Shown here piece after piece: positions 1-64,000 of a stretch of 64,000 nucleotides of DNA (within the stretch, counting starts at the first letter, position 1; each line of letters opens with the position of its first letter). Under the pieces are notes generated by a model, which saw only the letters and a list, made by a program, of their open reading frames with translations, had not been told where the DNA came from and made no database searches. The stretch is taken from contig NZ_AQXX01000136.1 of NCBI RefSeq assembly GCF_000376785.1, forward strand, positions 1-64,000. Reading direction: 5' to 3'. Both the position numbers and the translations under genes were made by a program. This DNA is from Hahella ganghwensis DSM 17046 (GTDB lineage Bacteria > Pseudomonadota > Gammaproteobacteria > Pseudomonadales > Oleiphilaceae).

Positions 1-250
1 CAATCTCATACAGCGCATCTTCCATGGCAGGATCGCTGAGGTTATAAAATAGCTGCATGCAGTGGACACGAAGCATGGTGGATAACGGATACGGAGGGCG
101 GCCGTTCTCGCCCTTGGGGTAATAGCGGGCGATCTTCTTTTCCATGCGTTTCCATGGGATCAGCTTATCCATTCGCTCCAGAAAGATTTCCCGGCGGGTC
201 TTACGCTTCTTATTCTGGTATTCAGCTTCGGAGAAAGTCATCTGATCCAT
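1..250 (-). CDS. IS5-family transposase, N-terminal part (cut by window edge)
   Basis: The first 83 codons of a DDE transposase of the IS5 family. The start is the ATG at 250, and the protein begins [20 protein letters not shown]. It continues with the family's typical N-terminal region: an LIPW motif, then a [14 protein letters not shown] segment and an [24 protein letters not shown] stretch in broken form. The catalytic DDE residues lie outside the window, so activity cannot be judged. The frame is open upstream of the ATG and continuous with the interrupted methyltransferase gene, so read-through translation would give a fusion. Confidence 0.88.
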
Positions 251-317
251 GGATAGTATTCCTGATGAGTGAAGTTGGCCGTAGTATGACTGATTTGGGG
301 AGTTATTCAGAGCCTCC
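1..317 (-). mobile_element. IS5-family insertion sequence, one end only
   Basis: One terminus of an IS5-like element is visible; the rest lies beyond the left edge. Read on the minus strand, the element starts at 317 with GGAGGCTCTGAATAACTCC, which resembles the terminal inverted repeats of IS5-group elements. It is preceded by CTAG at 318-321, which fits the YTAR target preference of IS5 elements. The transposase starts 67 bases inside this end. The insertion lies within the 3' part of a methyltransferase gene. The other terminus and the second target copy cannot be seen, so a complete element is inferred. Confidence 0.8.
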
Positions 318-964
318 CTAGTTTTATCATTGTAACTTTCCAATAATTGCTGCTCACAGTATTGGAAACGCAAACCGTTTGCTTCAATCATTGCATTCAA
401 TTGATTCTTTGAAAGGTAGTTGGTTTTCGACTTGAGGTAGAGATAGTTCTCCTCAGCGATATCTTTCGCGTTCATTCCTTTCTGCTGGGCGGTTTTCACC
501 CCAAGCAAACTCCAAAACTGCAACCAAAACCGACTCTGTACCACTCCTGCAAATGGGACAAAAACATGAGGCTCAAAAATGATCAAAGGCGGAGGGAAGA
601 TATGTAATGCTACACCACCCGGCTTTAACACCCTGGCAATCTCAGCAAGAACCCCGTTGTGGTCCTGGATGTGCTCAAAAACCTGATCACTGGTAACAAA
701 ATCTAAGGATCTATCCTCAAAAGGAAGTCGATAATCATCCGTCGAGATTTTTAAAAGGGCACCGGAGGCCTCTAGTTCATCTACCCACGCTCCCGATTTA
801 AATGACAGATCGCACCCATAGGCATCATAGCCTTCATCCCTCATGACTTTGACCAAGTCTCCTGCGCCACATCCAATATCCAAAATCCGCGCCTGATTCG
901 GAAGGCTGTAACCAATACCATGAAGTATATTCTGTTTTATTCGAAACCTTTGGATCTTATTCAT
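318..964 (-). pseudogene. SAM-dependent methyltransferase, 3' end interrupted by IS5 element
   Basis: A class I methyltransferase starting at ATG 964. Motif I is clear ([14 protein letters not shown]), followed by YGCDLSF (motif II region), [11 protein letters not shown] (motif IV) and LKPGGV (post-motif IV). About 214 codons remain before the IS terminus, close to full length for this type, so only the C-terminal end is lost. There is no stop at the junction: the frame runs through the IS end into the transposase. The location beside glycosyltransferases suggests a sugar or glycolipid substrate, but this is inferred. The core fold could still be intact, so calling it a pseudogene is cautious. 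Confidence 0.75.
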
Positions 965-1107
965 AGAGAGTCTTAAATTAATCAGGACAAATTTTCTAGC
1001 ATTCCTTTTACCAGAAGACCACCTGTTTCAACCGAGCTCAGATGTCAACTGCTGCGACCTGATGGCAAAAGGAATGGTAGGCAACTTAATTCGGACGCTT
1101 ACTTTTA

Positions 1108-2211
1108 TTACTCAAAAAAAGCAGCCAACCGGCTTGCCCGCTGATCCCACGTGTACTCACTTTTATAGTCATGATAGGCATTTTCTGACAAGGTTTCACA
1201 TAACTCTTTGTTATCCAACAAACTCTTAAGTGAATCGACCCATTCTTCAACATTATTTGGGTCACATAAAAGAGCATTTCTCCCACTTTCGAGCACTTCC
1301 TTCAAAACCTCGTGGTTTGAGCTCATAATCGGCTTTCTGCTTGACATATACTCAAACATCTTCAAAGGCGACATATACTGAGAGGTCTCGCTGGCGTTAT
1401 TTATCGTCATTACCTTTTTCTGGTAGGGCATCAGTAAAACGTCAGCACTATTTCTGCACTTATAAACATCGGAAGGTGCGACATATCCATAGAAGTACAC
1501 ATTCCCCAAACCAAGCCGGGCAACGATTTCTTCATTTCGTGTCACTTCAGTTTCTGTCCCACCAAATAAATGAAACCCTACCTCCGGCACTCTTGATGCC
1601 ATTTCATATATCAGATCAGTTCCTCTCCCTGGATAAAGGGATCCAACGTAGACCGCATTAAATGTATTCCCCCCCTTAAGTATCATCATATCATCAAAAG
1701 ATTTGGGCTCATCAGCCGAATCGTGCAATACAATCGACTTCGCATCATTTTCATACATCCCCTTAAGTGCCTGCGATATATATATAATACCTTGGAGCGA
1801 AGTACTTTTAAGGATTTTTTGCTCCATATATTTGAGAAGCCATTTATGGGGAACACCATGACTCTCATAGAAAAATGGCTTTCGCAAAATTGAGCAAATA
1901 AACAACGACGGAATGTCACGTCCATAGAAAATGGCTTTTCTTGCTCGAAGAATCGTCAACAAGTAAAGGACTGAGGTTAAAAAACTAATACCAGGTAAGT
2001 TAATCGTTGGAAACAGTTTAATCTTAAACTGATTCACACACCCGTAATAATGGCGCACATCATTCACTCCTTTCCCTTTTCGAGCCAACAAAGTGACATC
2101 AAATCCCTGCCTACTGAAGGCATCGCTCATTCTGATTACATGAATGCTATTTGCGGACAAGGATGGAATTGTTGATGCAGAAAGATAAATAAGCTTGGAG
2201 TTCATTTTCAT
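1108..2211 (-). CDS. Glycosyltransferase family 4 (GT-B)
   Basis: A 367-residue GT-B glycosyltransferase. The N-terminal half has the acceptor-domain pattern ending in ANSIHVIRMSDAFSRQGFDVT, which is typical of GT4. The C-terminal half carries the nucleotide-sugar site: AVYVGSLYPGRGTDLIYEM, FYGYVAPSDV and the acidic segment SPLKMFEYMSSRKPI, whose Glu is the GT4 catalytic or ribose-binding position. Two in-frame ATGs (2211 and 2205) are possible starts, and neither has a clear Shine-Dalgarno. It probably belongs to the surface glycan locus. The donor and acceptor sugars cannot be deduced. Confidence 0.85.
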   Translation of the reverse strand: MKMNSKLIYLSASTIPSLSANSIHVIRMSDAFSRQGFDVTLLARKGKGVNDVRHYYGCVNQFKIKLFPTINLPGISFLTSVLYLLTILRARKAIFYGRDIPSLFICSILRKPFFYESHGVPHKWLLKYMEQKILKSTSLQGIIYISQALKGMYENDAKSIVLHDSADEPKSFDDMMILKGGNTFNAVYVGSLYPGRGTDLIYEMASRVPEVGFHLFGGTETEVTRNEEIVARLGLGNVYFYGYVAPSDVYKCRNSADVLLMPYQKKVMTINNASETSQYMSPLKMFEYMSSRKPIMSSNHEVLKEVLESGRNALLCDPNNVEEWVDSLKSLLDNKELCETLSENAYHDYKSEYTWDQRASRLAAFFE

Positions 2212-2737
2212 TATAATAAGGTTTTAATGTATACATGTGTTTAAAGGCAGAATTTCTGGTATTTATTTACCATTCTGTTGAATAAACAGAGAATTCTAAA
2301 TCAAAAAAATATCAGAGTTCTGCCACAGAGGCTTAGAATACTTTTTTATAGCGATTATTTTTTTCGAATTGGAAGATTATCACTTTTTAACACCTATTTT
2401 CCCTAGAGAACAATTCTTTCAAACTATAGAGATTAAAAAAGGAGCAAGAAAACCCTAGTCGTTTGCACTTAGCGATGCCGAGATAGGCTTGGCAGCAGTT
2501 CATAGTAGCACAGCCTTTTTCCACCAACCAATCAATCCAGAGACGCAACACACAGTCACCTGAGATATCCTCGCTCCAACTAAAGTCTCTATTCCAAATA
2601 CAAACCATCTACAATAACTTTATTTGAGTTATGCAAACTATCCGGTTGTATTAAGTTACTATTTCCCGGAAAATGCAATAAATTAAATCAGTCCCGCATT
2701 GATATAAAAGTCAGCATAAATTTACTTTATAAAAAAT
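2212..2737. other. AT-rich intergenic region between divergent genes
   Basis: A 526-base stretch between a leftward glycosyltransferase and the rightward HTTM-like gene. It is strongly AT-rich, with poly-A/T runs around 2300-2360 and 2640-2735, and should carry promoters in both directions. A 73-codon minus-strand frame (2387-2608) has no recognisable family and odd composition, so it is not called. The region looks like decayed or regulatory DNA typical of glycan loci. No JUMPstart/ops element was seen. Confidence 0.5.
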
Positions 2738-4303
2738 ATGAATACATTTAGTAACACAGCATTAGATAGTGAAGTCAGTCAACGAAAGGTCTGGCCATTA
2801 GTTATCACGCTCATATTTTTTGCCTATCTAACAAAACATTTTCTATTTCATGCAGCGAACATAGATAATATATTCCCCTTTGCTCTTGCGACATTTTTTT
2901 TCAGCACACTACTGTGGCAAATCCGCTACCTCAAGCAAGCTCAATCCCTGACGATCATCATCAAGGGTATATCTCTCATGCTGGGGATATACGCTGCCAT
3001 TAACTATCAAAGCTACCTCTTCTCATCCGAATCAACTGAAACCTTAAACCTGGCCACAAGATTCCTCGTTTTATCTTGCGGGCTACTCTCTCTCTGGCGC
3101 CCATCTTTTGCATTATTACCAATATTGTACACAGCCTGGCGTAAATCCATCGACTATGCATCAACTGGGGTCTATTTATCCCCTACTGATTATATGCCAA
3201 TACTGGAAGTAGGCTGGGTATTGGCCCTGGGTAGTCTGCTATTGGGCCTGATCGCAAAGTCCCGATACCAGGAAGAGATCAATCTGAACAGTCTTGTTAA
3301 ATACATACTGGTATTTTCTATTGCTATACACTTCGGAAACTATTTTCACTCGGGATTGGCGAAGCTTACGCTTGATGGAGGGGTATTGTCCTGGGTTCTG
3401 GAAAATAACACCTACAATCTTCTTCCTAATGCCCTAGAGAGTGGTTTGTTACCCATCGGCCACTGGCCTGCAATTACCAATGCCGTCTATGAAGCGTCAA
3501 TAGTACTGAACCCAGCGATTAACTGGATTGTCCTGCTAACCCAGCTGGGCTGTCTGTTTTTAATTTTCCGGCCAGTACACATCATTGCGATCACGATATT
3601 TTATGACCTGATGCACATCGCCATCTTCTTTCTCAGCGGCATATTCTTCTGGAAGTGGATAGTGCTCAACATGCTGATCATCGCAGGTGTTTCAACCATT
3701 AGAGGTCAGAAGTTTTCCACAGGACACAAAGTATTGGGCTTTGTGACGGTCATCTTCGGAATTCTTGGGTTCTTTACTGCTCAACTTGCCTGGTATGACA
3801 CACCAACTCTTCGACACGCGAAAGTAGTCGCCATTACAGATGATGGTACCGAATATGACGTGCCAACCAATTATTTTCTCAATGCGTCTCTGACATTTAC
3901 ACAAGGTAGACTTCTACCAAGCTGGCCAGGGCATTTAGCAAGAGTAGGTGCATTGGGTGCCACAGATACTTTTAAAATTAAGCAGGCTGCTGACCAATGC
4001 CAGCCGTTATTTGAAGTGAATAATTCGACATTGGATTATACTCATCTGGAAAAAGTGCTGGTCAAGCATCACCGTTGGATTCTAGAGAATATTGATCCCG
4101 AGGACGGCCAGATTTCCTACGACCTGTTTCCGCACCATGTCTGGTCTAATCCATTGTTGCATAATGAATTTAACAATCTGGACAAGAGAATGATTGCCAG
4201 CTACAAAATTCAAATAGAGTCTGAATGCACGGATATAAAGTCTGGTAAAGTAGTCAAAACAGTCTTAAACCAATCAGAAAGCATGCCTATAAAGGTCAAT
4301 TAG
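2738..4303 (+). CDS. HTTM-like polytopic membrane protein
   Basis: A 521-residue protein with about ten hydrophobic segments in its first 350 residues. Around residues 195-215 the stretch FSIAIHFGNYFHSGLAKLTL resembles the core helix of HTTM (horizontally transferred transmembrane) domains, relatives of vitamin K-dependent gamma-carboxylase. The C-terminal 170 residues are hydrophilic. It is followed after 1 base by a DCC thiol-oxidoreductase, and HTTM-DCC pairing is a known association that supports the call. The substrate and reaction of bacterial HTTM proteins are largely unknown. The AT-rich surroundings suggest transfer. Confidence 0.6.
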   Translation: MNTFSNTALDSEVSQRKVWPLVITLIFFAYLTKHFLFHAANIDNIFPFALATFFFSTLLWQIRYLKQAQSLTIIIKGISLMLGIYAAINYQSYLFSSESTETLNLATRFLVLSCGLLSLWRPSFALLPILYTAWRKSIDYASTGVYLSPTDYMPILEVGWVLALGSLLLGLIAKSRYQEEINLNSLVKYILVFSIAIHFGNYFHSGLAKLTLDGGVLSWVLENNTYNLLPNALESGLLPIGHWPAITNAVYEASIVLNPAINWIVLLTQLGCLFLIFRPVHIIAITIFYDLMHIAIFFLSGIFFWKWIVLNMLIIAGVSTIRGQKFSTGHKVLGFVTVIFGILGFFTAQLAWYDTPTLRHAKVVAITDDGTEYDVPTNYFLNASLTFTQGRLLPSWPGHLARVGALGATDTFKIKQAADQCQPLFEVNNSTLDYTHLEKVLVKHHRWILENIDPEDGQISYDLFPHHVWSNPLLHNEFNNLDKRMIASYKIQIESECTDIKSGKVVKTVLNQSESMPIKVN

Positions 4304-4304
4304 T

Positions 4305-4697
4305 ATGCCCTCTGCCGAACAGTCCCAGATCATTATTATTTACGATGGAGAGTGTCCTTATTGTACAAAATACACCCATTTCCTAAAGCTCAAGAAAGCG
4401 ATGGGGAATGTGGTGTTGATCAATGCCAGAGAGCAGGAAAATGAGTACGTTGTTGAAGCTCAAAAACTGAATATCGATCTCGATGAAGGTATGGCTACTA
4501 AGATTGGTGGTGATTGGTACCACGGTGCAGATTGCCTGAATATCTTAAGTCAGATGACGACTGGCAGTGACTTTTTTAACAAGCTTAATGGAATGGTTTT
4601 CAAATCTAAAACGCTCTCGAAGATACTCTATCCCATCATGAGAGCGTTTCGGAATTTAACACTTTTTCTGCTCGGTCGAAAAAGGATTAATCAGTAG
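4305..4697 (+). CDS. DCC family thiol-disulfide oxidoreductase (DUF393)
   Basis: A 130-residue DUF393/DCC protein. The diagnostic motif YDGECPYCTKY (about residues 14-24) gives a thioredoxin-like CPYC redox pair just after the first beta strand, and a conserved-looking GADCLNIL segment follows. The start ATG lies 1 base after the stop of the HTTM-like gene, so the two are probably translated together. Family proteins are thought to exchange thiols and disulfides in the cytoplasm or at the membrane. Pairing with an HTTM protein suggests the two act on a common, unknown substrate. Confidence 0.85.
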   Translation: MPSAEQSQIIIIYDGECPYCTKYTHFLKLKKAMGNVVLINAREQENEYVVEAQKLNIDLDEGMATKIGGDWYHGADCLNILSQMTTGSDFFNKLNGMVFKSKTLSKILYPIMRAFRNLTLFLLGRKRINQ

Positions 4698-4810
4698 GCA
4701 ACCTTACCAACTAGTTTGTGGGTGTCTTGTCCTGATCTTTTTTAATATGTTCCCATCTGAGGCTAGTTCCTATATTGCATCGATCTGTGCTCTTAGGCTA
4801 TTCGCCAGCT

Positions 4811-5062
4811 TTAATTATATCTTTGTTTTTCTTTTCTCTTCCAAACATATTGCGCCCAAAAATAACTGCTAACAGGAAAAATAATTAGGGATATTATCAG
4901 TAAAAACCAAAAAGAATTCCTAGAATCTAGAAAGTGCATAAATGATGATAAAAAAAACGCACTTAAAATCCCCATATATAGCACACCAGTGCGCCATACA
5001 AAGGCTTGCTTCCCTCTCCTCTGGATTCTTTCCCATTTCGGCATATACGAGTATTTCTTCAT
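4811..5062 (-). CDS. Small two-helix membrane protein, unknown function
   Basis: An 83-residue protein with a basic, Trp-containing N-terminus (PKWERIQRRGKQAFVWRTG) and two predicted membrane helices (about 27-45 and 51-68), ending in a positively charged tail (KRKEKQR). The WERI..RGK start followed by a hydrophobic hairpin resembles small uncharacterised membrane proteins of other bacteria, so it is probably a real gene. The ribosome binding site is weak. Both flanking intergenic stretches are AT-rich. No function can be assigned. Confidence 0.6.
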   Translation of the reverse strand: MKKYSYMPKWERIQRRGKQAFVWRTGVLYMGILSAFFLSSFMHFLDSRNSFWFLLIISLIIFPVSSYFWAQYVWKRKEKQRYN

Positions 5063-5238
5063 AACTGGTCAGATAATGTCTCTATCATTCTAATGCCTAG
5101 CCATATGTACTGAGCCCGCCACCCAGCCCAATCGAATCATAATCCAAGAAGTAGTTATAACTATACCCAGCCGCCAGATCCGGATTTAGCAAACTCAAAA
5201 ATAACCAACCTCCAGTTACCTTTGCACACTCTGTTTAA

Positions 5239-5991
5239 TCATGAGCACCAACTGGCATCGTGCCCAGATTTAACCCTCAGCACTACAACCTGGTTATATC
5301 TTAAGTTCTGCAACTTCAGCATTCTCAATATAATCTCTGAAAACAACAGTCTATTTAAAGAGCACTTTATAGGTAGTTGGTGAAGGTGCTCTAATACATC
5401 AAAACCTCTGGAATCGATATATTTTTTAAACTCGTCCCCGCTCCACTCCCTGATATGATATTTATTGGGAGATACCATACATTTCTCTCCCCTTAATAGA
5501 TCACGATCGGGGGTAGAGAGAACGACAATAGTATCAGGGGTAGCAATCTTATGTATGTATTTTAAAAGTACATCTGGATCTATTAAGTGCTCTATTACAT
5601 CAGAGCAGATAATAAGATCAGGACCGAATGCTATATTACTAGGTAAACTTGGTTTCTCGAAGTCGTCGACAATCCACTCACCAAAATCATAATTTTTCTT
5701 GCAGTATTCAATAGCATTTGGCTGGTCAATTCCTACGATTTTCAAGTCCGGATGTTTCTCATGTAAATAACCCAGTTTTGACGCTACGCCGCAGCCAATG
5801 TCGATCATTGAAGTTATCTTTTTCTCAGAGATTATTCTGGAAAGATACTCATAGACCGGAAACTGGTATAAATAAGATGCCTTTACTCGCCCATTATCCC
5901 AATATACTTCACCTGAGACTTCATCCATTGTTTTGTTCTCATCATTGGGCTGATATCCGGCCTTTATAAAGTAGTCACGCTGAACAGTCAT
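5239..5991 (-). CDS. Class I SAM-dependent methyltransferase
   Basis: A 250-residue methyltransferase. Motif I is MIDIGCGVASKLGYL (about residues 62-76), motif II IVGIDQPNA, motif III WIVDDFEKP and motif IV LIICSDVIEHLIDP, followed by VVLSTPDRDLLRGE. This pattern matches UbiE/Methyltransf_11-type enzymes in polysaccharide loci that methylate sugars or lipid carriers. It lies 51 bases downstream of the TylF-type gene and may end the glycan operon. The acceptor is unknown. Confidence 0.85.
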   Translation of the reverse strand: MTVQRDYFIKAGYQPNDENKTMDEVSGEVYWDNGRVKASYLYQFPVYEYLSRIISEKKITSMIDIGCGVASKLGYLHEKHPDLKIVGIDQPNAIEYCKKNYDFGEWIVDDFEKPSLPSNIAFGPDLIICSDVIEHLIDPDVLLKYIHKIATPDTIVVLSTPDRDLLRGEKCMVSPNKYHIREWSGDEFKKYIDSRGFDVLEHLHQLPIKCSLNRLLFSEIILRMLKLQNLRYNQVVVLRVKSGHDASWCS

Positions 5992-6042
5992 TGCTAAACC
6001 TTTTTAAAACAAAATTAGACACAGCCCAAAATACAAGAAACT

Positions 6043-6804
6043 CTAGCGTTTAATTACAAAAGCTGTTCCTGTAGTTAAATGAATTACACTCTCTGTTTTA
6101 TCTCTGAAAAAGTCGTCAAGCGCCTTGGTGGCTCCCGGACATGTCTCAAATCCATAGTCATCACATACAATCATGCCACCTGGAACCATTCTTTCGTAAA
6201 AGAATGACAACGTATCCAAAGTAGGTTGATATAAGTCCACATCAATATGAATAAGACGAAACTTCTTATCGCTAACCTCGCTGAATCTCTCTGGTATCCA
6301 TCCTTTATATATTTTTATCCTATCCTTAAACAAAGAAAGGTTTTTAATTACTACAGATTCATCTGTCCAGAGATCTCCGGCCTTCCATTCATATGTATCA
6401 TCTTCTGTTGGCGCATCAACCTCTGCCGGATCAGAAAGTCCTTCAAATGAGTCAAATATATGGTGCTGTGCAGTACTATCTGACAGAGCGGATAAAATGA
6501 TATAACTCCCCCCACCACGAAATGCGCCACATTCTGCAGTATCACCCTCAAGATTCGTCAAGGATTTGGTTAGGTTATATAAAACATACCGACGTTCATG
6601 GATCTTGTTACTGGCTTCGGGAAATCCATTCCACATATCCATAAAGGCATGATCTTTGTGCCACCAAAGCTTGCGATTGTATAAACGGTAACCCCAGCGT
6701 GAAGTTAACGAGCTTAAAATTTCATATCTGGCATCAGCACGTGTCACTTTCGACCCGAATACTGCCAACCACAAGAACTTTAAAAAACCGAATATTTTAT
6801 CCAT
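6043..6804 (-). CDS. TylF/MycF-family O-methyltransferase
   Basis: A 253-residue protein of the TylF/MycF sugar O-methyltransferase family. Hallmarks are AECGAFRGGGS (SAM-binding loop), HIFDSFEGLSDP, the metal-binding HIDVDLYQPT, and GGMIVCDDYGFETCPGAT with its paired Asp residues. The ATG at 6804 is preferred because GAAGG lies 7 bases upstream. An upstream in-frame start at 6834 has no such site. The first 8 bases overlap the end of asnB, which suggests translational coupling. Characterised relatives methylate deoxysugar hydroxyls, so the product is probably a methylated glycan. Confidence 0.88.
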   Translation of the reverse strand: MDKIFGFLKFLWLAVFGSKVTRADARYEILSSLTSRWGYRLYNRKLWWHKDHAFMDMWNGFPEASNKIHERRYVLYNLTKSLTNLEGDTAECGAFRGGGSYIILSALSDSTAQHHIFDSFEGLSDPAEVDAPTEDDTYEWKAGDLWTDESVVIKNLSLFKDRIKIYKGWIPERFSEVSDKKFRLIHIDVDLYQPTLDTLSFFYERMVPGGMIVCDDYGFETCPGATKALDDFFRDKTESVIHLTTGTAFVIKR

Positions 6805-8548
6805 TGTACAACCTTCTGACAGTTTCCAAATCAATATAGAGTTCCGATAGAATTTTATCTTGCCCCCAACAACGCTTTCCTGAAGAGTTCAATCTAAGTT
6901 CCGGCGGAACTCCGAAACCTTTTTTCCCAGCTGTATATATTGACCGAGGTAAAAAATCACTTGCCATATCTCTCAATATCATTTTGGTTTCATGTCCTGA
7001 CACTAACCATTTATCAGGCATACTAAATGCGTACTCTACGACGGATGTATCTAGGTATGGCACTCTTACTTCCAGTGAGGTGGACATACTCAGCCTGTCC
7101 ACCTTTGTAAGGATTGTATCAGGCATGGCGCCTTTAAAATCCATATACTGCATTCTTTTTAAGGGGGAAAGCTCAGGGATCAGATACTCCTTGAAGTGCC
7201 AATAAAGATCATAATCACTGGAAACTCCTAACCTTTTGGCAATTGCCATTGATTCATTCGGCAGCAAGCCTCCAGTTAAAAAGCAATAAAGATCTAAACC
7301 GCTTAAAAGTTTGCTTTCGAGATACCGGACCAACCTCCCGGGTACTGTCCATCCAAATAGAGCTTTAAAGTATTTAAATACATCAAACCTATCGTATTTT
7401 TTTGAAGAATCAAGGTCGACTTGCGCCAAATATCTTTTGTAGCCACCGAATAACTCATCCGCACCATCTCCACTTATTGCGACCTTAACTGAGCTGGAAG
7501 CCAGGGAACAGAGTTCATAGGTGGCAAGAGAGGAGAAATCTCCGAAAGGTTCATCAAACCAGCGACGCATTCTTTTAAAATTTTCGCCAGCTTGACGCCC
7601 CTCCAATTTCAGTTGGGTATTTTCCAACCCCAAATGATCAACAATGGAGTTTATCCGCAGGCTTTCATCATATTTCGGATTATTAAAGATGATAGAGAAT
7701 GTGGGTATGCGATGACCAGTTCTGCTTAACATTGATAGAAGCAGAGATGAGTCGATACCTCCACTCAAAAATGCCCCGACCGGAGCATCGCTTAAAAGCT
7801 GCATTTTAGCTGCACGAGATATCATACCAGACAGCTTATCTTTTGCTGTCTGGTAGTCATCCGACGATTCGGAAAAGCTGATATCCCAATATTTTTTTAT
7901 CTCAATCTGTTTAGTTGGAAGATCGTATTCCAGATAGTGTGCCGGTAATAGCTTTTGTACTTGTCGATATAATGTCTTTGGGGCCGGAATATATTTATAA
8001 GTATAAAAATCAAGTATGCTCTCGGGATCCACATTGTTATCCCCGAGGTTATAAAACGACTCAAGAGCCTTTAGCTCAGACGCCCAACCAAGCTGACCAT
8101 CAATACTTGAGTAGTATAGAGGCTTTATACCGCTTCTATCCCGAACCAGATAAATCTTTTGGTTATCTATATCGTAAACACTAAAGGCATACATTCCTTC
8201 AAGCCTGGAAAGCAGGCCCTCAACTCCCCATTCCATAAATCCATGGAGGATAACTTCTGAATCAGAGCCGCTTTTGAACTGGTACTTTTTCTCTAATAAC
8301 TTTTTCAGTTCAGGGTAGTTATATATTTCCCCATTAACACATATAACCACCTGTCCGCTGGACATAGGCTGTCTACCAGCTTCGGAAAGATCAATAATGC
8401 TGAGCCTGTTATGGCCCAGGTAAACAGATTCGCTTTTCCAGTCGCCGATGCCATCGGGCCCTCGATGCTGCAAAACTTCCAAACAACTCCGCAGATGGCC
8501 AGCATGACCAGCAACATCAATATTTGCGACTCCAAAAATTCCACACAT
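6797..8548 (-). CDS. asnB: Asparagine synthase-type glutamine amidotransferase (copy 1)
   Basis: A 583-residue class II amidotransferase/synthetase. It begins MCGIFGV with the catalytic Cys2. Glutamine-site motifs HRGPDG, RLSIIDLS and NGEIYN follow, and the ATP-pyrophosphatase loop SGGIDSS lies at about 262-268. In free metabolism AsnB makes asparagine from aspartate and glutamine. In glycan loci homologues such as WbpS of Pseudomonas aeruginosa O6 amidate uronic acids. Its position between a flippase and a sugar methyltransferase favours sugar amidation (inferred). Its start overlaps the flippase stop by 1 base. Confidence 0.85.
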   Translation of the reverse strand: MCGIFGVANIDVAGHAGHLRSCLEVLQHRGPDGIGDWKSESVYLGHNRLSIIDLSEAGRQPMSSGQVVICVNGEIYNYPELKKLLEKKYQFKSGSDSEVILHGFMEWGVEGLLSRLEGMYAFSVYDIDNQKIYLVRDRSGIKPLYYSSIDGQLGWASELKALESFYNLGDNNVDPESILDFYTYKYIPAPKTLYRQVQKLLPAHYLEYDLPTKQIEIKKYWDISFSESSDDYQTAKDKLSGMISRAAKMQLLSDAPVGAFLSGGIDSSLLLSMLSRTGHRIPTFSIIFNNPKYDESLRINSIVDHLGLENTQLKLEGRQAGENFKRMRRWFDEPFGDFSSLATYELCSLASSSVKVAISGDGADELFGGYKRYLAQVDLDSSKKYDRFDVFKYFKALFGWTVPGRLVRYLESKLLSGLDLYCFLTGGLLPNESMAIAKRLGVSSDYDLYWHFKEYLIPELSPLKRMQYMDFKGAMPDTILTKVDRLSMSTSLEVRVPYLDTSVVEYAFSMPDKWLVSGHETKMILRDMASDFLPRSIYTAGKKGFGVPPELRLNSSGKRCWGQDKILSELYIDLETVRRLYNG

Positions 8549-9822
8549 CAGTATTTACACCGCCTGAAATATCCAATAGCGAGAACCAACCAGACAAAGA
8601 AGTACACAATATACGCCGCGGCCGCACCGATAGCATGGTAGTCCCTTGTCAGAAAATACAAGAAAACCAGATAAATTGAGGTAGCAACGATCTGAATATT
8701 CAGACACGACCTGGCCAAACCGAGAGAGTGGAAGTAGGGAACAAAAGGCAGCCCGATAAAGCCTCCTGAAACAGCGACCAAATACCAGCTCATTATTGGG
8801 AATACGCCCAGATATTCTTCTCCGAATATCAAACCGATGACAGGTTCTCCAATAAGCAAAAAAACCAGATAAACCCCCAAAAATACCAGAAGGCCGTATA
8901 ATGCAAATTTTGTCACGATGCTTTTTGACTGTGCATACTGCCCTTTAGAATGCATAGACGACAGTTCTGGCAGTAATGATTGATATATAGGGTCCGTGAA
9001 CCTTAAAGGTAAAGAACATAGCTGAACTGCAATTTTATATAGCCCCACAACCTCTTTTCCGGCGAACAATCCCAATAGAATCACATCCAACTGTTTTGAC
9101 AGCGCACGAATAGAAACATCGAAGTTGTTTGCCACCATGAACCCTAGTTCTGAACGGAAGTGCTTAATCCTGAAAGCAGCAAGCCGAAACATCTCTCCAA
9201 ATTGGCTTCGATAGGCTCTTAATCCCCAAAACACCACCAATATATGAGTTAATATTTCAGGTATTGCCCAAGCTATTGCCATATGCAGCAGACTTCCATC
9301 AAACCACATTACAAGGCAAACCATCAGGAATCGCATTGAAAAGAGAGCTACTTGCGCCCTTCCTATATCAAGAAAGCGGTTTGCTATTCTTAGCAACCCA
9401 TTGAAGCTACCAGATATATTAAAAAAGATCGTTGCCAGATAGACACAAACAACCTGGGATTTAATATCACTCAAAGATGTATCCAACAGGATAAAGTATA
9501 CGGCATATGCCAGTATCCCCCCCAGAATTGAAATCAGTAGATCAATGGAAATAAATAGTGTCAGTAACTGATTAAGCCCAGACAGATCATGCGAATGCAC
9601 ATATTCAGTTCCGTATTTAATCGCAGGTGGTGCCGTCTGAAAATTCAAAACCGTCACATACAGAGTCACATATGCCTGAATTAATACTAGAAACCCAAAA
9701 TCGTCAGGCCCTAAATATCTGGCCGTTAAAATCAGCGTTAAAAAGCCAATTGCTGTAGCGATGGTATTGGCACTGAGCAGGTAGGCCGCATTTTTGAGAA
9801 TTCTCTGGGTACTTATATTCAT
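8548..9822 (-). CDS. Wzx-like polysaccharide flippase (MOP superfamily)
   Basis: A 424-residue polytopic protein with about twelve hydrophobic helices. The N-terminus (ILKNAAYLLSANTIATAIGF, then LTARYLGPDDFG) is the classic signature of Wzx/RfbX-type lipid-linked oligosaccharide flippases. The ATG at 9822, 1 base after the upstream stop and with GAG 7 bases before it, is preferred over the TTG at 9834. It should move undecaprenyl-linked repeat units to the periplasm. Its presence implies that the glycan is assembled on a lipid in the cytoplasm and used outside. Confidence 0.87.
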   Translation of the reverse strand: MNISTQRILKNAAYLLSANTIATAIGFLTLILTARYLGPDDFGFLVLIQAYVTLYVTVLNFQTAPPAIKYGTEYVHSHDLSGLNQLLTLFISIDLLISILGGILAYAVYFILLDTSLSDIKSQVVCVYLATIFFNISGSFNGLLRIANRFLDIGRAQVALFSMRFLMVCLVMWFDGSLLHMAIAWAIPEILTHILVVFWGLRAYRSQFGEMFRLAAFRIKHFRSELGFMVANNFDVSIRALSKQLDVILLGLFAGKEVVGLYKIAVQLCSLPLRFTDPIYQSLLPELSSMHSKGQYAQSKSIVTKFALYGLLVFLGVYLVFLLIGEPVIGLIFGEEYLGVFPIMSWYLVAVSGGFIGLPFVPYFHSLGLARSCLNIQIVATSIYLVFLYFLTRDYHAIGAAAAYIVYFFVWLVLAIGYFRRCKY

Positions 9823-9823
9823 T

Positions 9824-10918
9824 CTATCGCTCAAGATAAAAACGAGCGATATGCTCTATATCATGAAGTTTGACCAACGAACTATAGTCTTTTTTGACAT
9901 CCCCGGACTCCAGTTCCTTCTGAATGAAATTCGCCAAAGCCATTGCATCACCAACAGGACAAAGTTCCATCCCCATTCGATCTTTCAGCAATTTACCCGG
10001 ACCACTATTGCAATCGGTAGCAACGATAGGACGCTGCAGAACCATCGCTTCAATCAGAACGTTCACATAACCTTCCCAGCGAGAGGAAAGTATGAATACG
10101 CGTGCATTGGCGATGTATGGATAGGGGTTCTGCAGATACCCCATCAATATCACAGACTGGCTTAGCTCATATTGCCGAATCAGATCTTCCAGCTCATTTC
10201 CTTGGGGGCCGTCACCAACGATGAGCAGACGAACCGGACGCCTCTTGGTCAGCTCCCTGACCGCATCAATCAATACGTCATATCCCTTCGCGGGCACCAG
10301 CCGACCTACCGCAACCAGTAAGGGAACGGTTGATTCAATATTGATATCCGAAGGTAACGGCTGCTGCGCCAGGGAAACAATACGGGAGACATCCACCGGA
10401 TTCGGCATTAACTCAAGCTTCTCTGGCTTATTGACGTATCCATCGGCGAGTTGATGGGCTACATAATCAGATGTGCAAATAATTTTATCTGCGAATCGAT
10501 AGAGTATTCGCATCATCACACGTTTTAATCCGGATTTAGTGTTTTCCAGTGAACTGGCCTCACGAATCCACACTTCGACCTTTCTGTCGAATCCAAAGCA
10601 CAGCAGCGTAAACAGATTCATGCCAGTAATGGTAGAGACAACCCGTTTGGCCTTTTGACGATCAACCAGCCTACGAAGCTTCCACCACTGTATGACTCGA
10701 GAGACGATTGGCGCATGGGCTCCGGGCTCACTGAGATATTCAATCCAGGGAACCTGACCATACACATCAACCAGCCCACCAGTTTTATCCAGACAGATCA
10801 ACTGGACGTCATGCCCAGCATCATATAGGTACTGGCAGAGTTCACAGAATACCTTTTCTGCTCCACCGTGTTCCATCGAGGGCAAAAGGAATACCACTTT
10901 CCCCACACTACGACCCAC
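9824..10918 (-). CDS. Glycosyltransferase family 4 (GT-B)
   Basis: A GT-B glycosyltransferase of about 364 residues. The conserved N-terminal VVFLLPSMEHGGAEKVFCEL is the acceptor-domain GGAE motif of GT4 enzymes. The donor site shows LLVAVGRLVPAKGYDVLIDA, LIVGDGPQGNELEDL and SRWEGYVNVLIEAM, with the catalytic-type Glu. Start choice is uncertain: GTG at 10918 or 10906. A longer frame starting at 10966 would overlap the upstream gene by 59 bases and adds non-conserved residues. The donor sugar is not predictable. Confidence 0.85.
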   Translation of the reverse strand: MGRSVGKVVFLLPSMEHGGAEKVFCELCQYLYDAGHDVQLICLDKTGGLVDVYGQVPWIEYLSEPGAHAPIVSRVIQWWKLRRLVDRQKAKRVVSTITGMNLFTLLCFGFDRKVEVWIREASSLENTKSGLKRVMMRILYRFADKIICTSDYVAHQLADGYVNKPEKLELMPNPVDVSRIVSLAQQPLPSDINIESTVPLLVAVGRLVPAKGYDVLIDAVRELTKRRPVRLLIVGDGPQGNELEDLIRQYELSQSVILMGYLQNPYPYIANARVFILSSRWEGYVNVLIEAMVLQRPIVATDCNSGPGKLLKDRMGMELCPVGDAMALANFIQKELESGDVKKDYSSLVKLHDIEHIARFYLER

Positions 10919-12761
10919 GATGCTGCCACCGCAAATAAACCAACAAAGACCAAAGCAGCAGGCCATAGTCGGTCGTTCTGTTTCTGTGCTGATCGAGCAA
11001 CGCTAGAATGGACGTCCCAGTTCCTCCCAGTTGAGGGTTTTGCCTGACAGATTCTTTCAGATAGTCACCAAGATCTCCCAGTAACCACTCAGATACGGGA
11101 ACAGAAAATCCTTGTTTACGTCTTTTCAGCACATAGCTCGGCAGCATATCTGAATAAGCTTTCCTCAGTATCCTTTTACCGGATAATCCGCGTCTATGCC
11201 ATGAGACAGGGAGACTGAAGGCAAATTCAGCCAGTTGGTAATCCAAAAAAGGGGAACGTACCTCAAGAGAGTGATACATGCTCGACCTGTCACTTTTAAG
11301 CAATATATCCTGCGGGAGATAGTTCACCATGTCATCCAACATCATGCTGATAACCTCAGAGGGAGAAGACTCCCCCAAAGGATGGCTGACAATATATCCA
11401 AATCCACTTAAATCGGGGAAATAGGTCTGCTCATCAGCTTCCATCAGTAAGCGCGGGGTCAAGTGCTGGGGAAATTTCTCATAACGCTCTGCAAGCGACA
11501 CAAATAACTGTGCTTTCTTGACTAGACTTCGACTATGGTGAGAGTGTGAGGCAGGAATTTTCTTTAGTGCTTTCGTGACAGCAGACCGCAGCTTCTGAGG
11601 TAACGTCAGATAATATCGGGAGAGAATGCGCCCTTGATAACGTTGATAGCCCGACAGGACCTCGTCTGCGCCGTCGCCACAAAGCGCCACTTTTACATGT
11701 CTTCCGGCAAGTTCGGCCACTTTCGCAGCCGGCAGCATAGAAACATCTCCAAACGGTTGCCCCAAGGCGTTATCCAAAAGACTAAAAAAGTCTTCTGGCA
11801 CCAGTTTTTCAACCGTTTCAGAATAGTTGGTAATTTCTAACCCTTCAGCAACCCTGCGGGCATAATGACTCTCATCAAAAGACCGGCTCTTGAAGCCAAT
11901 TGTAAAGGTTTTAGGAGACAGCCCGAATTCGCGGGTCAGGAGCGTCACGATCAAAGAAGAATCGACACCACCGGACAACAGCGCCCCAACTTCAACATCA
12001 GATACCAGTCTCTTTTCCAGAGACTCAGACAATAATGTTCGAAAACGTGAGCAGGCATTAGAGTAACTACCAGTATATGGCATCACTTCAAGCTTCCAGT
12101 ATGCCTTGCTTTCTATCTCTGCGCCCGGTCTCCAGTAGGCATAATGGCCGGGCAGTATTTCACAGACACTATCATAGAGGGTTTTGCCTGGTGCAAAAAA
12201 ACCGTGTCGGAAGTAATCTGCCCGGCTATGTAGATCTTCTTCAGGTAGCTCACCGCCCAATAAAGTTTGCAGTGCAGGCAGTTCTGAGGCCAGCGACAAG
12301 CTGTTATGATCGGAATGATAATAAAGAGGCTTCTTTCCGAATCGGTCCCGACTCATTAATAAAGCTTTTTCTTCCTGATCCCAAAACGCAAAAGCCCACA
12401 TCCCATCCATTTTGCGGATAAACTCCGGACCTTCACACAAGATGCCCGCCAGGACGACTTCTGTATCACCGGAGGTTTGAAAGCTCCATCGATTCGACAG
12501 CCCTCCCCTGAGTTCACGGTAATTGTATATCTCGCCATTAAAGGTGAGTACGAAACGCCCATCAGGTGAAAACATAGGCTGTTCACTGGAAGAAAGATCA
12601 ATAATAGACAGCCTTCGGTGACCAATCATCCAATCATCGCCGCCTGAAGTGCCACTGGCGTCAGGGCCCCTGTGTCGCATAATGTTCAGGGCGCTTTCCA
12701 TTCTCGAAGTCATTTCCTCGACCTTCATCCCTGGTTGGAACATGTAGGCTATACCACACAT
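10908..12761 (-). CDS. asnB: Asparagine synthase-type glutamine amidotransferase (copy 2)
   Basis: A 617-residue homologue of the first amidotransferase in the cluster. The start is fixed by MCGIAYMF (catalytic Cys2) at 12761, 1 base after the upstream stop; an upstream in-frame start would bury the nucleophile. HRGPDASG, RLSIIDLS, NGEIYN and the SGGVDSS loop (about 263-269) are all present, so both half-reactions look intact. It differs clearly in sequence from copy 1, so it is not a recent tandem duplication. Two such enzymes in one glycan operon suggest two different amidated carboxylates. Confidence 0.85.
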   Translation of the reverse strand: MCGIAYMFQPGMKVEEMTSRMESALNIMRHRGPDASGTSGGDDWMIGHRRLSIIDLSSSEQPMFSPDGRFVLTFNGEIYNYRELRGGLSNRWSFQTSGDTEVVLAGILCEGPEFIRKMDGMWAFAFWDQEEKALLMSRDRFGKKPLYYHSDHNSLSLASELPALQTLLGGELPEEDLHSRADYFRHGFFAPGKTLYDSVCEILPGHYAYWRPGAEIESKAYWKLEVMPYTGSYSNACSRFRTLLSESLEKRLVSDVEVGALLSGGVDSSLIVTLLTREFGLSPKTFTIGFKSRSFDESHYARRVAEGLEITNYSETVEKLVPEDFFSLLDNALGQPFGDVSMLPAAKVAELAGRHVKVALCGDGADEVLSGYQRYQGRILSRYYLTLPQKLRSAVTKALKKIPASHSHHSRSLVKKAQLFVSLAERYEKFPQHLTPRLLMEADEQTYFPDLSGFGYIVSHPLGESSPSEVISMMLDDMVNYLPQDILLKSDRSSMYHSLEVRSPFLDYQLAEFAFSLPVSWHRRGLSGKRILRKAYSDMLPSYVLKRRKQGFSVPVSEWLLGDLGDYLKESVRQNPQLGGTGTSILALLDQHRNRTTDYGLLLWSLLVYLRWQHRGS

Positions 12762-12762
12762 C

Positions 12763-13995
12763 TTAGCCAGCCTTAGAACCGGTAGATGGTACAAATCGGC
12801 CGAAGAATTTCATATATTTATCGGCACAGCCTTCCCAGGTCATTCCCAGTTTTTTGACCTTCTGACAAGCCTCCTGTCCCATATGCAACGTATTCTCGAT
12901 GTCGTTTAGGCATCCATCAATCGCTTTAGCCAAGTCTCTTTCATTTTCCGATTCGAAGACCAGACCATCCTGTCCGGGACAAATCAATTGCGTATGTGGC
13001 GCAATATCACTGGCAATCACACAACAACCGGACGCCATAGCTTCGACTACCGCATTTGGTCGCCCTTCGCCTGTACTGGCGCTAATAAATATTGTGGTGC
13101 GGGAAAGCAGCTCCGCGACGTCCTCTGGAGGACAACTGCCATGGAACACAATCTGGTCAGCCAGTGAGAGATCTTTTGCCAGCTGCGTTAACTTCTGCCT
13201 TTCCTTCCCTTCTCCAATGACATTCAGTTTCAGCTTTGGCAGGCTTTTCTCTCGCATAGCCAGAGCCTTAAAAATAAGCTGAACATTTTTACGCGGAATA
13301 AGGCTACCAACAGTCGTCAACTCTATAACATCGGAGGAGACGGCCTTGTCTTTTTTAGAGAGCCCCAATCTTACAAACTCATCCGCCACTCCATTGTGAA
13401 TAACCACAGCTTTCTCTGGGTTATACATGCCGGATATCTTGCCATCTAAACCCTCACCAACGAAAACCACGCCATCACTCCAAGCAATAGACTTGGTAAG
13501 GATATAACGGCTAATCGGGCTGGTCTGATTGATATCCTCCCCCCTTAGCGTTGTCACCACAACTTTCCTATGAAACCACCTGCCAAGCCCTGCAATAAAG
13601 CCGCAAATTGCCCAATTGGCATGAATAACATCAACATGTCTGGAGACTTTGATAATTTTCCACAAGAACGACAGCAGCAAAACAGGCACCAGAATCCAAT
13701 ACCCGGGATGTGTTCGGAGGAATACCGGTATACCCCCGGGTTGATGTGCCAGTTTCTGCCAGGATTTCGGTGCATAGCGAACTCTGTGAAGCCGAAGTGT
13801 ATCGGAACAGGCTACAGATTCATCAGGTGAAAAATGATCATCCGGTGTTACCACTGATACCAGGCACTTCTTCGCAAGCGCTTCAGCAAGCCTCCCGACA
13901 AAAACCCCGCTGACACTGGAAGTGGTCAGAGGATAGGAGGTGGTACATTCGAGCACTCTGAGGCGAGAGTTCATATTGCAAGTAGCGTCAGTCAT
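12763..13995 (-). CDS. Glycosyltransferase family 4 (GT-B)
   Basis: A 410-residue GT4-type transferase. The N-terminus LRVLECTTSYPLTTSSVSGV resembles WecA-coupled and exopolysaccharide GTs. The acceptor region includes DVIHANWAICGFIAGLG and VVTTLRGEDIN. The donor site has TVGSLIPRKNVQLIFKAL, LNVIGEGKERQKL and SASTGEGRPNAVVEAMASG, the canonical EGxxxxxxEA motif. Its ATG at 13995 overlaps the upstream GT2 stop by 8 bases; an internal ATG at 13974 is possible but has no ribosome binding site. It probably adds a sugar to the lipid-linked glycan. Confidence 0.87.
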   Translation of the reverse strand: MTDATCNMNSRLRVLECTTSYPLTTSSVSGVFVGRLAEALAKKCLVSVVTPDDHFSPDESVACSDTLRLHRVRYAPKSWQKLAHQPGGIPVFLRTHPGYWILVPVLLLSFLWKIIKVSRHVDVIHANWAICGFIAGLGRWFHRKVVVTTLRGEDINQTSPISRYILTKSIAWSDGVVFVGEGLDGKISGMYNPEKAVVIHNGVADEFVRLGLSKKDKAVSSDVIELTTVGSLIPRKNVQLIFKALAMREKSLPKLKLNVIGEGKERQKLTQLAKDLSLADQIVFHGSCPPEDVAELLSRTTIFISASTGEGRPNAVVEAMASGCCVIASDIAPHTQLICPGQDGLVFESENERDLAKAIDGCLNDIENTLHMGQEACQKVKKLGMTWEGCADKYMKFFGRFVPSTGSKAG

Positions 13996-14842
13996 CCTGC
14001 TTCATATACTGCAAGTTACTGACCTGCTCTGATATTAGCCCTAGAGCAAAAAACAGAAGACTTGATATGAAGAGTAACGCTGACATATTGGTAAAGCGGC
14101 CTGCTGACACATATGTGTACCCATAGTAGGACAACCCCAAAAAGAAGAGGGACGCACATACCGGAAAAAACAGCTTGAGAGGTGAATAAAGTGTTCCGAT
14201 TTTGAATATAATCAACAGAAACCGGAATCCATCCTTAAATAACTTGATATGACTGGTACCAATGCGCTCTTTGACTTTGATCGGCACATAACACACCGAA
14301 TACCCAGCACGAAAAAACGCCATCGTTGAGGTGGTTGGATACGAAAAGCCATTTGGTAACATATAAAGAAAGCGAATGAATTTCGACCTTATCACCGCAC
14401 GAAATCCTGATGTCAGGTCCATCACCTTTTGCCCGACCATCCAGGATGAGAACCAGTTGTAAAAACTGTTCGCGAGGTAACGCCCCGCAGAAGCCTGGGA
14501 ATCACGACCCCGCGAGCCAACAACCAGATCAAAACCTTCCTCGATCTTGGCGGTTAGTTTGACGATATCTTCGGGCTCATGCTGGCCATCCGCATCCATG
14601 AACACCAAAACATCTCCGGTAGCAGCCCTGGCACCTGACTTGATTGCCGCGCCGTTACCTTTTGAGTAGGGATGCTTTACCTCTATCACATTGTTTTCTT
14701 TACATATCTCTGACGTATTATCGGTAGAACCATCGTTCACCAGAATGATTTCATCTGATGGATAAAGAGATTTTAGTTTCGGCAACAACGTGACGAGAGA
14801 AGCCGCTTCGTTTTTACTGGGTATTATTATCGATAAGTTCAT
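13988..14842 (-). CDS. GT2 family glycosyltransferase with C-terminal membrane helices
   Basis: A 284-residue GT-A enzyme of the dolichol-phosphate-mannose-synthase type. It shows SIIIPSKNEAASL, EIILVNDGSTDNT, VFMDADGQHEPEDI (DxD) and VVGSRGRDS. Two membrane helices lie at about 227-245 and 255-272. This family transfers sugars to polyprenyl phosphate, which then feeds GT-C enzymes in the periplasm. The gene overlaps the upstream GT-C-like gene by 29 bases, a coupling that fits a donor-synthase/user pair (inferred). Confidence 0.87.
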   Translation of the reverse strand: MNLSIIIPSKNEAASLVTLLPKLKSLYPSDEIILVNDGSTDNTSEICKENNVIEVKHPYSKGNGAAIKSGARAATGDVLVFMDADGQHEPEDIVKLTAKIEEGFDLVVGSRGRDSQASAGRYLANSFYNWFSSWMVGQKVMDLTSGFRAVIRSKFIRFLYMLPNGFSYPTTSTMAFFRAGYSVCYVPIKVKERIGTSHIKLFKDGFRFLLIIFKIGTLYSPLKLFFPVCASLFFLGLSYYGYTYVSAGRFTNMSALLFISSLLFFALGLISEQVSNLQYMKQDD

Positions 14843-16799
14843 GAGTTCCGTTATCTGCAGAATGGTTCATCTGTTTCAGAGCCCGTATTTTCATTTCGAG
14901 CTGCTTTATCGTATCTGCCTGTGAAGGAACAATCCGTTTGCGTCGGCGTGATTCATCTAGAAGATAGGCCTTTTCGATATATTCCAAAGCGTCATCATAC
15001 AAGCCGGCTGAAGCCAGATACTGTGCCTGTCGAACATGCACTACAGAAATTCGCTGGTGAAGAGCAGCTTCGTCCAGCAATTTCATTGCAGCATTCAGGT
15101 TACCCTGCCCAGCATATTTTTCTCCCAGGAAGAATAGAAGCTCTGCCTTTTGAGCTCCTTTCATTCCTGACGCATCGGTTAAAGCCTCAACAATCCGGAG
15201 AGCTTTTCCCCTGGATTCTTCCGATGCACATTTGCCGTCAATGTAAAAATCCCCAAAGTTCTTGGTAACTGTCAGTAGGCCACCATTGTAGCTGGCAGAA
15301 TCCAACCTGCTGATTACATAATCCATATCTTTATCTGTGATGACCTGGTGTTTGCAAGCAATATTCAATTCAGCGATGGGTAGGGATATATCATCGGGGA
15401 ACTTTTCATGCGCTTTGCTTAAAATTCTCACACCAGTATCCGCCCACTCCGGTATATTCCCCAAAAACTGGCCGTAAACGCGCTGAGCACGCAAAGAGTC
15501 AGGATGCTCAGTTGCCCAGAATGTCAGCAGATTAAACAAATCTCCCCATATACGGGCAGACTGATGTGTCAGAAAGCTTCCAGCCACCAGATAGAGACAA
15601 AATGTTCCCACGAGCAAGAAACGCCCAATGGGAGCGCCAATTAACCTTCCAACAAGAAGAAATATCTGACCCAGAGCCAGAAAAACACCAACCATCGGCA
15701 GGTAATTCCGGTGTTCAAAATACAACTCCAGCGGCAAAAAAGTAGATTCAAGCAAGTGGCCACCAAAGAAAAACAAAACACCAAAACTAAATAATGGAGC
15801 TTTCACTCTAGTAAGAAAGGCAGCCACCACTAGAACAAAAATAGCCACTAGAGCAGACAACGTTGTCCAAGGCTCTAACAAGGAAGCCGAAACAACAAAA
15901 TCGTCATGCATTAAGCCGGAACCATAAGACCTTGGCGCAAGGATATAGCCAATATAATCAAATAGTATTCTGGGTTCTGTCAGCAGCCTGTGCTGCAACG
16001 TAAATTCACGATTTTCGTATGGACGTAACAGCGAATCCATATTAATGACAAAATAGCCAACCAGGATGAGTAGAGGGAATATCACCCCGCTGAAGTAGAT
16101 AACTTTAAAGTAAGCCGTTCGCTTATTTTTCTGAAAGAACACCCATTCAATAATCAAAAGGAAAAGCAGAGCCAGTATTCCATTTTCCTTACTTAACACT
16201 GCCAATGCTGAAAAAGGCATGATCGCCAACATGACAAACAACAGACCGAATTTGCGATTTGCCTGCATTCTGTCTCGTCCCACAATATAAAAGATGCAGG
16301 CACACAAAGAGAATAACGCAGATAACTGGGTCATGCGCTGAATGACATACAGTACCGTGGATACGTTTAATGGATGAATCAGCCACACTCCTCCTACCAA
16401 CGCTGCTATCAGGCAGGCACTGTGAGGCTTAGTTTCCACAAGCAACAATAAGCGGTATACCAGGTAAAAAATCAATACGCCACAAAGAAGATGAATCATC
16501 AGGTTGACGTACTTGAAGCTATAAGATGGCGCAGGCCAGTACTGATCCGACAGCAGAAATGACGCCATCGACACAGGACGACCCAACTTTCCTGAAGTAT
16601 TGGAAAATATAAACTGAAATGCCGATTCCCAATCAGTCACACCGTTGCCCAAGGCAACCAGATTCACGGAATCATCCAGCAAAAAAGGCCCTGTCAGTCC
16701 CGGCCAATACAGAACTGAGACCACAAGCAAGAGTGCCAAAAAAAATACAGTATATAGAGCAGATTTCAGAAGTGATCTATCTGACAAGGAGTAATTCAT
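14814..16799 (-). CDS. GT-C-like membrane protein with C-terminal TPR-like region; candidate pilin glycosyltransferase
   Basis: A 661-residue protein with roughly ten membrane helices (about residues 15-430) and a soluble C-terminal helical-repeat region whose pairs (AELLFFLGEKYAGQGNLNAA, AQYLASAGLYDDALEYIEKA) look like TPRs. The first periplasmic loop has an acidic pair in GPFLLDDSVNLV, like the catalytic motif of GT-C enzymes, and HPLNVSTVLYVIQRM follows. The ATG at 16799 is chosen over a TTG at 16814. It sits directly downstream of pilA and overlaps a polyprenyl-phosphate GT2, so it may glycosylate pilin. That function is inferred, not shown. Confidence 0.6.
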   Translation of the reverse strand: MNYSLSDRSLLKSALYTVFFLALLLVVSVLYWPGLTGPFLLDDSVNLVALGNGVTDWESAFQFIFSNTSGKLGRPVSMASFLLSDQYWPAPSYSFKYVNLMIHLLCGVLIFYLVYRLLLLVETKPHSACLIAALVGGVWLIHPLNVSTVLYVIQRMTQLSALFSLCACIFYIVGRDRMQANRKFGLLFVMLAIMPFSALAVLSKENGILALLFLLIIEWVFFQKNKRTAYFKVIYFSGVIFPLLILVGYFVINMDSLLRPYENREFTLQHRLLTEPRILFDYIGYILAPRSYGSGLMHDDFVVSASLLEPWTTLSALVAIFVLVVAAFLTRVKAPLFSFGVLFFFGGHLLESTFLPLELYFEHRNYLPMVGVFLALGQIFLLVGRLIGAPIGRFLLVGTFCLYLVAGSFLTHQSARIWGDLFNLLTFWATEHPDSLRAQRVYGQFLGNIPEWADTGVRILSKAHEKFPDDISLPIAELNIACKHQVITDKDMDYVISRLDSASYNGGLLTVTKNFGDFYIDGKCASEESRGKALRIVEALTDASGMKGAQKAELLFFLGEKYAGQGNLNAAMKLLDEAALHQRISVVHVRQAQYLASAGLYDDALEYIEKAYLLDESRRRKRIVPSQADTIKQLEMKIRALKQMNHSADNGTHELIDNNTQ

Positions 16800-16948
16800 T
16801 ACATAACTCAGCAATGGAGAGGTTACGGAATTCTAATATTTGGAACGGTAAATATTTAGATATTAAAGCATTTTTTCCGGATTCATCCAGAACTGGCTAC
16901 AAGATATCTCAATTTAATTTCCCGACACTCGCGAAAGCGTCATGCCGG

Positions 16949-16968
16949 ACTACTACATAGTTAGTAGT
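16949..16968. other. 20-bp dyad in the leader of the glycan operon
   Basis: Perfect 7-bp arms (ACTACTA and TAGTAGT) flank a 6-base loop in the 220-base gap between the pilA terminator and the first glycan gene. The gap also holds AT-rich DNA near 16845-16880 that could contain the operon promoter. The dyad could be an operator or a leader hairpin. There is no T tract, so it is not called a terminator. Confidence 0.4.
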
Positions 16969-17020
16969 TGCCACTTTAGCTCCAGCATTATCTCCATCAA
17001 CCAAGCCACGTTGCAGATAA

Positions 17021-17046
17021 AAAAAGCTCCCGGATGGGAGCTTTTT
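17021..17046 (-). terminator. Rho-independent terminator after pilA
   Basis: A stem made of AAAAAGCTCCC and GGGAGCTTTTT with a 4-base loop, starting 13 bases after the pilA stop. It gives a U-rich tail on the minus strand and would work in both directions. It isolates the abundant pilA transcript from the glycan operon. Confidence 0.9.
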
Positions 17047-17059
17047 CTTAAAGAACCGA

Positions 17060-17491
17060 TTAACGGCAGTTAGCAGGCAGGTATTTATCTGCCAAAGTAC
17101 CTTCGTCACAACTCCACTGAACACCGTTAGCGTCGCCAGAACCGGTAAACACAATGGTTTGACCGTTTGCGTCCGCCACCAGGTTTTTCAGAGTGTAAGT
17201 CAACACCGCACCAGTCGCATTGGTGGAGAAGTTGATGGAGTTCAGGTAATCACTTTGAAGTGCATTGGTGTTGATACCAGCTTCACCAGTAGATGCAGGC
17301 ATACTACCAGTAGACAGATAGTACTCAGAAGTTGTGGTTTTGGCTGCAGATGCAATTACCATAACTTCTGAAATTTTAGCGCGAACGGTGTAGTCCTGAT
17401 AAGCGGGAATCGCCACAGCAGCCAGAATACCGATGATTGCTACAACAATCATCAATTCAATCAGAGTAAAACCTTGCTGGTTAGATTTCAT
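17060..17491 (-). CDS. pilA: Type IV pilin major subunit PilA
   Basis: A 143-residue type IVa prepilin. A 7-residue leader ends in Gly and is followed by [20 protein letters not shown], the class III signal cut and N-methylated by PilD; Glu5 of the mature pilin is present. The C-terminal disulfide loop is formed by Cys128 and Cys142. The Ser/Thr-rich middle (e.g. [10 protein letters not shown]) offers possible O-glycosylation sites. A good ribosome binding site (GGAGA) precedes the ATG. The gene is divergent from pilB and upstream of a glycan operon, as in pilin-glycosylating strains of other genera. Confidence 0.96.
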
Positions 17492-17540
17492 GAAAAATCT
17501 CCTACCTAATTAAAAAACTCGAAGTCGGCCAAGCGGGACC

Positions 17541-17556
17541 GCCCGTACCTTGCCAA
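17541..17556 (-). promoter_or_regulatory. Candidate sigma54 promoter of pilA
   Basis: On the minus strand TTGGCAAGGTACGGGC has the GG-N10-GC spacing of RpoN promoters, 50 bases upstream of the pilA start. The -24 half is good and the -12 half (GGGC instead of TTGC) is poor. A second GG-N10-GC match lies at 17563-17579. Known pilA promoters in Pseudomonas depend on RpoN and PilR, and rpoN is in this window. Confidence 0.35.
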
Positions 17557-17685
17557 ATACACTGCTGGTATCAGGCCAACTTTTTATTTTTTCTTATTAA
17601 TCATATTCATACCAAAAGTCGGCAATCCCCTTCCTTATTATCACCACTCTCGCAAGTGCCGCTCCCAGACTCAAAGTGACATTTT

Positions 17686-17748
17686 TTGTCACCCCTTTCA
17701 CTCCGCTCCCCTAGAATTGTCACCCATATTCCCCACCGCTTGTCACCC
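17686..17748 (+). repeat. Three TTGTCACCC repeats in the pilA/pilB intergenic region
   Basis: Identical 9-mers TTGTCACCC start at 17686, 17717 and 17740, all in the same orientation with 31- and 23-base periods. A GTGAC at 17676 makes a small dyad with the first copy. They lie 195-250 bases upstream of pilA in the 373-base divergent region. The TGTC core recalls the (C/G)TGTC repeats reported for PilR at Pseudomonas pilA, so an enhancer-binding role is plausible but inferred. Confidence 0.55.
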
Positions 17749-17864
17749 ACAGAGCCCACTGAGCTCATAATTATCAATTCGATGCTTTCCAACTTCCCAA
17801 ATTGGGCCTAAACTTTTGATTATTTGAATAATCTAAAGATCTTAGCTATCAGCCAAAGAATTAT

Positions 17865-19577
17865 ATGAATACACAAGCCACTCCCCCGCTTACGGGCTTG
17901 GCCAGACGCTTTGTCCTCGATGGTATCGTTGACGAGCAGATTGCCAGGGATTCCCAAAAAAGCGCCGCCAAAGAAAAACTGCCATTTGTCACTTACCTGG
18001 TGCAAAACGGGTTAGCTAATCCCACCCAACTTGCGTACGCCGCATCCTCAGAGTTTGGCGTACCGGTATTTGACCTGGAAACAGTGTCATCCGATCAGAT
18101 CCCTGAGAAGATTGTTGACGAAAAACTGATCAGAAAACATCACGCCCTCCCTCTATTTAAAAGAGGAAACAGACTTTTTATCGCCGTAGCGGACCCGACC
18201 AATCTGCAAGCTCTGGATGAAATCAAGTTCAATACAGGGCTAAGCACTGATGCCGTAATCGTCGAAGACGATAAGCTTTCTTCCGCCATCGACAAATACC
18301 TGGACGCCCAGGAGCAACCTCTGGGGGACTTTGAGGACGGCGATTTCGACGATCTGGATATAAGCTCTGCGGAGGATGCTGACAAGGATGATGACACCAG
18401 CTCAGAGCAGGATGACGCCCCAATCGTTCGATACATTAACAAAATGCTTTTGGACGCAATAAAGTCTGGAGCATCAGACATCCACTTTGAACCCTACGAG
18501 AAAACCTATCGGGTTCGATTCAGAACCGATGGCATTCTTCAGGAGATATCAAAACCCTCAATTAAGCTGGCCGCCAAATTGTCGGCCCGTTTGAAGGTAA
18601 TGTCTCAACTGGACATTTCAGAACGCCGACTCCCGCAGGATGGACGAATAAAGCTGAAACTCTCGAAAACAAAGGCCATTGATTTTCGGGTGAATACACT
18701 TCCTACACTATGGGGAGAAAAAATAGTACTTCGGATTCTGGACCCCAGCAGCGCCAAACTAGGTATTGATGCCCTCGGCTATGAAGAGCACCAGAAAAAA
18801 ATGTATCTCGATGCCCTGGCTCAACCTCAAGGTATGATTTTGGTAACAGGGCCGACGGGGAGTGGTAAAACCGTTTCACTTTACACGGGTCTGAATATCC
18901 TCAATACCACCGAACGCAATATTTCTACTGCTGAGGACCCAGTTGAAATCAACCTGGAAGGCATCAACCAGGTCAACGTCAACCCCAAAGTGGGCCTGGA
19001 CTTCTCCTCTGCCCTGCGGGCCTTTCTCCGTCAAGACCCGGATGTCGTCATGGTTGGGGAGATCCGAGATCTTGATACAGCATCAATTGCGATAAAAGCA
19101 GCACAAACCGGCCACTTAGTATTATCCACACTTCACACCAACAGCGCTCCTGAAACACTGACAAGGCTTATGAATATGGGTGTTCCCGCATTCAACATCG
19201 CCACTTCTGTCAGCTTGATCATCGCCCAACGTCTTGCCCGTCGGCTTTGTGCTGACTGCAAGGAGGAGTTGACTGTTCCTGAAAATGTCCTGAAAGAGGA
19301 AGGTTTCACAGACCAACAAATTGAAACAGGGTTTAAGTTGTATACCCATAAAGGGTGTGCTAAATGCAAGAGTGGATATAAGGGACGTGTTGGTATCTAC
19401 GAAGTTGTAAGGATAAATCCCGCTATGCAAGAGCTAATCATGCAAGAAGCCAGCTCACTTGAAATAGCCAAGCAAGCCCAGAAAGAAGGGTTTAACAATC
19501 TTCGTCAGTCTGCACTCAAGAAAGTTATAGACGGGCTAACCAGCCTTGAAGAAGCGAATCGGGTAACGAAGGATTAA
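17865..19577 (+). CDS. pilB: Type IV pilus extension ATPase PilB
   Basis: A 570-residue secretion ATPase that powers pilus extension at the inner membrane. The N-terminal MshEN-like region (about 1-145) is followed by an acidic linker (155-183) and the ATPase core. Walker A is GPTGSGKT (329-336). The Asp box is DPVEI, Walker B is DPDVVMVGEIRD (about 391-402), and the His box is TGHLVLSTLHTNSA. The zinc-binding cysteines are 461/464 and 497/500. Length and motif order match PilB. pilC follows after 2 bases. Confidence 0.96.
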   Translation: MNTQATPPLTGLARRFVLDGIVDEQIARDSQKSAAKEKLPFVTYLVQNGLANPTQLAYAASSEFGVPVFDLETVSSDQIPEKIVDEKLIRKHHALPLFKRGNRLFIAVADPTNLQALDEIKFNTGLSTDAVIVEDDKLSSAIDKYLDAQEQPLGDFEDGDFDDLDISSAEDADKDDDTSSEQDDAPIVRYINKMLLDAIKSGASDIHFEPYEKTYRVRFRTDGILQEISKPSIKLAAKLSARLKVMSQLDISERRLPQDGRIKLKLSKTKAIDFRVNTLPTLWGEKIVLRILDPSSAKLGIDALGYEEHQKKMYLDALAQPQGMILVTGPTGSGKTVSLYTGLNILNTTERNISTAEDPVEINLEGINQVNVNPKVGLDFSSALRAFLRQDPDVVMVGEIRDLDTASIAIKAAQTGHLVLSTLHTNSAPETLTRLMNMGVPAFNIATSVSLIIAQRLARRLCADCKEELTVPENVLKEEGFTDQQIETGFKLYTHKGCAKCKSGYKGRVGIYEVVRINPAMQELIMQEASSLEIAKQAQKEGFNNLRQSALKKVIDGLTSLEEANRVTKD

Positions 19578-19579
19578 CT

Positions 19580-20800
19580 ATGGCTCAAGCAGCTCAAAAA
19601 ACCACCACTTTTGTGTGGGAAGGTACTGATAAGAAGGGGCTTAAATCAAAAGGTGAAGCAGTTGGAAACAATGCGTCCCTGGTGAAGGCCCAACTCAGGA
19701 AGCAGGGAATCAACCCCACCAAGGTTAAAAAGAAACAGGAAAGTATTTTTAGCAACCGCGCTAAAAAGATAACGCCTTTTGATATTGCGGTTTTCACACG
19801 CCAGATGGCGACCATGATGAAAGCCGGTGTACCTTTGGTTCAGTCGTTCGACATTGTCGCGGAAGGCTTGGAACACCCAGCTTTGAGACAACTTGTCCTG
19901 GATATCAAAAATGATGTTGCAGCGGGTAACAGCTTTGCCGGCGCCCTCGCTAAGCACCCGAAACATTTTGATGATCTGTTTTGCAACCTGATTGACTCCG
20001 GAGAAAAATCTGGAGCCCTGGAAACCATGTTGGAAAGGGTCGCGACTTACTTGGAGAAAACAGAACAACTGAAGAAGAAAGTTAAAAAAGCAATGACCTA
20101 CCCAATATCGGTACTGGTCGTTGCCTTTATCGTAACAGGGATATTGCTGGTTAAGGTGGTTCCCCAATTCCAGGAAATATTCCAGGGATTCGGAGCAGAC
20201 CTGCCAGCATTCACATTGATGGTCATTGGTATTTCTGAAGTGATGCAGGAATACTGGTACATGGTGTTAATAGGCATCATTGTTGTAGGTGTCAGCTTCA
20301 CTGAGGCTAAGCGGCGGTCACCGGAGTTTTCAGATAAAGTTGACGCTGCGATGTTGAAAATGCCTATTGTAGGGGACATTCTACACAAGTCTGCCGTTGC
20401 CAGATTTGCCAGGGTCCTCGCCACAACCTTTGCTGCCGGTGTTCCCTTGGTAGATGCCTTGGAATCTGTGGCCGGTGCCACTGGTAATGCGGTATTCAGA
20501 AAAGCAGTGCTCAAAATTCGTGATGAAGTATCTTCCGGTACCCAACTTCAGATGAGCATGAAGTCTACCGGCGTTTTTCCTGCCATGGCAGTGCAACTGA
20601 CGGCCATCGGCGAAGAATCAGGTGCACTCGATGATATGCTTGCGAAAGTAGCAGACCACTACGAGTCAGAAGTCGACGATGCGGTAGACAACCTCACTGC
20701 GTTAATGGAGCCTCTGATCATGGCCGTTCTTGGTGTACTTGTCGGTGGTCTGATCGTTGCCATGTACCTACCAATATTCCAGTTGGGTCAGGTCGTCTGA
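19580..20800 (+). CDS. pilC: Type IV pilus inner-membrane platform protein PilC
   Basis: A 406-residue member of the GspF/PilC family with two homologous cytoplasmic domains (about 65-190 and 270-390). Each begins with the family pattern (FTRQMATMMKAGVPLVQSFD and FARVLATTFAAGVPLVDALE). Three membrane helices lie at about 172-195, 215-240 and 377-400. It links the PilB/PilT motors to the pilus. It is co-transcribed with pilB and ends just before a terminator. Confidence 0.95.
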   Translation: MAQAAQKTTTFVWEGTDKKGLKSKGEAVGNNASLVKAQLRKQGINPTKVKKKQESIFSNRAKKITPFDIAVFTRQMATMMKAGVPLVQSFDIVAEGLEHPALRQLVLDIKNDVAAGNSFAGALAKHPKHFDDLFCNLIDSGEKSGALETMLERVATYLEKTEQLKKKVKKAMTYPISVLVVAFIVTGILLVKVVPQFQEIFQGFGADLPAFTLMVIGISEVMQEYWYMVLIGIIVVGVSFTEAKRRSPEFSDKVDAAMLKMPIVGDILHKSAVARFARVLATTFAAGVPLVDALESVAGATGNAVFRKAVLKIRDEVSSGTQLQMSMKSTGVFPAMAVQLTAIGEESGALDDMLAKVADHYESEVDDAVDNLTALMEPLIMAVLGVLVGGLIVAMYLPIFQLGQVV

Positions 20801-20821
20801 TTTTTATAATTTTCATTTAAT

Positions 20822-20846
20822 AGCCTCGCTTATGCGGGGCTTTTTA
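20822..20846 (+). terminator. Rho-independent terminator between pilC and pilD
   Basis: An 8-bp stem (AGCCTCGC with GCGGGGCT, one G-T pair), a 4-base TTAT loop and a run of T. It lies 21 bases after the pilC stop and 18 before the pilD start, so pilD may have partly separate expression. Confidence 0.8.
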
Positions 20847-20863
20847 TTTAAGTAGTCAGTATT

Positions 20864-21736
20864 ATGGAATCCGTCTTTAATCATTTAAACCAGAACCCCG
20901 CGGCACTATATCTGTCAGTGGTGGTACTGGGCCTTATCATTGGCAGCTTTTTCAATGTCGTCATTTTCCGACTGCCCAAAATACTGGAGCAGGAATGGCG
21001 GGTACAATGCGCCGAACTGATGGAGCAGGAACCTCCTGAGGATCAGGGGAAGATCACACTTTCCACCCCAGCCTCCACCTGCCCCCACTGCGGACATCGT
21101 ATCAAGCCATGGGAGAATATCCCTGTCGTTAGCTATCTCGTACTGCGAGGTAAGTGTTCTTCCTGCAAGACCACTATTTCAGCCCGCTACCCGATCATAG
21201 AAACGGTCACCGCGGTTCTGGCAATAATAGCCATCTACCAGTTTGAACTCTCATGGACTGGACTCGCGGCGGTCGTTTTCACCTGGATGCTGTTAATTCT
21301 ATCGATGATCGACTTTGACACCCAGCTTCTTCCGGATGTTATTACCCTCCCCCTATTGTGGTTAGGCCTGCTTGTAAATACCCAGGGAATCTTCACTTCA
21401 CTTGAAGAAGCCGTCTGGGGTGCAGTCTTCGGCTATTTGGCGCTCTGGTCTGTGTACCACCTCTTTAAGCTTCTTACCGGTAAGGAAGGCATGGGGTTTG
21501 GAGATTTCAAACTACTGGGAGCCCTTGGAGCCTGGCTAGGATGGAAAATACTTCCACTGATCATTCTACTTTCGTCACTGGTAGGCGCTGTCGTTGGATT
21601 GATTCTTATCGCCGCAATGGGCAGGGATAAGAATATTCCCATACCATTTGGCCCTTACCTCGCAGCAGCTGGCTGGATTGCCATGATGTGGGGAAATGAG
21701 ATCGTTACGGGCTACATGGGACTCTATTCCCATTAA
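20864..21736 (+). CDS. pilD: Prepilin leader peptidase / N-methyltransferase PilD
   Basis: A 290-residue bifunctional membrane aspartyl protease that removes the pilin leader and methylates the new N-terminus. The cytoplasmic loop carries the two CxxC pairs (Cys73/76 and Cys98/101). The catalytic aspartates are in LSMIDFDTQLLPD and in the GMGFGDFKLLG motif. About eight membrane helices and full length agree with the family. Its substrates should include PilA here and any type II secretion pseudopilins elsewhere. Confidence 0.96.
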   Translation: MESVFNHLNQNPAALYLSVVVLGLIIGSFFNVVIFRLPKILEQEWRVQCAELMEQEPPEDQGKITLSTPASTCPHCGHRIKPWENIPVVSYLVLRGKCSSCKTTISARYPIIETVTAVLAIIAIYQFELSWTGLAAVVFTWMLLILSMIDFDTQLLPDVITLPLLWLGLLVNTQGIFTSLEEAVWGAVFGYLALWSVYHLFKLLTGKEGMGFGDFKLLGALGAWLGWKILPLIILLSSLVGAVVGLILIAAMGRDKNIPIPFGPYLAAAGWIAMMWGNEIVTGYMGLYSH

Positions 21737-21785
21737 CAATATTTCTATCGACAATATCCCCTGCAATACTGAGTTCAACAAATTT

Positions 21786-22406
21786 ATGACCAAAGCCTAC
21801 GTAATTGGACTTACCGGAGGTATTGGCAGTGGAAAATCCGCTGCTATGAACGCCTTCCAGACTCTGGGAGTTCCATGCATAGATGCAGACCAGGTTGCCA
21901 GAGAGGTTGTCGAACCCGGCAGCCCTGCGCTGAAAGATATCGCTGACCACTTTGGGTCAAGTGCCATACAGGCTGACGGCCATCTGGACAGAGCCTATCT
22001 GAGACAAAAAGTTTTTGCTGATATATCAGAAAAGAAATGGCTTGAAGCACTGCTCCATCCGCTGATCAATCGCCGAATTCGTGACTGGTTGCTTAATTGC
22101 CAGGCAGATTATTGCATTCTGAGTTCCCCGCTCCTGCTTGAAACCAAGCAACACGAACTATCCAATCGTGTACTATTGATCGATGTTCCAGAGGAACTTC
22201 AGATCTCCCGTACAATGGGAAGAGACAACAACAGCGAAGAACAGGTTCGGGCAATTATGGCAGCCCAGACCTCGCGATCATTTAAACGCGACAAAGCGGA
22301 TGATATCATCGTCAACGATCAGGATTTGGGGTATTTATTCAGTGAGGTCAAACGGCTTCACCATCAATACCAGCAGTTAGCAAGAGAGTTTAAGGCTTCA
22401 TCATGA
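21786..22406 (+). CDS. coaE: Dephospho-CoA kinase
   Basis: A 206-residue P-loop kinase catalysing the last step of coenzyme A synthesis. The start ATG at 21786 gives [18 protein letters not shown] with the P-loop near the N-terminus, as in the family. A longer frame from 21696 overlaps pilD and adds non-conserved residues. [12 protein letters not shown] and the lid-region arginines are present. The pilBCD-coaE-yacG order is common in gammaproteobacteria. Confidence 0.95.
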
Positions 22407-22600
22407 CCAAAGTGCAATGTCCTACATGTCAAAAAGAAGTTGAATGGTCGGAAGAAAGCCCCTACCGGCCTTTCTGCAGTAAACGCTGCCAGTTGATAGA
22501 CCTTGGCGCCTGGGCTTCCGAAGAATACCGGGTACCCGAATCAAAGAATCAGGATGAGTGGTCAGAAACGTCTGATTCCATAGAAATCCCCCGGCATTGA
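22403..22600 (+). CDS. yacG: DNA gyrase inhibitor YacG, zinc-binding
   Basis: A 65-residue zinc protein with the Cys4 pattern [10 protein letters not shown] ... [13 protein letters not shown], typical of YacG, which binds GyrB and inhibits gyrase in E. coli. The start ATG overlaps the coaE stop (ATGA), so it is translationally coupled. The acidic C-terminus is also typical. Confidence 0.95.
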
Positions 22601-22642
22601 GATAGGGTCAGCTGACACTAATAACAACACAGGACAGACAAT

Positions 22643-23119
22643 ATGTCAGACTGCCTTTTCTGCGCCATCGCCGCCGACCAGGAACCATCCACATGCGTAT
22701 ATGAAGATGATGACTGCAAAGTGTTTCTGGACATCTATCCGGTCAGCAGAGGGCATATGCTGATTATTCCCAAAGCTCATCATGTCACATTCGACGAAGT
22801 AAGCGACGAGCTGCGAAACAGACTATCCCGGGTCACCCATTTAATGTCCAGAGTGGTCATGACATCTGAACTTGGTGCCCAGGGCTACAATATCCAGGTA
22901 AACAATGGCACGGCGGCGAATCAGCACGTCCCACACCTGCATATTCATGTTATACCAAGATACAAGGGAGATGTTCTTAAGGTAATGGGACATTTCCTGC
23001 TACAGGCACCCGGCATCTTTATTGGCAAGCGCAAACACGCTTCTCTGACCCCGATTGCTGACATTATCAAAAATGGCGTAATACATGCCGAAAAAACGGC
23101 CACGGAAACACCCGGATAA
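22643..23119 (+). CDS. HIT family protein (histidine triad hydrolase)
   Basis: A 158-residue HIT-superfamily nucleotide hydrolase or transferase. The N-terminal CLFCAI with Cys4/Cys7 may bind zinc together with a His. The histidine triad is His98-Leu-His100-Ile-His102 in HVPHLHIHVIPR, with the middle His the nucleophile. SRGHMLIIPKAHH is the typical substrate-pocket strand. It has about 30 extra C-terminal residues over Hint-type proteins. The cellular substrate is unknown, probably a nucleoside phosphoramidate or dinucleotide. Confidence 0.9.
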   Translation: MSDCLFCAIAADQEPSTCVYEDDDCKVFLDIYPVSRGHMLIIPKAHHVTFDEVSDELRNRLSRVTHLMSRVVMTSELGAQGYNIQVNNGTAANQHVPHLHIHVIPRYKGDVLKVMGHFLLQAPGIFIGKRKHASLTPIADIIKNGVIHAEKTATETPG

Positions 23120-23130
23120 GCGGCAATGTC

Positions 23131-23832
23131 ATGACAATCACACTTGAGCCAATTGGAATCGTTCGCTCCTGTTACCCTGAAAAGTTCGGCGTACCAAGAC
23201 AGCCGGGACTGATCAAGAGTGCCAAGGCTGTCATTGAGTTTTTTCCTCCTTACAGTAACCCGGAATGCTTCATTGGGCTGGATGGATTCAGTCACATCTG
23301 GGTGACATTCCAGTTCCATAAGAATCTAACGCAAGGGTGGAAACCCAGAGTCAGACCGCCAAGACTGGGTGGGAACAAATCTCTTGGGGTCTTTGCGACC
23401 AGAGCCACCTTTCGTCCCAATGGACTTGGTCTATCAGCGGTCAGATTGGCCAGCCTGATCACTCGCGATGGAGAAACCTGTCTGGAAATAGAAGGGGGTG
23501 ACTTTGTCGACGGAACACCAGTAATCGATATCAAGCCCTATGTCGCCTACACCGATTCGCTGGAAGCAACCTCCGGCTTTGCAAAGGAATCACCACAACC
23601 CAGGCTTCCTGTAATAATGGAAGCTGAAGCAGAGTCGTTTTTGTGCAGCCATAGCGAGCGGTATCCTGATCTGAAAACACTGATTATTGAGACGATCAGC
23701 TTAGATCCGAGACCACAATACAAAGGGGCGGACGACAGCAAGGTTTACGGTTTGGCTTTATTTGATCTGAATATCAAGTGGCAGGTAGTTGACCACATGG
23801 CTCGTGTCATTGAGATCAGCAAATCAGCTTGA
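23131..23832 (+). CDS. trmO: tRNA (t6A37) N6-methyltransferase TrmO (TsaA family)
   Basis: A 233-residue protein close to the length of E. coli TrmO (YaeB/TsaA). The N-terminal beta-barrel domain shows EPIGIVRSCYPEKFGVPRQP, FIGLDGFSHIWVTFQFH, GVFATRATFRPNGLGLS and GTPVIDIKPYVAYTD. These are the SAM-binding motifs of this unusual barrel-fold methyltransferase, which converts t6A to m6t6A in tRNA-Thr. The start is 12 bases after the HIT gene stop, so they are probably co-transcribed. Confidence 0.93.
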   Translation: MTITLEPIGIVRSCYPEKFGVPRQPGLIKSAKAVIEFFPPYSNPECFIGLDGFSHIWVTFQFHKNLTQGWKPRVRPPRLGGNKSLGVFATRATFRPNGLGLSAVRLASLITRDGETCLEIEGGDFVDGTPVIDIKPYVAYTDSLEATSGFAKESPQPRLPVIMEAEAESFLCSHSERYPDLKTLIIETISLDPRPQYKGADDSKVYGLALFDLNIKWQVVDHMARVIEISKSA

Positions 23833-23864
23833 CTCTCCTGGCAAGGGTCACCAAATCAGTGATA

Positions 23865-24323
23865 TTAGCCCGCCAACGGATCACTATCAGGAAACTCTGT
23901 CGCGAACTTGTCTATCCACTCCTGGGCAGCCTCTTCCGCTGAAAGCATTCGACCTTCGTTAATAAATACCTCCCGCTTATAGTGTTCAATATGGCAGATC
24001 TGCTCTACCATCCGGGCGGCATAGGCATCTTCAGAGCTGAGAAAGCTCAATCCCGTTTCGTATCCCAAGGTGGTGTACTGACACCACATCACTTCAGCAA
24101 TGATCTCAAACGGCGGTGAAAATGCCCTTATTGCCACTTTCACCTTCTCCCCTACCGGATAGGGTCTTGAAGTAGTGCAACACATTCCCCCGCTACTGAT
24201 ATTTTGTAGTCGGGTAGCTTGTTCCTCAGGAGCAACTGAGTCGTCATCCTGACTTTTTTCAATAGCAATCGGAATGTCCGTGGGATGGCGAATATACTGA
24301 CGCATACTGTGGCTGGTCATCAT
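23865..24323 (-). CDS. PilZ domain protein (c-di-GMP receptor)
   Basis: A 152-residue protein whose N-terminal 110 residues form a PilZ domain. Both c-di-GMP signatures are intact: RxxxR (Arg8-Arg12) and NxSxxG (Asn41-Ser43-Gly46). A C-terminal helical tail follows. It should bind c-di-GMP in the cytoplasm; the partner is unknown. It lies 124 bases downstream of the hybrid histidine kinase on the same strand and may share its transcript. Its spacing from trmO on the opposite strand is 32 bases (convergent). Confidence 0.87.
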   Translation of the reverse strand: MMTSHSMRQYIRHPTDIPIAIEKSQDDDSVAPEEQATRLQNISSGGMCCTTSRPYPVGEKVKVAIRAFSPPFEIIAEVMWCQYTTLGYETGLSFLSSEDAYAARMVEQICHIEHYKREVFINEGRMLSAEEAAQEWIDKFATEFPDSDPLAG

Positions 24324-24447
24324 TTAGAGACCCCATTTATAGGGAATTGACCCTCTATCTATAGTAATTAGGCCATGAGCCACTATATTTCAATGCCGTA
24401 AAATTAAAAAATCACCATACGAAGGCCTGAGCCGACTTCCATGCTCA

Positions 24448-26799
24448 CTATACGTACTCGCTCAATGCGCCTTCTTTAAACCGCCTGACAATCCCCGCCA
24501 GTTCTTCATATCGTATTGGCTTGGTCAGAAATTCGTTCATGCCGGATTCAAAACACTTCTGTTTTTCACCTGCAAAGGCATTGGCCGTAAGAGCAACGAT
24601 AGGGATGTCCCGATAAGGCTCATTGCTGGCCCGGATGCGCCTGGTCGTATCGTATCCATCCAGAACAGGCATCCAGCAATCCATAAACACCATGTCAAAC
24701 TGCCCAGTGCCCAACTGCTGTAATGCAACCTCGCCATTTTCTGCCATTTCAACCCGACATCCACATTTTTCGAGCATCTTCCTGGCAAGATTACGGTTGA
24801 CCTCATTGTCTTCAACCAGCAATACATAAAGCTCACCATGCGAAGGACGCGTCTGTTCCAAGGATCGGGCAAGGGCAGGCGAAAGTACCATGGCAGCGTT
24901 GGAACGCCGACCAGTCACCTGATCATACAAGACATCCCGCACAACCAGCTCGCGATCTACCTTGCTCAAATAAGCAGATGCACCAGCTTGATGATAATGG
25001 GTAATCGTCTCCACTTTCGGATGTGGAGAGAGTACCAGAATAGGAACACTTCGATGCTCGGGTTGCTGTCGTATCCCTCTGACCAGTCCGGTAATCTGCT
25101 CGACAGCCACATCCTCACTATCCGCAATCGTTTCATCAAGAATAAAGGCATCGTATGGCTGGCCGGTATCCCGAACCTGGTCCAGTAGCTGTTCAAGGTC
25201 TTTGATATTCTTGGCGACATCGATCTGCAGACGCCCCTCCTCCCCCAGTTGCTCAATAATCGCCCGCAAACTGAGCTCATTAGTATCAGCCAGTAACAGA
25301 TGACTAATCTGCAGCGCGGAATCATCAGACGACACCGACAGATCTTCCGCGGATAGCAATCCTGCGTCCGTTTCAAACCAGAAAGTTGAACCTTTCCCAA
25401 CCTCGCTTTCGATACCAAAGCGTCCGCCCAAAAGTACAATCATTTCACGAGCCAACGCCAGTTTCAGGCCGATGCCCACCTCAGGGAGACTCTCTGCTGT
25501 GGCAGCTTCAAAGGTGTTGGCCAGAATCCTGCGTTTATCCGCAGCCGAAAGACCGGCACCATTATCCTCAACCGCCATGCGCAGTGTCAGCGTATTACCA
25601 CTACTGGATACTGGTACCACATGGAGCACGACCTGTCCCTTAATGGTCAGGCTGATGGCCACACTGAGCAGACATTCCAGAATCCGCAGCAGGTTGACCC
25701 GATCCAACACGACTTTCTTGGGAATAGCAGCATCCACATAGCTTTCAATGGTAAGGCTTTTGGCATCAGCTTTACTCGAAAGACTGGCAATGGTTTCCTG
25801 CAACAGCGACTTCAGTTCAGTCGGACACTGATCGCTCTCCAGGGCACCGGATTCCAGTTTGGACAGATCCAGCATGTCGTTCAGCATGGCTAGCAGGGAT
25901 TCGGAACTCTGCTGTACGGCATAGATGTATTCCCTTTGCTCGTCGCTCTGGGCCGTGTCCTGCAACAGACCGGAGTAGCCCAGAATATTATTCATAGGAG
26001 TCCGTAATTCATGACTGATATTAGCAATGAACAAGCTTTTGTTATGGCTGGCCTGAAGGGCTTCCACGCGCTCAAGGTGCGACTGTTTCTCTGTCTCATG
26101 CAGCTCACTTGCCTGATCCCTGACACGGTCCTGCAGTTTATTGATAAACTTAACAATTTTGCTCAACTCGTCAGCCATCGCTGGTTCCTGGCGATCCAGC
26201 ACCAACTCTTCCGGATCAGTACTTCGCAGACTATGTGTGGAATGTCGACAGATTTTTTCAAGATGCCGCATGATGAGATAACGGATCATAAGCAGCAGGA
26301 AGACAGAGATGAGCAAAACCTTGACCAGCTGCAATGCCAGCGTGCGCCAAAAGTAGGTAAATACTGATTGGTGTAAATTTTCCAGAGAAACCAGTATGGT
26401 CAAATCCCCCAGCCACAGCTCCGGCTTGGTCCCCTGATGCATCGGATATGTCCTACTGATAGAGGGCTCTCCATGGGGTGGGGTTCCGAGAGTAAATGTA
26501 CTATCAATACTGGTGACCAGAGTGGCGTTATAGATGCTCGGATGCTTAAGAATTCCCTCCAGTGTTCCCTCAATGGCTGTGGTATCAATACTCCAGATGC
26601 TGTGAACAAGCCCTGGTTGAATGGCACTGACAGTGTTGTCCAGACCAATTTGCAGGTCAGACATCTGCCTCTTTTGTTCAGACCAGGTCAGAAAGGATGT
26701 ACTGACAAAAGCGATAAGGATACTGAATCCCAATACCCTGATTGCGGTTTTAGCACTAAGTGGGTATGACCTGGCGCTATCAAACAGACTCAACCACAA
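24448..26799 (-). CDS. Hybrid sensor histidine kinase with two receiver domains and an eroded N box
   Basis: A 783-residue inner-membrane signalling protein. Membrane helices at about 20-40 and 152-175 enclose a periplasmic sensor. HisKA follows with phospho-acceptor His263 (ANISHELRTPMN), then the HATPase (DNGAG 412-416; VGIGLKLALARE 441-451), a divergent receiver with Asp555, and a canonical receiver with Asp707 (VFMDCWMP) and Lys760. The HATPase N box reads RILECLLSVAISLT, so the Asn that normally chelates Mg-ATP is Val. The start is a TTG with GGAGA 7 bases upstream, coupled to a small upstream ORF. Confidence 0.9.
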   Translation of the reverse strand: MWLSLFDSARSYPLSAKTAIRVLGFSILIAFVSTSFLTWSEQKRQMSDLQIGLDNTVSAIQPGLVHSIWSIDTTAIEGTLEGILKHPSIYNATLVTSIDSTFTLGTPPHGEPSISRTYPMHQGTKPELWLGDLTILVSLENLHQSVFTYFWRTLALQLVKVLLISVFLLLMIRYLIMRHLEKICRHSTHSLRSTDPEELVLDRQEPAMADELSKIVKFINKLQDRVRDQASELHETEKQSHLERVEALQASHNKSLFIANISHELRTPMNNILGYSGLLQDTAQSDEQREYIYAVQQSSESLLAMLNDMLDLSKLESGALESDQCPTELKSLLQETIASLSSKADAKSLTIESYVDAAIPKKVVLDRVNLLRILECLLSVAISLTIKGQVVLHVVPVSSSGNTLTLRMAVEDNGAGLSAADKRRILANTFEAATAESLPEVGIGLKLALAREMIVLLGGRFGIESEVGKGSTFWFETDAGLLSAEDLSVSSDDSALQISHLLLADTNELSLRAIIEQLGEEGRLQIDVAKNIKDLEQLLDQVRDTGQPYDAFILDETIADSEDVAVEQITGLVRGIRQQPEHRSVPILVLSPHPKVETITHYHQAGASAYLSKVDRELVVRDVLYDQVTGRRSNAAMVLSPALARSLEQTRPSHGELYVLLVEDNEVNRNLARKMLEKCGCRVEMAENGEVALQQLGTGQFDMVFMDCWMPVLDGYDTTRRIRASNEPYRDIPIVALTANAFAGEKQKCFESGMNEFLTKPIRYEELAGIVRRFKEGALSEYV

Positions 26800-26802
26800 A
26801 AC

Positions 26803-26934
26803 TTATTCTCCATCCAAAGATCGCCATTGTTGATTCAAGCCAGGTTTATCGGGATTGTTTTCCAATATCCCATGACTCCATGCACTGATACCCGGTGCTT
26901 CCTCTCCAGGAAGCCCACGATAGAAATTGCTCAT
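26803..26934 (-). CDS. Small ORF (43 aa) coupled to the hybrid kinase
   Basis: A 43-codon frame starting at ATG 26934 and stopping 3 bases before the kinase TTG. The kinase ribosome binding site (GGAGA) lies inside its last codons, as in translationally coupled pairs. The peptide starts MSNFYRGLPGEEAPGISAW and ends QQWRSLDGE. It is hydrophilic, with two Trp and no signal peptide. I do not recognise it. It could be a leader that controls kinase translation or a small partner protein. Its own ribosome binding site is weak. Confidence 0.5.
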   Translation of the reverse strand: MSNFYRGLPGEEAPGISAWSHGILENNPDKPGLNQQWRSLDGE

Positions 26935-26985
26935 TATAATTGCGTGGAAACCGGTTTCTTAGTCCGCTTTACAGTGTAGCAGCAC

Positions 26986-27012
26986 GTCTAGTGAATACTT
27001 AATTTACTAGAC
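26986..27012. promoter_or_regulatory. 27-bp near-perfect dyad, candidate operator
   Basis: Arms GTCTAGTGAAT and ATTTACTAGAC differ from perfect symmetry at one pair and are separated by 5 bases. The site lies between the divergent small ORF/kinase genes and the antiporter gene, where it could control either. AT content and size fit a dimeric repressor or activator site. There is no T tract for termination. The regulator is not identifiable here. Confidence 0.55.
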
Positions 27013-27150
27013 AATCCCATTCCGGTCAGCCCCCACAAGCATCAAATAGTATCCATTCACGGGCATTGCCGATGGCATGGTTTGCGATCAACTGCTATCT
27101 TACCCACCAAACACTTTGAATTAGCAGTACTTTTTGAAGGAGTCGAATTC

Positions 27151-28941
27151 TTGAATGAGCATCTGGTGATCGGGCTTGCCGCGATTATTTTCTTCGGTGT
27201 AACGGCCCAGTTTGTCGCATGGAGGCTTAAACTTCCTTCAATTCTTCTACTCCTGATCTCCGGATTCGTGCTCGGCCCAATCTCTGGTGTGCTTTCGCCA
27301 GATGAGCAATTTGGAGAGTTTCTATTTCCCGCAATCTCCTTTGCTGTGGCTATCATCCTGTTTGAAGGCGGTTTGAGCCTTAAAATCCGGGAGCTTAAAG
27401 TCACCTCAGGGGTCGTCCGCATGCTCATCAGCGTCGGCATAGTGACCACTTTTATTCTCAGTCTGGTCATTTCAAAGTTTGCACTGGACATCCCTTGGAC
27501 ACTGGCCTTACTACTTGGCGCGATACTGACTGTAACCGGCCCTACCGTCGTCCTCCCGATGCTGATGCTGATCCGTCCCAAAGGCCAGATTGGCTCTATT
27601 CTCAAATGGGAAGGTATTCTGAATGATCCCATAGGTGCCCTGTTTGCTGTGCTTGTATTTGAGGCCGTGGTGTCTGCCAGCCTGGGCCAGGCCACAACCC
27701 TGATCCTGTCCGGATTCATGATCACCATCTTTGTAGGCGGGCTCATGGGGCTGGCAGCCGGCATGCTGGTTGCCACATCATTGAAACATCACTGGGTGCC
27801 GGAGTTTCTCAGTAACGCTTTCACTCTCGCCATCGTCATCACATTGTTTGCTGTTTCCAATGTCATACAGCACGAAAGCGGCTTATTCAGTGTCACGATC
27901 ATGGGAATATACCTGGGTAATCAGCGCCTGGTATCTATTCGTAATATTGTTGGCTTCAAGGAAGACCTGAGAGTCCTGCTGCTCTCTTCATTATTTATCG
28001 TCCTGGCAGCCAGACTGCAGTTTTCGGATCTGCAACAAATTCATATGGGAAGTATTGTATTGCTGATCATGCTGATCGTTGTCGTCAGACCCGCGGCAGT
28101 GTGGCTGTCCTCCATAAATTCCAACCTTTCCTGGAAAGAGAAGCTGTTTCTCTCCTCCATGGCGCCACGAGGGATCGTAGCGGCAGCTGTGATTTCCCTG
28201 TTTGCAGTTAGACTGGAATCCATGGGAGTTGAGCACTCGGAAGTGTTGGCGCCCAATATGTTCCTGATCATTGTTGGCACTATATTGATTTATGGCCTGG
28301 CGGCGCGCCCTCTATCCAAAGCCCTCCACCTGTCTGACGATAATCCTCAGGGCTGCGTTATTCTGGGCTCCAATATTCTGTCAATCGCACTATCGAAAGC
28401 CCTCAAGGCAGAAGGACTGAGCACAACCATTATCGATGCCCGATGGGCCAACATCAAAGAAGCCCGAATGGAAGGCCTGAATACGGTAAATGCCAATGTT
28501 CTGTCAGAGGCAGTTCAGGAAAAGGTCAGCTTTACCGGTATGGGGAAATTTCTGGCACTGACCCCCAACCTGGAGCTTAACTCACTGGCATGCATCCGGT
28601 TCTCAGATATTTTCGGGCTGAAAGAAGTCTACCAACTAGGTGAACCCGAGGACAAAGATAAACCCGCGCAGTGGATACCCGATGACCTCTCCGGCCAGGC
28701 ACTTTTCGGTCCGAACATTACCTATAACGAACTGATCAAGAGAATGCATCATGGGGCCAAGGTCAAGAGGACGCCTCTGACCAAGGATTTCAGCTATGAG
28801 GATTATAAAGCCCAGAATGAAGGCAAGGACCCTATCCTGCTCTGCATCGTATCTGAAAACAAGAGCCTGGTGTTCGTGACTGTAAACAAGAAAATCCAGC
28901 CAAAACCTGGTCAGGTTATAATCAGCCTGATTGACAGTTAA
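27151..28941 (+). CDS. NhaP-type Na+(K+)/H+ antiporter with C-terminal RCK-like domain
   Basis: A 596-residue CPA1-type cation:proton antiporter. About twelve membrane helices span 1-390, including the pore motifs LTVTGPTVVLPMLM and EGILNDPIGALFA with the essential Asn-Asp. The C-terminal cytoplasmic part begins CVILGSNILSIALSKALKAE, like a TrkA-N/RCK Rossmann fold, though the glycine motif is degenerate. The TTG at 27151 is preferred because GAAGGAG lies 8 bases before it; a frame from 27082 lacks such a site. It should export Na+ or K+ for pH and salt control. Confidence 0.88.
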   Translation: MNEHLVIGLAAIIFFGVTAQFVAWRLKLPSILLLLISGFVLGPISGVLSPDEQFGEFLFPAISFAVAIILFEGGLSLKIRELKVTSGVVRMLISVGIVTTFILSLVISKFALDIPWTLALLLGAILTVTGPTVVLPMLMLIRPKGQIGSILKWEGILNDPIGALFAVLVFEAVVSASLGQATTLILSGFMITIFVGGLMGLAAGMLVATSLKHHWVPEFLSNAFTLAIVITLFAVSNVIQHESGLFSVTIMGIYLGNQRLVSIRNIVGFKEDLRVLLLSSLFIVLAARLQFSDLQQIHMGSIVLLIMLIVVVRPAAVWLSSINSNLSWKEKLFLSSMAPRGIVAAAVISLFAVRLESMGVEHSEVLAPNMFLIIVGTILIYGLAARPLSKALHLSDDNPQGCVILGSNILSIALSKALKAEGLSTTIIDARWANIKEARMEGLNTVNANVLSEAVQEKVSFTGMGKFLALTPNLELNSLACIRFSDIFGLKEVYQLGEPEDKDKPAQWIPDDLSGQALFGPNITYNELIKRMHHGAKVKRTPLTKDFSYEDYKAQNEGKDPILLCIVSENKSLVFVTVNKKIQPKPGQVIISLIDS

Positions 28942-29003
28942 TCGAAGGACTCATTCCTCAATCGAAAAAACGATAATCAATAAAACAAAAAAGGAAACGA
29001 AAA

Positions 29004-30044
29004 GTGCCCCCCCTGGATTCGTTAATAGGCAACTCGTTTGGAAGCAGAGTGCTATGCCCGCTCCTGCTCTCTTTGACAACAGTATATACACATGCAGAGC
29101 CTGCTCACGGAGAATCACCAGGGCGGTATATGAATCCTTTTATTGCCCCCATTTTATTGCCAACCACCAATCTGTTCGGCCTCCCGGATCTCCAGACCCG
29201 GGAACTCCCCGCAGATGCAACATTTGAACTGACACTGAGCTCCCATCTGGCCAACACTTATATCAACCGGAACAGTAGTAGCGAGAACCTTGAAATAGAC
29301 GGTGAAATCATGCAAACAGCGATCAGAGGCCGTTGGAAGCTGAACGATCTATACAGCCTCTCGATTTACATTCCCTATGTAGACCAGGGGAAAGGCGAAT
29401 TGGATAACCTCATTTATGACTGGCATGAGTGGTTCGGTCTTCCACAAGGAGGGCGAACAGAAACCACGAACAACCAATTTCAGTATCGCTACGAGCGCCA
29501 GGGACAATCCCTGTTAGATAAGGAACAAAGCTCTCCCGGACTGGGTGACATTCGACTGGGGCTGCAGCGGAAACTGGACTGGCTGGACCAATCCTGGCTC
29601 GCTCAGGCAGAAATCAAAGCACCAACCGGGGAACCAGATGACCTCAATGGTAGCGGGGCCTGGGATGCATCCATCGGTATCGGTTGGCAACAGGAAATAG
29701 ACTCAGGACTGGGCCAATTTTCCCGATTTGCCGCTGCAGGACTTAGTTATCTGGGGGAATCAGATACCCGACTCTCCATGATTCAAAAGTCCTGGTCACT
29801 CAGTGCAAGGGCTGGATTTCACTGGCACGCTTTTTCCTGGCTGACACTGACCGCACAACTGGACACCCACTCCCCTCTTTTTGATAGCGATCTCAAACCT
29901 TTGAGCCGTTTTCCCATGCAACTGACTACCGGTGGACGGTTCAGCCTTACAGACCAGCTGCAAATAGACCTCAGCATCGGTGAAGACCTGGTCACGGTAG
30001 TGTCTCCGGACTTCGTCATCAATGGCGCCATCCGCTATTACTAG
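29004..30044 (+). CDS. DUF3187 family outer-membrane protein
   Basis: A 346-residue protein starting at GTG with AAGGAAA upstream. A signal peptide (about 1-31, hydrophobic CPLLLSLTTVYTHA) is followed by repeated amphipathic beta strands and a terminal aromatic residue (RYY), typical of outer-membrane beta barrels. The composition and the NLFGLPDLQTRELP segment fit DUF3187, a family of unknown function. It is followed by another barrel (YfaZ). No clear operon link with the antiporter exists; the gap is 62 bases on the same strand. Confidence 0.7.
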   Translation: MPPLDSLIGNSFGSRVLCPLLLSLTTVYTHAEPAHGESPGRYMNPFIAPILLPTTNLFGLPDLQTRELPADATFELTLSSHLANTYINRNSSSENLEIDGEIMQTAIRGRWKLNDLYSLSIYIPYVDQGKGELDNLIYDWHEWFGLPQGGRTETTNNQFQYRYERQGQSLLDKEQSSPGLGDIRLGLQRKLDWLDQSWLAQAEIKAPTGEPDDLNGSGAWDASIGIGWQQEIDSGLGQFSRFAAAGLSYLGESDTRLSMIQKSWSLSARAGFHWHAFSWLTLTAQLDTHSPLFDSDLKPLSRFPMQLTTGGRFSLTDQLQIDLSIGEDLVTVVSPDFVINGAIRYY

Positions 30045-30201
30045 TAGCATAAGCAATAAAACGAATGGTCTAGAACATCGTCCCAATTGATTAATCATTC
30101 GCAATACAGTTGAGGCAGGCACTACGGATCGATAATATGCCCTTTAATCAGGGTCTGTTGACGATGTCTCACAGCCAATTATTCAGGAGTATTACCAAAT
30201 C

Positions 30202-30765
30202 ATGAGACGATCATTACAAATCGCCTTCTTCGCCGCACTACCTTTACTTGCAGCGGGCACTATTCAAGCTGCAGAGCTGGACCTTAATATCAGCAACAAG
30301 GCAGCCAACGCTCAGGTCAACATTATTCCAAACTCACGCAAATTCGATGCGGGACTGGGTTACATCTACCGCGAGAGCAGCACCCATATTATTAACGCTG
30401 ATTTTCATGCCAGAGGACAGACGGCGATCGGTAATTTGCCAACGACTGTCGGTGTTGGTATCCAGGCATCTACATTTGATGAAGATGGGCTGGACGGAAC
30501 TGGGCTAGGCCTGGGGGGTACCGCACACATCAAATTCCCAGCAGTACCCGGCCTGGGTTTCAAGGCAGCGGCTCACTATGCTCCATCTATCACCTCCTTT
30601 GGCGATATTGACCGCTTTGTTCGCTTTGATTCCCGAGTCACCTATCGCATCATCCAGAACGCAGACATCTATGCAGGGTACCGCATTGTCAGAACCAAAG
30701 TGGAAAACGCCGGCAGTGAAACACTTGACGAAAATGTTCACCTGGGCTTTACACTGCAGTTCTAA
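30202..30765 (+). CDS. yfaZ: YfaZ family outer-membrane protein
   Basis: A 187-residue YfaZ-type small beta barrel. A signal peptide ends at IQAAE (about residue 23). Then come beta strands with YIYRESSTHIINADFHARG, VGVGIQAS and FKAAAHYAPS, ending with Phe (LGFTLQF), the usual outer-membrane insertion signal. CAGGAGT lies upstream of the ATG. The role of YfaZ proteins is unknown. Homologues occur across gammaproteobacteria. Confidence 0.85.
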   Translation: MRRSLQIAFFAALPLLAAGTIQAAELDLNISNKAANAQVNIIPNSRKFDAGLGYIYRESSTHIINADFHARGQTAIGNLPTTVGVGIQASTFDEDGLDGTGLGLGGTAHIKFPAVPGLGFKAAAHYAPSITSFGDIDRFVRFDSRVTYRIIQNADIYAGYRIVRTKVENAGSETLDENVHLGFTLQF

Positions 30766-30792
30766 GCGACATCAATTCTGAGAAACATCTTT

Positions 30793-30820
30793 GGGTGTGA
30801 CCGGGACAGGGTTCACACCC
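30793..30820. other. Hairpin after yfaZ
   Basis: Perfect 8-bp arms GGGTGTGA and TCACACCC around a 12-base loop, 28 bases after the yfaZ stop. No T tract follows, so it is at best a weak terminator or a transcript-stabilising stem. Confidence 0.4.
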
Positions 30821-30957
30821 TGATCCCTACCACATCACATAATCCGTTACTTTTTCTTTTTGTCCCCCAGCAGACCCTTTAAACTAGAACCTCTTGAGGA
30901 TTTGATACCAGACCTCAAATAGCACTTATCATCAACGAGTCATCGGATAATAATATT

Positions 30958-33327
30958 ATGTACGTGCGGAATCTTCCCGGCAGGATGTTCGGGGGTAAAA
31001 CAACTTTAACTCCACGTCATTTTCTGATCTTTTTGGCTGTTCTGTTCAGTCTGTCTCTGAGTGGTTGTGGTGGCGGGGAAGAATCCCTTGACGGCTTGGG
31101 GACACATCAGCCCCCGTCTGGCGATGACGACGGAGTGGAGGACCCTGTTGCGTCGAATGAAATCAACCTCAAGGTAGAAGCAACCTCCGGCATGAGCTCA
31201 GCCACGACCGCACAAAGGCTGTTCAACCTGCTGACACCGAATAAAGCTTACGCTATTGACGCCGGAGACAGCGTTAATGCAGATATCAAAGTCAGGCATT
31301 TGAGTCGCGACGGTGAAGTACTCTTTGATAATGTGATTACCGAAGGGGACTACTTTGTTGTTGATAATGAAAACGGCACCTACACCATTGTTTTTGACAA
31401 CTCAATCCCGGACAGAATCGATCTGGCGATCATTGCCACTCTATCTAACGGGACTGTCTTAAGAAGAGGCCTTCCCAATTCCGCCGAAGGTATTGTCATC
31501 AACGCAGCGACCGAATATGCAGTGCAGCAGTTTTTTTCCAGCTTCGATAACCAATCGGAACTGGACGCACTTCTACCCTGTACAACCTCAGGCTGCGAAG
31601 ACCAGTCAGATATTCACATGCTGAACTGGCTCGCACTGAATAATGCCGTGATGGATTTCGAAATTACGATTCCAGACAGCTATGACCTCGACGAAGCGGT
31701 TGCTCTTCTGGACAGCAACACACTGGTCAAAGATTATGTCGATCAGTTTATTGAAACCATCAAAGAAGACAAAGTTGAAAGTATTGAGGACACGACAATT
31801 GCCCCGGCGCTGAGTAACCGCTCCGGCAACTATCATTCCATATTATTTGCCATGGGCCTGAATCAGGGATTACCCGATGAGTCCGATGCAGACAACAAAA
31901 CCATCGTTTTTTCCAACCAGACGTCTGATGTATTAACCAATACCGAATCTGACGTCACTTCATATATTTACCCCAAGATTGTCGTCAGCACCAGCATCCT
32001 GAATTTCAATCCGGTCATGATTGAGCAGATCCCCTGGTCAAGAAACTCACTGACACAATTGAGCGATAATACTTTTGATATCAGCAGCACCATTATTGAC
32101 ACTGAAACCAACCGGCAGGAAGGTTCGGTATTCACTTACCTGTCCCCAAGGGGACATTTTGATATGGCAAGACTTCAAACCCAGGTAGTGACCCAAGAGT
32201 CCTCAGCCAGCCCCACCGGATGGCTGAACAACCCTTTCTTCACACGCTACTACACCACCAAAGCAGCCAATGACGATGATGAAACCTCCGAGGGGATCGC
32301 ATCCGCCTATATCTCTGATGGTCTCGTGTTTCGCCTATCAGAAGATACCGGTGGCGACTACCAGCGGGAGGAAACACTTGAGAAGAGCCACACGTTCGGC
32401 TGGTTCTACTCCTTGAAGATGACAGACTCCGATGACTTTTCGCTGGATACACTGGATGACGCATCTTATGGCGTCATCCATCTGACTCAAAGCCTGCAGA
32501 CAACTCAACCTGTTGACTTGAATGCCGGCATCGAGCAATGGGAAGTGAACGGTAATGAGGTAGTCGTGACACAGCCAACCCTGGGAGGCAGTGATCCGGA
32601 GATTTTTAACACTTATGGTACGGGGCGCAATACAGACCTGACAGCAAATACGGTATCACTGGTTGCAGCCAACGATGGCAGTTACAGCCTGAGCGCTCTG
32701 GCGAGTCCCTCAAACATCAATGCCAGTGCTGACAATTTCAAGGGTCGAATTCAGCTGGATAACTGGGCCAGTAGCGGAGATGACCGTGGAGACTGGGTCG
32801 GAGCAAGCGACCCCCTCGGCAATGTTCTGGTATTGCGAACTGACTCTGAAACCTCGGGCCAGGGTATTGCGCATGCCGTTAGGATCAGCGATGCCAATAT
32901 CAGCCTGGCAAACAACCGTTACTACCTTTACGGCAACAGTTTCCGCGCAACGGATACAGAAACCGTGTTGAGCAACTACAATCTGTCCACTCTAGAGTTC
33001 GACAACGATGGCGACACTGCCACGCTGTCCGTTAAAGAACTCAGGGTTACACAAACAATCAATGATCCCGAGCTTAGCGATATTTCCAACAATACATCCG
33101 ACTATACGGTTCAACCAACGGCCAGCCCCGCTTCCAATACCAATCCAGATTACAGAAATCTACTGAAGCTGGATTTTGCAGACCCCACTGGCGGCACGGA
33201 TAATTTCATTCTGGAAGGTTTTATTGCCAGCGAAGGAAAGGTCCTGATATTGCGCCTGAGATACGGTGAAAACCTGGGTATACTATATGGTTTCCTGGAG
33301 CAGGAGTTGACGGCCTCTTCGGACTGA
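30958..33327 (+). CDS. Large lipoprotein of unknown function
   Basis: A 789-residue secreted lipoprotein. A signal peptide (22-36) ends in the lipobox LSGC with Cys37, followed by a Gly/Asp-rich tether (GGGEESLDGLG ... SGDDDGVEDP). The mature part is rich in Asp, Asn, Ser and Thr, with predicted beta structure. A first domain (about 70-180) looks Ig-like (NENGTYTIVF). Two cysteines, in the segment LLPCTTSGCEDQ, may form a disulfide. The Gly after Cys37 suggests outer-membrane sorting. I do not recognise the family. The gene stands alone, 192 bases after yfaZ. Confidence 0.75.
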   Translation: MYVRNLPGRMFGGKTTLTPRHFLIFLAVLFSLSLSGCGGGEESLDGLGTHQPPSGDDDGVEDPVASNEINLKVEATSGMSSATTAQRLFNLLTPNKAYAIDAGDSVNADIKVRHLSRDGEVLFDNVITEGDYFVVDNENGTYTIVFDNSIPDRIDLAIIATLSNGTVLRRGLPNSAEGIVINAATEYAVQQFFSSFDNQSELDALLPCTTSGCEDQSDIHMLNWLALNNAVMDFEITIPDSYDLDEAVALLDSNTLVKDYVDQFIETIKEDKVESIEDTTIAPALSNRSGNYHSILFAMGLNQGLPDESDADNKTIVFSNQTSDVLTNTESDVTSYIYPKIVVSTSILNFNPVMIEQIPWSRNSLTQLSDNTFDISSTIIDTETNRQEGSVFTYLSPRGHFDMARLQTQVVTQESSASPTGWLNNPFFTRYYTTKAANDDDETSEGIASAYISDGLVFRLSEDTGGDYQREETLEKSHTFGWFYSLKMTDSDDFSLDTLDDASYGVIHLTQSLQTTQPVDLNAGIEQWEVNGNEVVVTQPTLGGSDPEIFNTYGTGRNTDLTANTVSLVAANDGSYSLSALASPSNINASADNFKGRIQLDNWASSGDDRGDWVGASDPLGNVLVLRTDSETSGQGIAHAVRISDANISLANNRYYLYGNSFRATDTETVLSNYNLSTLEFDNDGDTATLSVKELRVTQTINDPELSDISNNTSDYTVQPTASPASNTNPDYRNLLKLDFADPTGGTDNFILEGFIASEGKVLILRLRYGENLGILYGFLEQELTASSD

Positions 33328-33446
33328 TCTTGCCTCCAGGCTCTATCTAATCGCGCTCATTTTGCCTCGGGAACTTTTCTCTGGGGCTCATTTCGGCTTT
33401 TTATAAAGGGACTCAACTACCAGAACTTTTCACGAAAGTTTCTGAC

Positions 33447-33468
33447 CTTAATCCCCACTTAATCCCCA
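33447..33468 (+). repeat. Tandem 11-bp repeat (two copies)
   Basis: CTTAATCCCCA occurs twice back to back in the 259-base gap before the glucosaminidase gene. It may be part of a promoter or operator. The surrounding bases also hold two GAACTTT copies, at 33423 and 33474. No other structure was seen here. Confidence 0.5.
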
Positions 33469-33586
33469 GCATAGAACTTTACGTAACCAGCCATTGATTT
33501 TTTTATAAAAACGCCTATTTTTCAGAACCATCATTAGAAAATCAGTTTGTCAGCTTTACCTCATTAAACAGGGACTCAATATCTAT

Positions 33587-34381
33587 ATGATTTTAAATGC
33601 AAAGCACCTCGTATTTCTGTTGTTCTTCGCTATTGCGGTTGCATTTCTAACACCAATGAACATCGATATAGCTGTTCCTGAACCTGATGAGGAAAAGCCA
33701 TCAGAGCCGGTGGTTAACTTGAATCAACCACTGCCTGATTTTAAGAAAATCAGGGATGTTAAAGAAAAGAAAGAGGCGTTCTTCGAGTTTCTCAGTCCCC
33801 TGATCTCATATTCCAATCAGCAGATACTTAAAGATCGCGAGTTCGTCATGGCCATGCAGGCCAAACCCAAACTCTCGGCTAAAGATAAAAACAAATTATC
33901 CAGGATAGCAGACCGGTACCGGGTACCGACAAGTAACGGATTCGACAAAAACTTTTATGCTCTAATGCTTAAAAGAGTCGACACCATTCCTCCTGCACTT
34001 GCTCTGGCACAGGCCGCAAATGAATCAGCCTGGGGGACATCACGTTTTGCCCGCCAGGGAAACAACCTCTATGGGGAGTGGTGTTTTCGTAAAGGTTGCG
34101 GTATCAAGCCCAGTCAAAGAGCGGCTGACGCCTCTCATGAAGTCGCGAAATTCAAACGAGTCTATGATTCCGTTCAGAGCTACATGCTGAACCTTAACCG
34201 CCATGACTACTATTCGGACCTAAGACAAGTCAGGGAAGGCCTGAGGACTTCAGAAAGCCCTATCTCTGCCATTGCTCTGACAGAAGGACTACAGAGATAC
34301 TCTTCCCGTGGCGATGACTATATCGCGGAACTGCAGAGCATGATCAGAGTAAACAAGTTAGAAGAGAGGTATACTAACTGA
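33587..34381 (+). CDS. Bax-like glucosaminidase (GH73 fold)
   Basis: A 264-residue protein with an N-terminal signal anchor (about 8-24), a Pro/Glu-rich linker and a C-terminal glucosaminidase domain similar to E. coli Bax and FlgJ. The catalytic Glu146 lies in ALAQAANESAWGTSRFA, and GNNLYGEWCFRKGCG follows, with a probable disulfide. It should cleave the glycan strands of peptidoglycan in the periplasm. A DUF1232 gene starts 39 bases downstream. Confidence 0.88.
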   Translation: MILNAKHLVFLLFFAIAVAFLTPMNIDIAVPEPDEEKPSEPVVNLNQPLPDFKKIRDVKEKKEAFFEFLSPLISYSNQQILKDREFVMAMQAKPKLSAKDKNKLSRIADRYRVPTSNGFDKNFYALMLKRVDTIPPALALAQAANESAWGTSRFARQGNNLYGEWCFRKGCGIKPSQRAADASHEVAKFKRVYDSVQSYMLNLNRHDYYSDLRQVREGLRTSESPISAIALTEGLQRYSSRGDDYIAELQSMIRVNKLEERYTN

Positions 34382-34420
34382 GGACTGTTCATAATTGATT
34401 TTCGAGATGAGGACTATCCT

Positions 34421-34810
34421 GTGGAAACATCAAAAACCAACCGAGGTTTCACCACCGGAAAACTCTGGAAAAAGCTGAAGATGGCTGGCCGCACTGCAGG
34501 CTATACTGCAGTAGAGTCAGCTCTGACACTGTTTTATACCTCCACAGCCAAGGAAACGCCTGCCTGGTGCAAGTCTGTAATATATGGAGCCCTGGCTTAT
34601 TTTATCTCGCTCATTGACGGCATCCCTGACCTGACCCCAATTCTCGGCTATACCGACGACATTGCAGTAATGGCCGCAGCCTTGGGAACGCTCAGCCAAT
34701 ACGTCACGCCCGAAATAAAATCCAAGGCAAAAAGGCAGACTGAAGCTCTACTGGGTGAGCGTTCTGCAAATACAGAAACAAACAACATCCCTTCAACACC
34801 TGATAATTGA
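34421..34810 (+). CDS. DUF1232 (YkvA-like) membrane protein
   Basis: A 129-residue protein starting at GTG with GAGGA 7 bases upstream. The central DUF1232 segment (about 45-90) contains ALAYFISLIDGIPDLTPILG and YTDDIAVMAAAL, the conserved D-x-x-P-D-x-x-P and DD motifs of the family. One or two hydrophobic helices suggest membrane association. Function is unknown. It is probably co-transcribed with the Bax-like gene. Confidence 0.85.
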   Translation: METSKTNRGFTTGKLWKKLKMAGRTAGYTAVESALTLFYTSTAKETPAWCKSVIYGALAYFISLIDGIPDLTPILGYTDDIAVMAAALGTLSQYVTPEIKSKAKRQTEALLGERSANTETNNIPSTPDN

Positions 34811-34827
34811 AGCAACCAGACTCCGGC

Positions 34828-34857
34828 CACTGACCTCAATAAGTGCTTAGGTCAGTG
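34828..34857. other. Hairpin after the DUF1232 gene
   Basis: Perfect 9-bp arms CACTGACCT and AGGTCAGTG around a 12-base loop, starting 18 bases after the DUF1232 stop. It is probably a weak terminator or 3' end structure; the following bases are C/T-rich without a clean T run. Confidence 0.45.
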
Positions 34858-35013
34858 CTTCCCAAATTTGTCTTCTCCTCTGACATTTAGTCTTAACCTG
34901 AACGCCAAATGATGGGAGAATCATCCCTGAAAATACGGCGTTATTCGCTATTTGTCTTGAATTCATGCATTTCTCATAAAAATGCGTCCATTAATTAGAA
35001 AAATACGACATCT

Positions 35014-35919
35014 ATGCTTAGCTTTCTTCCACACTGGCTCAGAGGGGCTTTAACGCTTACATCAATCGGCCTTTCGACAGTAACTTTATTTCCTCTCGTG
35101 CTGCTGTTTGCCTTTCTGAAACTGATAATTCCTATCCAGTTCTTTCGCAAAATATGCACCATTATTTTGATCGAAATCGCGAATCTCTGGATTGGATTCA
35201 ATAACTTGCTTTTGAGTGTAATGCACGACATACACTGGGATATTGAGGGATTGGAAGGATTGTCCCCCAAAGACTGGTATTTCGTGACTTGTAACCATCA
35301 GTCCTGGGCAGATATTCCTGTCGTCCAGAAAGTCCTCATGCGAAAAATTCCGATGATCAAATTCTTCTTGAAACAGGAACTAATATGGGTCCCCTTTATA
35401 GGTATTGCCTGGTGGGCTCTGGATTTTCCCTTTATGAAACGTTATAGCAAAGAGGAAATTGAGAGAAATCCTGAGCTGAAAGGAAAAGATCTCGAAACGA
35501 CCCGCAAAGCTTGTGAAAAATTCAAATACACCCCGGTAACAGTATTTAACTTCCTGGAAGGCACCCGCTATACCGAGGAAAAACACCGTCGACAAAAGTC
35601 ACCCTACCAATACCTGTTGAAGCCCAAAGCTGGCGGCGCGGCTTTTGTCCTTGGGGCAATGGGAGAGCAGCTCCACACAATGCTGAATATCACCATCCAT
35701 TACCCTGGAGATGACCGTGGGTTCTGGAGTTTTATGTCCGGTCGTGTAAGAAGAGTGGTGGTGCGGATTCAGAAAATCGAATTACCGTCTCAGTTTCTCG
35801 GTAAGGACTACATGGACGATGAACAGTTTCGTTCAGAGTTTCAAGAATGGGTATCAGAGCTCTGGAAAGAGAAAGACGCGCTGTTGGCCCAACTCCATAA
35901 ACAATATCCAAAAGCCTGA
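35014..35919 (+). CDS. YihG-like lysophospholipid acyltransferase
   Basis: A 301-residue LPLAT-family acyltransferase. An N-terminal membrane helix (about 15-40) is followed by the catalytic NHQSWAD (His95-x4-Asp100). FNFLEGTRYTEEK is the acyl-acceptor binding motif. It is close to E. coli YihG, which transfers acyl chains to lysophosphatidic acid and affects phospholipid composition. It acts at the inner-membrane cytoplasmic face. It ends in a bidirectional terminator shared with the DUF1329 gene. Confidence 0.87.
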   Translation: MLSFLPHWLRGALTLTSIGLSTVTLFPLVLLFAFLKLIIPIQFFRKICTIILIEIANLWIGFNNLLLSVMHDIHWDIEGLEGLSPKDWYFVTCNHQSWADIPVVQKVLMRKIPMIKFFLKQELIWVPFIGIAWWALDFPFMKRYSKEEIERNPELKGKDLETTRKACEKFKYTPVTVFNFLEGTRYTEEKHRRQKSPYQYLLKPKAGGAAFVLGAMGEQLHTMLNITIHYPGDDRGFWSFMSGRVRRVVVRIQKIELPSQFLGKDYMDDEQFRSEFQEWVSELWKEKDALLAQLHKQYPKA

Positions 35920-35959
35920 GTTGCCAGGTATCTGATTCAGCAGTGCTGTAAAGCACATA

Positions 35960-35985
35960 AAAAAGGCGGGATACCCCGCCTTTTT
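35960..35985. terminator. Bidirectional terminator between convergent genes
   Basis: The GC core GGCGGG/CCCGCC with a 4-base loop is flanked by A5 and T5 runs, so it can terminate in both directions. It lies between the acyltransferase (plus) and the DUF1329 gene (minus). Confidence 0.92.
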
Positions 35986-36004
35986 AAATATCACTGATGG
36001 AGTA

Positions 36005-37378
36005 TCAACGACGACCAGCCCTTCTCAAAGCTGCCGGCGTAAACTCATCGGAACCGCTTTCAACATCAAACTCATATCCTTTTGGCTCTTCATTGGTCAG
36101 GCCAAGGACCAGATAGCGCCCAGACAACAGATCATACAGAGTTTCTGCTGAAAACCAGGAAATTTTCTGGTCGTAGAAATAGATGTGGTGGCCTTCGGCT
36201 ACGCGCCAAAGATCGCCGCGACCATCATAATGATCGACCAATACAATCTGCCAGGTATCCTCATCCACGTAGAAGACTCGCTTGGCGTAGATATGACGTT
36301 CGCCAGGCTTCAGAGTCGCCTCCACCACCCAGACTCTGTGCAGCTCATATCGTGCCAGATTCTGGTTAATATGGCCGGCCTTGATAATTGAGTCATATGA
36401 ATTTTTCTTGGAATTCAGCTCATAGGAATTGTATGGAATATACATTTCCCTTTTACCCATCAACTTCCAGTCATAACGGTCAGGAGCACCGTTAAACATA
36501 TCAAAGTTGTCCGTGGTACGCTGGCCATCAGAAGCGGTTCCCGGGCCGTCATAAGCAACCTGAGGAGCCCTTCTCACCCGACGTTGACCACTGTTGTATA
36601 TCCAGGCACGACGTGGCTCTTTTACCTGGTTCAAAGTCTCATGTACCAGGAGAACATTACCTGCCAAACGAGCCGGAGAAGTGATCTCCTGCTTGAAATA
36701 ATAGATAACGTTGGGATCAGCCGCCGGATCATAATCCGTCAGGGATGTACGATAGCTTAGCTGCTCAGAGAATTTAACCGGCGTATAATCTCCATTTGCC
36801 AGAGGCGTCATCTGCACAACATTACGTTTCAGACTACCATCCCGCCAGCGGGTAATATGGTTCCACATAATCTGATGCGCTTTTTCGCGATCAGTACCGT
36901 GGGGTATGGGAAACGGCACCGAAAGCTCATAGTCATTCATTCCGTTGCCATCTGCTACTAGCTTGGCAGAGGTCGCATTCCTCTTGGCGGCGTCATAAAT
37001 GATCTGTTCATAGGCCGCTGTACGATGTGTGGGGAATACCCTGATTTTATAATCGGAATATTTCTTCAGCATCGCCATCTGGCCGACTGACAACTTGTCC
37101 TTGTACTGATCCGCATTGGATTCAGTAATCTCAAACTTGGGAGACTCACCGGCAAACGGATCAATGTAGTTAACACCATCAAAGCCTGCTGGAACACTGC
37201 TCAATCCACCATCCCAGGCAGGAATGGTACCGTCTGCATTTCCGGCTTTCTCAGCACCTATAGGCGTTAAAGTATCGCCCAGTTTCGCTGCCTCTTCAGG
37301 AGAAACCTGACCCCAAGCAAGCGAAGATGACAGTGCCACGGCAATGGCACTGTATTTAATCATAGAATTCAATTTCAT
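36005..37378 (-). CDS. DUF1329 family exported protein
   Basis: A 457-residue protein. The ATG at 37378 (GAGGT upstream) gives a typical signal peptide MIKYSAIAVALSSSLAWGQ, after which the family signature TLTPIGAEKAGNADGTIPAW appears. A longer frame overlaps the preceding gene and lacks a leader. DUF1329 proteins are usually encoded with DUF1302 proteins and often with RND/MMPL transporters. A periplasmic or outer-membrane role in handling hydrophobic compounds is suspected. It is co-transcribed with the DUF1302 gene (40-base gap). Confidence 0.87.
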   Translation of the reverse strand: MKLNSMIKYSAIAVALSSSLAWGQVSPEEAAKLGDTLTPIGAEKAGNADGTIPAWDGGLSSVPAGFDGVNYIDPFAGESPKFEITESNADQYKDKLSVGQMAMLKKYSDYKIRVFPTHRTAAYEQIIYDAAKRNATSAKLVADGNGMNDYELSVPFPIPHGTDREKAHQIMWNHITRWRDGSLKRNVVQMTPLANGDYTPVKFSEQLSYRTSLTDYDPAADPNVIYYFKQEITSPARLAGNVLLVHETLNQVKEPRRAWIYNSGQRRVRRAPQVAYDGPGTASDGQRTTDNFDMFNGAPDRYDWKLMGKREMYIPYNSYELNSKKNSYDSIIKAGHINQNLARYELHRVWVVEATLKPGERHIYAKRVFYVDEDTWQIVLVDHYDGRGDLWRVAEGHHIYFYDQKISWFSAETLYDLLSGRYLVLGLTNEEPKGYEFDVESGSDEFTPAALRRAGRR

Positions 37379-37418
37379 CGAGGTTACCTCATAAACCCTT
37401 GGTTCGTATTGTAATTTC

Positions 37419-39185
37419 CTAGAAAGACACACCAACACTGGCGGATACGGTGTCTCTGTCGTTGAGGTAGTTATAAGGTTCGCCGCCAAAATAGGATACG
37501 TAACCAACGGACGCCGAATATTTGTTCAGGTAAAGCGCATTCAGCGTCAGACCAACAGATTTGCTGCCTTCTCTGAAAATGATCGGACCATAACCATAAA
37601 CATCGTGACTAAGTGACAGAACTGGTGTCAGGTTGATCCCTGCGGCCACATCAGGATAATCAAGCGAGAAACGCATACGATAACCGGCTGAGAAGTCGGT
37701 CACATATCCATCATCTTTACAGTTGCTTGGATTAATATTGATTGTCGGGTCAGTACATTCATCGCCACTGCCTGTCGTAATAGGCCCAATACCGAACGTA
37801 CTGTCGCGACCATAGCGGGAGTTATCAGGAATTCCGTCCAGGTATACACCACCGATTTCTGACACAAAAGTCAGGCGGCTCGCACCAAGAACCTGATCGA
37901 AGAATTTCACAAATGTGAATTGCAGCTGGGTCATGGGGAACTCATCATATCCCCGAATAACCTCACCAGGTGACCAGTCATCCACAAAAGCCGCGTATGG
38001 CTGCCCCAGTGCAGAGGCCGTCATTTCAAAACCGTTACGCGCTACAGGCATGTCCGGGCGGTGTGAAATTTCCCCGCCAATCGACCAGCCACTATCAGTA
38101 CTGGTGTTAAAACTGATCGCAAACTGGTCAATGTCTTCCGGATAAGTAATAAAGTAGTTCGCGGTGGAGGGATTTCCAGCAGTTTCACTGCTGATAAAGC
38201 TGGCATAAGGGATGGTACTATGAGTTCGAGTATAGTAAAAACCAAACTCTGTATCCCCCAGATCCGCTGCATACCAGCGCAAAGCCACACCGAAAATACC
38301 GTCATTATCCGGCTCATCATCACCTGCACGTGCGACATAAAGACCTTGAGCATCAGCTAAGGATTCTGGAATCTGCCCAGCCAGATATATTGGTCCACAA
38401 CCATCGGTGGCGACATCATTATTGGAATAAAAGGTCCCACAGGGATCCGGTTCCGTTTTTTCCCACTCAAACTGATAAAAGGCTTCGACGGTCACGTCTT
38501 GAGTTAGGCCAACAGATCCATATAGCATGTTTACCGGCATCAGTACGTCTTTTACTTCAGCTCCTGGCGCCCTTGCCGCCGAGAAGTCCACAGGGTTTAC
38601 TGAGTTGATCCCCCCGAAGATAAAGGTACTTTCCCCCCAACTGACAACCTGCCTGCCAAGCCTCAGGTTAATTGGTGTATCCCCTGCATAGAGATCAGCC
38701 CATACATAGGCATCCAGAAAACGTACATCTGCACCGGCCTGATCGAGGGTCCCCTCACCCAAAGGTCGAGTCTGGCCGACATTATCGTAAGCCCGGCTTT
38801 CGTCCTTCAATTCGACATCATAATAGTAACGAAGCCTGGTAAAAGCACCGTAATCCTCGTAACGAAGCAACAGGTCGGTAGTACCCTTTAACAATTTGGA
38901 ATAGGTTTCCCCTTTCTTAAAGTTCCAGTTGCCATTATCGGTGTTGGAAGTTGAAGCCCCTGTAGTGCTACCAGCAGGAACTCCCAAATTACCCTGGCCC
39001 AGTTGAGCATGATCCCGGTCTTCTACACGCCAACTCGCCCCTGCTGAAAGAGTGGTATCCAGCGACCCTTCTATATCGCCCAGATAAAATTGAAACGCGC
39101 TTGCGGGAGCAGATATGGACGCTGCCACGGCAGCCGCAACCGGCAGCATTGTCCACTGATGCCAACGCTGATTATTTTTCGTCAT
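37419..39185 (-). CDS. DUF1302 family outer-membrane beta-barrel protein
   Basis: A 588-residue protein. A signal peptide (about 1-30, ending ASISAPASAFQF) is followed by the DUF1302 start FYLGDIEGSLDTTLSAGAS and many amphipathic strands, ending in Phe (VSASVGVSF), the outer-membrane insertion signal. RLGRQVVSWGESTFIFGGIN is another family hallmark. GGAGTAG precedes the ATG. DUF1302/DUF1329 pairs are common in hydrocarbon- and steroid-using marine bacteria. A transport role is inferred. Confidence 0.87.
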   Translation of the reverse strand: MTKNNQRWHQWTMLPVAAAVAASISAPASAFQFYLGDIEGSLDTTLSAGASWRVEDRDHAQLGQGNLGVPAGSTTGASTSNTDNGNWNFKKGETYSKLLKGTTDLLLRYEDYGAFTRLRYYYDVELKDESRAYDNVGQTRPLGEGTLDQAGADVRFLDAYVWADLYAGDTPINLRLGRQVVSWGESTFIFGGINSVNPVDFSAARAPGAEVKDVLMPVNMLYGSVGLTQDVTVEAFYQFEWEKTEPDPCGTFYSNNDVATDGCGPIYLAGQIPESLADAQGLYVARAGDDEPDNDGIFGVALRWYAADLGDTEFGFYYTRTHSTIPYASFISSETAGNPSTANYFITYPEDIDQFAISFNTSTDSGWSIGGEISHRPDMPVARNGFEMTASALGQPYAAFVDDWSPGEVIRGYDEFPMTQLQFTFVKFFDQVLGASRLTFVSEIGGVYLDGIPDNSRYGRDSTFGIGPITTGSGDECTDPTININPSNCKDDGYVTDFSAGYRMRFSLDYPDVAAGINLTPVLSLSHDVYGYGPIIFREGSKSVGLTLNALYLNKYSASVGYVSYFGGEPYNYLNDRDTVSASVGVSF

Positions 39186-39562
39186 CGAACGCTACTCCAT
39201 TATTTTTCTATTTCTTCCTGCTGAAGCAAGAAGTTGCTTGATGTAAACCCGATAAGAATATTGTTTTTGTTAGTTCCCGCCCGGTTTAAAAAGACCACGG
39301 GCGGTACTTCGACGCTAAAGTCTCCTACACACTATAGTCGCTAATTTAAATATACACCAATGCCTAATGAAAAAATCGCAAGTTACGAATAAATAAGAAA
39401 GTTTGTGGAACTGATCGTCCATATTTCCGGACAACTTTTGAAGGTTAATTCCGACTGAACAGAAAGCTTGGTAAACTATGGAGCAAGCGTTTTGTACATG
39501 CTGAATTAACAATCGAAGCTGAAATAACAATCTGAATAATAGAGAGCAATAAGAGGAAGGTC
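39186..39562. other. Divergent intergenic region, DUF1302 operon / thiolase
   Basis: A 377-base stretch that must hold promoters in both directions. A 6-bp dyad (CCGCCC ... GGGCGG, 39278-39305) lies on the DUF1302 side. The DNA around 39330-39420 is AT-rich. The thiolase has a strong ribosome binding site (GAGGAAGG). No further gene seen. Confidence 0.5.
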
Positions 39563-40744
39563 ATGAAAGCAACAGACGTTGTCATTGTTTCCGGAGCACG
39601 TACTCCAATGGGTGGATTTCAGGGTAGCCTGAGCGCCATGACGGCCGTTGAACTGGGCGCGATTGCCATTTCATCAGCCATTGAGAAAGCCAATCTCAGC
39701 CCTTCGGATGTAGAAGAAGTAATTATGGGCTGCGTACTCCCCGCGGGATTGAAACAAGGCCCCGCCCGTCAGGCAATGTTGGATGCGGGCATTCCCAACA
39801 CTAGCGGCGCGACGACCGTCAATAAGCTATGCGGCTCCGGCATGAAAGCCACCATGCTGGCCCATGACCTGATCAAGGCCGGAACCAATAACATCATGGT
39901 CGCCGGCGGCATGGAAAGCATGTCCAATGCCCCTTATATTCTTGAGAAAGCCCGTTTCGGCTATCGCATGGGCCACGGCGAAATCAAGGATCACATGTTT
40001 CTTGACGGCCTGGAGGATGCCAAAAGCGGCAGACTCATGGGGTCTTTTGCCCAGGAAGTTGCAGACAGGTTTAACATTAATCGTGAGCAAATGGACGAAT
40101 TTGCTATCCGTTCCCTCACCCGGGCACAGAAAGCAATAGATGCGGGTTTACTGGATGATGAAATCGTTCCGGTTACAGTCAGAACTCGCAAAGGGGATGT
40201 CCTGGTTGAACATGACGAGCAACCCGGGAATGCCAAGCTCGATAAAATTCCCACTCTGCGCCCGGCTTTCCAGAAAGACGGCACCATCACAGCAGCCAAT
40301 TCCAGCTCCATCTCTGACGGCGCTTCCGCACTGATTCTGATGAGTGCGGAGGAGGCTGAACGCCGAAATATCAAAGCGGAAGCTCGCATCGTTGCTCACA
40401 GTACAAGCTCCCAAGCGCCTGAAGAATTCACCATTGCCCCCATCGGGGCAATCCAGAAGGTTCTTGATAAAGCAGGCTGGACCATAAATGACGTAGACCT
40501 GTATGAAATCAATGAAGCTTTCGCCATGGTCACCATGCTGGCAGTTCAGGAGCTGGGCTTGGATATGGATAAGGTCAATGTATACGGAGGTGCCTGTGCT
40601 CAGGGTCATCCAGTGGGATCGACTGGCTCACGAATTATCGTGACACTCATGCACGCACTGAAAAAGCAAGGTAAGAAGAAAGGCGTTGCCGCGCTGTGTA
40701 TTGGGGGCGGTGAGGCTACTGCTGTCGCGATAGAAATTCTATAA
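39563..40744 (+). CDS. Thiolase (acetyl-CoA C-acyltransferase)
   Basis: A 393-residue thiolase. The acyl-accepting Cys90 is in NKLCGSGMK, the catalytic His is in NEAFAM and GACAQGHPVGSTG, and the second Cys is in LCIGGGEA near the C-terminus. The sequence is most like acetyl-CoA acetyltransferases (AtoB/PhaA type), which make acetoacetyl-CoA for polyhydroxyalkanoate or degrade it. A beta-oxidation role is also possible. It stands alone, divergent from the DUF1302 operon. Confidence 0.9.
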   Translation: MKATDVVIVSGARTPMGGFQGSLSAMTAVELGAIAISSAIEKANLSPSDVEEVIMGCVLPAGLKQGPARQAMLDAGIPNTSGATTVNKLCGSGMKATMLAHDLIKAGTNNIMVAGGMESMSNAPYILEKARFGYRMGHGEIKDHMFLDGLEDAKSGRLMGSFAQEVADRFNINREQMDEFAIRSLTRAQKAIDAGLLDDEIVPVTVRTRKGDVLVEHDEQPGNAKLDKIPTLRPAFQKDGTITAANSSSISDGASALILMSAEEAERRNIKAEARIVAHSTSSQAPEEFTIAPIGAIQKVLDKAGWTINDVDLYEINEAFAMVTMLAVQELGLDMDKVNVYGGACAQGHPVGSTGSRIIVTLMHALKKQGKKKGVAALCIGGGEATAVAIEIL

Positions 40745-40765
40745 GTGAACCTTAATGCATAAAAC

Positions 40766-40789
40766 TCAGGCCTGTTGATACAGGCCTGA
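40766..40789. other. Hairpin between thiolase and zapE
   Basis: Perfect 9-bp arms (TCAGGCCTG and CAGGCCTGA) around a 6-base loop, 21 bases after the thiolase stop, between convergent genes. The arms are themselves palindromic. No T run follows on the plus strand; on the minus strand AGTTTT follows. A probable terminator. Confidence 0.55.
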
Positions 40790-40928
40790 TAACAAGGTAT
40801 CGAGGTAGGTCAGAGTTTTAACGTCAGAGCTTCTATCTCTGAGTTTTGACGAACTGTTCAACAGAGAGAAAACCTGCTCCTTACTTTGTAATCCCAGAAC
40901 CTGTTTAAATCCGACAGTCTGAAAAAAC

Positions 40929-42041
40929 TTAAGCCCTGTGAGGGGAAGCCAGATATTCCCGGGATTGCATCTCCAGAAGTCGGCTTTCAGTACGTTCGAA
41001 TTCAAACTTCAAACGCTCTCCCTGATAAATCTCATGAATCGCCGCTTCGGCAGAAATGATCATCTTCACACGACGGTCATAAAACTCATCCACCAGGTTG
41101 ATAAAGCGGCGAGCCTGATCTTCAACATCCGCCTTTAATACCGGAACGTCACTCACCAGAACAGCGTGAAACTCTTTCGCCAGCTCAATATAATCATTCT
41201 GACTTCTAGGACCGTCGCACAGCTCTTTAAAATCGAACCATACAACATCCTCTGCTCGCTTGATTGCTTTCAGGAGACGTCCATTAACCTCAAGCTCAAC
41301 ACCATGGCAGCCATCTTCCAAAGCCAAATTCTGATAACTTTGCTCCAAACTGGCATCTGCCTCGTCATCCAGAGGAAAATGGTAAAGCTCCGCCTGCTCC
41401 AACGAACGTAAACGATAGTCAGTGCCGCCATCGACATTTACCACCTCCGTATGCTCGTTCAAAAGAGCAATAGCAGGAAGAAATCTTTGTCTCTGCAAAC
41501 CGTCCTTATAGAGTCCGTCCGGTACGATATTTGAGGTACAGACCAAAGCCACCCCACGGGAAAATAGGCCTTCCATCAGCGTTCCCAGAATCATCGCATC
41601 ACCAATATCCGTCACAAAAAACTCATCAAAGCAGATAATGCTGGCCTCTTTACTGAATCTGTCAGCCACTTGCTCCAATGGATTTTTCTCGCCTTTGAGG
41701 GCTTTTAATTCCTGATGAACCTTTTGCATAAATCGATGAAAATGTACCCGCATTTTTCGCTCGAAAGGCAAACTTTCGTAAAACGTATCCATCAGATAAG
41801 TCTTACCACGACCAACACCGCCCCAAAAATAGAGACCTTTTTCCGGAGAGACTTTACTCTTCTTGCGCGAGACTTTGCTTGCCAGCCTGGCAAATGGACT
41901 CTGGGACTGGCGTTTCTCCTCGGCTTTCACCAATCGCTCATAAAGATCCTGCAGCTTATTGACGGCCATTTCCTGGGCTACGTCATAACTGAAATCAGAT
42001 CTTTCCAGATCCCGACGGTATTTCTCCAGTGGAGTTGTCAC
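40929..42041 (-). CDS. zapE: Cell division ATPase ZapE (AFG1 family)
   Basis: A 370-residue AAA-like ATPase of the ZapE/AFG1 (COG1485) family. Walker A is GGVGRGKT (about 74-81), and Walker B is ICFDEFFVTDIGDAM, with the DEF pattern of the family. HFHRFMQKVH is another hallmark. E. coli ZapE destabilises FtsZ polymers during constriction. The convergent thiolase is separated from it by about 180 bases that contain a hairpin. Confidence 0.94.
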   Translation of the reverse strand: MTTPLEKYRRDLERSDFSYDVAQEMAVNKLQDLYERLVKAEEKRQSQSPFARLASKVSRKKSKVSPEKGLYFWGGVGRGKTYLMDTFYESLPFERKMRVHFHRFMQKVHQELKALKGEKNPLEQVADRFSKEASIICFDEFFVTDIGDAMILGTLMEGLFSRGVALVCTSNIVPDGLYKDGLQRQRFLPAIALLNEHTEVVNVDGGTDYRLRSLEQAELYHFPLDDEADASLEQSYQNLALEDGCHGVELEVNGRLLKAIKRAEDVVWFDFKELCDGPRSQNDYIELAKEFHAVLVSDVPVLKADVEDQARRFINLVDEFYDRRVKMIISAEAAIHEIYQGERLKFEFERTESRLLEMQSREYLASPHRA

Positions 42042-42332
42042 TACTTCCTCACCTCACCACTTTTGGTTTTACTGAAAGGTTTTAACAATTTTTTCAATCT
42101 TCAGACTTTTTTTAAGATCATCAAGTACTGCCCAAAAACGCCCATATTTTGCCTATTTCAACGCATATTAGCCACTGCATCGACGAATTATACGTAACTT
42201 GCAGCTTTTCCGGCATTGGGATGCCCCCCCCTTGCGACCAAAAGCTACCAGTCCGGCATGGAAATAGTCCGAGTAAAATCGGTATACTTGACCTGAAATT
42301 TGATTGAACAGCTTGATTGAGCGAAACAATAT

Positions 42333-42827
42333 ATGGGTTCTACTATAGTAATTGCGGTTATCGCATTCCTGATCGGCACCGGGATAGGCATTCTTCTGCA
42401 CAAGTTTCTGCATTCAGAAAGCGCTAAGAACAGACGGCTGGAAAGCCAGATGGATCAGCTGCAAGACCAGCATATGCGCTATCAAGCCGAGGTCACGGAG
42501 CACTTTACCCGGACGGCTGAGATGCTTGGACGACTCAATGCCAACTATCGGGAAATCTTCAATCATCTGGCAGTAGGTGCAGAGCGTCTGTGCAGTGATA
42601 CAGAGTTTAAATCGTTAGTGGCATCTTCTGCCCCCACAAAGCCTCTTCGCACTGAAAAGCTTTCCAAGAATGAAAGGTATCAGGCAGAGCTGTTTGATCC
42701 TCCCAGAGATTACGCTCCTAAGAGCAGTCCAAAGGAAAAGGGAACTCTCGCCGAGGATTTTGGCTTCCAGCCTAATCCCAACGAAGAAGACTCTACGGCC
42801 AAGAAAGACAAAGCCAGTACCGAGTGA
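42333..42827 (+). CDS. yhcB: YhcB/ZapG (DUF1043) envelope protein
   Basis: A 164-residue protein with one N-terminal membrane helix (about 5-24, VIAVIAFLIGTGIGILL) and a long cytoplasmic coiled coil. AEVTEHFTRTAEMLGRLNANYREIF in broken form is the conserved DUF1043 core. The C-terminus is charged and low-complexity. E. coli YhcB links cell division and envelope synthesis. It is divergent from zapE over 291 bases. Confidence 0.9.
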   Translation: MGSTIVIAVIAFLIGTGIGILLHKFLHSESAKNRRLESQMDQLQDQHMRYQAEVTEHFTRTAEMLGRLNANYREIFNHLAVGAERLCSDTEFKSLVASSAPTKPLRTEKLSKNERYQAELFDPPRDYAPKSSPKEKGTLAEDFGFQPNPNEEDSTAKKDKASTE

Positions 42828-42853
42828 CACAGAGCACCGTCTGTACAGAAAAT

Positions 42854-42879
42854 AGGCGCGCATCCTATGCTGCGCGCCT
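42854..42879. terminator. Terminator hairpin between yhcB and the NIF3 gene
   Basis: Perfect 9-bp GC-rich arms (AGGCGCGCA and TGCGCGCCT) with an 8-base loop, 26 bases after yhcB, between convergent genes. A short T-rich stretch (TTATCCTTATAT) follows on the plus strand. Confidence 0.7.
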
Positions 42880-42940
42880 TATCCTTATATAGTTAGTAAC
42901 TTATCTTAGTGATTGTCCTGGAATACACTCAGACAATCCA

Positions 42941-43699
42941 TCAAGCCGGATTAGCAAGCTCGCAGTACTCGACGATTACATCAAACTCCTTCCTAACCCG
43001 CTCCCCCAGCAACTGTACGCCATAACGTTCAGATGCGTGATGCCCTGCAGCAATATAGGTAATCCCCTGCTCACGCGCACTGTGCGTTGTCTGTTCGGAT
43101 ATTTCACCACTAATGTAGGCATCAACCCCCAATGCATGGGCATCATCGATAAACCCCTGAGCTCCACCGGTACACCAAGCCACAGTCTCAACCTTTTCCT
43201 TCCCGCCCGACACAACCAACGGCGCCCGACTCAAGCGGTGACTGACGTATTCATTCAGGTCTGTGTGAGTCATGGGTCTGGGTAATCTGCCATACCAAAG
43301 CAACCCAGGAGTGCCTCCCGCATCTATCTGCCCCTCAACAACCAATTCCAACTGCCGCGCCAAGCCCGCATTATTTCCAAATTCTGGATGAATATCCAAA
43401 GGCAGATGATAAGCAAACAGATTGATATTGTTCACTAACAAACTGGCCAGCCGGCGACGCTTCATACCAACTATAGATGGGTTTTCTGATTTCCAGAAAT
43501 AACCATGATGCACCAATAAGGTATCAGCTCCTGTTTCCAGAGCACGATCTATCAGAGCCTGTGTCGCCGTCACCCCGCAGAGGATTTTCTTGATTTCATG
43601 ACACCCTTCCACCTGGAGACCATTCGGACAGAAGTCTCGCACCATATTCGGCTGTAACCATTCATTCAATCTGCTTAATAGCACTTGCTGCTGAACCAA
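42941..43699 (-). CDS. NIF3/YbgI-like metal-binding protein
   Basis: A 252-residue Nif3-family protein (COG0327). The dinuclear metal site residues are in LLVHHGYFWK, AYHLPLDIHPEFGNN, WCTGGAQGFID, and the C-terminal GHHASERYGVQ. E. coli YbgI forms hexameric toroids and has been annotated as GTP cyclohydrolase I type 2 homologue; the physiological role remains unclear. It is divergent from the DegS/AlgW-type protease over 283 bases. Confidence 0.92.
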   Translation of the reverse strand: MVQQQVLLSRLNEWLQPNMVRDFCPNGLQVEGCHEIKKILCGVTATQALIDRALETGADTLLVHHGYFWKSENPSIVGMKRRRLASLLVNNINLFAYHLPLDIHPEFGNNAGLARQLELVVEGQIDAGGTPGLLWYGRLPRPMTHTDLNEYVSHRLSRAPLVVSGGKEKVETVAWCTGGAQGFIDDAHALGVDAYISGEISEQTTHSAREQGITYIAAGHHASERYGVQLLGERVRKEFDVIVEYCELANPA

Positions 43700-43982
43700 G
43701 ATGCCCTCCTATAAACCACTTTTGACTCAATATCCGGCCATTATGGCAAAGTTCCCTTCAGCGACAAACCGCTCTGACAAATCCACTTCCATCTATCACG
43801 CTCATCTACGGACTGATTTCGCCAGCACCAGCATTATCTCCCCCGACATTAACCACATCTACTACAGACCGGAGTAGGATTAGTGCCTAACACGGATATA
43901 TACTCTATTATTTCTATGGCAATATACTGTTTTATCTAAGAAAAACGCCTCTCTCCATCAAACCGAATCACTGTTGGTATAT

Positions 43983-45101
43983 ATGCACAGAAGCAGCACT
44001 CAGGTCTTAATGTCCATTATCATCGGTCTTCTATCGGCCCTGATCTACTTGACCTGGTATCTTTACCAACACCCCAAGCCCGCATCCCCGTCACCATTAA
44101 GCTATGCAGCAGCTGTTAAGCGCGCCGCCTCGTCTGTCGTCAGCATTTACAGTGAAAGTGCGGATGATGAAAACACGGGACTTTGGAACAACCCTCTGTT
44201 TTCCAGCTACGGCGACCGGTTAAGCAAGCCTGAGCCTAAGTCACCTCGCTTGGGATCAGGAGTCATTATTGATAGCCAGGGTCACATCCTTACCAACTAC
44301 CACGTTGTACGCATGACAGAGAATATTCGCATCAGCCTGTCAAACGGGGAAACTGTAGCAGCCACCCTGGTTGCCGAGGACCCTGACAGTGATCTGGCTG
44401 TCATAAAAATACCGCCGAAATTTATCTCAACACCTTCACAAAAAGATCACAACGGCATGGGGCAACCCATCAACTTCGATACCACCACTCCCCGCCCTGG
44501 CGATATCGTTCTGGCAATAGGAAATGCTTACGGTGTTGGCCAGGCGGTCACGCAAGGCATTGTCAGCGGCCTCGGTCGAAGCAATCTGGGATTGGCCAAT
44601 ATCGAGAATTATATTCAGACAGATGTCGCGATTAACCCTGGTAGTTCAGGAGGCGCTTTAGTAAACCCTGCGGGAGAACTGATAGGAATAGTGACTGCCC
44701 TGTTTTCGACAGACGGGACATATCAGGGAATCAGCTTCGCGATTCCGGCGGAAATCGCCATGCGAATCGCCAGAGAACTGATTAAGAATGGAAAAGTTGT
44801 CAGGGGTTATTTGGGAGTGGAAATGCATGCCCTTACCCCCTATGAAGCAGATTTTTTCGGACTTGGACATACAAACGGAATGCTGGTGACAGGGGTACAT
44901 GAGAACAGCCCCGCCGCCAGGGAAGGGCTTCTGGCGGGAGACGTCATATTGAGAATCAACGGTACCGCCATCACCTCGGCTCAGCAAGGGAAAATACTGG
45001 TTTCAGGCATGCGGCCAGGCAGTCAAGCAACCCTTACCGTCTTCCGACGGGGAGAATTACTTGAAATCAGGCCGGTTATTACCGACCGGCCAGTTGAATA
45101 G
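43983..45101 (+). CDS. algW: Periplasmic serine protease AlgW/DegS
   Basis: A 372-residue membrane-anchored HtrA-type protease. One N-terminal helix (about 9-27), a trypsin-like domain with triad His107, Asp137 and Ser222 (NPGSSGG), and a single C-terminal PDZ domain (about 270-355). This layout is that of DegS/AlgW, which start the sigma-E cascade by cleaving RseA/MucA when misfolded porin tails bind PDZ. The ATG at 43983 is preferred over a TTG at 43974. It is next to the his genes, as in Pseudomonas. Confidence 0.92.
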   Translation: MHRSSTQVLMSIIIGLLSALIYLTWYLYQHPKPASPSPLSYAAAVKRAASSVVSIYSESADDENTGLWNNPLFSSYGDRLSKPEPKSPRLGSGVIIDSQGHILTNYHVVRMTENIRISLSNGETVAATLVAEDPDSDLAVIKIPPKFISTPSQKDHNGMGQPINFDTTTPRPGDIVLAIGNAYGVGQAVTQGIVSGLGRSNLGLANIENYIQTDVAINPGSSGGALVNPAGELIGIVTALFSTDGTYQGISFAIPAEIAMRIARELIKNGKVVRGYLGVEMHALTPYEADFFGLGHTNGMLVTGVHENSPAAREGLLAGDVILRINGTAITSAQQGKILVSGMRPGSQATLTVFRRGELLEIRPVITDRPVE

Positions 45102-45133
45102 AGAAGCTAGAAATTAAAGCCATACGCCGGAAA

Positions 45134-46228
45134 TCATGATAGCCCGACAGCCTCCACGACTGACTTAAGGGCTTTCAATAACTGCTCGTTTTCCTGAGGA
45201 GTCCCCACAGTAAACCGTAAACATTCCGACAGCATCGGATGGGCACCGTCCAGACACTTAATCAGTACCCCCTGCTCTTTCAGCAATTCAAATATTCGGC
45301 GCGCGGAGTGAGGCAGCCTGACCAAAATAAAATTGGCTTCGCTAGGAAATACTTTAAACGAAGAGAACTCTGAAAGGGCATCAAAAAGAACACTTCGATC
45401 CTTACGCAACTGCTCCGTCTGTTCCAGCAGCATGTCAAAGTTCTCTAGAGCTTTCAGAGCAACAGACTGAGTCAACGAATTGATGTTGTATGGAAGCCTT
45501 ACTTTATTGAATTGTTCAATCCACAGCGGCGAACCGTACAACATCCCGAACCGCAATCCAGCCAAGCCGACCTTGGAAAAGGTTCGCATGATCAACACAT
45601 GCTCGTTATCCTGCAGCCAGGACATATAATCGGCATCAGTGAAAGCCGTATACGCCTCATCAATGACGACAACTCCCGGTGCAGCCTCAACAATGGCCCT
45701 TAACGCTGCGTCAGAAAACAGATTTCCTGTTGGATTATTAGGCTGGGCGATGAACACCAGAGATGGCTGATGCTGCTGGATAGCCTCGATTGTGGATTCA
45801 ATATCAATGTCATAATCGCTGGATAGCGGCACACCAACATAATCGCTGCCAGTGAAGGTTGCTATCATTTTGTACATAACAAAGCTTGGTTCCAGCGACA
45901 GGATCGTTCTTCCCGGCCCCCCCATGACCATGGCAAGAATCTGGATAATTTCATCCGAGCCATTGCCAAACAGGATATCAACAGAGTCGTCCAGCCGATA
46001 AAGAGACTTCAAGGCAGCTTTGATGTCAGAAGCCTCAGGATCCGGATAACGATTTACCGCAGTGGAATGCAGGGCATCTGCAACATCCTGGCGCAGAGAC
46101 TCAGGAAAGCTGTAAGGATTTTCCATGGCATCCAATTTCAGCATACCGGCAGAGGAAGCTACATGATACGCAGATATCGCCCGAATTTCCGGCCGCACCC
46201 ATTGCGCCACTCTGTTTTTATCACTCAT
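45134..46228 (-). CDS. hisC: Histidinol-phosphate aminotransferase
   Basis: A 364-residue PLP-dependent class I/II aminotransferase making histidinol phosphate. [20 protein letters not shown] and [15 protein letters not shown] (PLP Lys in FSK) are present, as is the C-terminal [13 protein letters not shown]-type Arg segment ([13 protein letters not shown]). It is the third gene of the hisG-hisD-hisC set, 49 bases after hisD. Confidence 0.95.
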
Positions 46229-46277
46229 TGTTCAGCCTCTATCAATACACTGGCTTAACGCCAGATTCGCTCAAAAT

Positions 46278-47573
46278 TCAATCGTCTTTAATTCGATATT
46301 CGGCAGACATCGCGTGAGCTGTCAGGCCTTCCCCTCTGGCCAGAACAGAAGCGGTGCGCCCGACCTGCGAAGCTCCCTGCGCCGAAAAATGAATAATTGA
46401 TGAGCGCTTCTGAAAGTCATAAACCCCCAATGGACTTGAAAAACGAGCCGTGCCGGAAGTTGGCAATACGTGATTGGGACCCGCACAATAGTCACCAAGC
46501 GCTTCAGCGGTGTACCTTCCCATAAAAATCGCACCGGCATGACGTATCGAAGGTAATAATGAATCCGGATTTGCGACAGAAAGCTCCAAGTGTTCGGGCG
46601 CAATTTTATTGACGACCTCAACGGCTTCATCCATGTCCTGCACTTTAATCAGTGCGCCACGAGATGACAGGCTGGCATCGATGATGTCTTTGCGTTCCAT
46701 ACCCGGAAGCAGCTTCTTCACAGAGGCTTTCACCGCCTCCAAAAATTCAGCGTCCGGGGAAATCAGAATAGACTGAGCATCCTGATCATGCTCTGCCTGA
46801 GAGAACAGATCCATAGCTATCCAGTCAGGATTGGTTTTACCGTCGCAAACCACACAGATTTCAGAGGGGCCGGCAATCATGTCAATCCCAACCGCTCCAA
46901 AAACAATACGCTTCGCTGTGGCTACATATATATTTCCCGGACCTACAATCTTGTCAACACGAGGCACCGAACCTGTGCCATAAGCCAGCGCACCGACAGC
47001 CTGGGCACCACCAATAGTGAACACCTGATCCACTCCGGCAACCGCTGCAGCAGCAAGAACCAGTGGATTCAAATCACCGCCAGGTGTCGGCACAGTCATG
47101 ATAATTTCACCGACCCCCGCCACTTTCGCAGGAATGGCATTCATCAGCACCGAAGAAGGATAGGCAGCTTTGCCTCCGGGTACATAAATGCCGACACGAT
47201 CCAGTGGCGTGACCTTCTGACCCAGTATGGTTCCATCCGCCTCTTGATATTGCCAAGAATCCTGAACCTGTTTGCTGTGATAATCTCTGATACGCTGAGC
47301 AGCGACATGCAGCGCTTCCTGCTCTCCAGAGGAAAGGGAATCAAACGCTTCCTGAAGCTTTTCCCTGGGCACCTTCAAGTCTTTCATAGACTCCGCCGAC
47401 ATGCGGTCAAATCGACAGGTGTATTCGACAACGGCATCATCTCCGCGCAGCTTTACATGTGACAGAATCTCTTCCACGACATGATTAACATTGGCGTTAG
47501 CTTCTTCCTCAAAAGCCAACAAAGCATCCAGTGCCGATTGAAAGTCATTCTGACAACTATCAAGTTCACGCAT
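46278..47573 (-). CDS. hisD: Histidinol dehydrogenase
   Basis: A 431-residue zinc enzyme catalysing the last two oxidations of histidine synthesis. Typical segments are [57 protein letters not shown] and [20 protein letters not shown], giving the zinc ligands and catalytic Glu/His. Full length for the family. It lies 101 bases after hisG. Confidence 0.96.
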
Positions 47574-47674
47574 TTCAGATTCCTGCCTGTATCAACTGCT
47601 CAAATATTCTCACGATGCACAATGAAAGAAAAACAACCTATGATCTTCTTCAATCACCTTAAATTCGACAGCCT

Positions 47675-48304
47675 CTAATCAACCGCTTTCGCAATCAAAT
47701 CAACAATAGGCTGAATCATCGTATGCTTCATCTTCATGGAGGCACTATTGGCAATCAACCTTGAGCTGATATGACAGATCAGATCCCGGGCTTCCAGTCC
47801 ATTGGCTTTCAGCGTATTCCCGGTATCGACAATGTCGACAATCTCATCCGCCAACCCCATCAACGGCGCTAACTCCATACCGCCATAAAGCTTGATGATA
47901 TCAGCCTGGATACCACGACTTGCGTAGTAACGCTTGGCAATATTCACAAACTTCGTAGCCACCTTAATACGGCCTGATTTAGGCTCAACGCCCTTGATTG
48001 CTGCCGTCATTAACCGACAGGTGGCAATCCTGAGATCCAACGGCTCATACAAACCTTCCGACCCATGTTCCATCAGAACGTCTTTTCCCGCGACTCCAAG
48101 ATCCGCCACACCATGCTGAACGTAAGTTGGTACATCTGTTGCCCTTAGCACAACCAATTTGACGTTATCCCGGTTTGTGCCGAAGATGAGCTTTCTGCTC
48201 TTCCTTAAATCTTCTTCTGGTACGATTCCGGCTGCTGCCAATAGCGGCAATGTGTCGTCCAGAATCCGGCCTTTGGATAAAGCAATCGTTATATTTGAAT
48301 TCAT
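47675..48304 (-). CDS. hisG: ATP phosphoribosyltransferase, short form
   Basis: A 209-residue HisG of the short type, which lacks the C-terminal regulatory domain and needs HisZ for activity and feedback control; hisZ is not in the window. [15 protein letters not shown] and LKGEP-type P-loop equivalents ([18 protein letters not shown]) are present. It catalyses the first step of histidine synthesis. A perfect 22-bp palindrome separates it from murA. Confidence 0.95.
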
Positions 48305-48353
48305 GACCCGTTTTCAGTTGTCGCAGGGCATTGCAGCCCAAGGGGAAGTTTGC

Positions 48354-48375
48354 AGGAGAGGGTGCACCCTCTCCT
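48354..48375. other. Perfect 22-bp palindrome between murA and hisG
   Basis: AGGAGAGGGTG is followed directly by its reverse complement CACCCTCTCCT. It lies in the 88-base gap, 50 bases upstream of the hisG start. There is no T run in the direction of transcription, so it is more likely an operator, attenuator stem or processing site than a terminator. Confidence 0.6.
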
Positions 48376-48392
48376 TCTCAGCCTATCGTACA

Positions 48393-49936
<1,544 letters not shown>

Positions 49937-50009
49937 TCGATACAACCTCAAAGGAATTTTTTACAGGCGCGTAATTCTACCCTATTGCAGGCATGGCACC
50001 CAAATTAAT

Positions 50010-50047
50010 CCGCAGTTTGGGGGCAATTAATTGCCCCCAAACTGCGG
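50010..50047. other. Perfect 38-bp palindrome after mlaB
   Basis: 19-bp arms (CCGCAGTTTGGGGGCAATT and its exact complement) meet with no spacer. It starts immediately after the mlaB stop codon and lies 73 bases upstream of ibaG. The transcript would form a very strong hairpin. A short T-rich ATTAATTT follows on the minus strand, so it could terminate the mla messenger or protect its 3' end. Confidence 0.75.
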
Positions 50048-50404
50048 TTACTGAATAGGTAACACCGTGTCTATACCACTGACACGGGCCACCTCAAACA
50101 TTTTGCCGGACAAGCCTGAAACACTGGCTTCAAGTTGAACTTTTTCAGAGAGAGCCAGCCACCGAAGCAAGACAGACAGCAGAACACTGTGAGCATTTTC
50201 CACTCCAGATACATCAATACAGACGTTCTTACCTGTACCAGCACTACCCGACAGGTATCGCTCTCCCTCTTGCATCACTTTGACACAATTGTCAAAATCA
50301 ATATGCCCAGTTAAAGCCAAGGTCGCACCATCATTACCCACACCCGATTTCCAATCCACCTGGGCTTCAGACACAGGCTTCCGCTCCGTATTAACCAGCC
50401 CCAT
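50048..50404 (-). CDS. mlaB: STAS-domain protein MlaB
   Basis: A 118-residue single STAS domain. LTGHIDFDNCVKVMQEGERY and VCIDVSGVENAHSVLLSVLLRW match the anti-anti-sigma fold with a Ser in the conserved position. In the Mla system MlaB binds MlaF and supports the ABC transporter. The start is directly at the end of mlaC. Its stop abuts the 38-bp palindrome. Confidence 0.9.
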   Translation of the reverse strand: MGLVNTERKPVSEAQVDWKSGVGNDGATLALTGHIDFDNCVKVMQEGERYLSGSAGTGKNVCIDVSGVENAHSVLLSVLLRWLALSEKVQLEASVSGLSGKMFEVARVSGIDTVLPIQ

Positions 50405-51067
50405 CTATTCTTGACCACCCTTATCAGAACTGGCCTCTTTTATCTCATTTTCTGCCAGCTCACTGGACCAATTAGTTACCACCTGGTCAATGTCGCCATT
50501 ATATTGAGAATACTGCTGCTCAAATCGATCCCTGAACGCCAGCCCGATATTCACACCATTCACAACAACGTTTTCAAGCAGCCACTTCTGAGCATTGGAA
50601 TTTTTATACATAGCGTACACAACCGGATATTTGCTCCCTGTCGCTGTTGTCACTTCCAGCTCAACAGTCGCCTTATCCTCATCCCTTGGATTAACATCAG
50701 CATTCAGCACATCAATCTGGAATTCACCACTTTCAACCAATGTTTTGCCGTAGGCATTAAACAGACTTTTCTTGAAAGCCTCTACGAACGCGTTCTTTTG
50801 ATCGGAAGTCGCCTCCCGGCGATAGCGCCCCATAACGCGGGCTGCAATGCGACGAAAATCGACCGAGTCGGACAACGCCTCTTCCATGACGGAATAAAAC
50901 TTATTCGGATCGGTATTATAGGTTTCCCGTTCCTGCTCAAGCTTATTTACGAGAAACTCGGTGCTGTCCTCTACCGTTTTCCTTACATCCCCAGCAATGT
51001 CAGCCCAGGCACCAAAAGCCACCATAAGCATGGCGACCAGACACAATCTGCTTGCAATATATTTCAT
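50405..51067 (-). CDS. mlaC: Periplasmic phospholipid shuttle MlaC
   Basis: A 220-residue lipid-binding protein. The ATG at 51067 gives a signal peptide (MKYIASRLCLVAMLMVAFGA, cut before DIAGDV). A longer frame from 51139 has no leader. FRRIAARVMGRYRREAT and QKWLLENVVVNGVNIG are typical of the Tol-Tol-Ttg2/MlaC family. It carries phospholipid between the outer-membrane MlaA complex and MlaFEDB. The C-terminal 20 residues are charged and variable. Confidence 0.93.
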   Translation of the reverse strand: MKYIASRLCLVAMLMVAFGAWADIAGDVRKTVEDSTEFLVNKLEQERETYNTDPNKFYSVMEEALSDSVDFRRIAARVMGRYRREATSDQKNAFVEAFKKSLFNAYGKTLVESGEFQIDVLNADVNPRDEDKATVELEVTTATGSKYPVVYAMYKNSNAQKWLLENVVVNGVNIGLAFRDRFEQQYSQYNGDIDQVVTNWSSELAENEIKEASSDKGGQE

Positions 51068-51145
51068 GTGATTGATCCCAAAATTAACAAAACGTCCAGC
51101 AATCTCATTTATTAACCGATTAGAGCTGACACACGCCACCCGGCC

Positions 51146-51598
51146 CTAAAACTTATTGGTTGCGAAGTCACTGATCAACTTTTCCAGATTCAGTGCACTT
51201 TGCGTACTATCAAAGAAATCTCCCTCTTCCAGCACTTCTTCATCTCCACCAATAGAGACATTGATATATTTTTCGCCCAACAGACCCGCCGTGCTGACGA
51301 CAGCAATGCTGTCCCGGCTCAGATAATCCACTTCAGAATCAATATCCATTTCTACCACAGCTTTCACGGTTCGATTGTCGAGATAAATATTACTGACACG
51401 GCCAATCGTGACACCAGCCAGAGACACCTTCCCTCTGACTCGCAATCCACCAACATCATTGAATTCAGCATAGACCTTATAAGTTTTTTCTGTGGGACGC
51501 AGGGAGAGCCCACTGACTTCCAGTGCCAGCAGGAATAGAGCGGCGACGCCCGCCATGATAAAAAGCCCTACTGATATTTCCATTGTGCGCAGTCGCAT
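51146..51598 (-). CDS. mlaD: MCE-domain protein MlaD
   Basis: A 150-residue MCE protein. One membrane helix (about 9-28) is followed by the MCE domain (about 39-118) with YAEFNDVGGLRVRGKVSLAG and STAGLLGEKYINVSIGG. It forms the periplasmic hexameric ring that carries lipid between MlaC and the MlaE permease. It lies 2 bases after mlaE. Confidence 0.95.
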   Translation of the reverse strand: MRLRTMEISVGLFIMAGVAALFLLALEVSGLSLRPTEKTYKVYAEFNDVGGLRVRGKVSLAGVTIGRVSNIYLDNRTVKAVVEMDIDSEVDYLSRDSIAVVSTAGLLGEKYINVSIGGDEEVLEEGDFFDSTQSALNLEKLISDFATNKF

Positions 51599-51600
51599 AT

Positions 51601-52380
51601 CTAAAAATCTCCAAACATGACAGCGGTCAAAATAAAATCCAATCCCAGAACAGCCAGGGAAGAGTACACTACCGTTTTCGTAGTGGCGGCACTGATGCCT
51701 TCAGATGTTGGTACAGAATCATATCCTTGAAAAACAGCGATCCAGGTACACACAACCCCAAACACAATACTTTTGACGACGCCGTTCAGAATATCTTCAC
51801 GAAAATCAACGGCTGACTGCATGTTGCCCCAAAAAGAACCTTCGTAGACCCCCAGCCAGTCAACACCAACCATCATCCCACCCCATATGCCCACCACACT
51901 AAAAATCATGGCGAGCAAAGGCATTGCAACAAAGCCTGCCGTCAAGCGCGGAGCGACGATCTGCTTTAACGGATCCACGCCCATCATCTCAAGACTGGAA
52001 AGCTGTTCCGTTGTTTTCATCAGCCCGATTTCGGCAGTCAAGGCTGAACCGGCCCGGCCGGCAAAGAGCAGCGCTGTCACCACAGGGCCAAGCTCCCTCA
52101 CCAGGGTCAGCGCGATCATTTGACCTATGGCCTGCTCAGATCCGTAATCGACAAGGATATTATATCCCTGCAACCCTAACACCATCCCAATAAACAAACC
52201 GCTGACGATGATAATCACCAGCGACAACACACCAATAGAGTAGAGCTGCTTGATAAATAAAGGGACCCCTTTCCAACTGGGAATCCCTGTCAGCGAACCG
52301 ATCAAAAACATCCCGGCCCGGCCTAAAGCGGCGATTGAGAGTAATCCTTTCTTACCGGTCCGTTGCAGAAAATCCAGCAT
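51601..52380 (-). CDS. mlaE: ABC permease MlaE
   Basis: A 259-residue permease of the MlaE/TrgD family with five membrane helices. The ATG at 52380 has AAGGAG 6 bases upstream; a longer frame extends into mlaF without support. [20 protein letters not shown] and [19 protein letters not shown] are hallmark segments. The start overlaps the end of mlaF by 29 bases. It forms the inner-membrane core of the phospholipid transporter. Confidence 0.95.
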
Positions 52381-53191
52381 CCTGGTCTCCTTGCAACAGG
52401 TCGACACCATAGTCCGGCGCGGGGTAATGGAAAGGTACCGGCCCATCCGGCAACCCATTGAGAAACTGTTTCACAAAAGCACTTCCTTCCTGCTTCAATT
52501 GTTCAGGACTGCCCTGCCCCATGACTTTTCCGTCAGCGACAATGCAAAGATGATCAGTAATGCTGAGGGATTCCTGAATATCATGGGAGACAACAATACT
52601 TGTCAGCCCCAACGCATCATTTAACAGGCGAATCAACTGCACGATCACTCCCATTGCGATTGGGTCCTGCCCGGTAAAGGGTTCATCATACATCACCATT
52701 TCAGGATCCAAAGCAATGGTCCTTGCCAACGCAGCTCGCCGCGCCATCCCTCCGGAAAGCTCGCTGGGCATCAACTCTCTCGCTCCGCGCAATCCCACGG
52801 CCTGGAGCTTCATCAGTACCAGATCATGAATCATCTCTTCGGGAAGGTCTGTGTGAACCCGCAATGGAAAAGCCACATTCTCAAATACCGTCAAATCTGA
52901 GAACAAAGCACCGGATTGAAACAACATCCCCATCCGCTCGCGTAACAAATAGAGCTCTTTGCGCTTCAGACGAGTAACTTCCTGACCATTCACCTGGATC
53001 CGGCCCTGATCAGGTCTGAGCTGTCCACCGATCAACTTTAGAAGGGTCGTTTTACCTGTGCCACTTGGGCCCATGATGGTCGTGATTTTTCCTTTCGGGA
53101 CATCGATGTCCACATTATCAAAGATCAAACGGTCACCGCGGGAAAATGACATTCCCCTGATTTCGACATAATTGTCGGATGCCTGATTCAT
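52352..53191 (-). CDS. mlaF: ABC transporter ATPase MlaF
   Basis: A 279-residue ATPase. Walker A is GPSGTGKT (about 41-48), the signature is [13 protein letters not shown], and Walker B is [13 protein letters not shown]. The ATG at 53191 is preferred (GAGGAA upstream) over the frame start at 53251. It energises MlaFEDB, which moves phospholipid between inner membrane and MlaC and so preserves outer-membrane asymmetry. First gene of the minus-strand mla operon. Confidence 0.95.
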
Positions 53192-53369
53192 GCATTCCTC
53201 AAAATAACTGGAGCCTGGAGAGCCCATGCATACTAAGACAACCTGCAGCATAGATCCCGGCTGCGAGGCAAAGTTAGCAGCGCCAACTTAAAGCGCGAAA
53301 TATACCAGATCGTTCCCAAAAAGGCAGCAGCCTCAGGACGCCCGGACAAAAGAGTTAACGAGCTTTCAG

Positions 53370-53397
53370 TTGCAGCCGGTTACATGCACTCTATAAT
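53370..53397 (+). promoter_or_regulatory. Sigma70-type promoter for the kds-lpt operon
   Basis: A perfect -10 TATAAT (53392-53397) and a -35 TTGCAG (53370-53375) are separated by 16 bases. It lies 109 bases upstream of kdsD in the 314-base region divergent from mlaF; nothing else was recognised in that region. Confidence 0.6.
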
Positions 53398-53505
53398 ACC
53401 GAACCAATCTGAACAAAAGCCTAACAGACTGGTTGCCGATTAAAATTTTGTCAGCATCCGATCTGACATGGCACAAATGACTCACCATTTAGGACGAACC
53501 GTCGG

Positions 53506-54483
53506 ATGACAGACCATAGCCATGAATACATCAAGGCTGCTATACGCACGATAGAGATTGAAGCCGAATCGGTAGCCACCCTGAAACACAGAGTGGATGA
53601 AGACTTTGTAAAGGCCTGCGACATTATTCTGGCATGCGAAGGCCGGGTTGTTGTCACTGGGATGGGCAAATCCGGTCACATAGGTACTAAAATTGCCGCA
53701 ACGCTGGCCTCCACGGGCACCCCAGCTTTCTTTGTTCACCCTGGAGAAGCCAGCCACGGAGACCTGGGCATGATCACATCCAAGGATGTGGTGCTGGCAC
53801 TCTCCAACTCTGGAAACACCGCCGAGGTGGTTACCATACTCCCGCTGATCAAACGAATGAACGCCCGTCTGATCAGCATGACCGGAAATCCAAAATCCAC
53901 AATGTCACAGATGGCCGATGTCAATCTGGATGTCAGTGTCGCTTCGGAGGCCTGTCCTCTAGGCCTGGCACCGACCTCCAGCACAACGGCAAGCCTTGTC
54001 TTCGGTGACGCACTGGCGATTGCCTTATTGGAAGCCAGAGGGTTTTCTGCTGAGGATTTCGCCTTTTCTCACCCGGGTGGTGCACTTGGAAGGCGCCTAC
54101 TGCTGAAAGTATCGGACATTATGCATGCGGATGATCGGGTTCCCGTTGTCAAATCAGGAGAAAGCTTGAGCAGCTCCTTACTGGAAATGACTCGTAAAGG
54201 TCTGGGAATGACTTGCGTCGTTGATGCCAACAACAAGATATGCGGAATCTTCACTGATGGAGATTTACGCCGCTCTCTGGACAAGGCAATTGATATCCAT
54301 AACTGCGTTATCGATGACGTCATGACAAAGCAATTCAAATACGTCTCCAAGGACACACTGGCAGCTGAAGCTTTGTCTGTAATGCAGCAAAAGGCCATTG
54401 GAGCCATGCCAGTGGTAACAGAGTCAGGAGAAGTTATAGGCGCATTCAATATGCAGGACATGCTACGCGCAGGTGTCGTTTGA
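53506..54483 (+). CDS. kdsD: Arabinose-5-phosphate isomerase KdsD
   Basis: A 325-residue isomerase converting ribulose-5-phosphate to arabinose-5-phosphate for Kdo. An N-terminal SIS domain (VVVTGMGKSGHIGTKIAATL, then LALSNSGNTAEVVTILP) is followed by two CBS domains (about 205-325). Length and order match KdsD/KpsF. First gene of the kdsD-kdsC-lptCAB operon. Confidence 0.95.
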   Translation: MTDHSHEYIKAAIRTIEIEAESVATLKHRVDEDFVKACDIILACEGRVVVTGMGKSGHIGTKIAATLASTGTPAFFVHPGEASHGDLGMITSKDVVLALSNSGNTAEVVTILPLIKRMNARLISMTGNPKSTMSQMADVNLDVSVASEACPLGLAPTSSTTASLVFGDALAIALLEARGFSAEDFAFSHPGGALGRRLLLKVSDIMHADDRVPVVKSGESLSSSLLEMTRKGLGMTCVVDANNKICGIFTDGDLRRSLDKAIDIHNCVIDDVMTKQFKYVSKDTLAAEALSVMQQKAIGAMPVVTESGEVIGAFNMQDMLRAGVV

Positions 54484-54530
54484 TCCGAGCAAGATTCAAC
54501 CAGAACTGTATTTAACCAGAATGGCTAACG

Positions 54531-55085
54531 ATGACTGAAATTACTACGATTTTGCAAAATGCCCCCCAGTCTCTGGTGGACAAACTAAAAGACATCAAGC
54601 TACTGGCCCTGGACGTGGACGGAGTTCTCAGTGACGGGACCTTGTACTTCAGTGCCAATGGAGATGAAATCAAAGGCTTTTCCATCCTGGACGGCCTGGG
54701 CATTAAACTGCTACAGGATAATGGAATCATCGTAGCCATCATAACTGGCCGCAGCTCTCCCCTGACCTCCAGACGAGCAGAAAACCTCGGCATCAAACAT
54801 ATCGCCCAAGGACGTGAGGACAAAAAAATCGCCTTATTGGAACTATGCCGACAACTGAACCTTGCTCTTGAGGACTGCGCCTACGTAGGGGACGACCTAC
54901 CAGACCTTAGTGCTATCAGGGCCTGTTCTGCTGGATTCACCGTTCCCAATGCCCACTGGTTTGTCCGCCAGCATGCAGATTACTGCACTCAATCACCAGG
55001 TGGCCAAGGTGCAGTGCGTGAAGTCTGCGACCTGATTCTCAGTAGTCAGGGCAAGCTGCAAACTGCACTGGAAGCTTATTTGTGA
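54531..55085 (+). CDS. kdsC: Kdo-8-phosphate phosphatase KdsC
   Basis: A 184-residue HAD phosphatase lacking a cap. Motif I is LALDVDGVLSDG (nucleophile Asp28), motif II IITGRSSPLT, motif III Lys in REDKKIALL, and motif IV YVGDDLPDL. It releases phosphate from Kdo-8-P. Typical KdsC length; located 47 bases after kdsD. Confidence 0.95.
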   Translation: MTEITTILQNAPQSLVDKLKDIKLLALDVDGVLSDGTLYFSANGDEIKGFSILDGLGIKLLQDNGIIVAIITGRSSPLTSRRAENLGIKHIAQGREDKKIALLELCRQLNLALEDCAYVGDDLPDLSAIRACSAGFTVPNAHWFVRQHADYCTQSPGGQGAVREVCDLILSSQGKLQTALEAYL

Positions 55086-55119
55086 TTTCCGCCAAAACCG
55101 GGACAACGCCAAACTCTCT

Positions 55120-55698
55120 ATGAAACAGACGTTGAAAAACAATCTCAAGCTGCTGATCGGAGCTATAGCCATTTCAGGCATCATTCTCTACTCTGTGCTC
55201 ACCCCCAATACCCCCGTGAGCCTGTTCCAGGATGAACCGATGCTGGTGGACGAACCCGATGCCTTTGTCACTGGAGCAGAATACCGAACCTTTGATCAGC
55301 ACGGCAATCTTGAAAGTGTTCTGCACAGTGAGCGCGCCAAACACTTTCCCCAAACCAATATCGGCCTGCTGACCAACCCGAAACTTCAATTGTATCAGGA
55401 AGGAAAACCCAGCTGGAACGCCCAGTCCCTAGAAGGACAATTTGACGTTCAGAAAGACTATTTGGTCCTGATGGGGAACGTTCGCATACTGGGGACGGAC
55501 CGCAGGGGAGAGACATTTTCCATGTTTACAGAAAAGCTGAACTACGCCAACAAGTCCGGCTTTATCGCTACTGATCAACCAGTTAAGATAACGTCCAGCT
55601 CAAGCGAACTCACCGCGGTTGGCATGAAGGCCAATATCGCCAAGAAAAAAATCACCCTCCTTTCCAAGGTTGAAGGTCACTATGTACAACCCAAGTAA
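55120..55698 (+). CDS. lptC: LPS export protein LptC
   Basis: A 192-residue bitopic protein. One N-terminal helix (about 9-26) anchors a periplasmic beta-jellyroll (about 45-190), with LTNPKLQLYQEGKPSWNAQ and GNVRILGTD-type strands. It receives LPS from the LptB2FG transporter and passes it to LptA. The end overlaps lptA by 17 bases. Confidence 0.92.
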   Translation: MKQTLKNNLKLLIGAIAISGIILYSVLTPNTPVSLFQDEPMLVDEPDAFVTGAEYRTFDQHGNLESVLHSERAKHFPQTNIGLLTNPKLQLYQEGKPSWNAQSLEGQFDVQKDYLVLMGNVRILGTDRRGETFSMFTEKLNYANKSGFIATDQPVKITSSSSELTAVGMKANIAKKKITLLSKVEGHYVQPK

Positions 55699-56218
55699 GC
55701 GCCCCAAACTGCTGCTTTGCCTTACGCTGATCCTCCTGTCTTTTTTGCCGTCTATCAGCACGGCCATCAACCTGAGCACAGGGAGCGACGAACCCATAAA
55801 AATCCAGGCCGACAGAGCCCAGCTGGATGACATTGCAGGCAAATCAACCTATACAGGCAATGTCATTATTACTCAGGGTCAATCTCGCCTTGAAGCTGCC
55901 AAAGTTATTCTCATTTCAGACGACAGCGGCATTAAAAGTTTTTTTGCCACAGGAAAACCGGCACACCTGATTCAACATGATAAGGAAACAGACGTATTCA
56001 CTCACGCCTACGCCAGGGAGATTCGGTATGAGAGAGACAAGAATCAGGTAACGCTGCGACAAGAAGCACGCCTGGAACAGCCCAACAGTTCTTTTCAGGG
56101 AGAGGAGATTATCTACGACACCGTCAAGAGACTGGTGACAGCAGAGTCCTCTAAAAGTGGTGAAGACACCGGCAGAGTTGAAATCATTTATCAACCGCCT
56201 AAGGCTGATCCGCAATGA
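55682..56218 (+). CDS. lptA: LPS periplasmic bridge protein LptA
   Basis: A 178-residue periplasmic protein. The ATG at 55682 (GAAGG 5 bases upstream) is preferred over the TTG at 55670. A signal peptide ends near STAIN. The OstA-type jellyroll shows [20 protein letters not shown] and [14 protein letters not shown]. It forms the filament carrying LPS between LptC and LptD. Its end overlaps lptB by 4 bases (ATGA). Confidence 0.94.
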
Positions 56219-56940
56219 CCACTCTTTCTGCTCGAAATCTGGCAAAAGCCTATAAACAGCGCCCAGTAGTCAAAGACGTCAGCGTAGAAATAAACAGCGG
56301 CGAAATCGTCGGCCTGCTTGGGCCGAATGGTGCCGGAAAAACCACCTGTTTTTATATGGTAGTGGGTTTGATACCTTGTGATAAAGGTGCCATATTTATT
56401 GATGAACAGAATATCACGGCTCTGCCGATGCACGGCAGGGCACGCAAAGGCATTGGATACTTGCCACAGGAAGCATCGGTATTTCGGAAGCTCACTGTTG
56501 AAGAAAATATTTACGCCATTTTGGAAACAAGGCAGGATCTGAGTCGCAAGGACCGCAAGCACAAGATGGAAGAGCTGTTACAGGAATTTCACATTACCCA
56601 TATCCGCAAAAGCCTCGGTATGAGTTTGTCAGGCGGAGAGCGCCGTCGTGTGGAAATTGCCCGCGCTCTTGCCACTGAACCCGATTTCGTACTTCTCGAT
56701 GAGCCCTTTGCCGGCGTAGACCCCATCTCGGTCAATGACATCAAACAGATCATTGAGCACCTGAAAGCTCGAGGCATCGGAGTACTTATTACCGATCACA
56801 ATGTAAGAGAGACCTTGGATATTTGTGAACGCGCCTATATTGTAAGTGAAGGATACATCATCGCCAGCGGGACACCTTCAGAAATTCTGGAAAACCAGAA
56901 AGTTAAAGAAGTCTATCTGGGAGATCGCTTCAAGCTTTGA
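56215..56940 (+). CDS. lptB: LPS export ATPase LptB
   Basis: A 241-residue ATPase. Walker A is GPNGAGKT (36-43), the Q-loop is in [13 protein letters not shown], the signature is [13 protein letters not shown], Walker B is [13 protein letters not shown], and the H-loop is [10 protein letters not shown]. It powers LptB2FGC. lptF/lptG are not in this window, as is usual since they lie elsewhere. Confidence 0.97.
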
Positions 56941-57162
56941 TTCTTCTTTCATCAGTTTGATCAGATATCCGCCAGATGTAAGGCCAGATCGGAAAGTCAG
57001 CCTTAACCCGACAATGTAATACGGAAAATGCAACTCTGGGTTGTTAAAAAAAGCACTTAAACAACGAATTTTAAATTAAAACCAAATCGGCCATTGCAGA
57101 ACTTGTTTTTTTATAATAGAAAGTGATACAAAATCTGTGCCTATTTTGGTGGTTAGCATTAG

Positions 57163-58662
57163 ATGGTTATGAAAACATCATTGCAGCTGAAGCTTGGTCA
57201 ACAATTGACCATGACGCCTCAACTGCAACAAGCAATCAAATTACTGCAGCTCTCAACCCTCGATCTGCAACAGGAGATTCAGCAGGCGCTTGAATCGAAT
57301 CCTATGCTCGAGGTGAATGAAGACGAAGAGCCCCATAGCAATCCTCAGAATGATGAAATCACTGAGCGGTTGGTCGCCAATGCAAAAGAGGCCGCTACCG
57401 ACACCTCTGCGAGTGAGGACCCCTCCTATTCGGAAGATGACAATTGGAATGACTCCATCCCTAACGACCTGCCTGTGGACACTGCCTGGGATGACGTCTA
57501 CCAGGGCAGCAACACCAGTTACAGTGGTACAGATGATGAGTTTGATTTTGAGTCCCGTAACAGCAAAGGCGAAACGCTGCAGGACCACTTACTCTGGCAA
57601 CTCAACCTGACCCCTATGTCCGACACTGACCGGGTCATCGCAATTGCCATAATTGACGCGGTTAACCAGGACGGGTATCTGACGCAAACGGATGAGGAAA
57701 TACACAGCGGTCTTGAAACAGAGGGCGAGGAAGGCATTGAGCTTGATGAAGTCCAGGCAGTACTCAAACGGGTACAGCAATTTGACCCTCCTGGTGTCGC
57801 AACCAACTCCCTGCAGGAATGCCTGCTTAATCAGCTAAACCAATTGCCCAAAGATACCCCCTGGCTCGGCCAGGCAAAACTGGTGGTCAGTCATTACATC
57901 AATCTTCTGGGAAATCGCGACTATGCACAACTGATGCGTCGCAGCCGTTTGAAAGAAGAAGATCTCCGACAGGTGCTGAAACTGATTCAGGGGCTCCACC
58001 CCAAACCGGGACAAAGCATTCAGGAAAGTGAAACGGAATATGTTGTCCCTGACGTTGTTGTGCGAAAAGCTAACGGGCGCTGGCTGGTTGAGCTTAATCC
58101 GGAAATTTCTCCCCGCATCAGAGTCAATCCTGGTTACGCATCTCTGGTAAAAAGGGCGGATAGCAGTGCAGACAACACTTACCTTCGGGATCAATTACAG
58201 GAAGCACGCTGGTTTATCAAAAGCCTACAGAGCCGTAATGAAACTCTGTTGAAAGTAGCAACACAGATCGTGGAACATCAGCAAGGTTTTCTGGATTATG
58301 GCGAAGAGGCCATGAAGCCGCTTGTATTGCATGACATCGCGGAAGCGGTGGAAATGCACGAGTCCACAATTTCCCGTGTGACCACACAAAAGTATATGCA
58401 TACGCCCAGAGGTGTATTCGAGCTGAAGTATTTTTTCTCCAGCCACGTCAGCACCGAGTCCGGCGGCGAGTGTTCGTCGACAGCGATTCGCGCTATTATC
58501 AAGAAGCTGGTGGCAGCCGAATCTCCCAAAAAGCCGTTGAGCGACAGCAAAATTGCTGCTTTACTGGGAGAACAGGGAATTAACGTGGCACGAAGAACCA
58601 TTGCCAAATACCGGGAGGCTCTCTCCATTCCACCTTCCAACGAACGTAAACGACTGATTTAA
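57163..58662 (+). CDS. rpoN: RNA polymerase sigma-54 factor RpoN
   Basis: A 499-residue sigma54. Region I is the Gln/Leu-rich N-terminus ([20 protein letters not shown]), region II the acidic stretch (about 50-115), and region III has the core-binding domain, the helix-turn-helix and the RpoN box [10 protein letters not shown]. The start may be 57163 or the ATG at 57169. A TATAAT at 57112-57117 may be part of its promoter but lacks a good -35. It probably controls pilA here. Confidence 0.96.
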
Positions 58663-58713
58663 TGTCTGAAATGAAGTCTGAAGGAGGTATTCAAATAGAT
58701 CCACATCAATTGG

Positions 58714-58728
58714 TCACATCCTGGATGT
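58714..58728. other. Small hairpin between rpoN and hpf
   Basis: A 6-bp stem (CACATC/GATGTG) with a 3-base loop, followed by TTAGTATTTT. It is possibly a weak terminator or attenuator before hpf. Confidence 0.35.
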
Positions 58729-58791
58729 GTTAGTATTTTCATGGAAGTGCAAAGATCGTAATGCACCCTATCTTGGCATTAGGAGCTACAT

Positions 58792-59100
58792 ATGCAAATG
58801 AACATTACCGGACATCATGTCGAATTAACTGAGCCACTTAAAGAATACGTCAAAAACAAGTTTGACAAGCTCGAACGTCACGTCGACAACATCAGCAATG
58901 TCCAAGTCACGCTTTCCATTCAGAAGCAGCGTCAAATTGCCGAGGCAACTCTACACCTCAGCGGCGCAGACATCCATGCCAACGCTGAACACGAAGATAT
59001 GTATGCATCAATCGATGGCCTGGTAGACAAACTTGACCGACAGATACTGAAATATAAAGAAAAGAATGTAGATCGCGCACACGGTGCCTCTGCACGCTAA
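58792..59100 (+). CDS. hpf: Ribosome hibernation promoting factor, short form
   Basis: A 102-residue short-form HPF that binds 30S subunits and supports 100S dimers with RMF in stationary phase. MNITGHHVELTEPLKEYV and AEATLHLSGADIHANAEHED are typical. AGGAG lies upstream of the ATG. The rpoN-hpf-ptsN order is conserved in gammaproteobacteria. Confidence 0.95.
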   Translation: MQMNITGHHVELTEPLKEYVKNKFDKLERHVDNISNVQVTLSIQKQRQIAEATLHLSGADIHANAEHEDMYASIDGLVDKLDRQILKYKEKNVDRAHGASAR

Positions 59101-59110
59101 CATTGAATCT

Positions 59111-59575
59111 ATGACTGATAACGCAATTACGATCGAATCGATCATTTCGCCCGCCCTGACCCGCTGTCAGGTCGCGGGCTCTTCCAAAAAGAAAGTTCTG
59201 GAATTTATTGCCCAACTGGTTTCCCAGCACTACCCCTTTCTTGACGAAAATGCCCTGTTCACCAATCTCATCTGCCGTGAGCGATTGGGGAGCACAGGTA
59301 TTGGGCAGGGTATTGCTATTCCCCATTGCAGGTTGGAGAACTGCGACAGAGTAATCGGTGCACTCATTACACTGAAAGAAAAAATTCCATTTGATGCTAT
59401 CGATAATGAGCCGGTAGATCTGCTTTTTGTCCTTATCGTCCCTCAAGAAGCAACAAGCGAACATCTGGACCTACTGAGCCAACTGGCCCAGAAATTCAAT
59501 GATCGTAGTTACTGTGAAGAACTCAGAAACTGCGAAGATGACCAGAACCTTTTTAGCATTGCCATGGGTAACTAG
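59111..59575 (+). CDS. ptsN: Nitrogen regulatory PTS enzyme IIA
   Basis: A 154-residue EIIA-Ntr protein. The phosphorylated His72 is in GIAIPHCRLENC. The ATG at 59111 (MTDNAITIESIISP) is preferred over the frame start at 59084, which overlaps hpf. It receives phosphate from NPr and regulates potassium, nitrogen and envelope processes. Its partner NPr (ptsO) is in the same cluster. Confidence 0.95.
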   Translation: MTDNAITIESIISPALTRCQVAGSSKKKVLEFIAQLVSQHYPFLDENALFTNLICRERLGSTGIGQGIAIPHCRLENCDRVIGALITLKEKIPFDAIDNEPVDLLFVLIVPQEATSEHLDLLSQLAQKFNDRSYCEELRNCEDDQNLFSIAMGN

Positions 59576-59735
59576 TGAGGCATTGCAATGAAACTCAGTC
59601 TGGGAAATGGGAACGTATTCAGACTGATTCAGTCAAAGGTGTTGTATCGATAGGCTACCAACTTGACGATCCGGCTCAGGTTGATAATTATCCAAATACA
59701 AGTTGTCACAATTGACTTAAGCAACGAGACAGGCA

Positions 59736-60596
59736 ATGAAGCTGATTATAGTGAGCGGTCGCTCAGGTTCTGGAAAAAGTACGGCACTACATGTACTGGA
59801 AGACATGGGGTACTACTGCATTGACAATCTTCCAATCGGATTGCTCGGCCCTCTCACCAAAGAAGCACTTTATGAAGGCGCAGGACATGCGGACAAAATT
59901 GCCGTCAGCATAGATGCCCGTAATCTTTATCGAGAGCTTGGCGATTTTCCGATCATACATAAGCGACTCCAGTCTGAAGAAGTGGATATCGAGATTATCT
60001 ACCTGGACGCAAAAGATGACACATTACTCAAACGCTTTCATGCTACTCGCCGTAAGCACCCCTTGAGCAGTAAAAGCGTTTCCCTGAAAGAAGCAATTCT
60101 TCAGGAGAAGGCTCTCCTGGAACCCATAGCCTCTTTATCCAATCTTTACATTGACACCAGTGACCTTTCTCTTTATCAGCTCAGAGATCAAGTCAAACTC
60201 CGTGTTTTGGGACGCACAGGACAGGAACTGGCACTTCTTTTCCAGTCTTTTGGTTTTAAACACGGCGTACCATCGGATTCTGACTTTGTATTCGATGTCA
60301 GATGCCTTCCCAATCCCTATTGGGACACCAGCCTCAGAAGATTTCGAGGTACAGACCCTGAAATTGTGGAATTTCTGAAGAAGCATCCAGAAAGCGGGCA
60401 AATGGTGGCGGATATCGTGTCATTCCTTGAGACATGGATCCCTAATTTCCAGAATAGCAACCGGACCTACATGACGGTCAGCGTTGGATGCACCGGAGGA
60501 CATCACCGGTCTGTTTATATCAGCGAACAACTGGCAGAATACTTCCGACAGAAATATGATAACGTCCAGGTCCGACACAAGGAGCTGGCCCAATAA
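59736..60596 (+). CDS. rapZ: RNase adapter RapZ
   Basis: A 286-residue P-loop protein. Walker A is SGRSGSGKST near the N-terminus, and GCTGGHHRSVYI near the C-terminus is the conserved RapZ motif. In E. coli RapZ binds GlmY/GlmZ RNAs and guides RNase E, tuning glucosamine-6-phosphate synthase. GlmY/GlmZ were not found in this window. The 160-base gap before it holds an 8-bp dyad at 59595-59627. Confidence 0.95.
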   Translation: MKLIIVSGRSGSGKSTALHVLEDMGYYCIDNLPIGLLGPLTKEALYEGAGHADKIAVSIDARNLYRELGDFPIIHKRLQSEEVDIEIIYLDAKDDTLLKRFHATRRKHPLSSKSVSLKEAILQEKALLEPIASLSNLYIDTSDLSLYQLRDQVKLRVLGRTGQELALLFQSFGFKHGVPSDSDFVFDVRCLPNPYWDTSLRRFRGTDPEIVEFLKKHPESGQMVADIVSFLETWIPNFQNSNRTYMTVSVGCTGGHHRSVYISEQLAEYFRQKYDNVQVRHKELAQ

Positions 60597-60796
60597 TAAG
60601 ACACAACAGTAGATTTCACATGACGAAATCAAGCTTGTACCCGATGTAGGCGCTAAGGCTAAACGGAGGATTTCAGCAGATTTCTTAAAGATAATTCAGA
60701 ACAGGTTGCACCGGTTAACTATTCCATGGACTAGTTATTCCGAAAGCCGGATACGGACCACTTAAACGTTAATTATTTTTTTTATTGCGGAACAGA

Positions 60797-61066
60797 ATGA
60801 TCCAGGAAAAAGTTACCATCATTAATAAGTTAGGTCTTCACGCCAGGGCTGCAGCCAAGTTTGTCGGAACTTCAGGACGCTTTTCGAGTTCAATTAAGGT
60901 CGCCAAAGGCAGTCAGCAAGTAGACGGAAAGAGCATTATGGCCGTGATGATGTTGGCAGCAAGCAAAGGTACTGAACTGGAATTAATGATTGAAGGCTCT
61001 GACGAACAGGAAGCCTTTGAAGCAATTAAAACACTGATTGATGATTATTTTGGAGAAGGCGAGTAG
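60797..61066 (+). CDS. ptsO: Phosphocarrier protein NPr
   Basis: An 89-residue HPr-like protein of the nitrogen PTS. The phosphorylated His15 is in NKLGLHARAAAKFV, and DGKSIMAVMMLAA carries the regulatory Ser region. The ATG at 60797 is preferred over the TTG at 60785. It transfers phosphate from PtsP to PtsN. Confidence 0.95.
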   Translation: MIQEKVTIINKLGLHARAAAKFVGTSGRFSSSIKVAKGSQQVDGKSIMAVMMLAASKGTELELMIEGSDEQEAFEAIKTLIDDYFGEGE

Positions 61067-61467
61067 CAACCCCTCCCCTATTTGATTCCTGCAACATGGT
61101 CCGAAGACACACCTCGTTGGGAACAGTGGTGGTTTCACATCCGCTTTGATTGACAATCAGCATGAATAAAATCAGTCAATATACTGATTTTACTTACCTT
61201 ATCCAAAATCATAACTTACACTTAATATATGGCTCATTTATACTGTGGCCGCATTTCCTAGCTTTACTATGTTTGGCCACTCCTCCTGCCAGACATTTGA
61301 CCCGAGGGCAAATGCCAATAGCACACAGTAATAGCCGATGAATAGTGCCCAACTGTTATAAAGCTTTCTGATACACCCGCTAACCCGCACTCCTTTATGC
61401 TAGTTAGCAGATCACGAGCTTTCCGGTATACGGCCGAAGGATGTAACTCAAGCCCGGTAATTCAGTA
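61067..61467. other. Intergenic region between ptsO and mgtE
   Basis: A 401-base stretch with no recognisable gene. A 63-codon frame (61150-61341) has no coding character. The region should hold the mgtE promoter. I looked for an Mg2+-riboswitch (M-box) pattern and could not identify one by eye. Confidence 0.45.
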
Positions 61468-62829
61468 ATGTCGCAAACCGCTGAGAAAAGTACTGCCAAA
61501 GTCAGAATGCGATCGCTTTCAGAAGCGCTGGAAAGCGGTTCTTTCCAGCAGGTAGCCCGAATCCTCAATAGCGGCCTGTCACCCAGCGACATTGCCCACC
61601 TGCTCGAATCCTCTCCTCCGAAAGAACGTAAGATCTTGTGGCAGCTTGTAGACGACGAGCTGGACGGCGAGGTAATGCAATACCTGAGTGATGAAATCCG
61701 CTCAGACTTCCTGAGTGAAATGAATGCTCAGGACGTGATCGACATTGCCGAAGACTTTGAGGTCGACGACCTCGCCGACCTCCTTCAGCAGCTTCCTGAG
61801 GCCGTCATCAGCGAAGTCCTGGACTCCATGGATAGCCAGGACCGGCAGCGCCTGGAGGAAGTACTGTCTTACCCGGAGGACTCCGCCGGCGGCCTGATGA
61901 ACACCGATATGGTGACAGTCCGTCCTGACATAACTGTGGATGTTGTTCTGCGTTATTTGCGCAGTCACAAAAGCCTTCCGAATATGACCGACAGCCTGGC
62001 AGTGGTTAACCGGAAAGACATGTTCATTGGAGTCCTGCCGATTACGACATTACTGGTATCCAGTCTCAACTCCACAGTCCGGGAAATTATGCGGACAGAC
62101 GTTGACGGTATTCCGGCTACGCTGTCAGACCGGGAAGTCGCCCTGCTTTTTGAACGTCATGATCTGGTTTCGGCCCCCGTTATCGATGCCAATGGACGCC
62201 TGCTGGGCCGTATCACGATCGATGACGTAGTCGACGTAATACGTGAAGATGCCGACCACGAAATCATGAGTATGGCCGGCCTGGACGAAGAAGAGGACAT
62301 GTTTGCCCCAATTATGAAGACAGCCAAAAGTCGGGCGGTCTGGTTGGGCATCAACCTGATTACGGCCTTCCTGGCCTCTGCAGTCATCGGCATTTTTGAG
62401 GACACTATCGCCAAGGTGGTTGCTTTGGCTGTCCTGATGCCAATTGTGGCCAGTATGGGAGGCATTGCAGGCAGTCAGGCATTAACTCTGGTGATTCGTG
62501 GCATGGCAACAGGTAAGGTGGCATCCAGCAATATCCGCTGGTTGATGAACAGGGAGTTCCTGGTAGGTGCCTTTAACGGAACCCTGTGGGCTGTGGTGGT
62601 AGCAGCAGCCGCCATGGTTTGGTTCAACGATATGACGATTGGGCTTTTGATCGCCTCAGCCATGCTAATCAACCTGACCGTCGCGGCACTGGCAGGCACA
62701 GCCCTGCCGCTTATCCTGAAGTCACTGAAAATTGATCCGGCTCTGGCTGGTGGCGTCATTCTGACGACCGTCACCGATGTTGTAGGTTTTATGTCTTTTC
62801 TGGGCCTGGCGACGATTGCCTACGCCTGA
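61468..62829 (+). CDS. mgtE: Magnesium transporter MgtE
   Basis: A 453-residue MgtE-type Mg2+ channel. An N-terminal superhelical domain (about 15-130) is followed by two CBS domains (about 135-265) and five membrane helices (about 285-450). PIVASMGGIAGSQALTLVIR holds the pore-lining GNxGxQ-like region, and LPLILKSLKIDPALAGGVIL the conserved last pore helices. It gates on cytoplasmic Mg2+. Confidence 0.95.
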   Translation: MSQTAEKSTAKVRMRSLSEALESGSFQQVARILNSGLSPSDIAHLLESSPPKERKILWQLVDDELDGEVMQYLSDEIRSDFLSEMNAQDVIDIAEDFEVDDLADLLQQLPEAVISEVLDSMDSQDRQRLEEVLSYPEDSAGGLMNTDMVTVRPDITVDVVLRYLRSHKSLPNMTDSLAVVNRKDMFIGVLPITTLLVSSLNSTVREIMRTDVDGIPATLSDREVALLFERHDLVSAPVIDANGRLLGRITIDDVVDVIREDADHEIMSMAGLDEEEDMFAPIMKTAKSRAVWLGINLITAFLASAVIGIFEDTIAKVVALAVLMPIVASMGGIAGSQALTLVIRGMATGKVASSNIRWLMNREFLVGAFNGTLWAVVVAAAAMVWFNDMTIGLLIASAMLINLTVAALAGTALPLILKSLKIDPALAGGVILTTVTDVVGFMSFLGLATIAYA

Positions 62830-62838
62830 TTCCCTTTA

Positions 62839-62866
62839 TTTGGAAGGCACCGAAATAGACTATAAT
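62839..62866 (+). promoter_or_regulatory. Candidate promoter for darP
   Basis: A TATAAT at 62861-62866 with TTTGGA 16 bases upstream (62839-62844). It lies 122 bases before darP. A 6-bp dyad GAGTCC ... GGACTC (62869-62899) lies just downstream. Confidence 0.4.
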
Positions 62867-62987
62867 AAGAGTCCTTTTTTATTGTCATCGTATGGACTCG
62901 GTAATAAGCAATTCAGAATTGAACAGCTAGATATCGATCGAATACTGTTCGAAAAGTAAGAGAGTAAAGAGAGAGCTAAGAAAGAGT

Positions 62988-63524
62988 ATGCACGTAGACA
63001 ACTCCGATGGGGATGACCATTATTCCGACGAGGATTTCGATTTCGGCCCCAGTAAAAGCAGCAAAAAGCGGGCGATGCAGGCACTACAGGATCTCGGCAG
63101 AGAACTGACAAAGCTGAAACCGGACCAGTTGGATGAGCTTCCTATTTCAGATCGGCTGAAGGACGCATTGATCGACTACCAAAAGTTCCCCAGCCATGAG
63201 GCCAAACGCCGTCAACTTCAATATATTGGCAAACTGATGCGTGAAGTTGATGAGGAAGAGCTACAACCTTATCTGGAAAAATACACAGAGGGATCAGATT
63301 CACAGACAGCTGTACACCATCAGGCCGAAAGATGGCGGGAACAGCTGATTACAGGAGGAAATGAAGCTCTCACCGCATTCGTCGACGAACATCCGGGTGG
63401 GGATATACAGCATCTTCGGCATTTGATTCGCAACGCTCAGAAAGATCTGGAACAAAACAAAAACCGGGGAGCCGCCAAAAAACTGTACCGGTATATTCGA
63501 GATATGCTTGAGGAACAGGTCTGA
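62988..63524 (+). CDS. darP: Ribosome-associated protein DarP (YjgA)
   Basis: A 178-residue highly charged, helical protein. SKSSKKRAMQALQDLGRELTKL and RLKDALIDYQKFPSHEAKRRQLQYIGKLMR (quoted as separate motifs) are typical of DUF615/YjgA, which binds late 50S precursors and promotes peptidyl-transferase centre maturation. In Pseudomonas it is near tldD/pmbA; here the neighbours are mgtE and a nitrilase-type gene. Confidence 0.94.
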   Translation: MHVDNSDGDDHYSDEDFDFGPSKSSKKRAMQALQDLGRELTKLKPDQLDELPISDRLKDALIDYQKFPSHEAKRRQLQYIGKLMREVDEEELQPYLEKYTEGSDSQTAVHHQAERWREQLITGGNEALTAFVDEHPGGDIQHLRHLIRNAQKDLEQNKNRGAAKKLYRYIRDMLEEQV

Positions 63525-63645
63525 TGCTCTTTGAAAAAGCATACGACTGGTTAAACGAGCAGACTACATGACCATATCGCAAAGGCCGGTTTAGGAACCA
63601 AACCCCGATAAAAAGGAATGCCCGTGATCAGGGGACTGTTAGCAA

Positions 63646-64000
63646 TCAGACTTTTCTATGCTGAAGCACGGGCATCTTGCCTCTGACACGGTTGATCATC
63701 GATGCATCAATCTGAGCCATCACCATGCCCTCTCCGGGCTCCTGTCGACACTCCAAGACCTCTCCCCAGGGATCTACAATCATAGAATGCCCATAGGTGG
63801 TCCGGGTGGAACTATGCACTCCTCCCTGGCCCGCAGCAACGACAAACACCTGATTCTCAATCGCCCGCGCCCTGAGTAGCACTTCCCAGTGAGCCTCACC
63901 AGTCAAATAGGTAAAAGCTGCCGGGACAACAACCCAATCGACCCCCTGATCACTTAACTGACGATATAGCTCTGGAAACCTCAGATCGTAACAGATTGAG
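63646..64000 (-). CDS. Nitrilase-family carbon-nitrogen hydrolase, C-terminal part (cut by window edge)
   Basis: The last 117 codons of a CN-hydrolase. The catalytic Cys is in SICYDLRFPELYRQL at the right edge, followed by VVPAAFTYLTGEAHWEVLLR in broken form, RAIENQVFVVAAGQGG and YGHSMIVDPWGEVL. This matches Nit1-type amidases, likely deaminated glutathione amidase, found near yjgA and tldD in relatives. The frame is open to the window end; the N-terminal Glu and Lys of the triad are outside. Confidence 0.85.
   Translation of the reverse strand, partial: SICYDLRFPELYRQLSDQGVDWVVVPAAFTYLTGEAHWEVLLRARAIENQVFVVAAGQGGVHSSTRTTYGHSMIVDPWGEVLECRQEPGEGMVMAQIDASMINRVRGKMPVLQHRKV

Follow-up and report, generated by a model that had tools for sequence, protein, structure and literature searches.

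A TfpW-like GT-C membrane protein encoded between pilA and a GT2 gene in Hahella ganghwensis, predicted to glycosylate the pilin

Genes and signals at the pilA locus

We analyzed a 64,000-nucleotide stretch of the Hahella ganghwensis DSM 17046 genome (hereafter, the window), in which a gene for a GT-C/TPR membrane protein, a predicted pilin glycosyltransferase, lies on the reverse strand at 14814..16814. The type IV pilin gene pilA, encoding the predicted acceptor (17060..17491, reverse strand; Pilin 2e-21, N_methyl 4e-11), stands 245 bp upstream. Overlapping the other end by 29 bp is a GT2 gene whose product bears a C-terminal hydrophobic stretch (13988..14842, reverse strand; Glycos_transf_2 5e-31). 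This arrangement agrees with a first-pass annotation that had placed the open reading frame at 14814-16799, directly after pilA and overlapping the GT2. Position 16799 is an in-frame ATG giving 661 amino acids, while the frame opens at a TTG at 16814 to give 666. The nearest solved chains to the GT2 are ArnC, GtrB (sll0501), and dolichol-phosphate-mannose synthase. By sequence it is probably a polyprenyl-phosphate-sugar synthase, the maker of the donor.

Divergent from pilA on the forward strand are genes we take to be pilB (17865..19577; kept in six same-genus genomes), pilC (19580-20800), and pilD (20864-21736), named from their sequences and not by family search. Downstream of the GT2, overlapping reverse-strand genes (6043..13995) resemble GT4, AsnB, GT4, Wzx (Polysacc_synt), AsnB, and a TylF-like methyltransferase. 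They possibly serve glycan assembly and are mostly not conserved with the cassette. A terminator-like hairpin (17019..17048, reverse strand; −18.5 kcal/mol, z −5.5) occupies the gap between pilA and the GT-C gene. It was found by folding and was not listed by a simple terminator scan, the likely reason being that its stem extends into the T tract.

The GT-C gene is encoded in 26 of 58 genomes searched, its own included, and an alignment of 27 divergent sequences holds 22 invariant columns, D47 and D48 among them. We therefore regard the frame as a real gene. Its product matched nothing in phage or plasmid collections at E≤0.001.

Fold, topology, and conserved residues

An AlphaFold model of the protein (pLDDT 88.6, pTM 0.88) was compared with solved structures, the check that the first-pass annotation had proposed, and the comparison returned GT-C enzymes. 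The best VIA-align matches were to OST/STT3 (Z 18.9, rmsd 4.9, 337 aligned), followed by Pmt4 (Z 17.4), ArnT (15.3), and AftB (13.7). Foldseek alone placed repeat proteins on top and OST at rank 36; the GT-C matches came from VIA-align. As modeled, the protein has a GT-C fold. When PDB sequences were searched with a profile of the family, the matches listed (60 of 224) were repeats of the TPR/PPR type and designed or fused proteins with helical repeats, uninformative on the membrane part. No curated NCBIfam family covered the catalytic half of the window protein, and Pfam searches of 27 family members gave no GT-C family among the 24 listed.

The many membrane helices noticed in the first reading number about 11. 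This 11-TM, N-in/C-out topology was assigned by hand on the model, and loop charges give it clear support at just two short loops on the cytoplasmic side. Under it, LLDDSVNLV (residues 45-53; 16656..16682, reverse strand) falls in the first periplasmic loop, in keeping with the periplasmic-loop placement of the first reading. D47 and D48 were invariant in all 42 aligned sequences from three clades, supplying the first-loop acidic motif expected of GT-C glycosyltransferases, with the side of the loop taken from the hand topology. In the third periplasmic loop, K209-E210 (16185..16190, reverse strand) was nearly as constant (K in 42/42, E in 41/42). The fifth contains LELYFEHRNYLP (15696..15731, reverse strand), where E363, H368, R369, and Y371 were invariant in 27/27 core sequences. 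Across the three clades, eight residues were invariant in 42/42 sequences (D47, D48, R79, P148, R160, K209, Y287, and W423), and all sit in loops or helix ends that the hand topology places in the periplasm.

The proposed TPR-like C-terminus is also seen in the model, as a predicted periplasmic domain at residues about 426-655 (14850..15539, reverse strand). Its helical repeats begin near residue 426 and resemble TPR domains in structural alignment (STUB1, Z 12.2, 132 aligned); the TPR_2 score of 5.7e-05 lies under the Pfam gathering cut-off. C529 within this domain was invariant, and C487 was present in at least 90% of 27 sequences. Such a domain, encoded in a pilA cassette, could also belong to a non-catalytic, chaperone-like pilus assembly factor; a chaperone-like role has been proposed for TfpY (in the available text of PMC11841053). 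The loop residues conserved over 42 sequences and the GT2 partner fit an enzyme instead, and we give the assembly-factor explanation almost no credence.

Relationship to TfpW and other glycosyltransferases

The nearest functional precedent is TfpW, the GT-C D-arabinofuranosyltransferase of Pseudomonas paraeruginosa PA7 / Pa5196, which glycosylates its pilin (PMC11841053, in part). The window protein matched PA7 TfpW by HMM (E 4e-16) and aligned to it full-length by hhalign (99.7%, E 9e-26, 584 columns, about 15% identity). Pairwise alignment gave only a weak match (E 4e-6, with 27% identity over 198 aa). Both genes lie directly after pilA, and the TfpW model likewise combines a GT-C fold (Z 20.4 to AglB) with TPR-like C-terminal helices. 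The two proteins share DD, R, P, R, K-E, Y, P, and W positions; TfpW keeps the RxD of loop 2, whereas the window protein lacks its D. The first-pass annotation had suggested another pilin-modifying class, but a wholly new class is not what we find, because a known pilin GT-C enzyme is a full-length homologue. In a tree that left out L071, L109, and L139, SH-aLRT values were 100 for the TfpW clade and 97 for the core clade, which holds the window protein and is the larger. As these clades are separate, we file the protein as TfpW-like rather than as TfpW; on sequence grounds, it is a distinct clade of the existing TfpW kind. No description of this clade was found in the literature searched, some of it available in part, with most subscription papers and preprints outside it.

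Gene order also differs. A GT2 adjoins the window gene, while PA7 tfpW is followed instead by a 245-aa TfpX gene and the PA7 arabinose genes lie away from tfpW (PMC12369383, in its available sections). The PA7 order recurs in part in two genomes (L014, L024), where a TfpX-like gene (27-29% to PA7 TfpX, E 3e-14 and 2e-19) separates the GT-C gene from the GT2.

We rejected a Wzy_C/PilO/PglL identity for the protein. TfpO/PilO, TfpM, PglS, and PglL carry a Wzy_C domain, and the window protein gave no Wzy_C match at E≤1, in line with the initial impression that it resembled neither PilO/TfpO nor PglL. Pilin-linked O-glycosylation is described for TfpO, TfpM, and PglS (PMC12645811, as far as available). 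The two Wzy_C proteins of the H. ganghwensis genome are both on other contigs. Among 32 genomes without the GT-C gene, the slot after pilA was read in 26, and in 8 of these 26 it held a Wzy_C-type oligosaccharyltransferase; 11 slots had no placed protein, with a Pfam scan of a neighbour in three (L208, L207, L214). Pilins ended in Ser/Thr in 8 of 87 loci with the GT-C gene (counted without L032, L048, and L058) versus 5 of 8 Wzy_C-slot pilins. One of the nine Wzy_C loci (L205) yielded no usable pilin; another (L192) was kept although its pilin frame looks misframed.

A eukaryotic likeness is offered by TMTC1-4, O-mannosyltransferases that combine GT-C and TPR domains and that we take to form CAZy family GT105. 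Like them, the window protein has 11 TM helices and a GT-C domain followed by TPR. The TMTC motifs, as printed in the available part of PMC7801869, are DD, SHKSYRP, RxD, KE, and ERxxY. Against these printed motifs, loop 1 of the window protein has DD and RP, loop 3 has KE (K209-E210), and loop 5 an EHRNY-like arginine motif; loop 2 has the R of RxD but lacks its D. TMTC_DUF1736 (PF08409) had no match in the GT-C protein at E≤1, nor in its own genome or 398 genomes of its phylum; control genomes gave none either. The literature searched held no paper treating TfpW together with TMTC1.

ArnC-ArnT and GtrB-GtrC type pairs follow a two-gene logic, in which a GT2 makes a polyprenyl-phosphate sugar and a membrane enzyme uses it. 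The known acceptors of such pairs are lipids or glycans, not pilin. The window pair shares this logic, with the GT2 matching ArnC and GtrB chains and the GT-C protein matching ArnT.

Linkage across homologues and proposed function

At least 521 relatives were confirmed in one family scan. Among the 80 retained are Gammaproteobacteria, some Betaproteobacteria, and Magnetococcales. The suggested check for co-occurrence with pilA revealed strong linkage: a same-strand pilin gene lay immediately upstream in 90 of 123 non-redundant core loci, three of these pilins being called by similarity only (L032, L048, L058). Of the two results that the first-pass annotation had named as refutations, a fold other than GT-C and homologues unlinked to pilA, neither was seen. 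Genes beyond the pilin and GT-C genes differed between loci. In a further 18 loci, the examined stretch showed no pilin gene. This number is too high: in L008 and L027, pilA and a TfpX-like gene come just before the GT-C gene, transposase-like pieces separate pilA from the GT-C gene in L004, and L053, L067, and L094 are near a gene resembling pilD. For the TfpW and 548-aa clades, the gene directly follows pilA in 12 of 13 loci; in the thirteenth (L143), the pilin frame overlaps the called start of the GT-C gene. A same-clade GT2 was adjacent in 60 of 123 core loci and within three genes downstream in 7 more (67/123). In the remaining 56, no such GT2 lay that close: 43 had none, and 13 had a tandem GT-C gene.

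Three genomes (L018, L020, L028) encode an additional copy at a site apart from pilA, and some members may therefore have other targets. Together with the GT-C fold common to ArnT, these copies would suit an enzyme that modifies lipid or polysaccharide and neighbours pilA only since the pil locus borders glycan genes. The frequency of the pilin upstream, with variable genes beyond it, and the homology to the pilin enzyme TfpW argue against this account, which we consider very improbable.

We think it likely that the window protein acts as a GT-C glycosyltransferase on the periplasmic side and adds an O-linked sugar to the PilA encoded next to it, with a polyprenyl-phosphate sugar from the GT2 as donor. 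Alongside the computed fold, conservation, linkage, TfpW homology, and kind of GT2, we infer its activity, acceptor, and sugar, the flipping step, and what each residue does. In this scheme, the GT2 would produce a polyprenyl-phosphate monosaccharide at the cytoplasmic face; once this is flipped, the GT-C protein would pass the sugar to a Ser/Thr of PilA prior to assembly. The catalytic site would include D47/D48; K209/E210 and the arginine of the fifth loop may sit close to the phosphate of the lipid, and the pilin could be held by the TPR domain. Use of a lipid-linked sugar, already part of the first-pass proposal, is suggested by the GT2 neighbour only; the GT2 side of that proposal gains from its solved relatives, which make polyprenyl-phosphate sugars, while pilin modification stays a prediction. 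Also in favour of this account are the Wzy_C-type proteins that occupy the slot after pilA in relatives without the gene, the TfpX-like genes of L014 and L024, and the recurrent hairpins described below.

A preassembled glycan from the GT4/AsnB/Wzx genes might instead be moved onto the pilin by the GT-C protein, acting as an oligosaccharyltransferase, with the GT2 only decorating. Its fold resembles OST/STT3 as closely as it does PMT/ArnT, and the overlapping downstream genes resemble glycan assembly, with a Wzx-like flippase. TfpW is itself called an oligosaccharyltransferase (PMC12369383, in part), and multifunctional in a preprint title cited in PMC11841053 (available in part). However, in six same-genus genomes (18-19 kb each), Wzx and TylF were matched in 0/6, AsnB in 2/6, and the first GT4 in 4/6 at 25-33%, and the GT2 accompanies the GT-C gene more consistently across the family. 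We judge en bloc transfer unlikely.

More tentatively, at somewhat below even confidence, monosaccharide transfer by the GT-C protein may extend to a general proposal. The pilA-GT-C(TPR)-GT2 arrangement could represent a pilin O-glycosylation system that is widespread but undescribed, in which monosaccharides are added stepwise from polyprenyl phosphate rather than en bloc, and which forms with TfpW the bacterial counterpart of TMTC O-mannosylation. Its fast-diversifying, exchangeable cassettes would alter the glycans on pili, for instance to counter pilus phages. If true, GT-C pilin glycosylation, known from TfpW of P. paraeruginosa, would be far more widespread, with pilin-specific enzymes obeying a simple two-gene donor/transferase logic, and a mechanism shared by bacterial GT-C-TPR enzymes and TMTCs would become testable. 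Homologues of the TfpW arabinose system are reported in P. syringae (PMC12369383, in its available part).

The hairpin between pilA and the GT-C gene also recurs. Of the 90 gaps, 11 were too short, and hairpins at or below −10 kcal/mol were found in 59 of the 79 testable gaps versus 4 of 60 single-base-shuffled controls drawn from the 79; at −8 kcal/mol, the counts were 59/79 versus 10/60. A hairpin between the pilin and the next gene is the layout described for pilin-accessory cassettes (PMC11841053, in its available sections).

The GT-C gene and the predicted fold of its product

The GT-C gene occupies an ORF at 14814-16814 (-), encoding 666 aa from a TTG start; the ATG at 16799, which the first-pass annotation had used, gives 661 aa. 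pilA (17060-17491, -) lies 245 bp upstream and a GT2 gene (13988-14842, -) overlaps it by 29 bp, confirming the basic observation of a GT-C/TPR-like membrane protein encoded beside pilA. In the window, pilB-, pilC- and pilD-type genes diverge from pilA, and the pilA-GT-C gap holds a strong hairpin resembling a terminator (-18.5 kcal/mol, z -5.5). Among homologous loci, 59 of the 79 pilA-GT-C gaps that could be tested held a hairpin at or below -10 kcal/mol, versus 4 of 60 single-base-shuffled controls. An excerpt of PMC11841053 describes such a terminator as common in P. aeruginosa pilin-accessory gene cassettes. Elsewhere in the window, a DCC1-like oxidoreductase gene follows one (2738-4303, +) whose product, a membrane protein of 521 aa, matched nothing in Pfam at E<=0.001.

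Searches of the GT-C protein against Pfam and NCBIfam gave only weak matches, nearly all TPR-type. Its 27 homologues matched 24 Pfam families at E<=0.1, mostly TPR or other helical repeats, with no GT-C or Wzy_C family among them. An AlphaFold model built on an alignment of 27 homologous sequences was confident (pLDDT 88.6, pTM 0.88). Residues 1-430 resembled GT-C enzymes, as had been predicted, the best match being yeast OST (Z 18.9, rmsd 4.9, 337 aligned), with archaeal AglB (17.9), Pmt4 (17.4), ArnT (15.3) AftD (14.3) and AftB (13.7) also matched; helical proteins can score high Z by chance. The C-terminus resembled TPR domains (STUB1, Z 12.2, 132 aligned). Judged by title, the top 32 structure matches were all GT-C enzymes or one GPI transamidase chain, which we take to be the PIG-U subunit. 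PIG-U is counted in the GT-C clan in an excerpt of PMC7801869, and TMTC likeness was assessed against the motifs printed there.

Eleven TM helices (N-in/C-out) were assigned by hand from the model, with loop charges clearly agreeing at two short cytoplasmic loops only. In this topology, residues conserved across clades map to the periplasmic side, within loops or at helix ends: loop 1 carries D47, D48 and R79; P148 and R160 are at loop 2 and K209 and E210 at loop 3; loop 4 carries Y287 and P294; and W423 immediately precedes the TPR part. Two TPR-domain cysteines are also kept, C529 in all 27 homologues and C487 in at least 90% of them.

Linkage to pilin genes and relation to TfpW

The expected co-occurrence with pilA was borne out: in 90 of 123 non-redundant core loci, whose GT-C proteins group with that of the window, the gene directly upstream encodes a pilin and shares the strand. 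A pilin gene is nearby in 13 others, 2 have no upstream gene, and in 18 the stretch read contains no pilin gene, some of these being nonetheless pil-linked. Immediate linkage was seen in 22 of 28 relatives, 17 of 18 Pseudomonadaceae loci, the window itself and 50 of 76 genome-contig loci, the last drawn from the best 80 of at least 521 confirmed tblastn matches and not a random sample. A GT2 of the same clade as the window's is next in 60 core loci and within three genes in 7 more. A second GT-C gene is next or next but one in 13, and 43 have neither. Pilin immediately upstream and GT2 immediately downstream coincide in only 52 of the 123.

In three genomes (L018, L020, L028) a second GT-C copy, not near pilA, accompanies the pilA-linked one, which counts against a role confined to pilin. 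Tandem GT-C genes, which perhaps add two sugars, stand behind pilin genes in Competibacteraceae, Dyella and Rhodanobacter (L045, L051, L054, L080, L081, L086, L087, L098). In a Woeseiaceae-like group (L053, L061, L065, L067, L075, L088, L094, L097, L102) the GT-C gene is not next to pilA but adjoins coaE-like and pilD-like genes (named by eye) at the opposite end of the pil cluster.

A candidate for TfpW, the GT-C pilin arabinosyltransferase of P. paraeruginosa PA7, came from a scan, with the HMM of the window protein's family, of 398 genomes from the taxonomic family of a P. viridiflava genome. The ORF lies directly behind a pilin gene and ahead of a 245-aa gene. Because this position fits the order pilA-tfpW-tfpX (excerpt of PMC12369383) and the 244-aa length of PA7 TfpX (excerpt of PMC11841053), it was taken to be TfpW. 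Direct BLASTP to the window protein was weak (27% over 198 aa, E 4e-6). The family HMM of the window protein matched TfpW at E 4e-16, and profile-profile alignment joined the window family to the TfpW family over 584 columns (99.7%, E 9e-26) and to a third, pilA-linked clade of ~548 aa over 483 columns (E 1e-26). The TfpW model, less confident than that of the window protein (pLDDT 73.7, pTM 0.75), had its elements in the same order and likewise resembled GT-C enzymes (AglB Z 20.4, ArnT 18.7). In a 135-row tree the TfpW, 548-aa and core clades had SH-aLRT support of 100, 100 and 97; the two outer clades join on long branches, leaving their mutual placement unsure. This distant homology scales back the suggestion of a new pilin-modifying class: the window protein belongs to a large, distinct clade of TfpW-like enzymes that appears not to have been described and whose members often have a GT2 partner. 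In two genomes the GT-C gene and GT2 are separated by a TfpX-like gene (L014:359-1105 (-), L024:3195-3920), 27-29% identical to PA7 TfpX (E 3e-14 and 2e-19).

Acceptor, donor and proposed role

A C-terminal Ser/Thr was present in 5 of 8 pilins followed by a Wzy_C-type protein versus 8 of 87 GT-C-linked pilins (Fisher p 0.001, a guide only, the control pilins being few, one apparently misframed, and the loci related). Kus et al. 2008 reportedly found TfpW pilins to be modified internally, at Thr64/Thr66. Because TfpO/TfpM modify a C-terminal Ser/Thr (excerpt of PMC12645811), a residue rare in GT-C-linked pilins, the acceptor on the latter is, from sequence, probably internal.

The solved chains nearest the GT2 were ArnC (3e-15), GtrB sll0501 (4e-14) and dolichol-phosphate-mannose synthase (2e-13), and its top NCBIfam matches, all below their own cut-offs, were AglJ, PgfS and dolichyl-phosphate hexose transferase. 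These similarities support a polyprenyl-phosphate sugar as its product, without naming the sugar. In PA7, the TfpW donor genes lie elsewhere, not beside tfpW (excerpt of PMC12369383).

Downstream in the window, overlapping genes encode a Wzx-like protein, two GT4 enzymes and two AsnB-like proteins, so the GT-C protein is possibly an en bloc oligosaccharyltransferase, although these genes are mostly not kept within the genus. We propose a pilin-glycosylating role in which GT2 would load a sugar onto polyprenyl phosphate, the loaded lipid would be flipped, and on the periplasmic side the GT-C enzyme would attach the sugar to PilA, ahead of polymerisation.

A fast-changing slot after pilA

The position directly after pilA is a probable modification slot that is changing fast. 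Across six same-genus genomes, identity to the window was 79-89% for PilB and 82-85.5% for PilC, falling to 39-50% for PilA and 27-35% for the GT-C protein. A clade GT2 was present in four of the six (61-65%), one had a different GT2, and one had none near the GT-C gene. Same-genus GT-C proteins were scattered over several separate parts of the tree. In one Hahella genome, two transposase-like ORFs (L155:9676-10629 (-), IS110-like by eye) separate pilA from the GT-C gene.

The slot could be read in 26 of 32 genomes without a GT-C gene, and the GT-C profile matched none of 19 slot proteins from such genomes. Eight slots held a Wzy_C-type protein on the same strand as pilA; a ninth Wzy_C locus (L205) places it amid opposite-strand pilin genes. 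In one slot a TfpX-like protein is encoded on the opposite strand, and eleven slots held nothing placeable. In three genomes a beta-lactamase-fold protein (PF00144, ~400 aa, N-terminal hydrophobic stretch; L189:1219-2430, L200:950-2134, L211:927-2135; 38-43% mutually identical) directly follows pilA and is possibly another pilin accessory protein. Two slots, one of them after two pilin genes, held a sulfatase-fold membrane protein (PF00884; L197:1046-2437, L203:1464-3386 (-)). This fold is also that of phosphoethanolamine transferases, and the protein might add a phospho-group to pilin.
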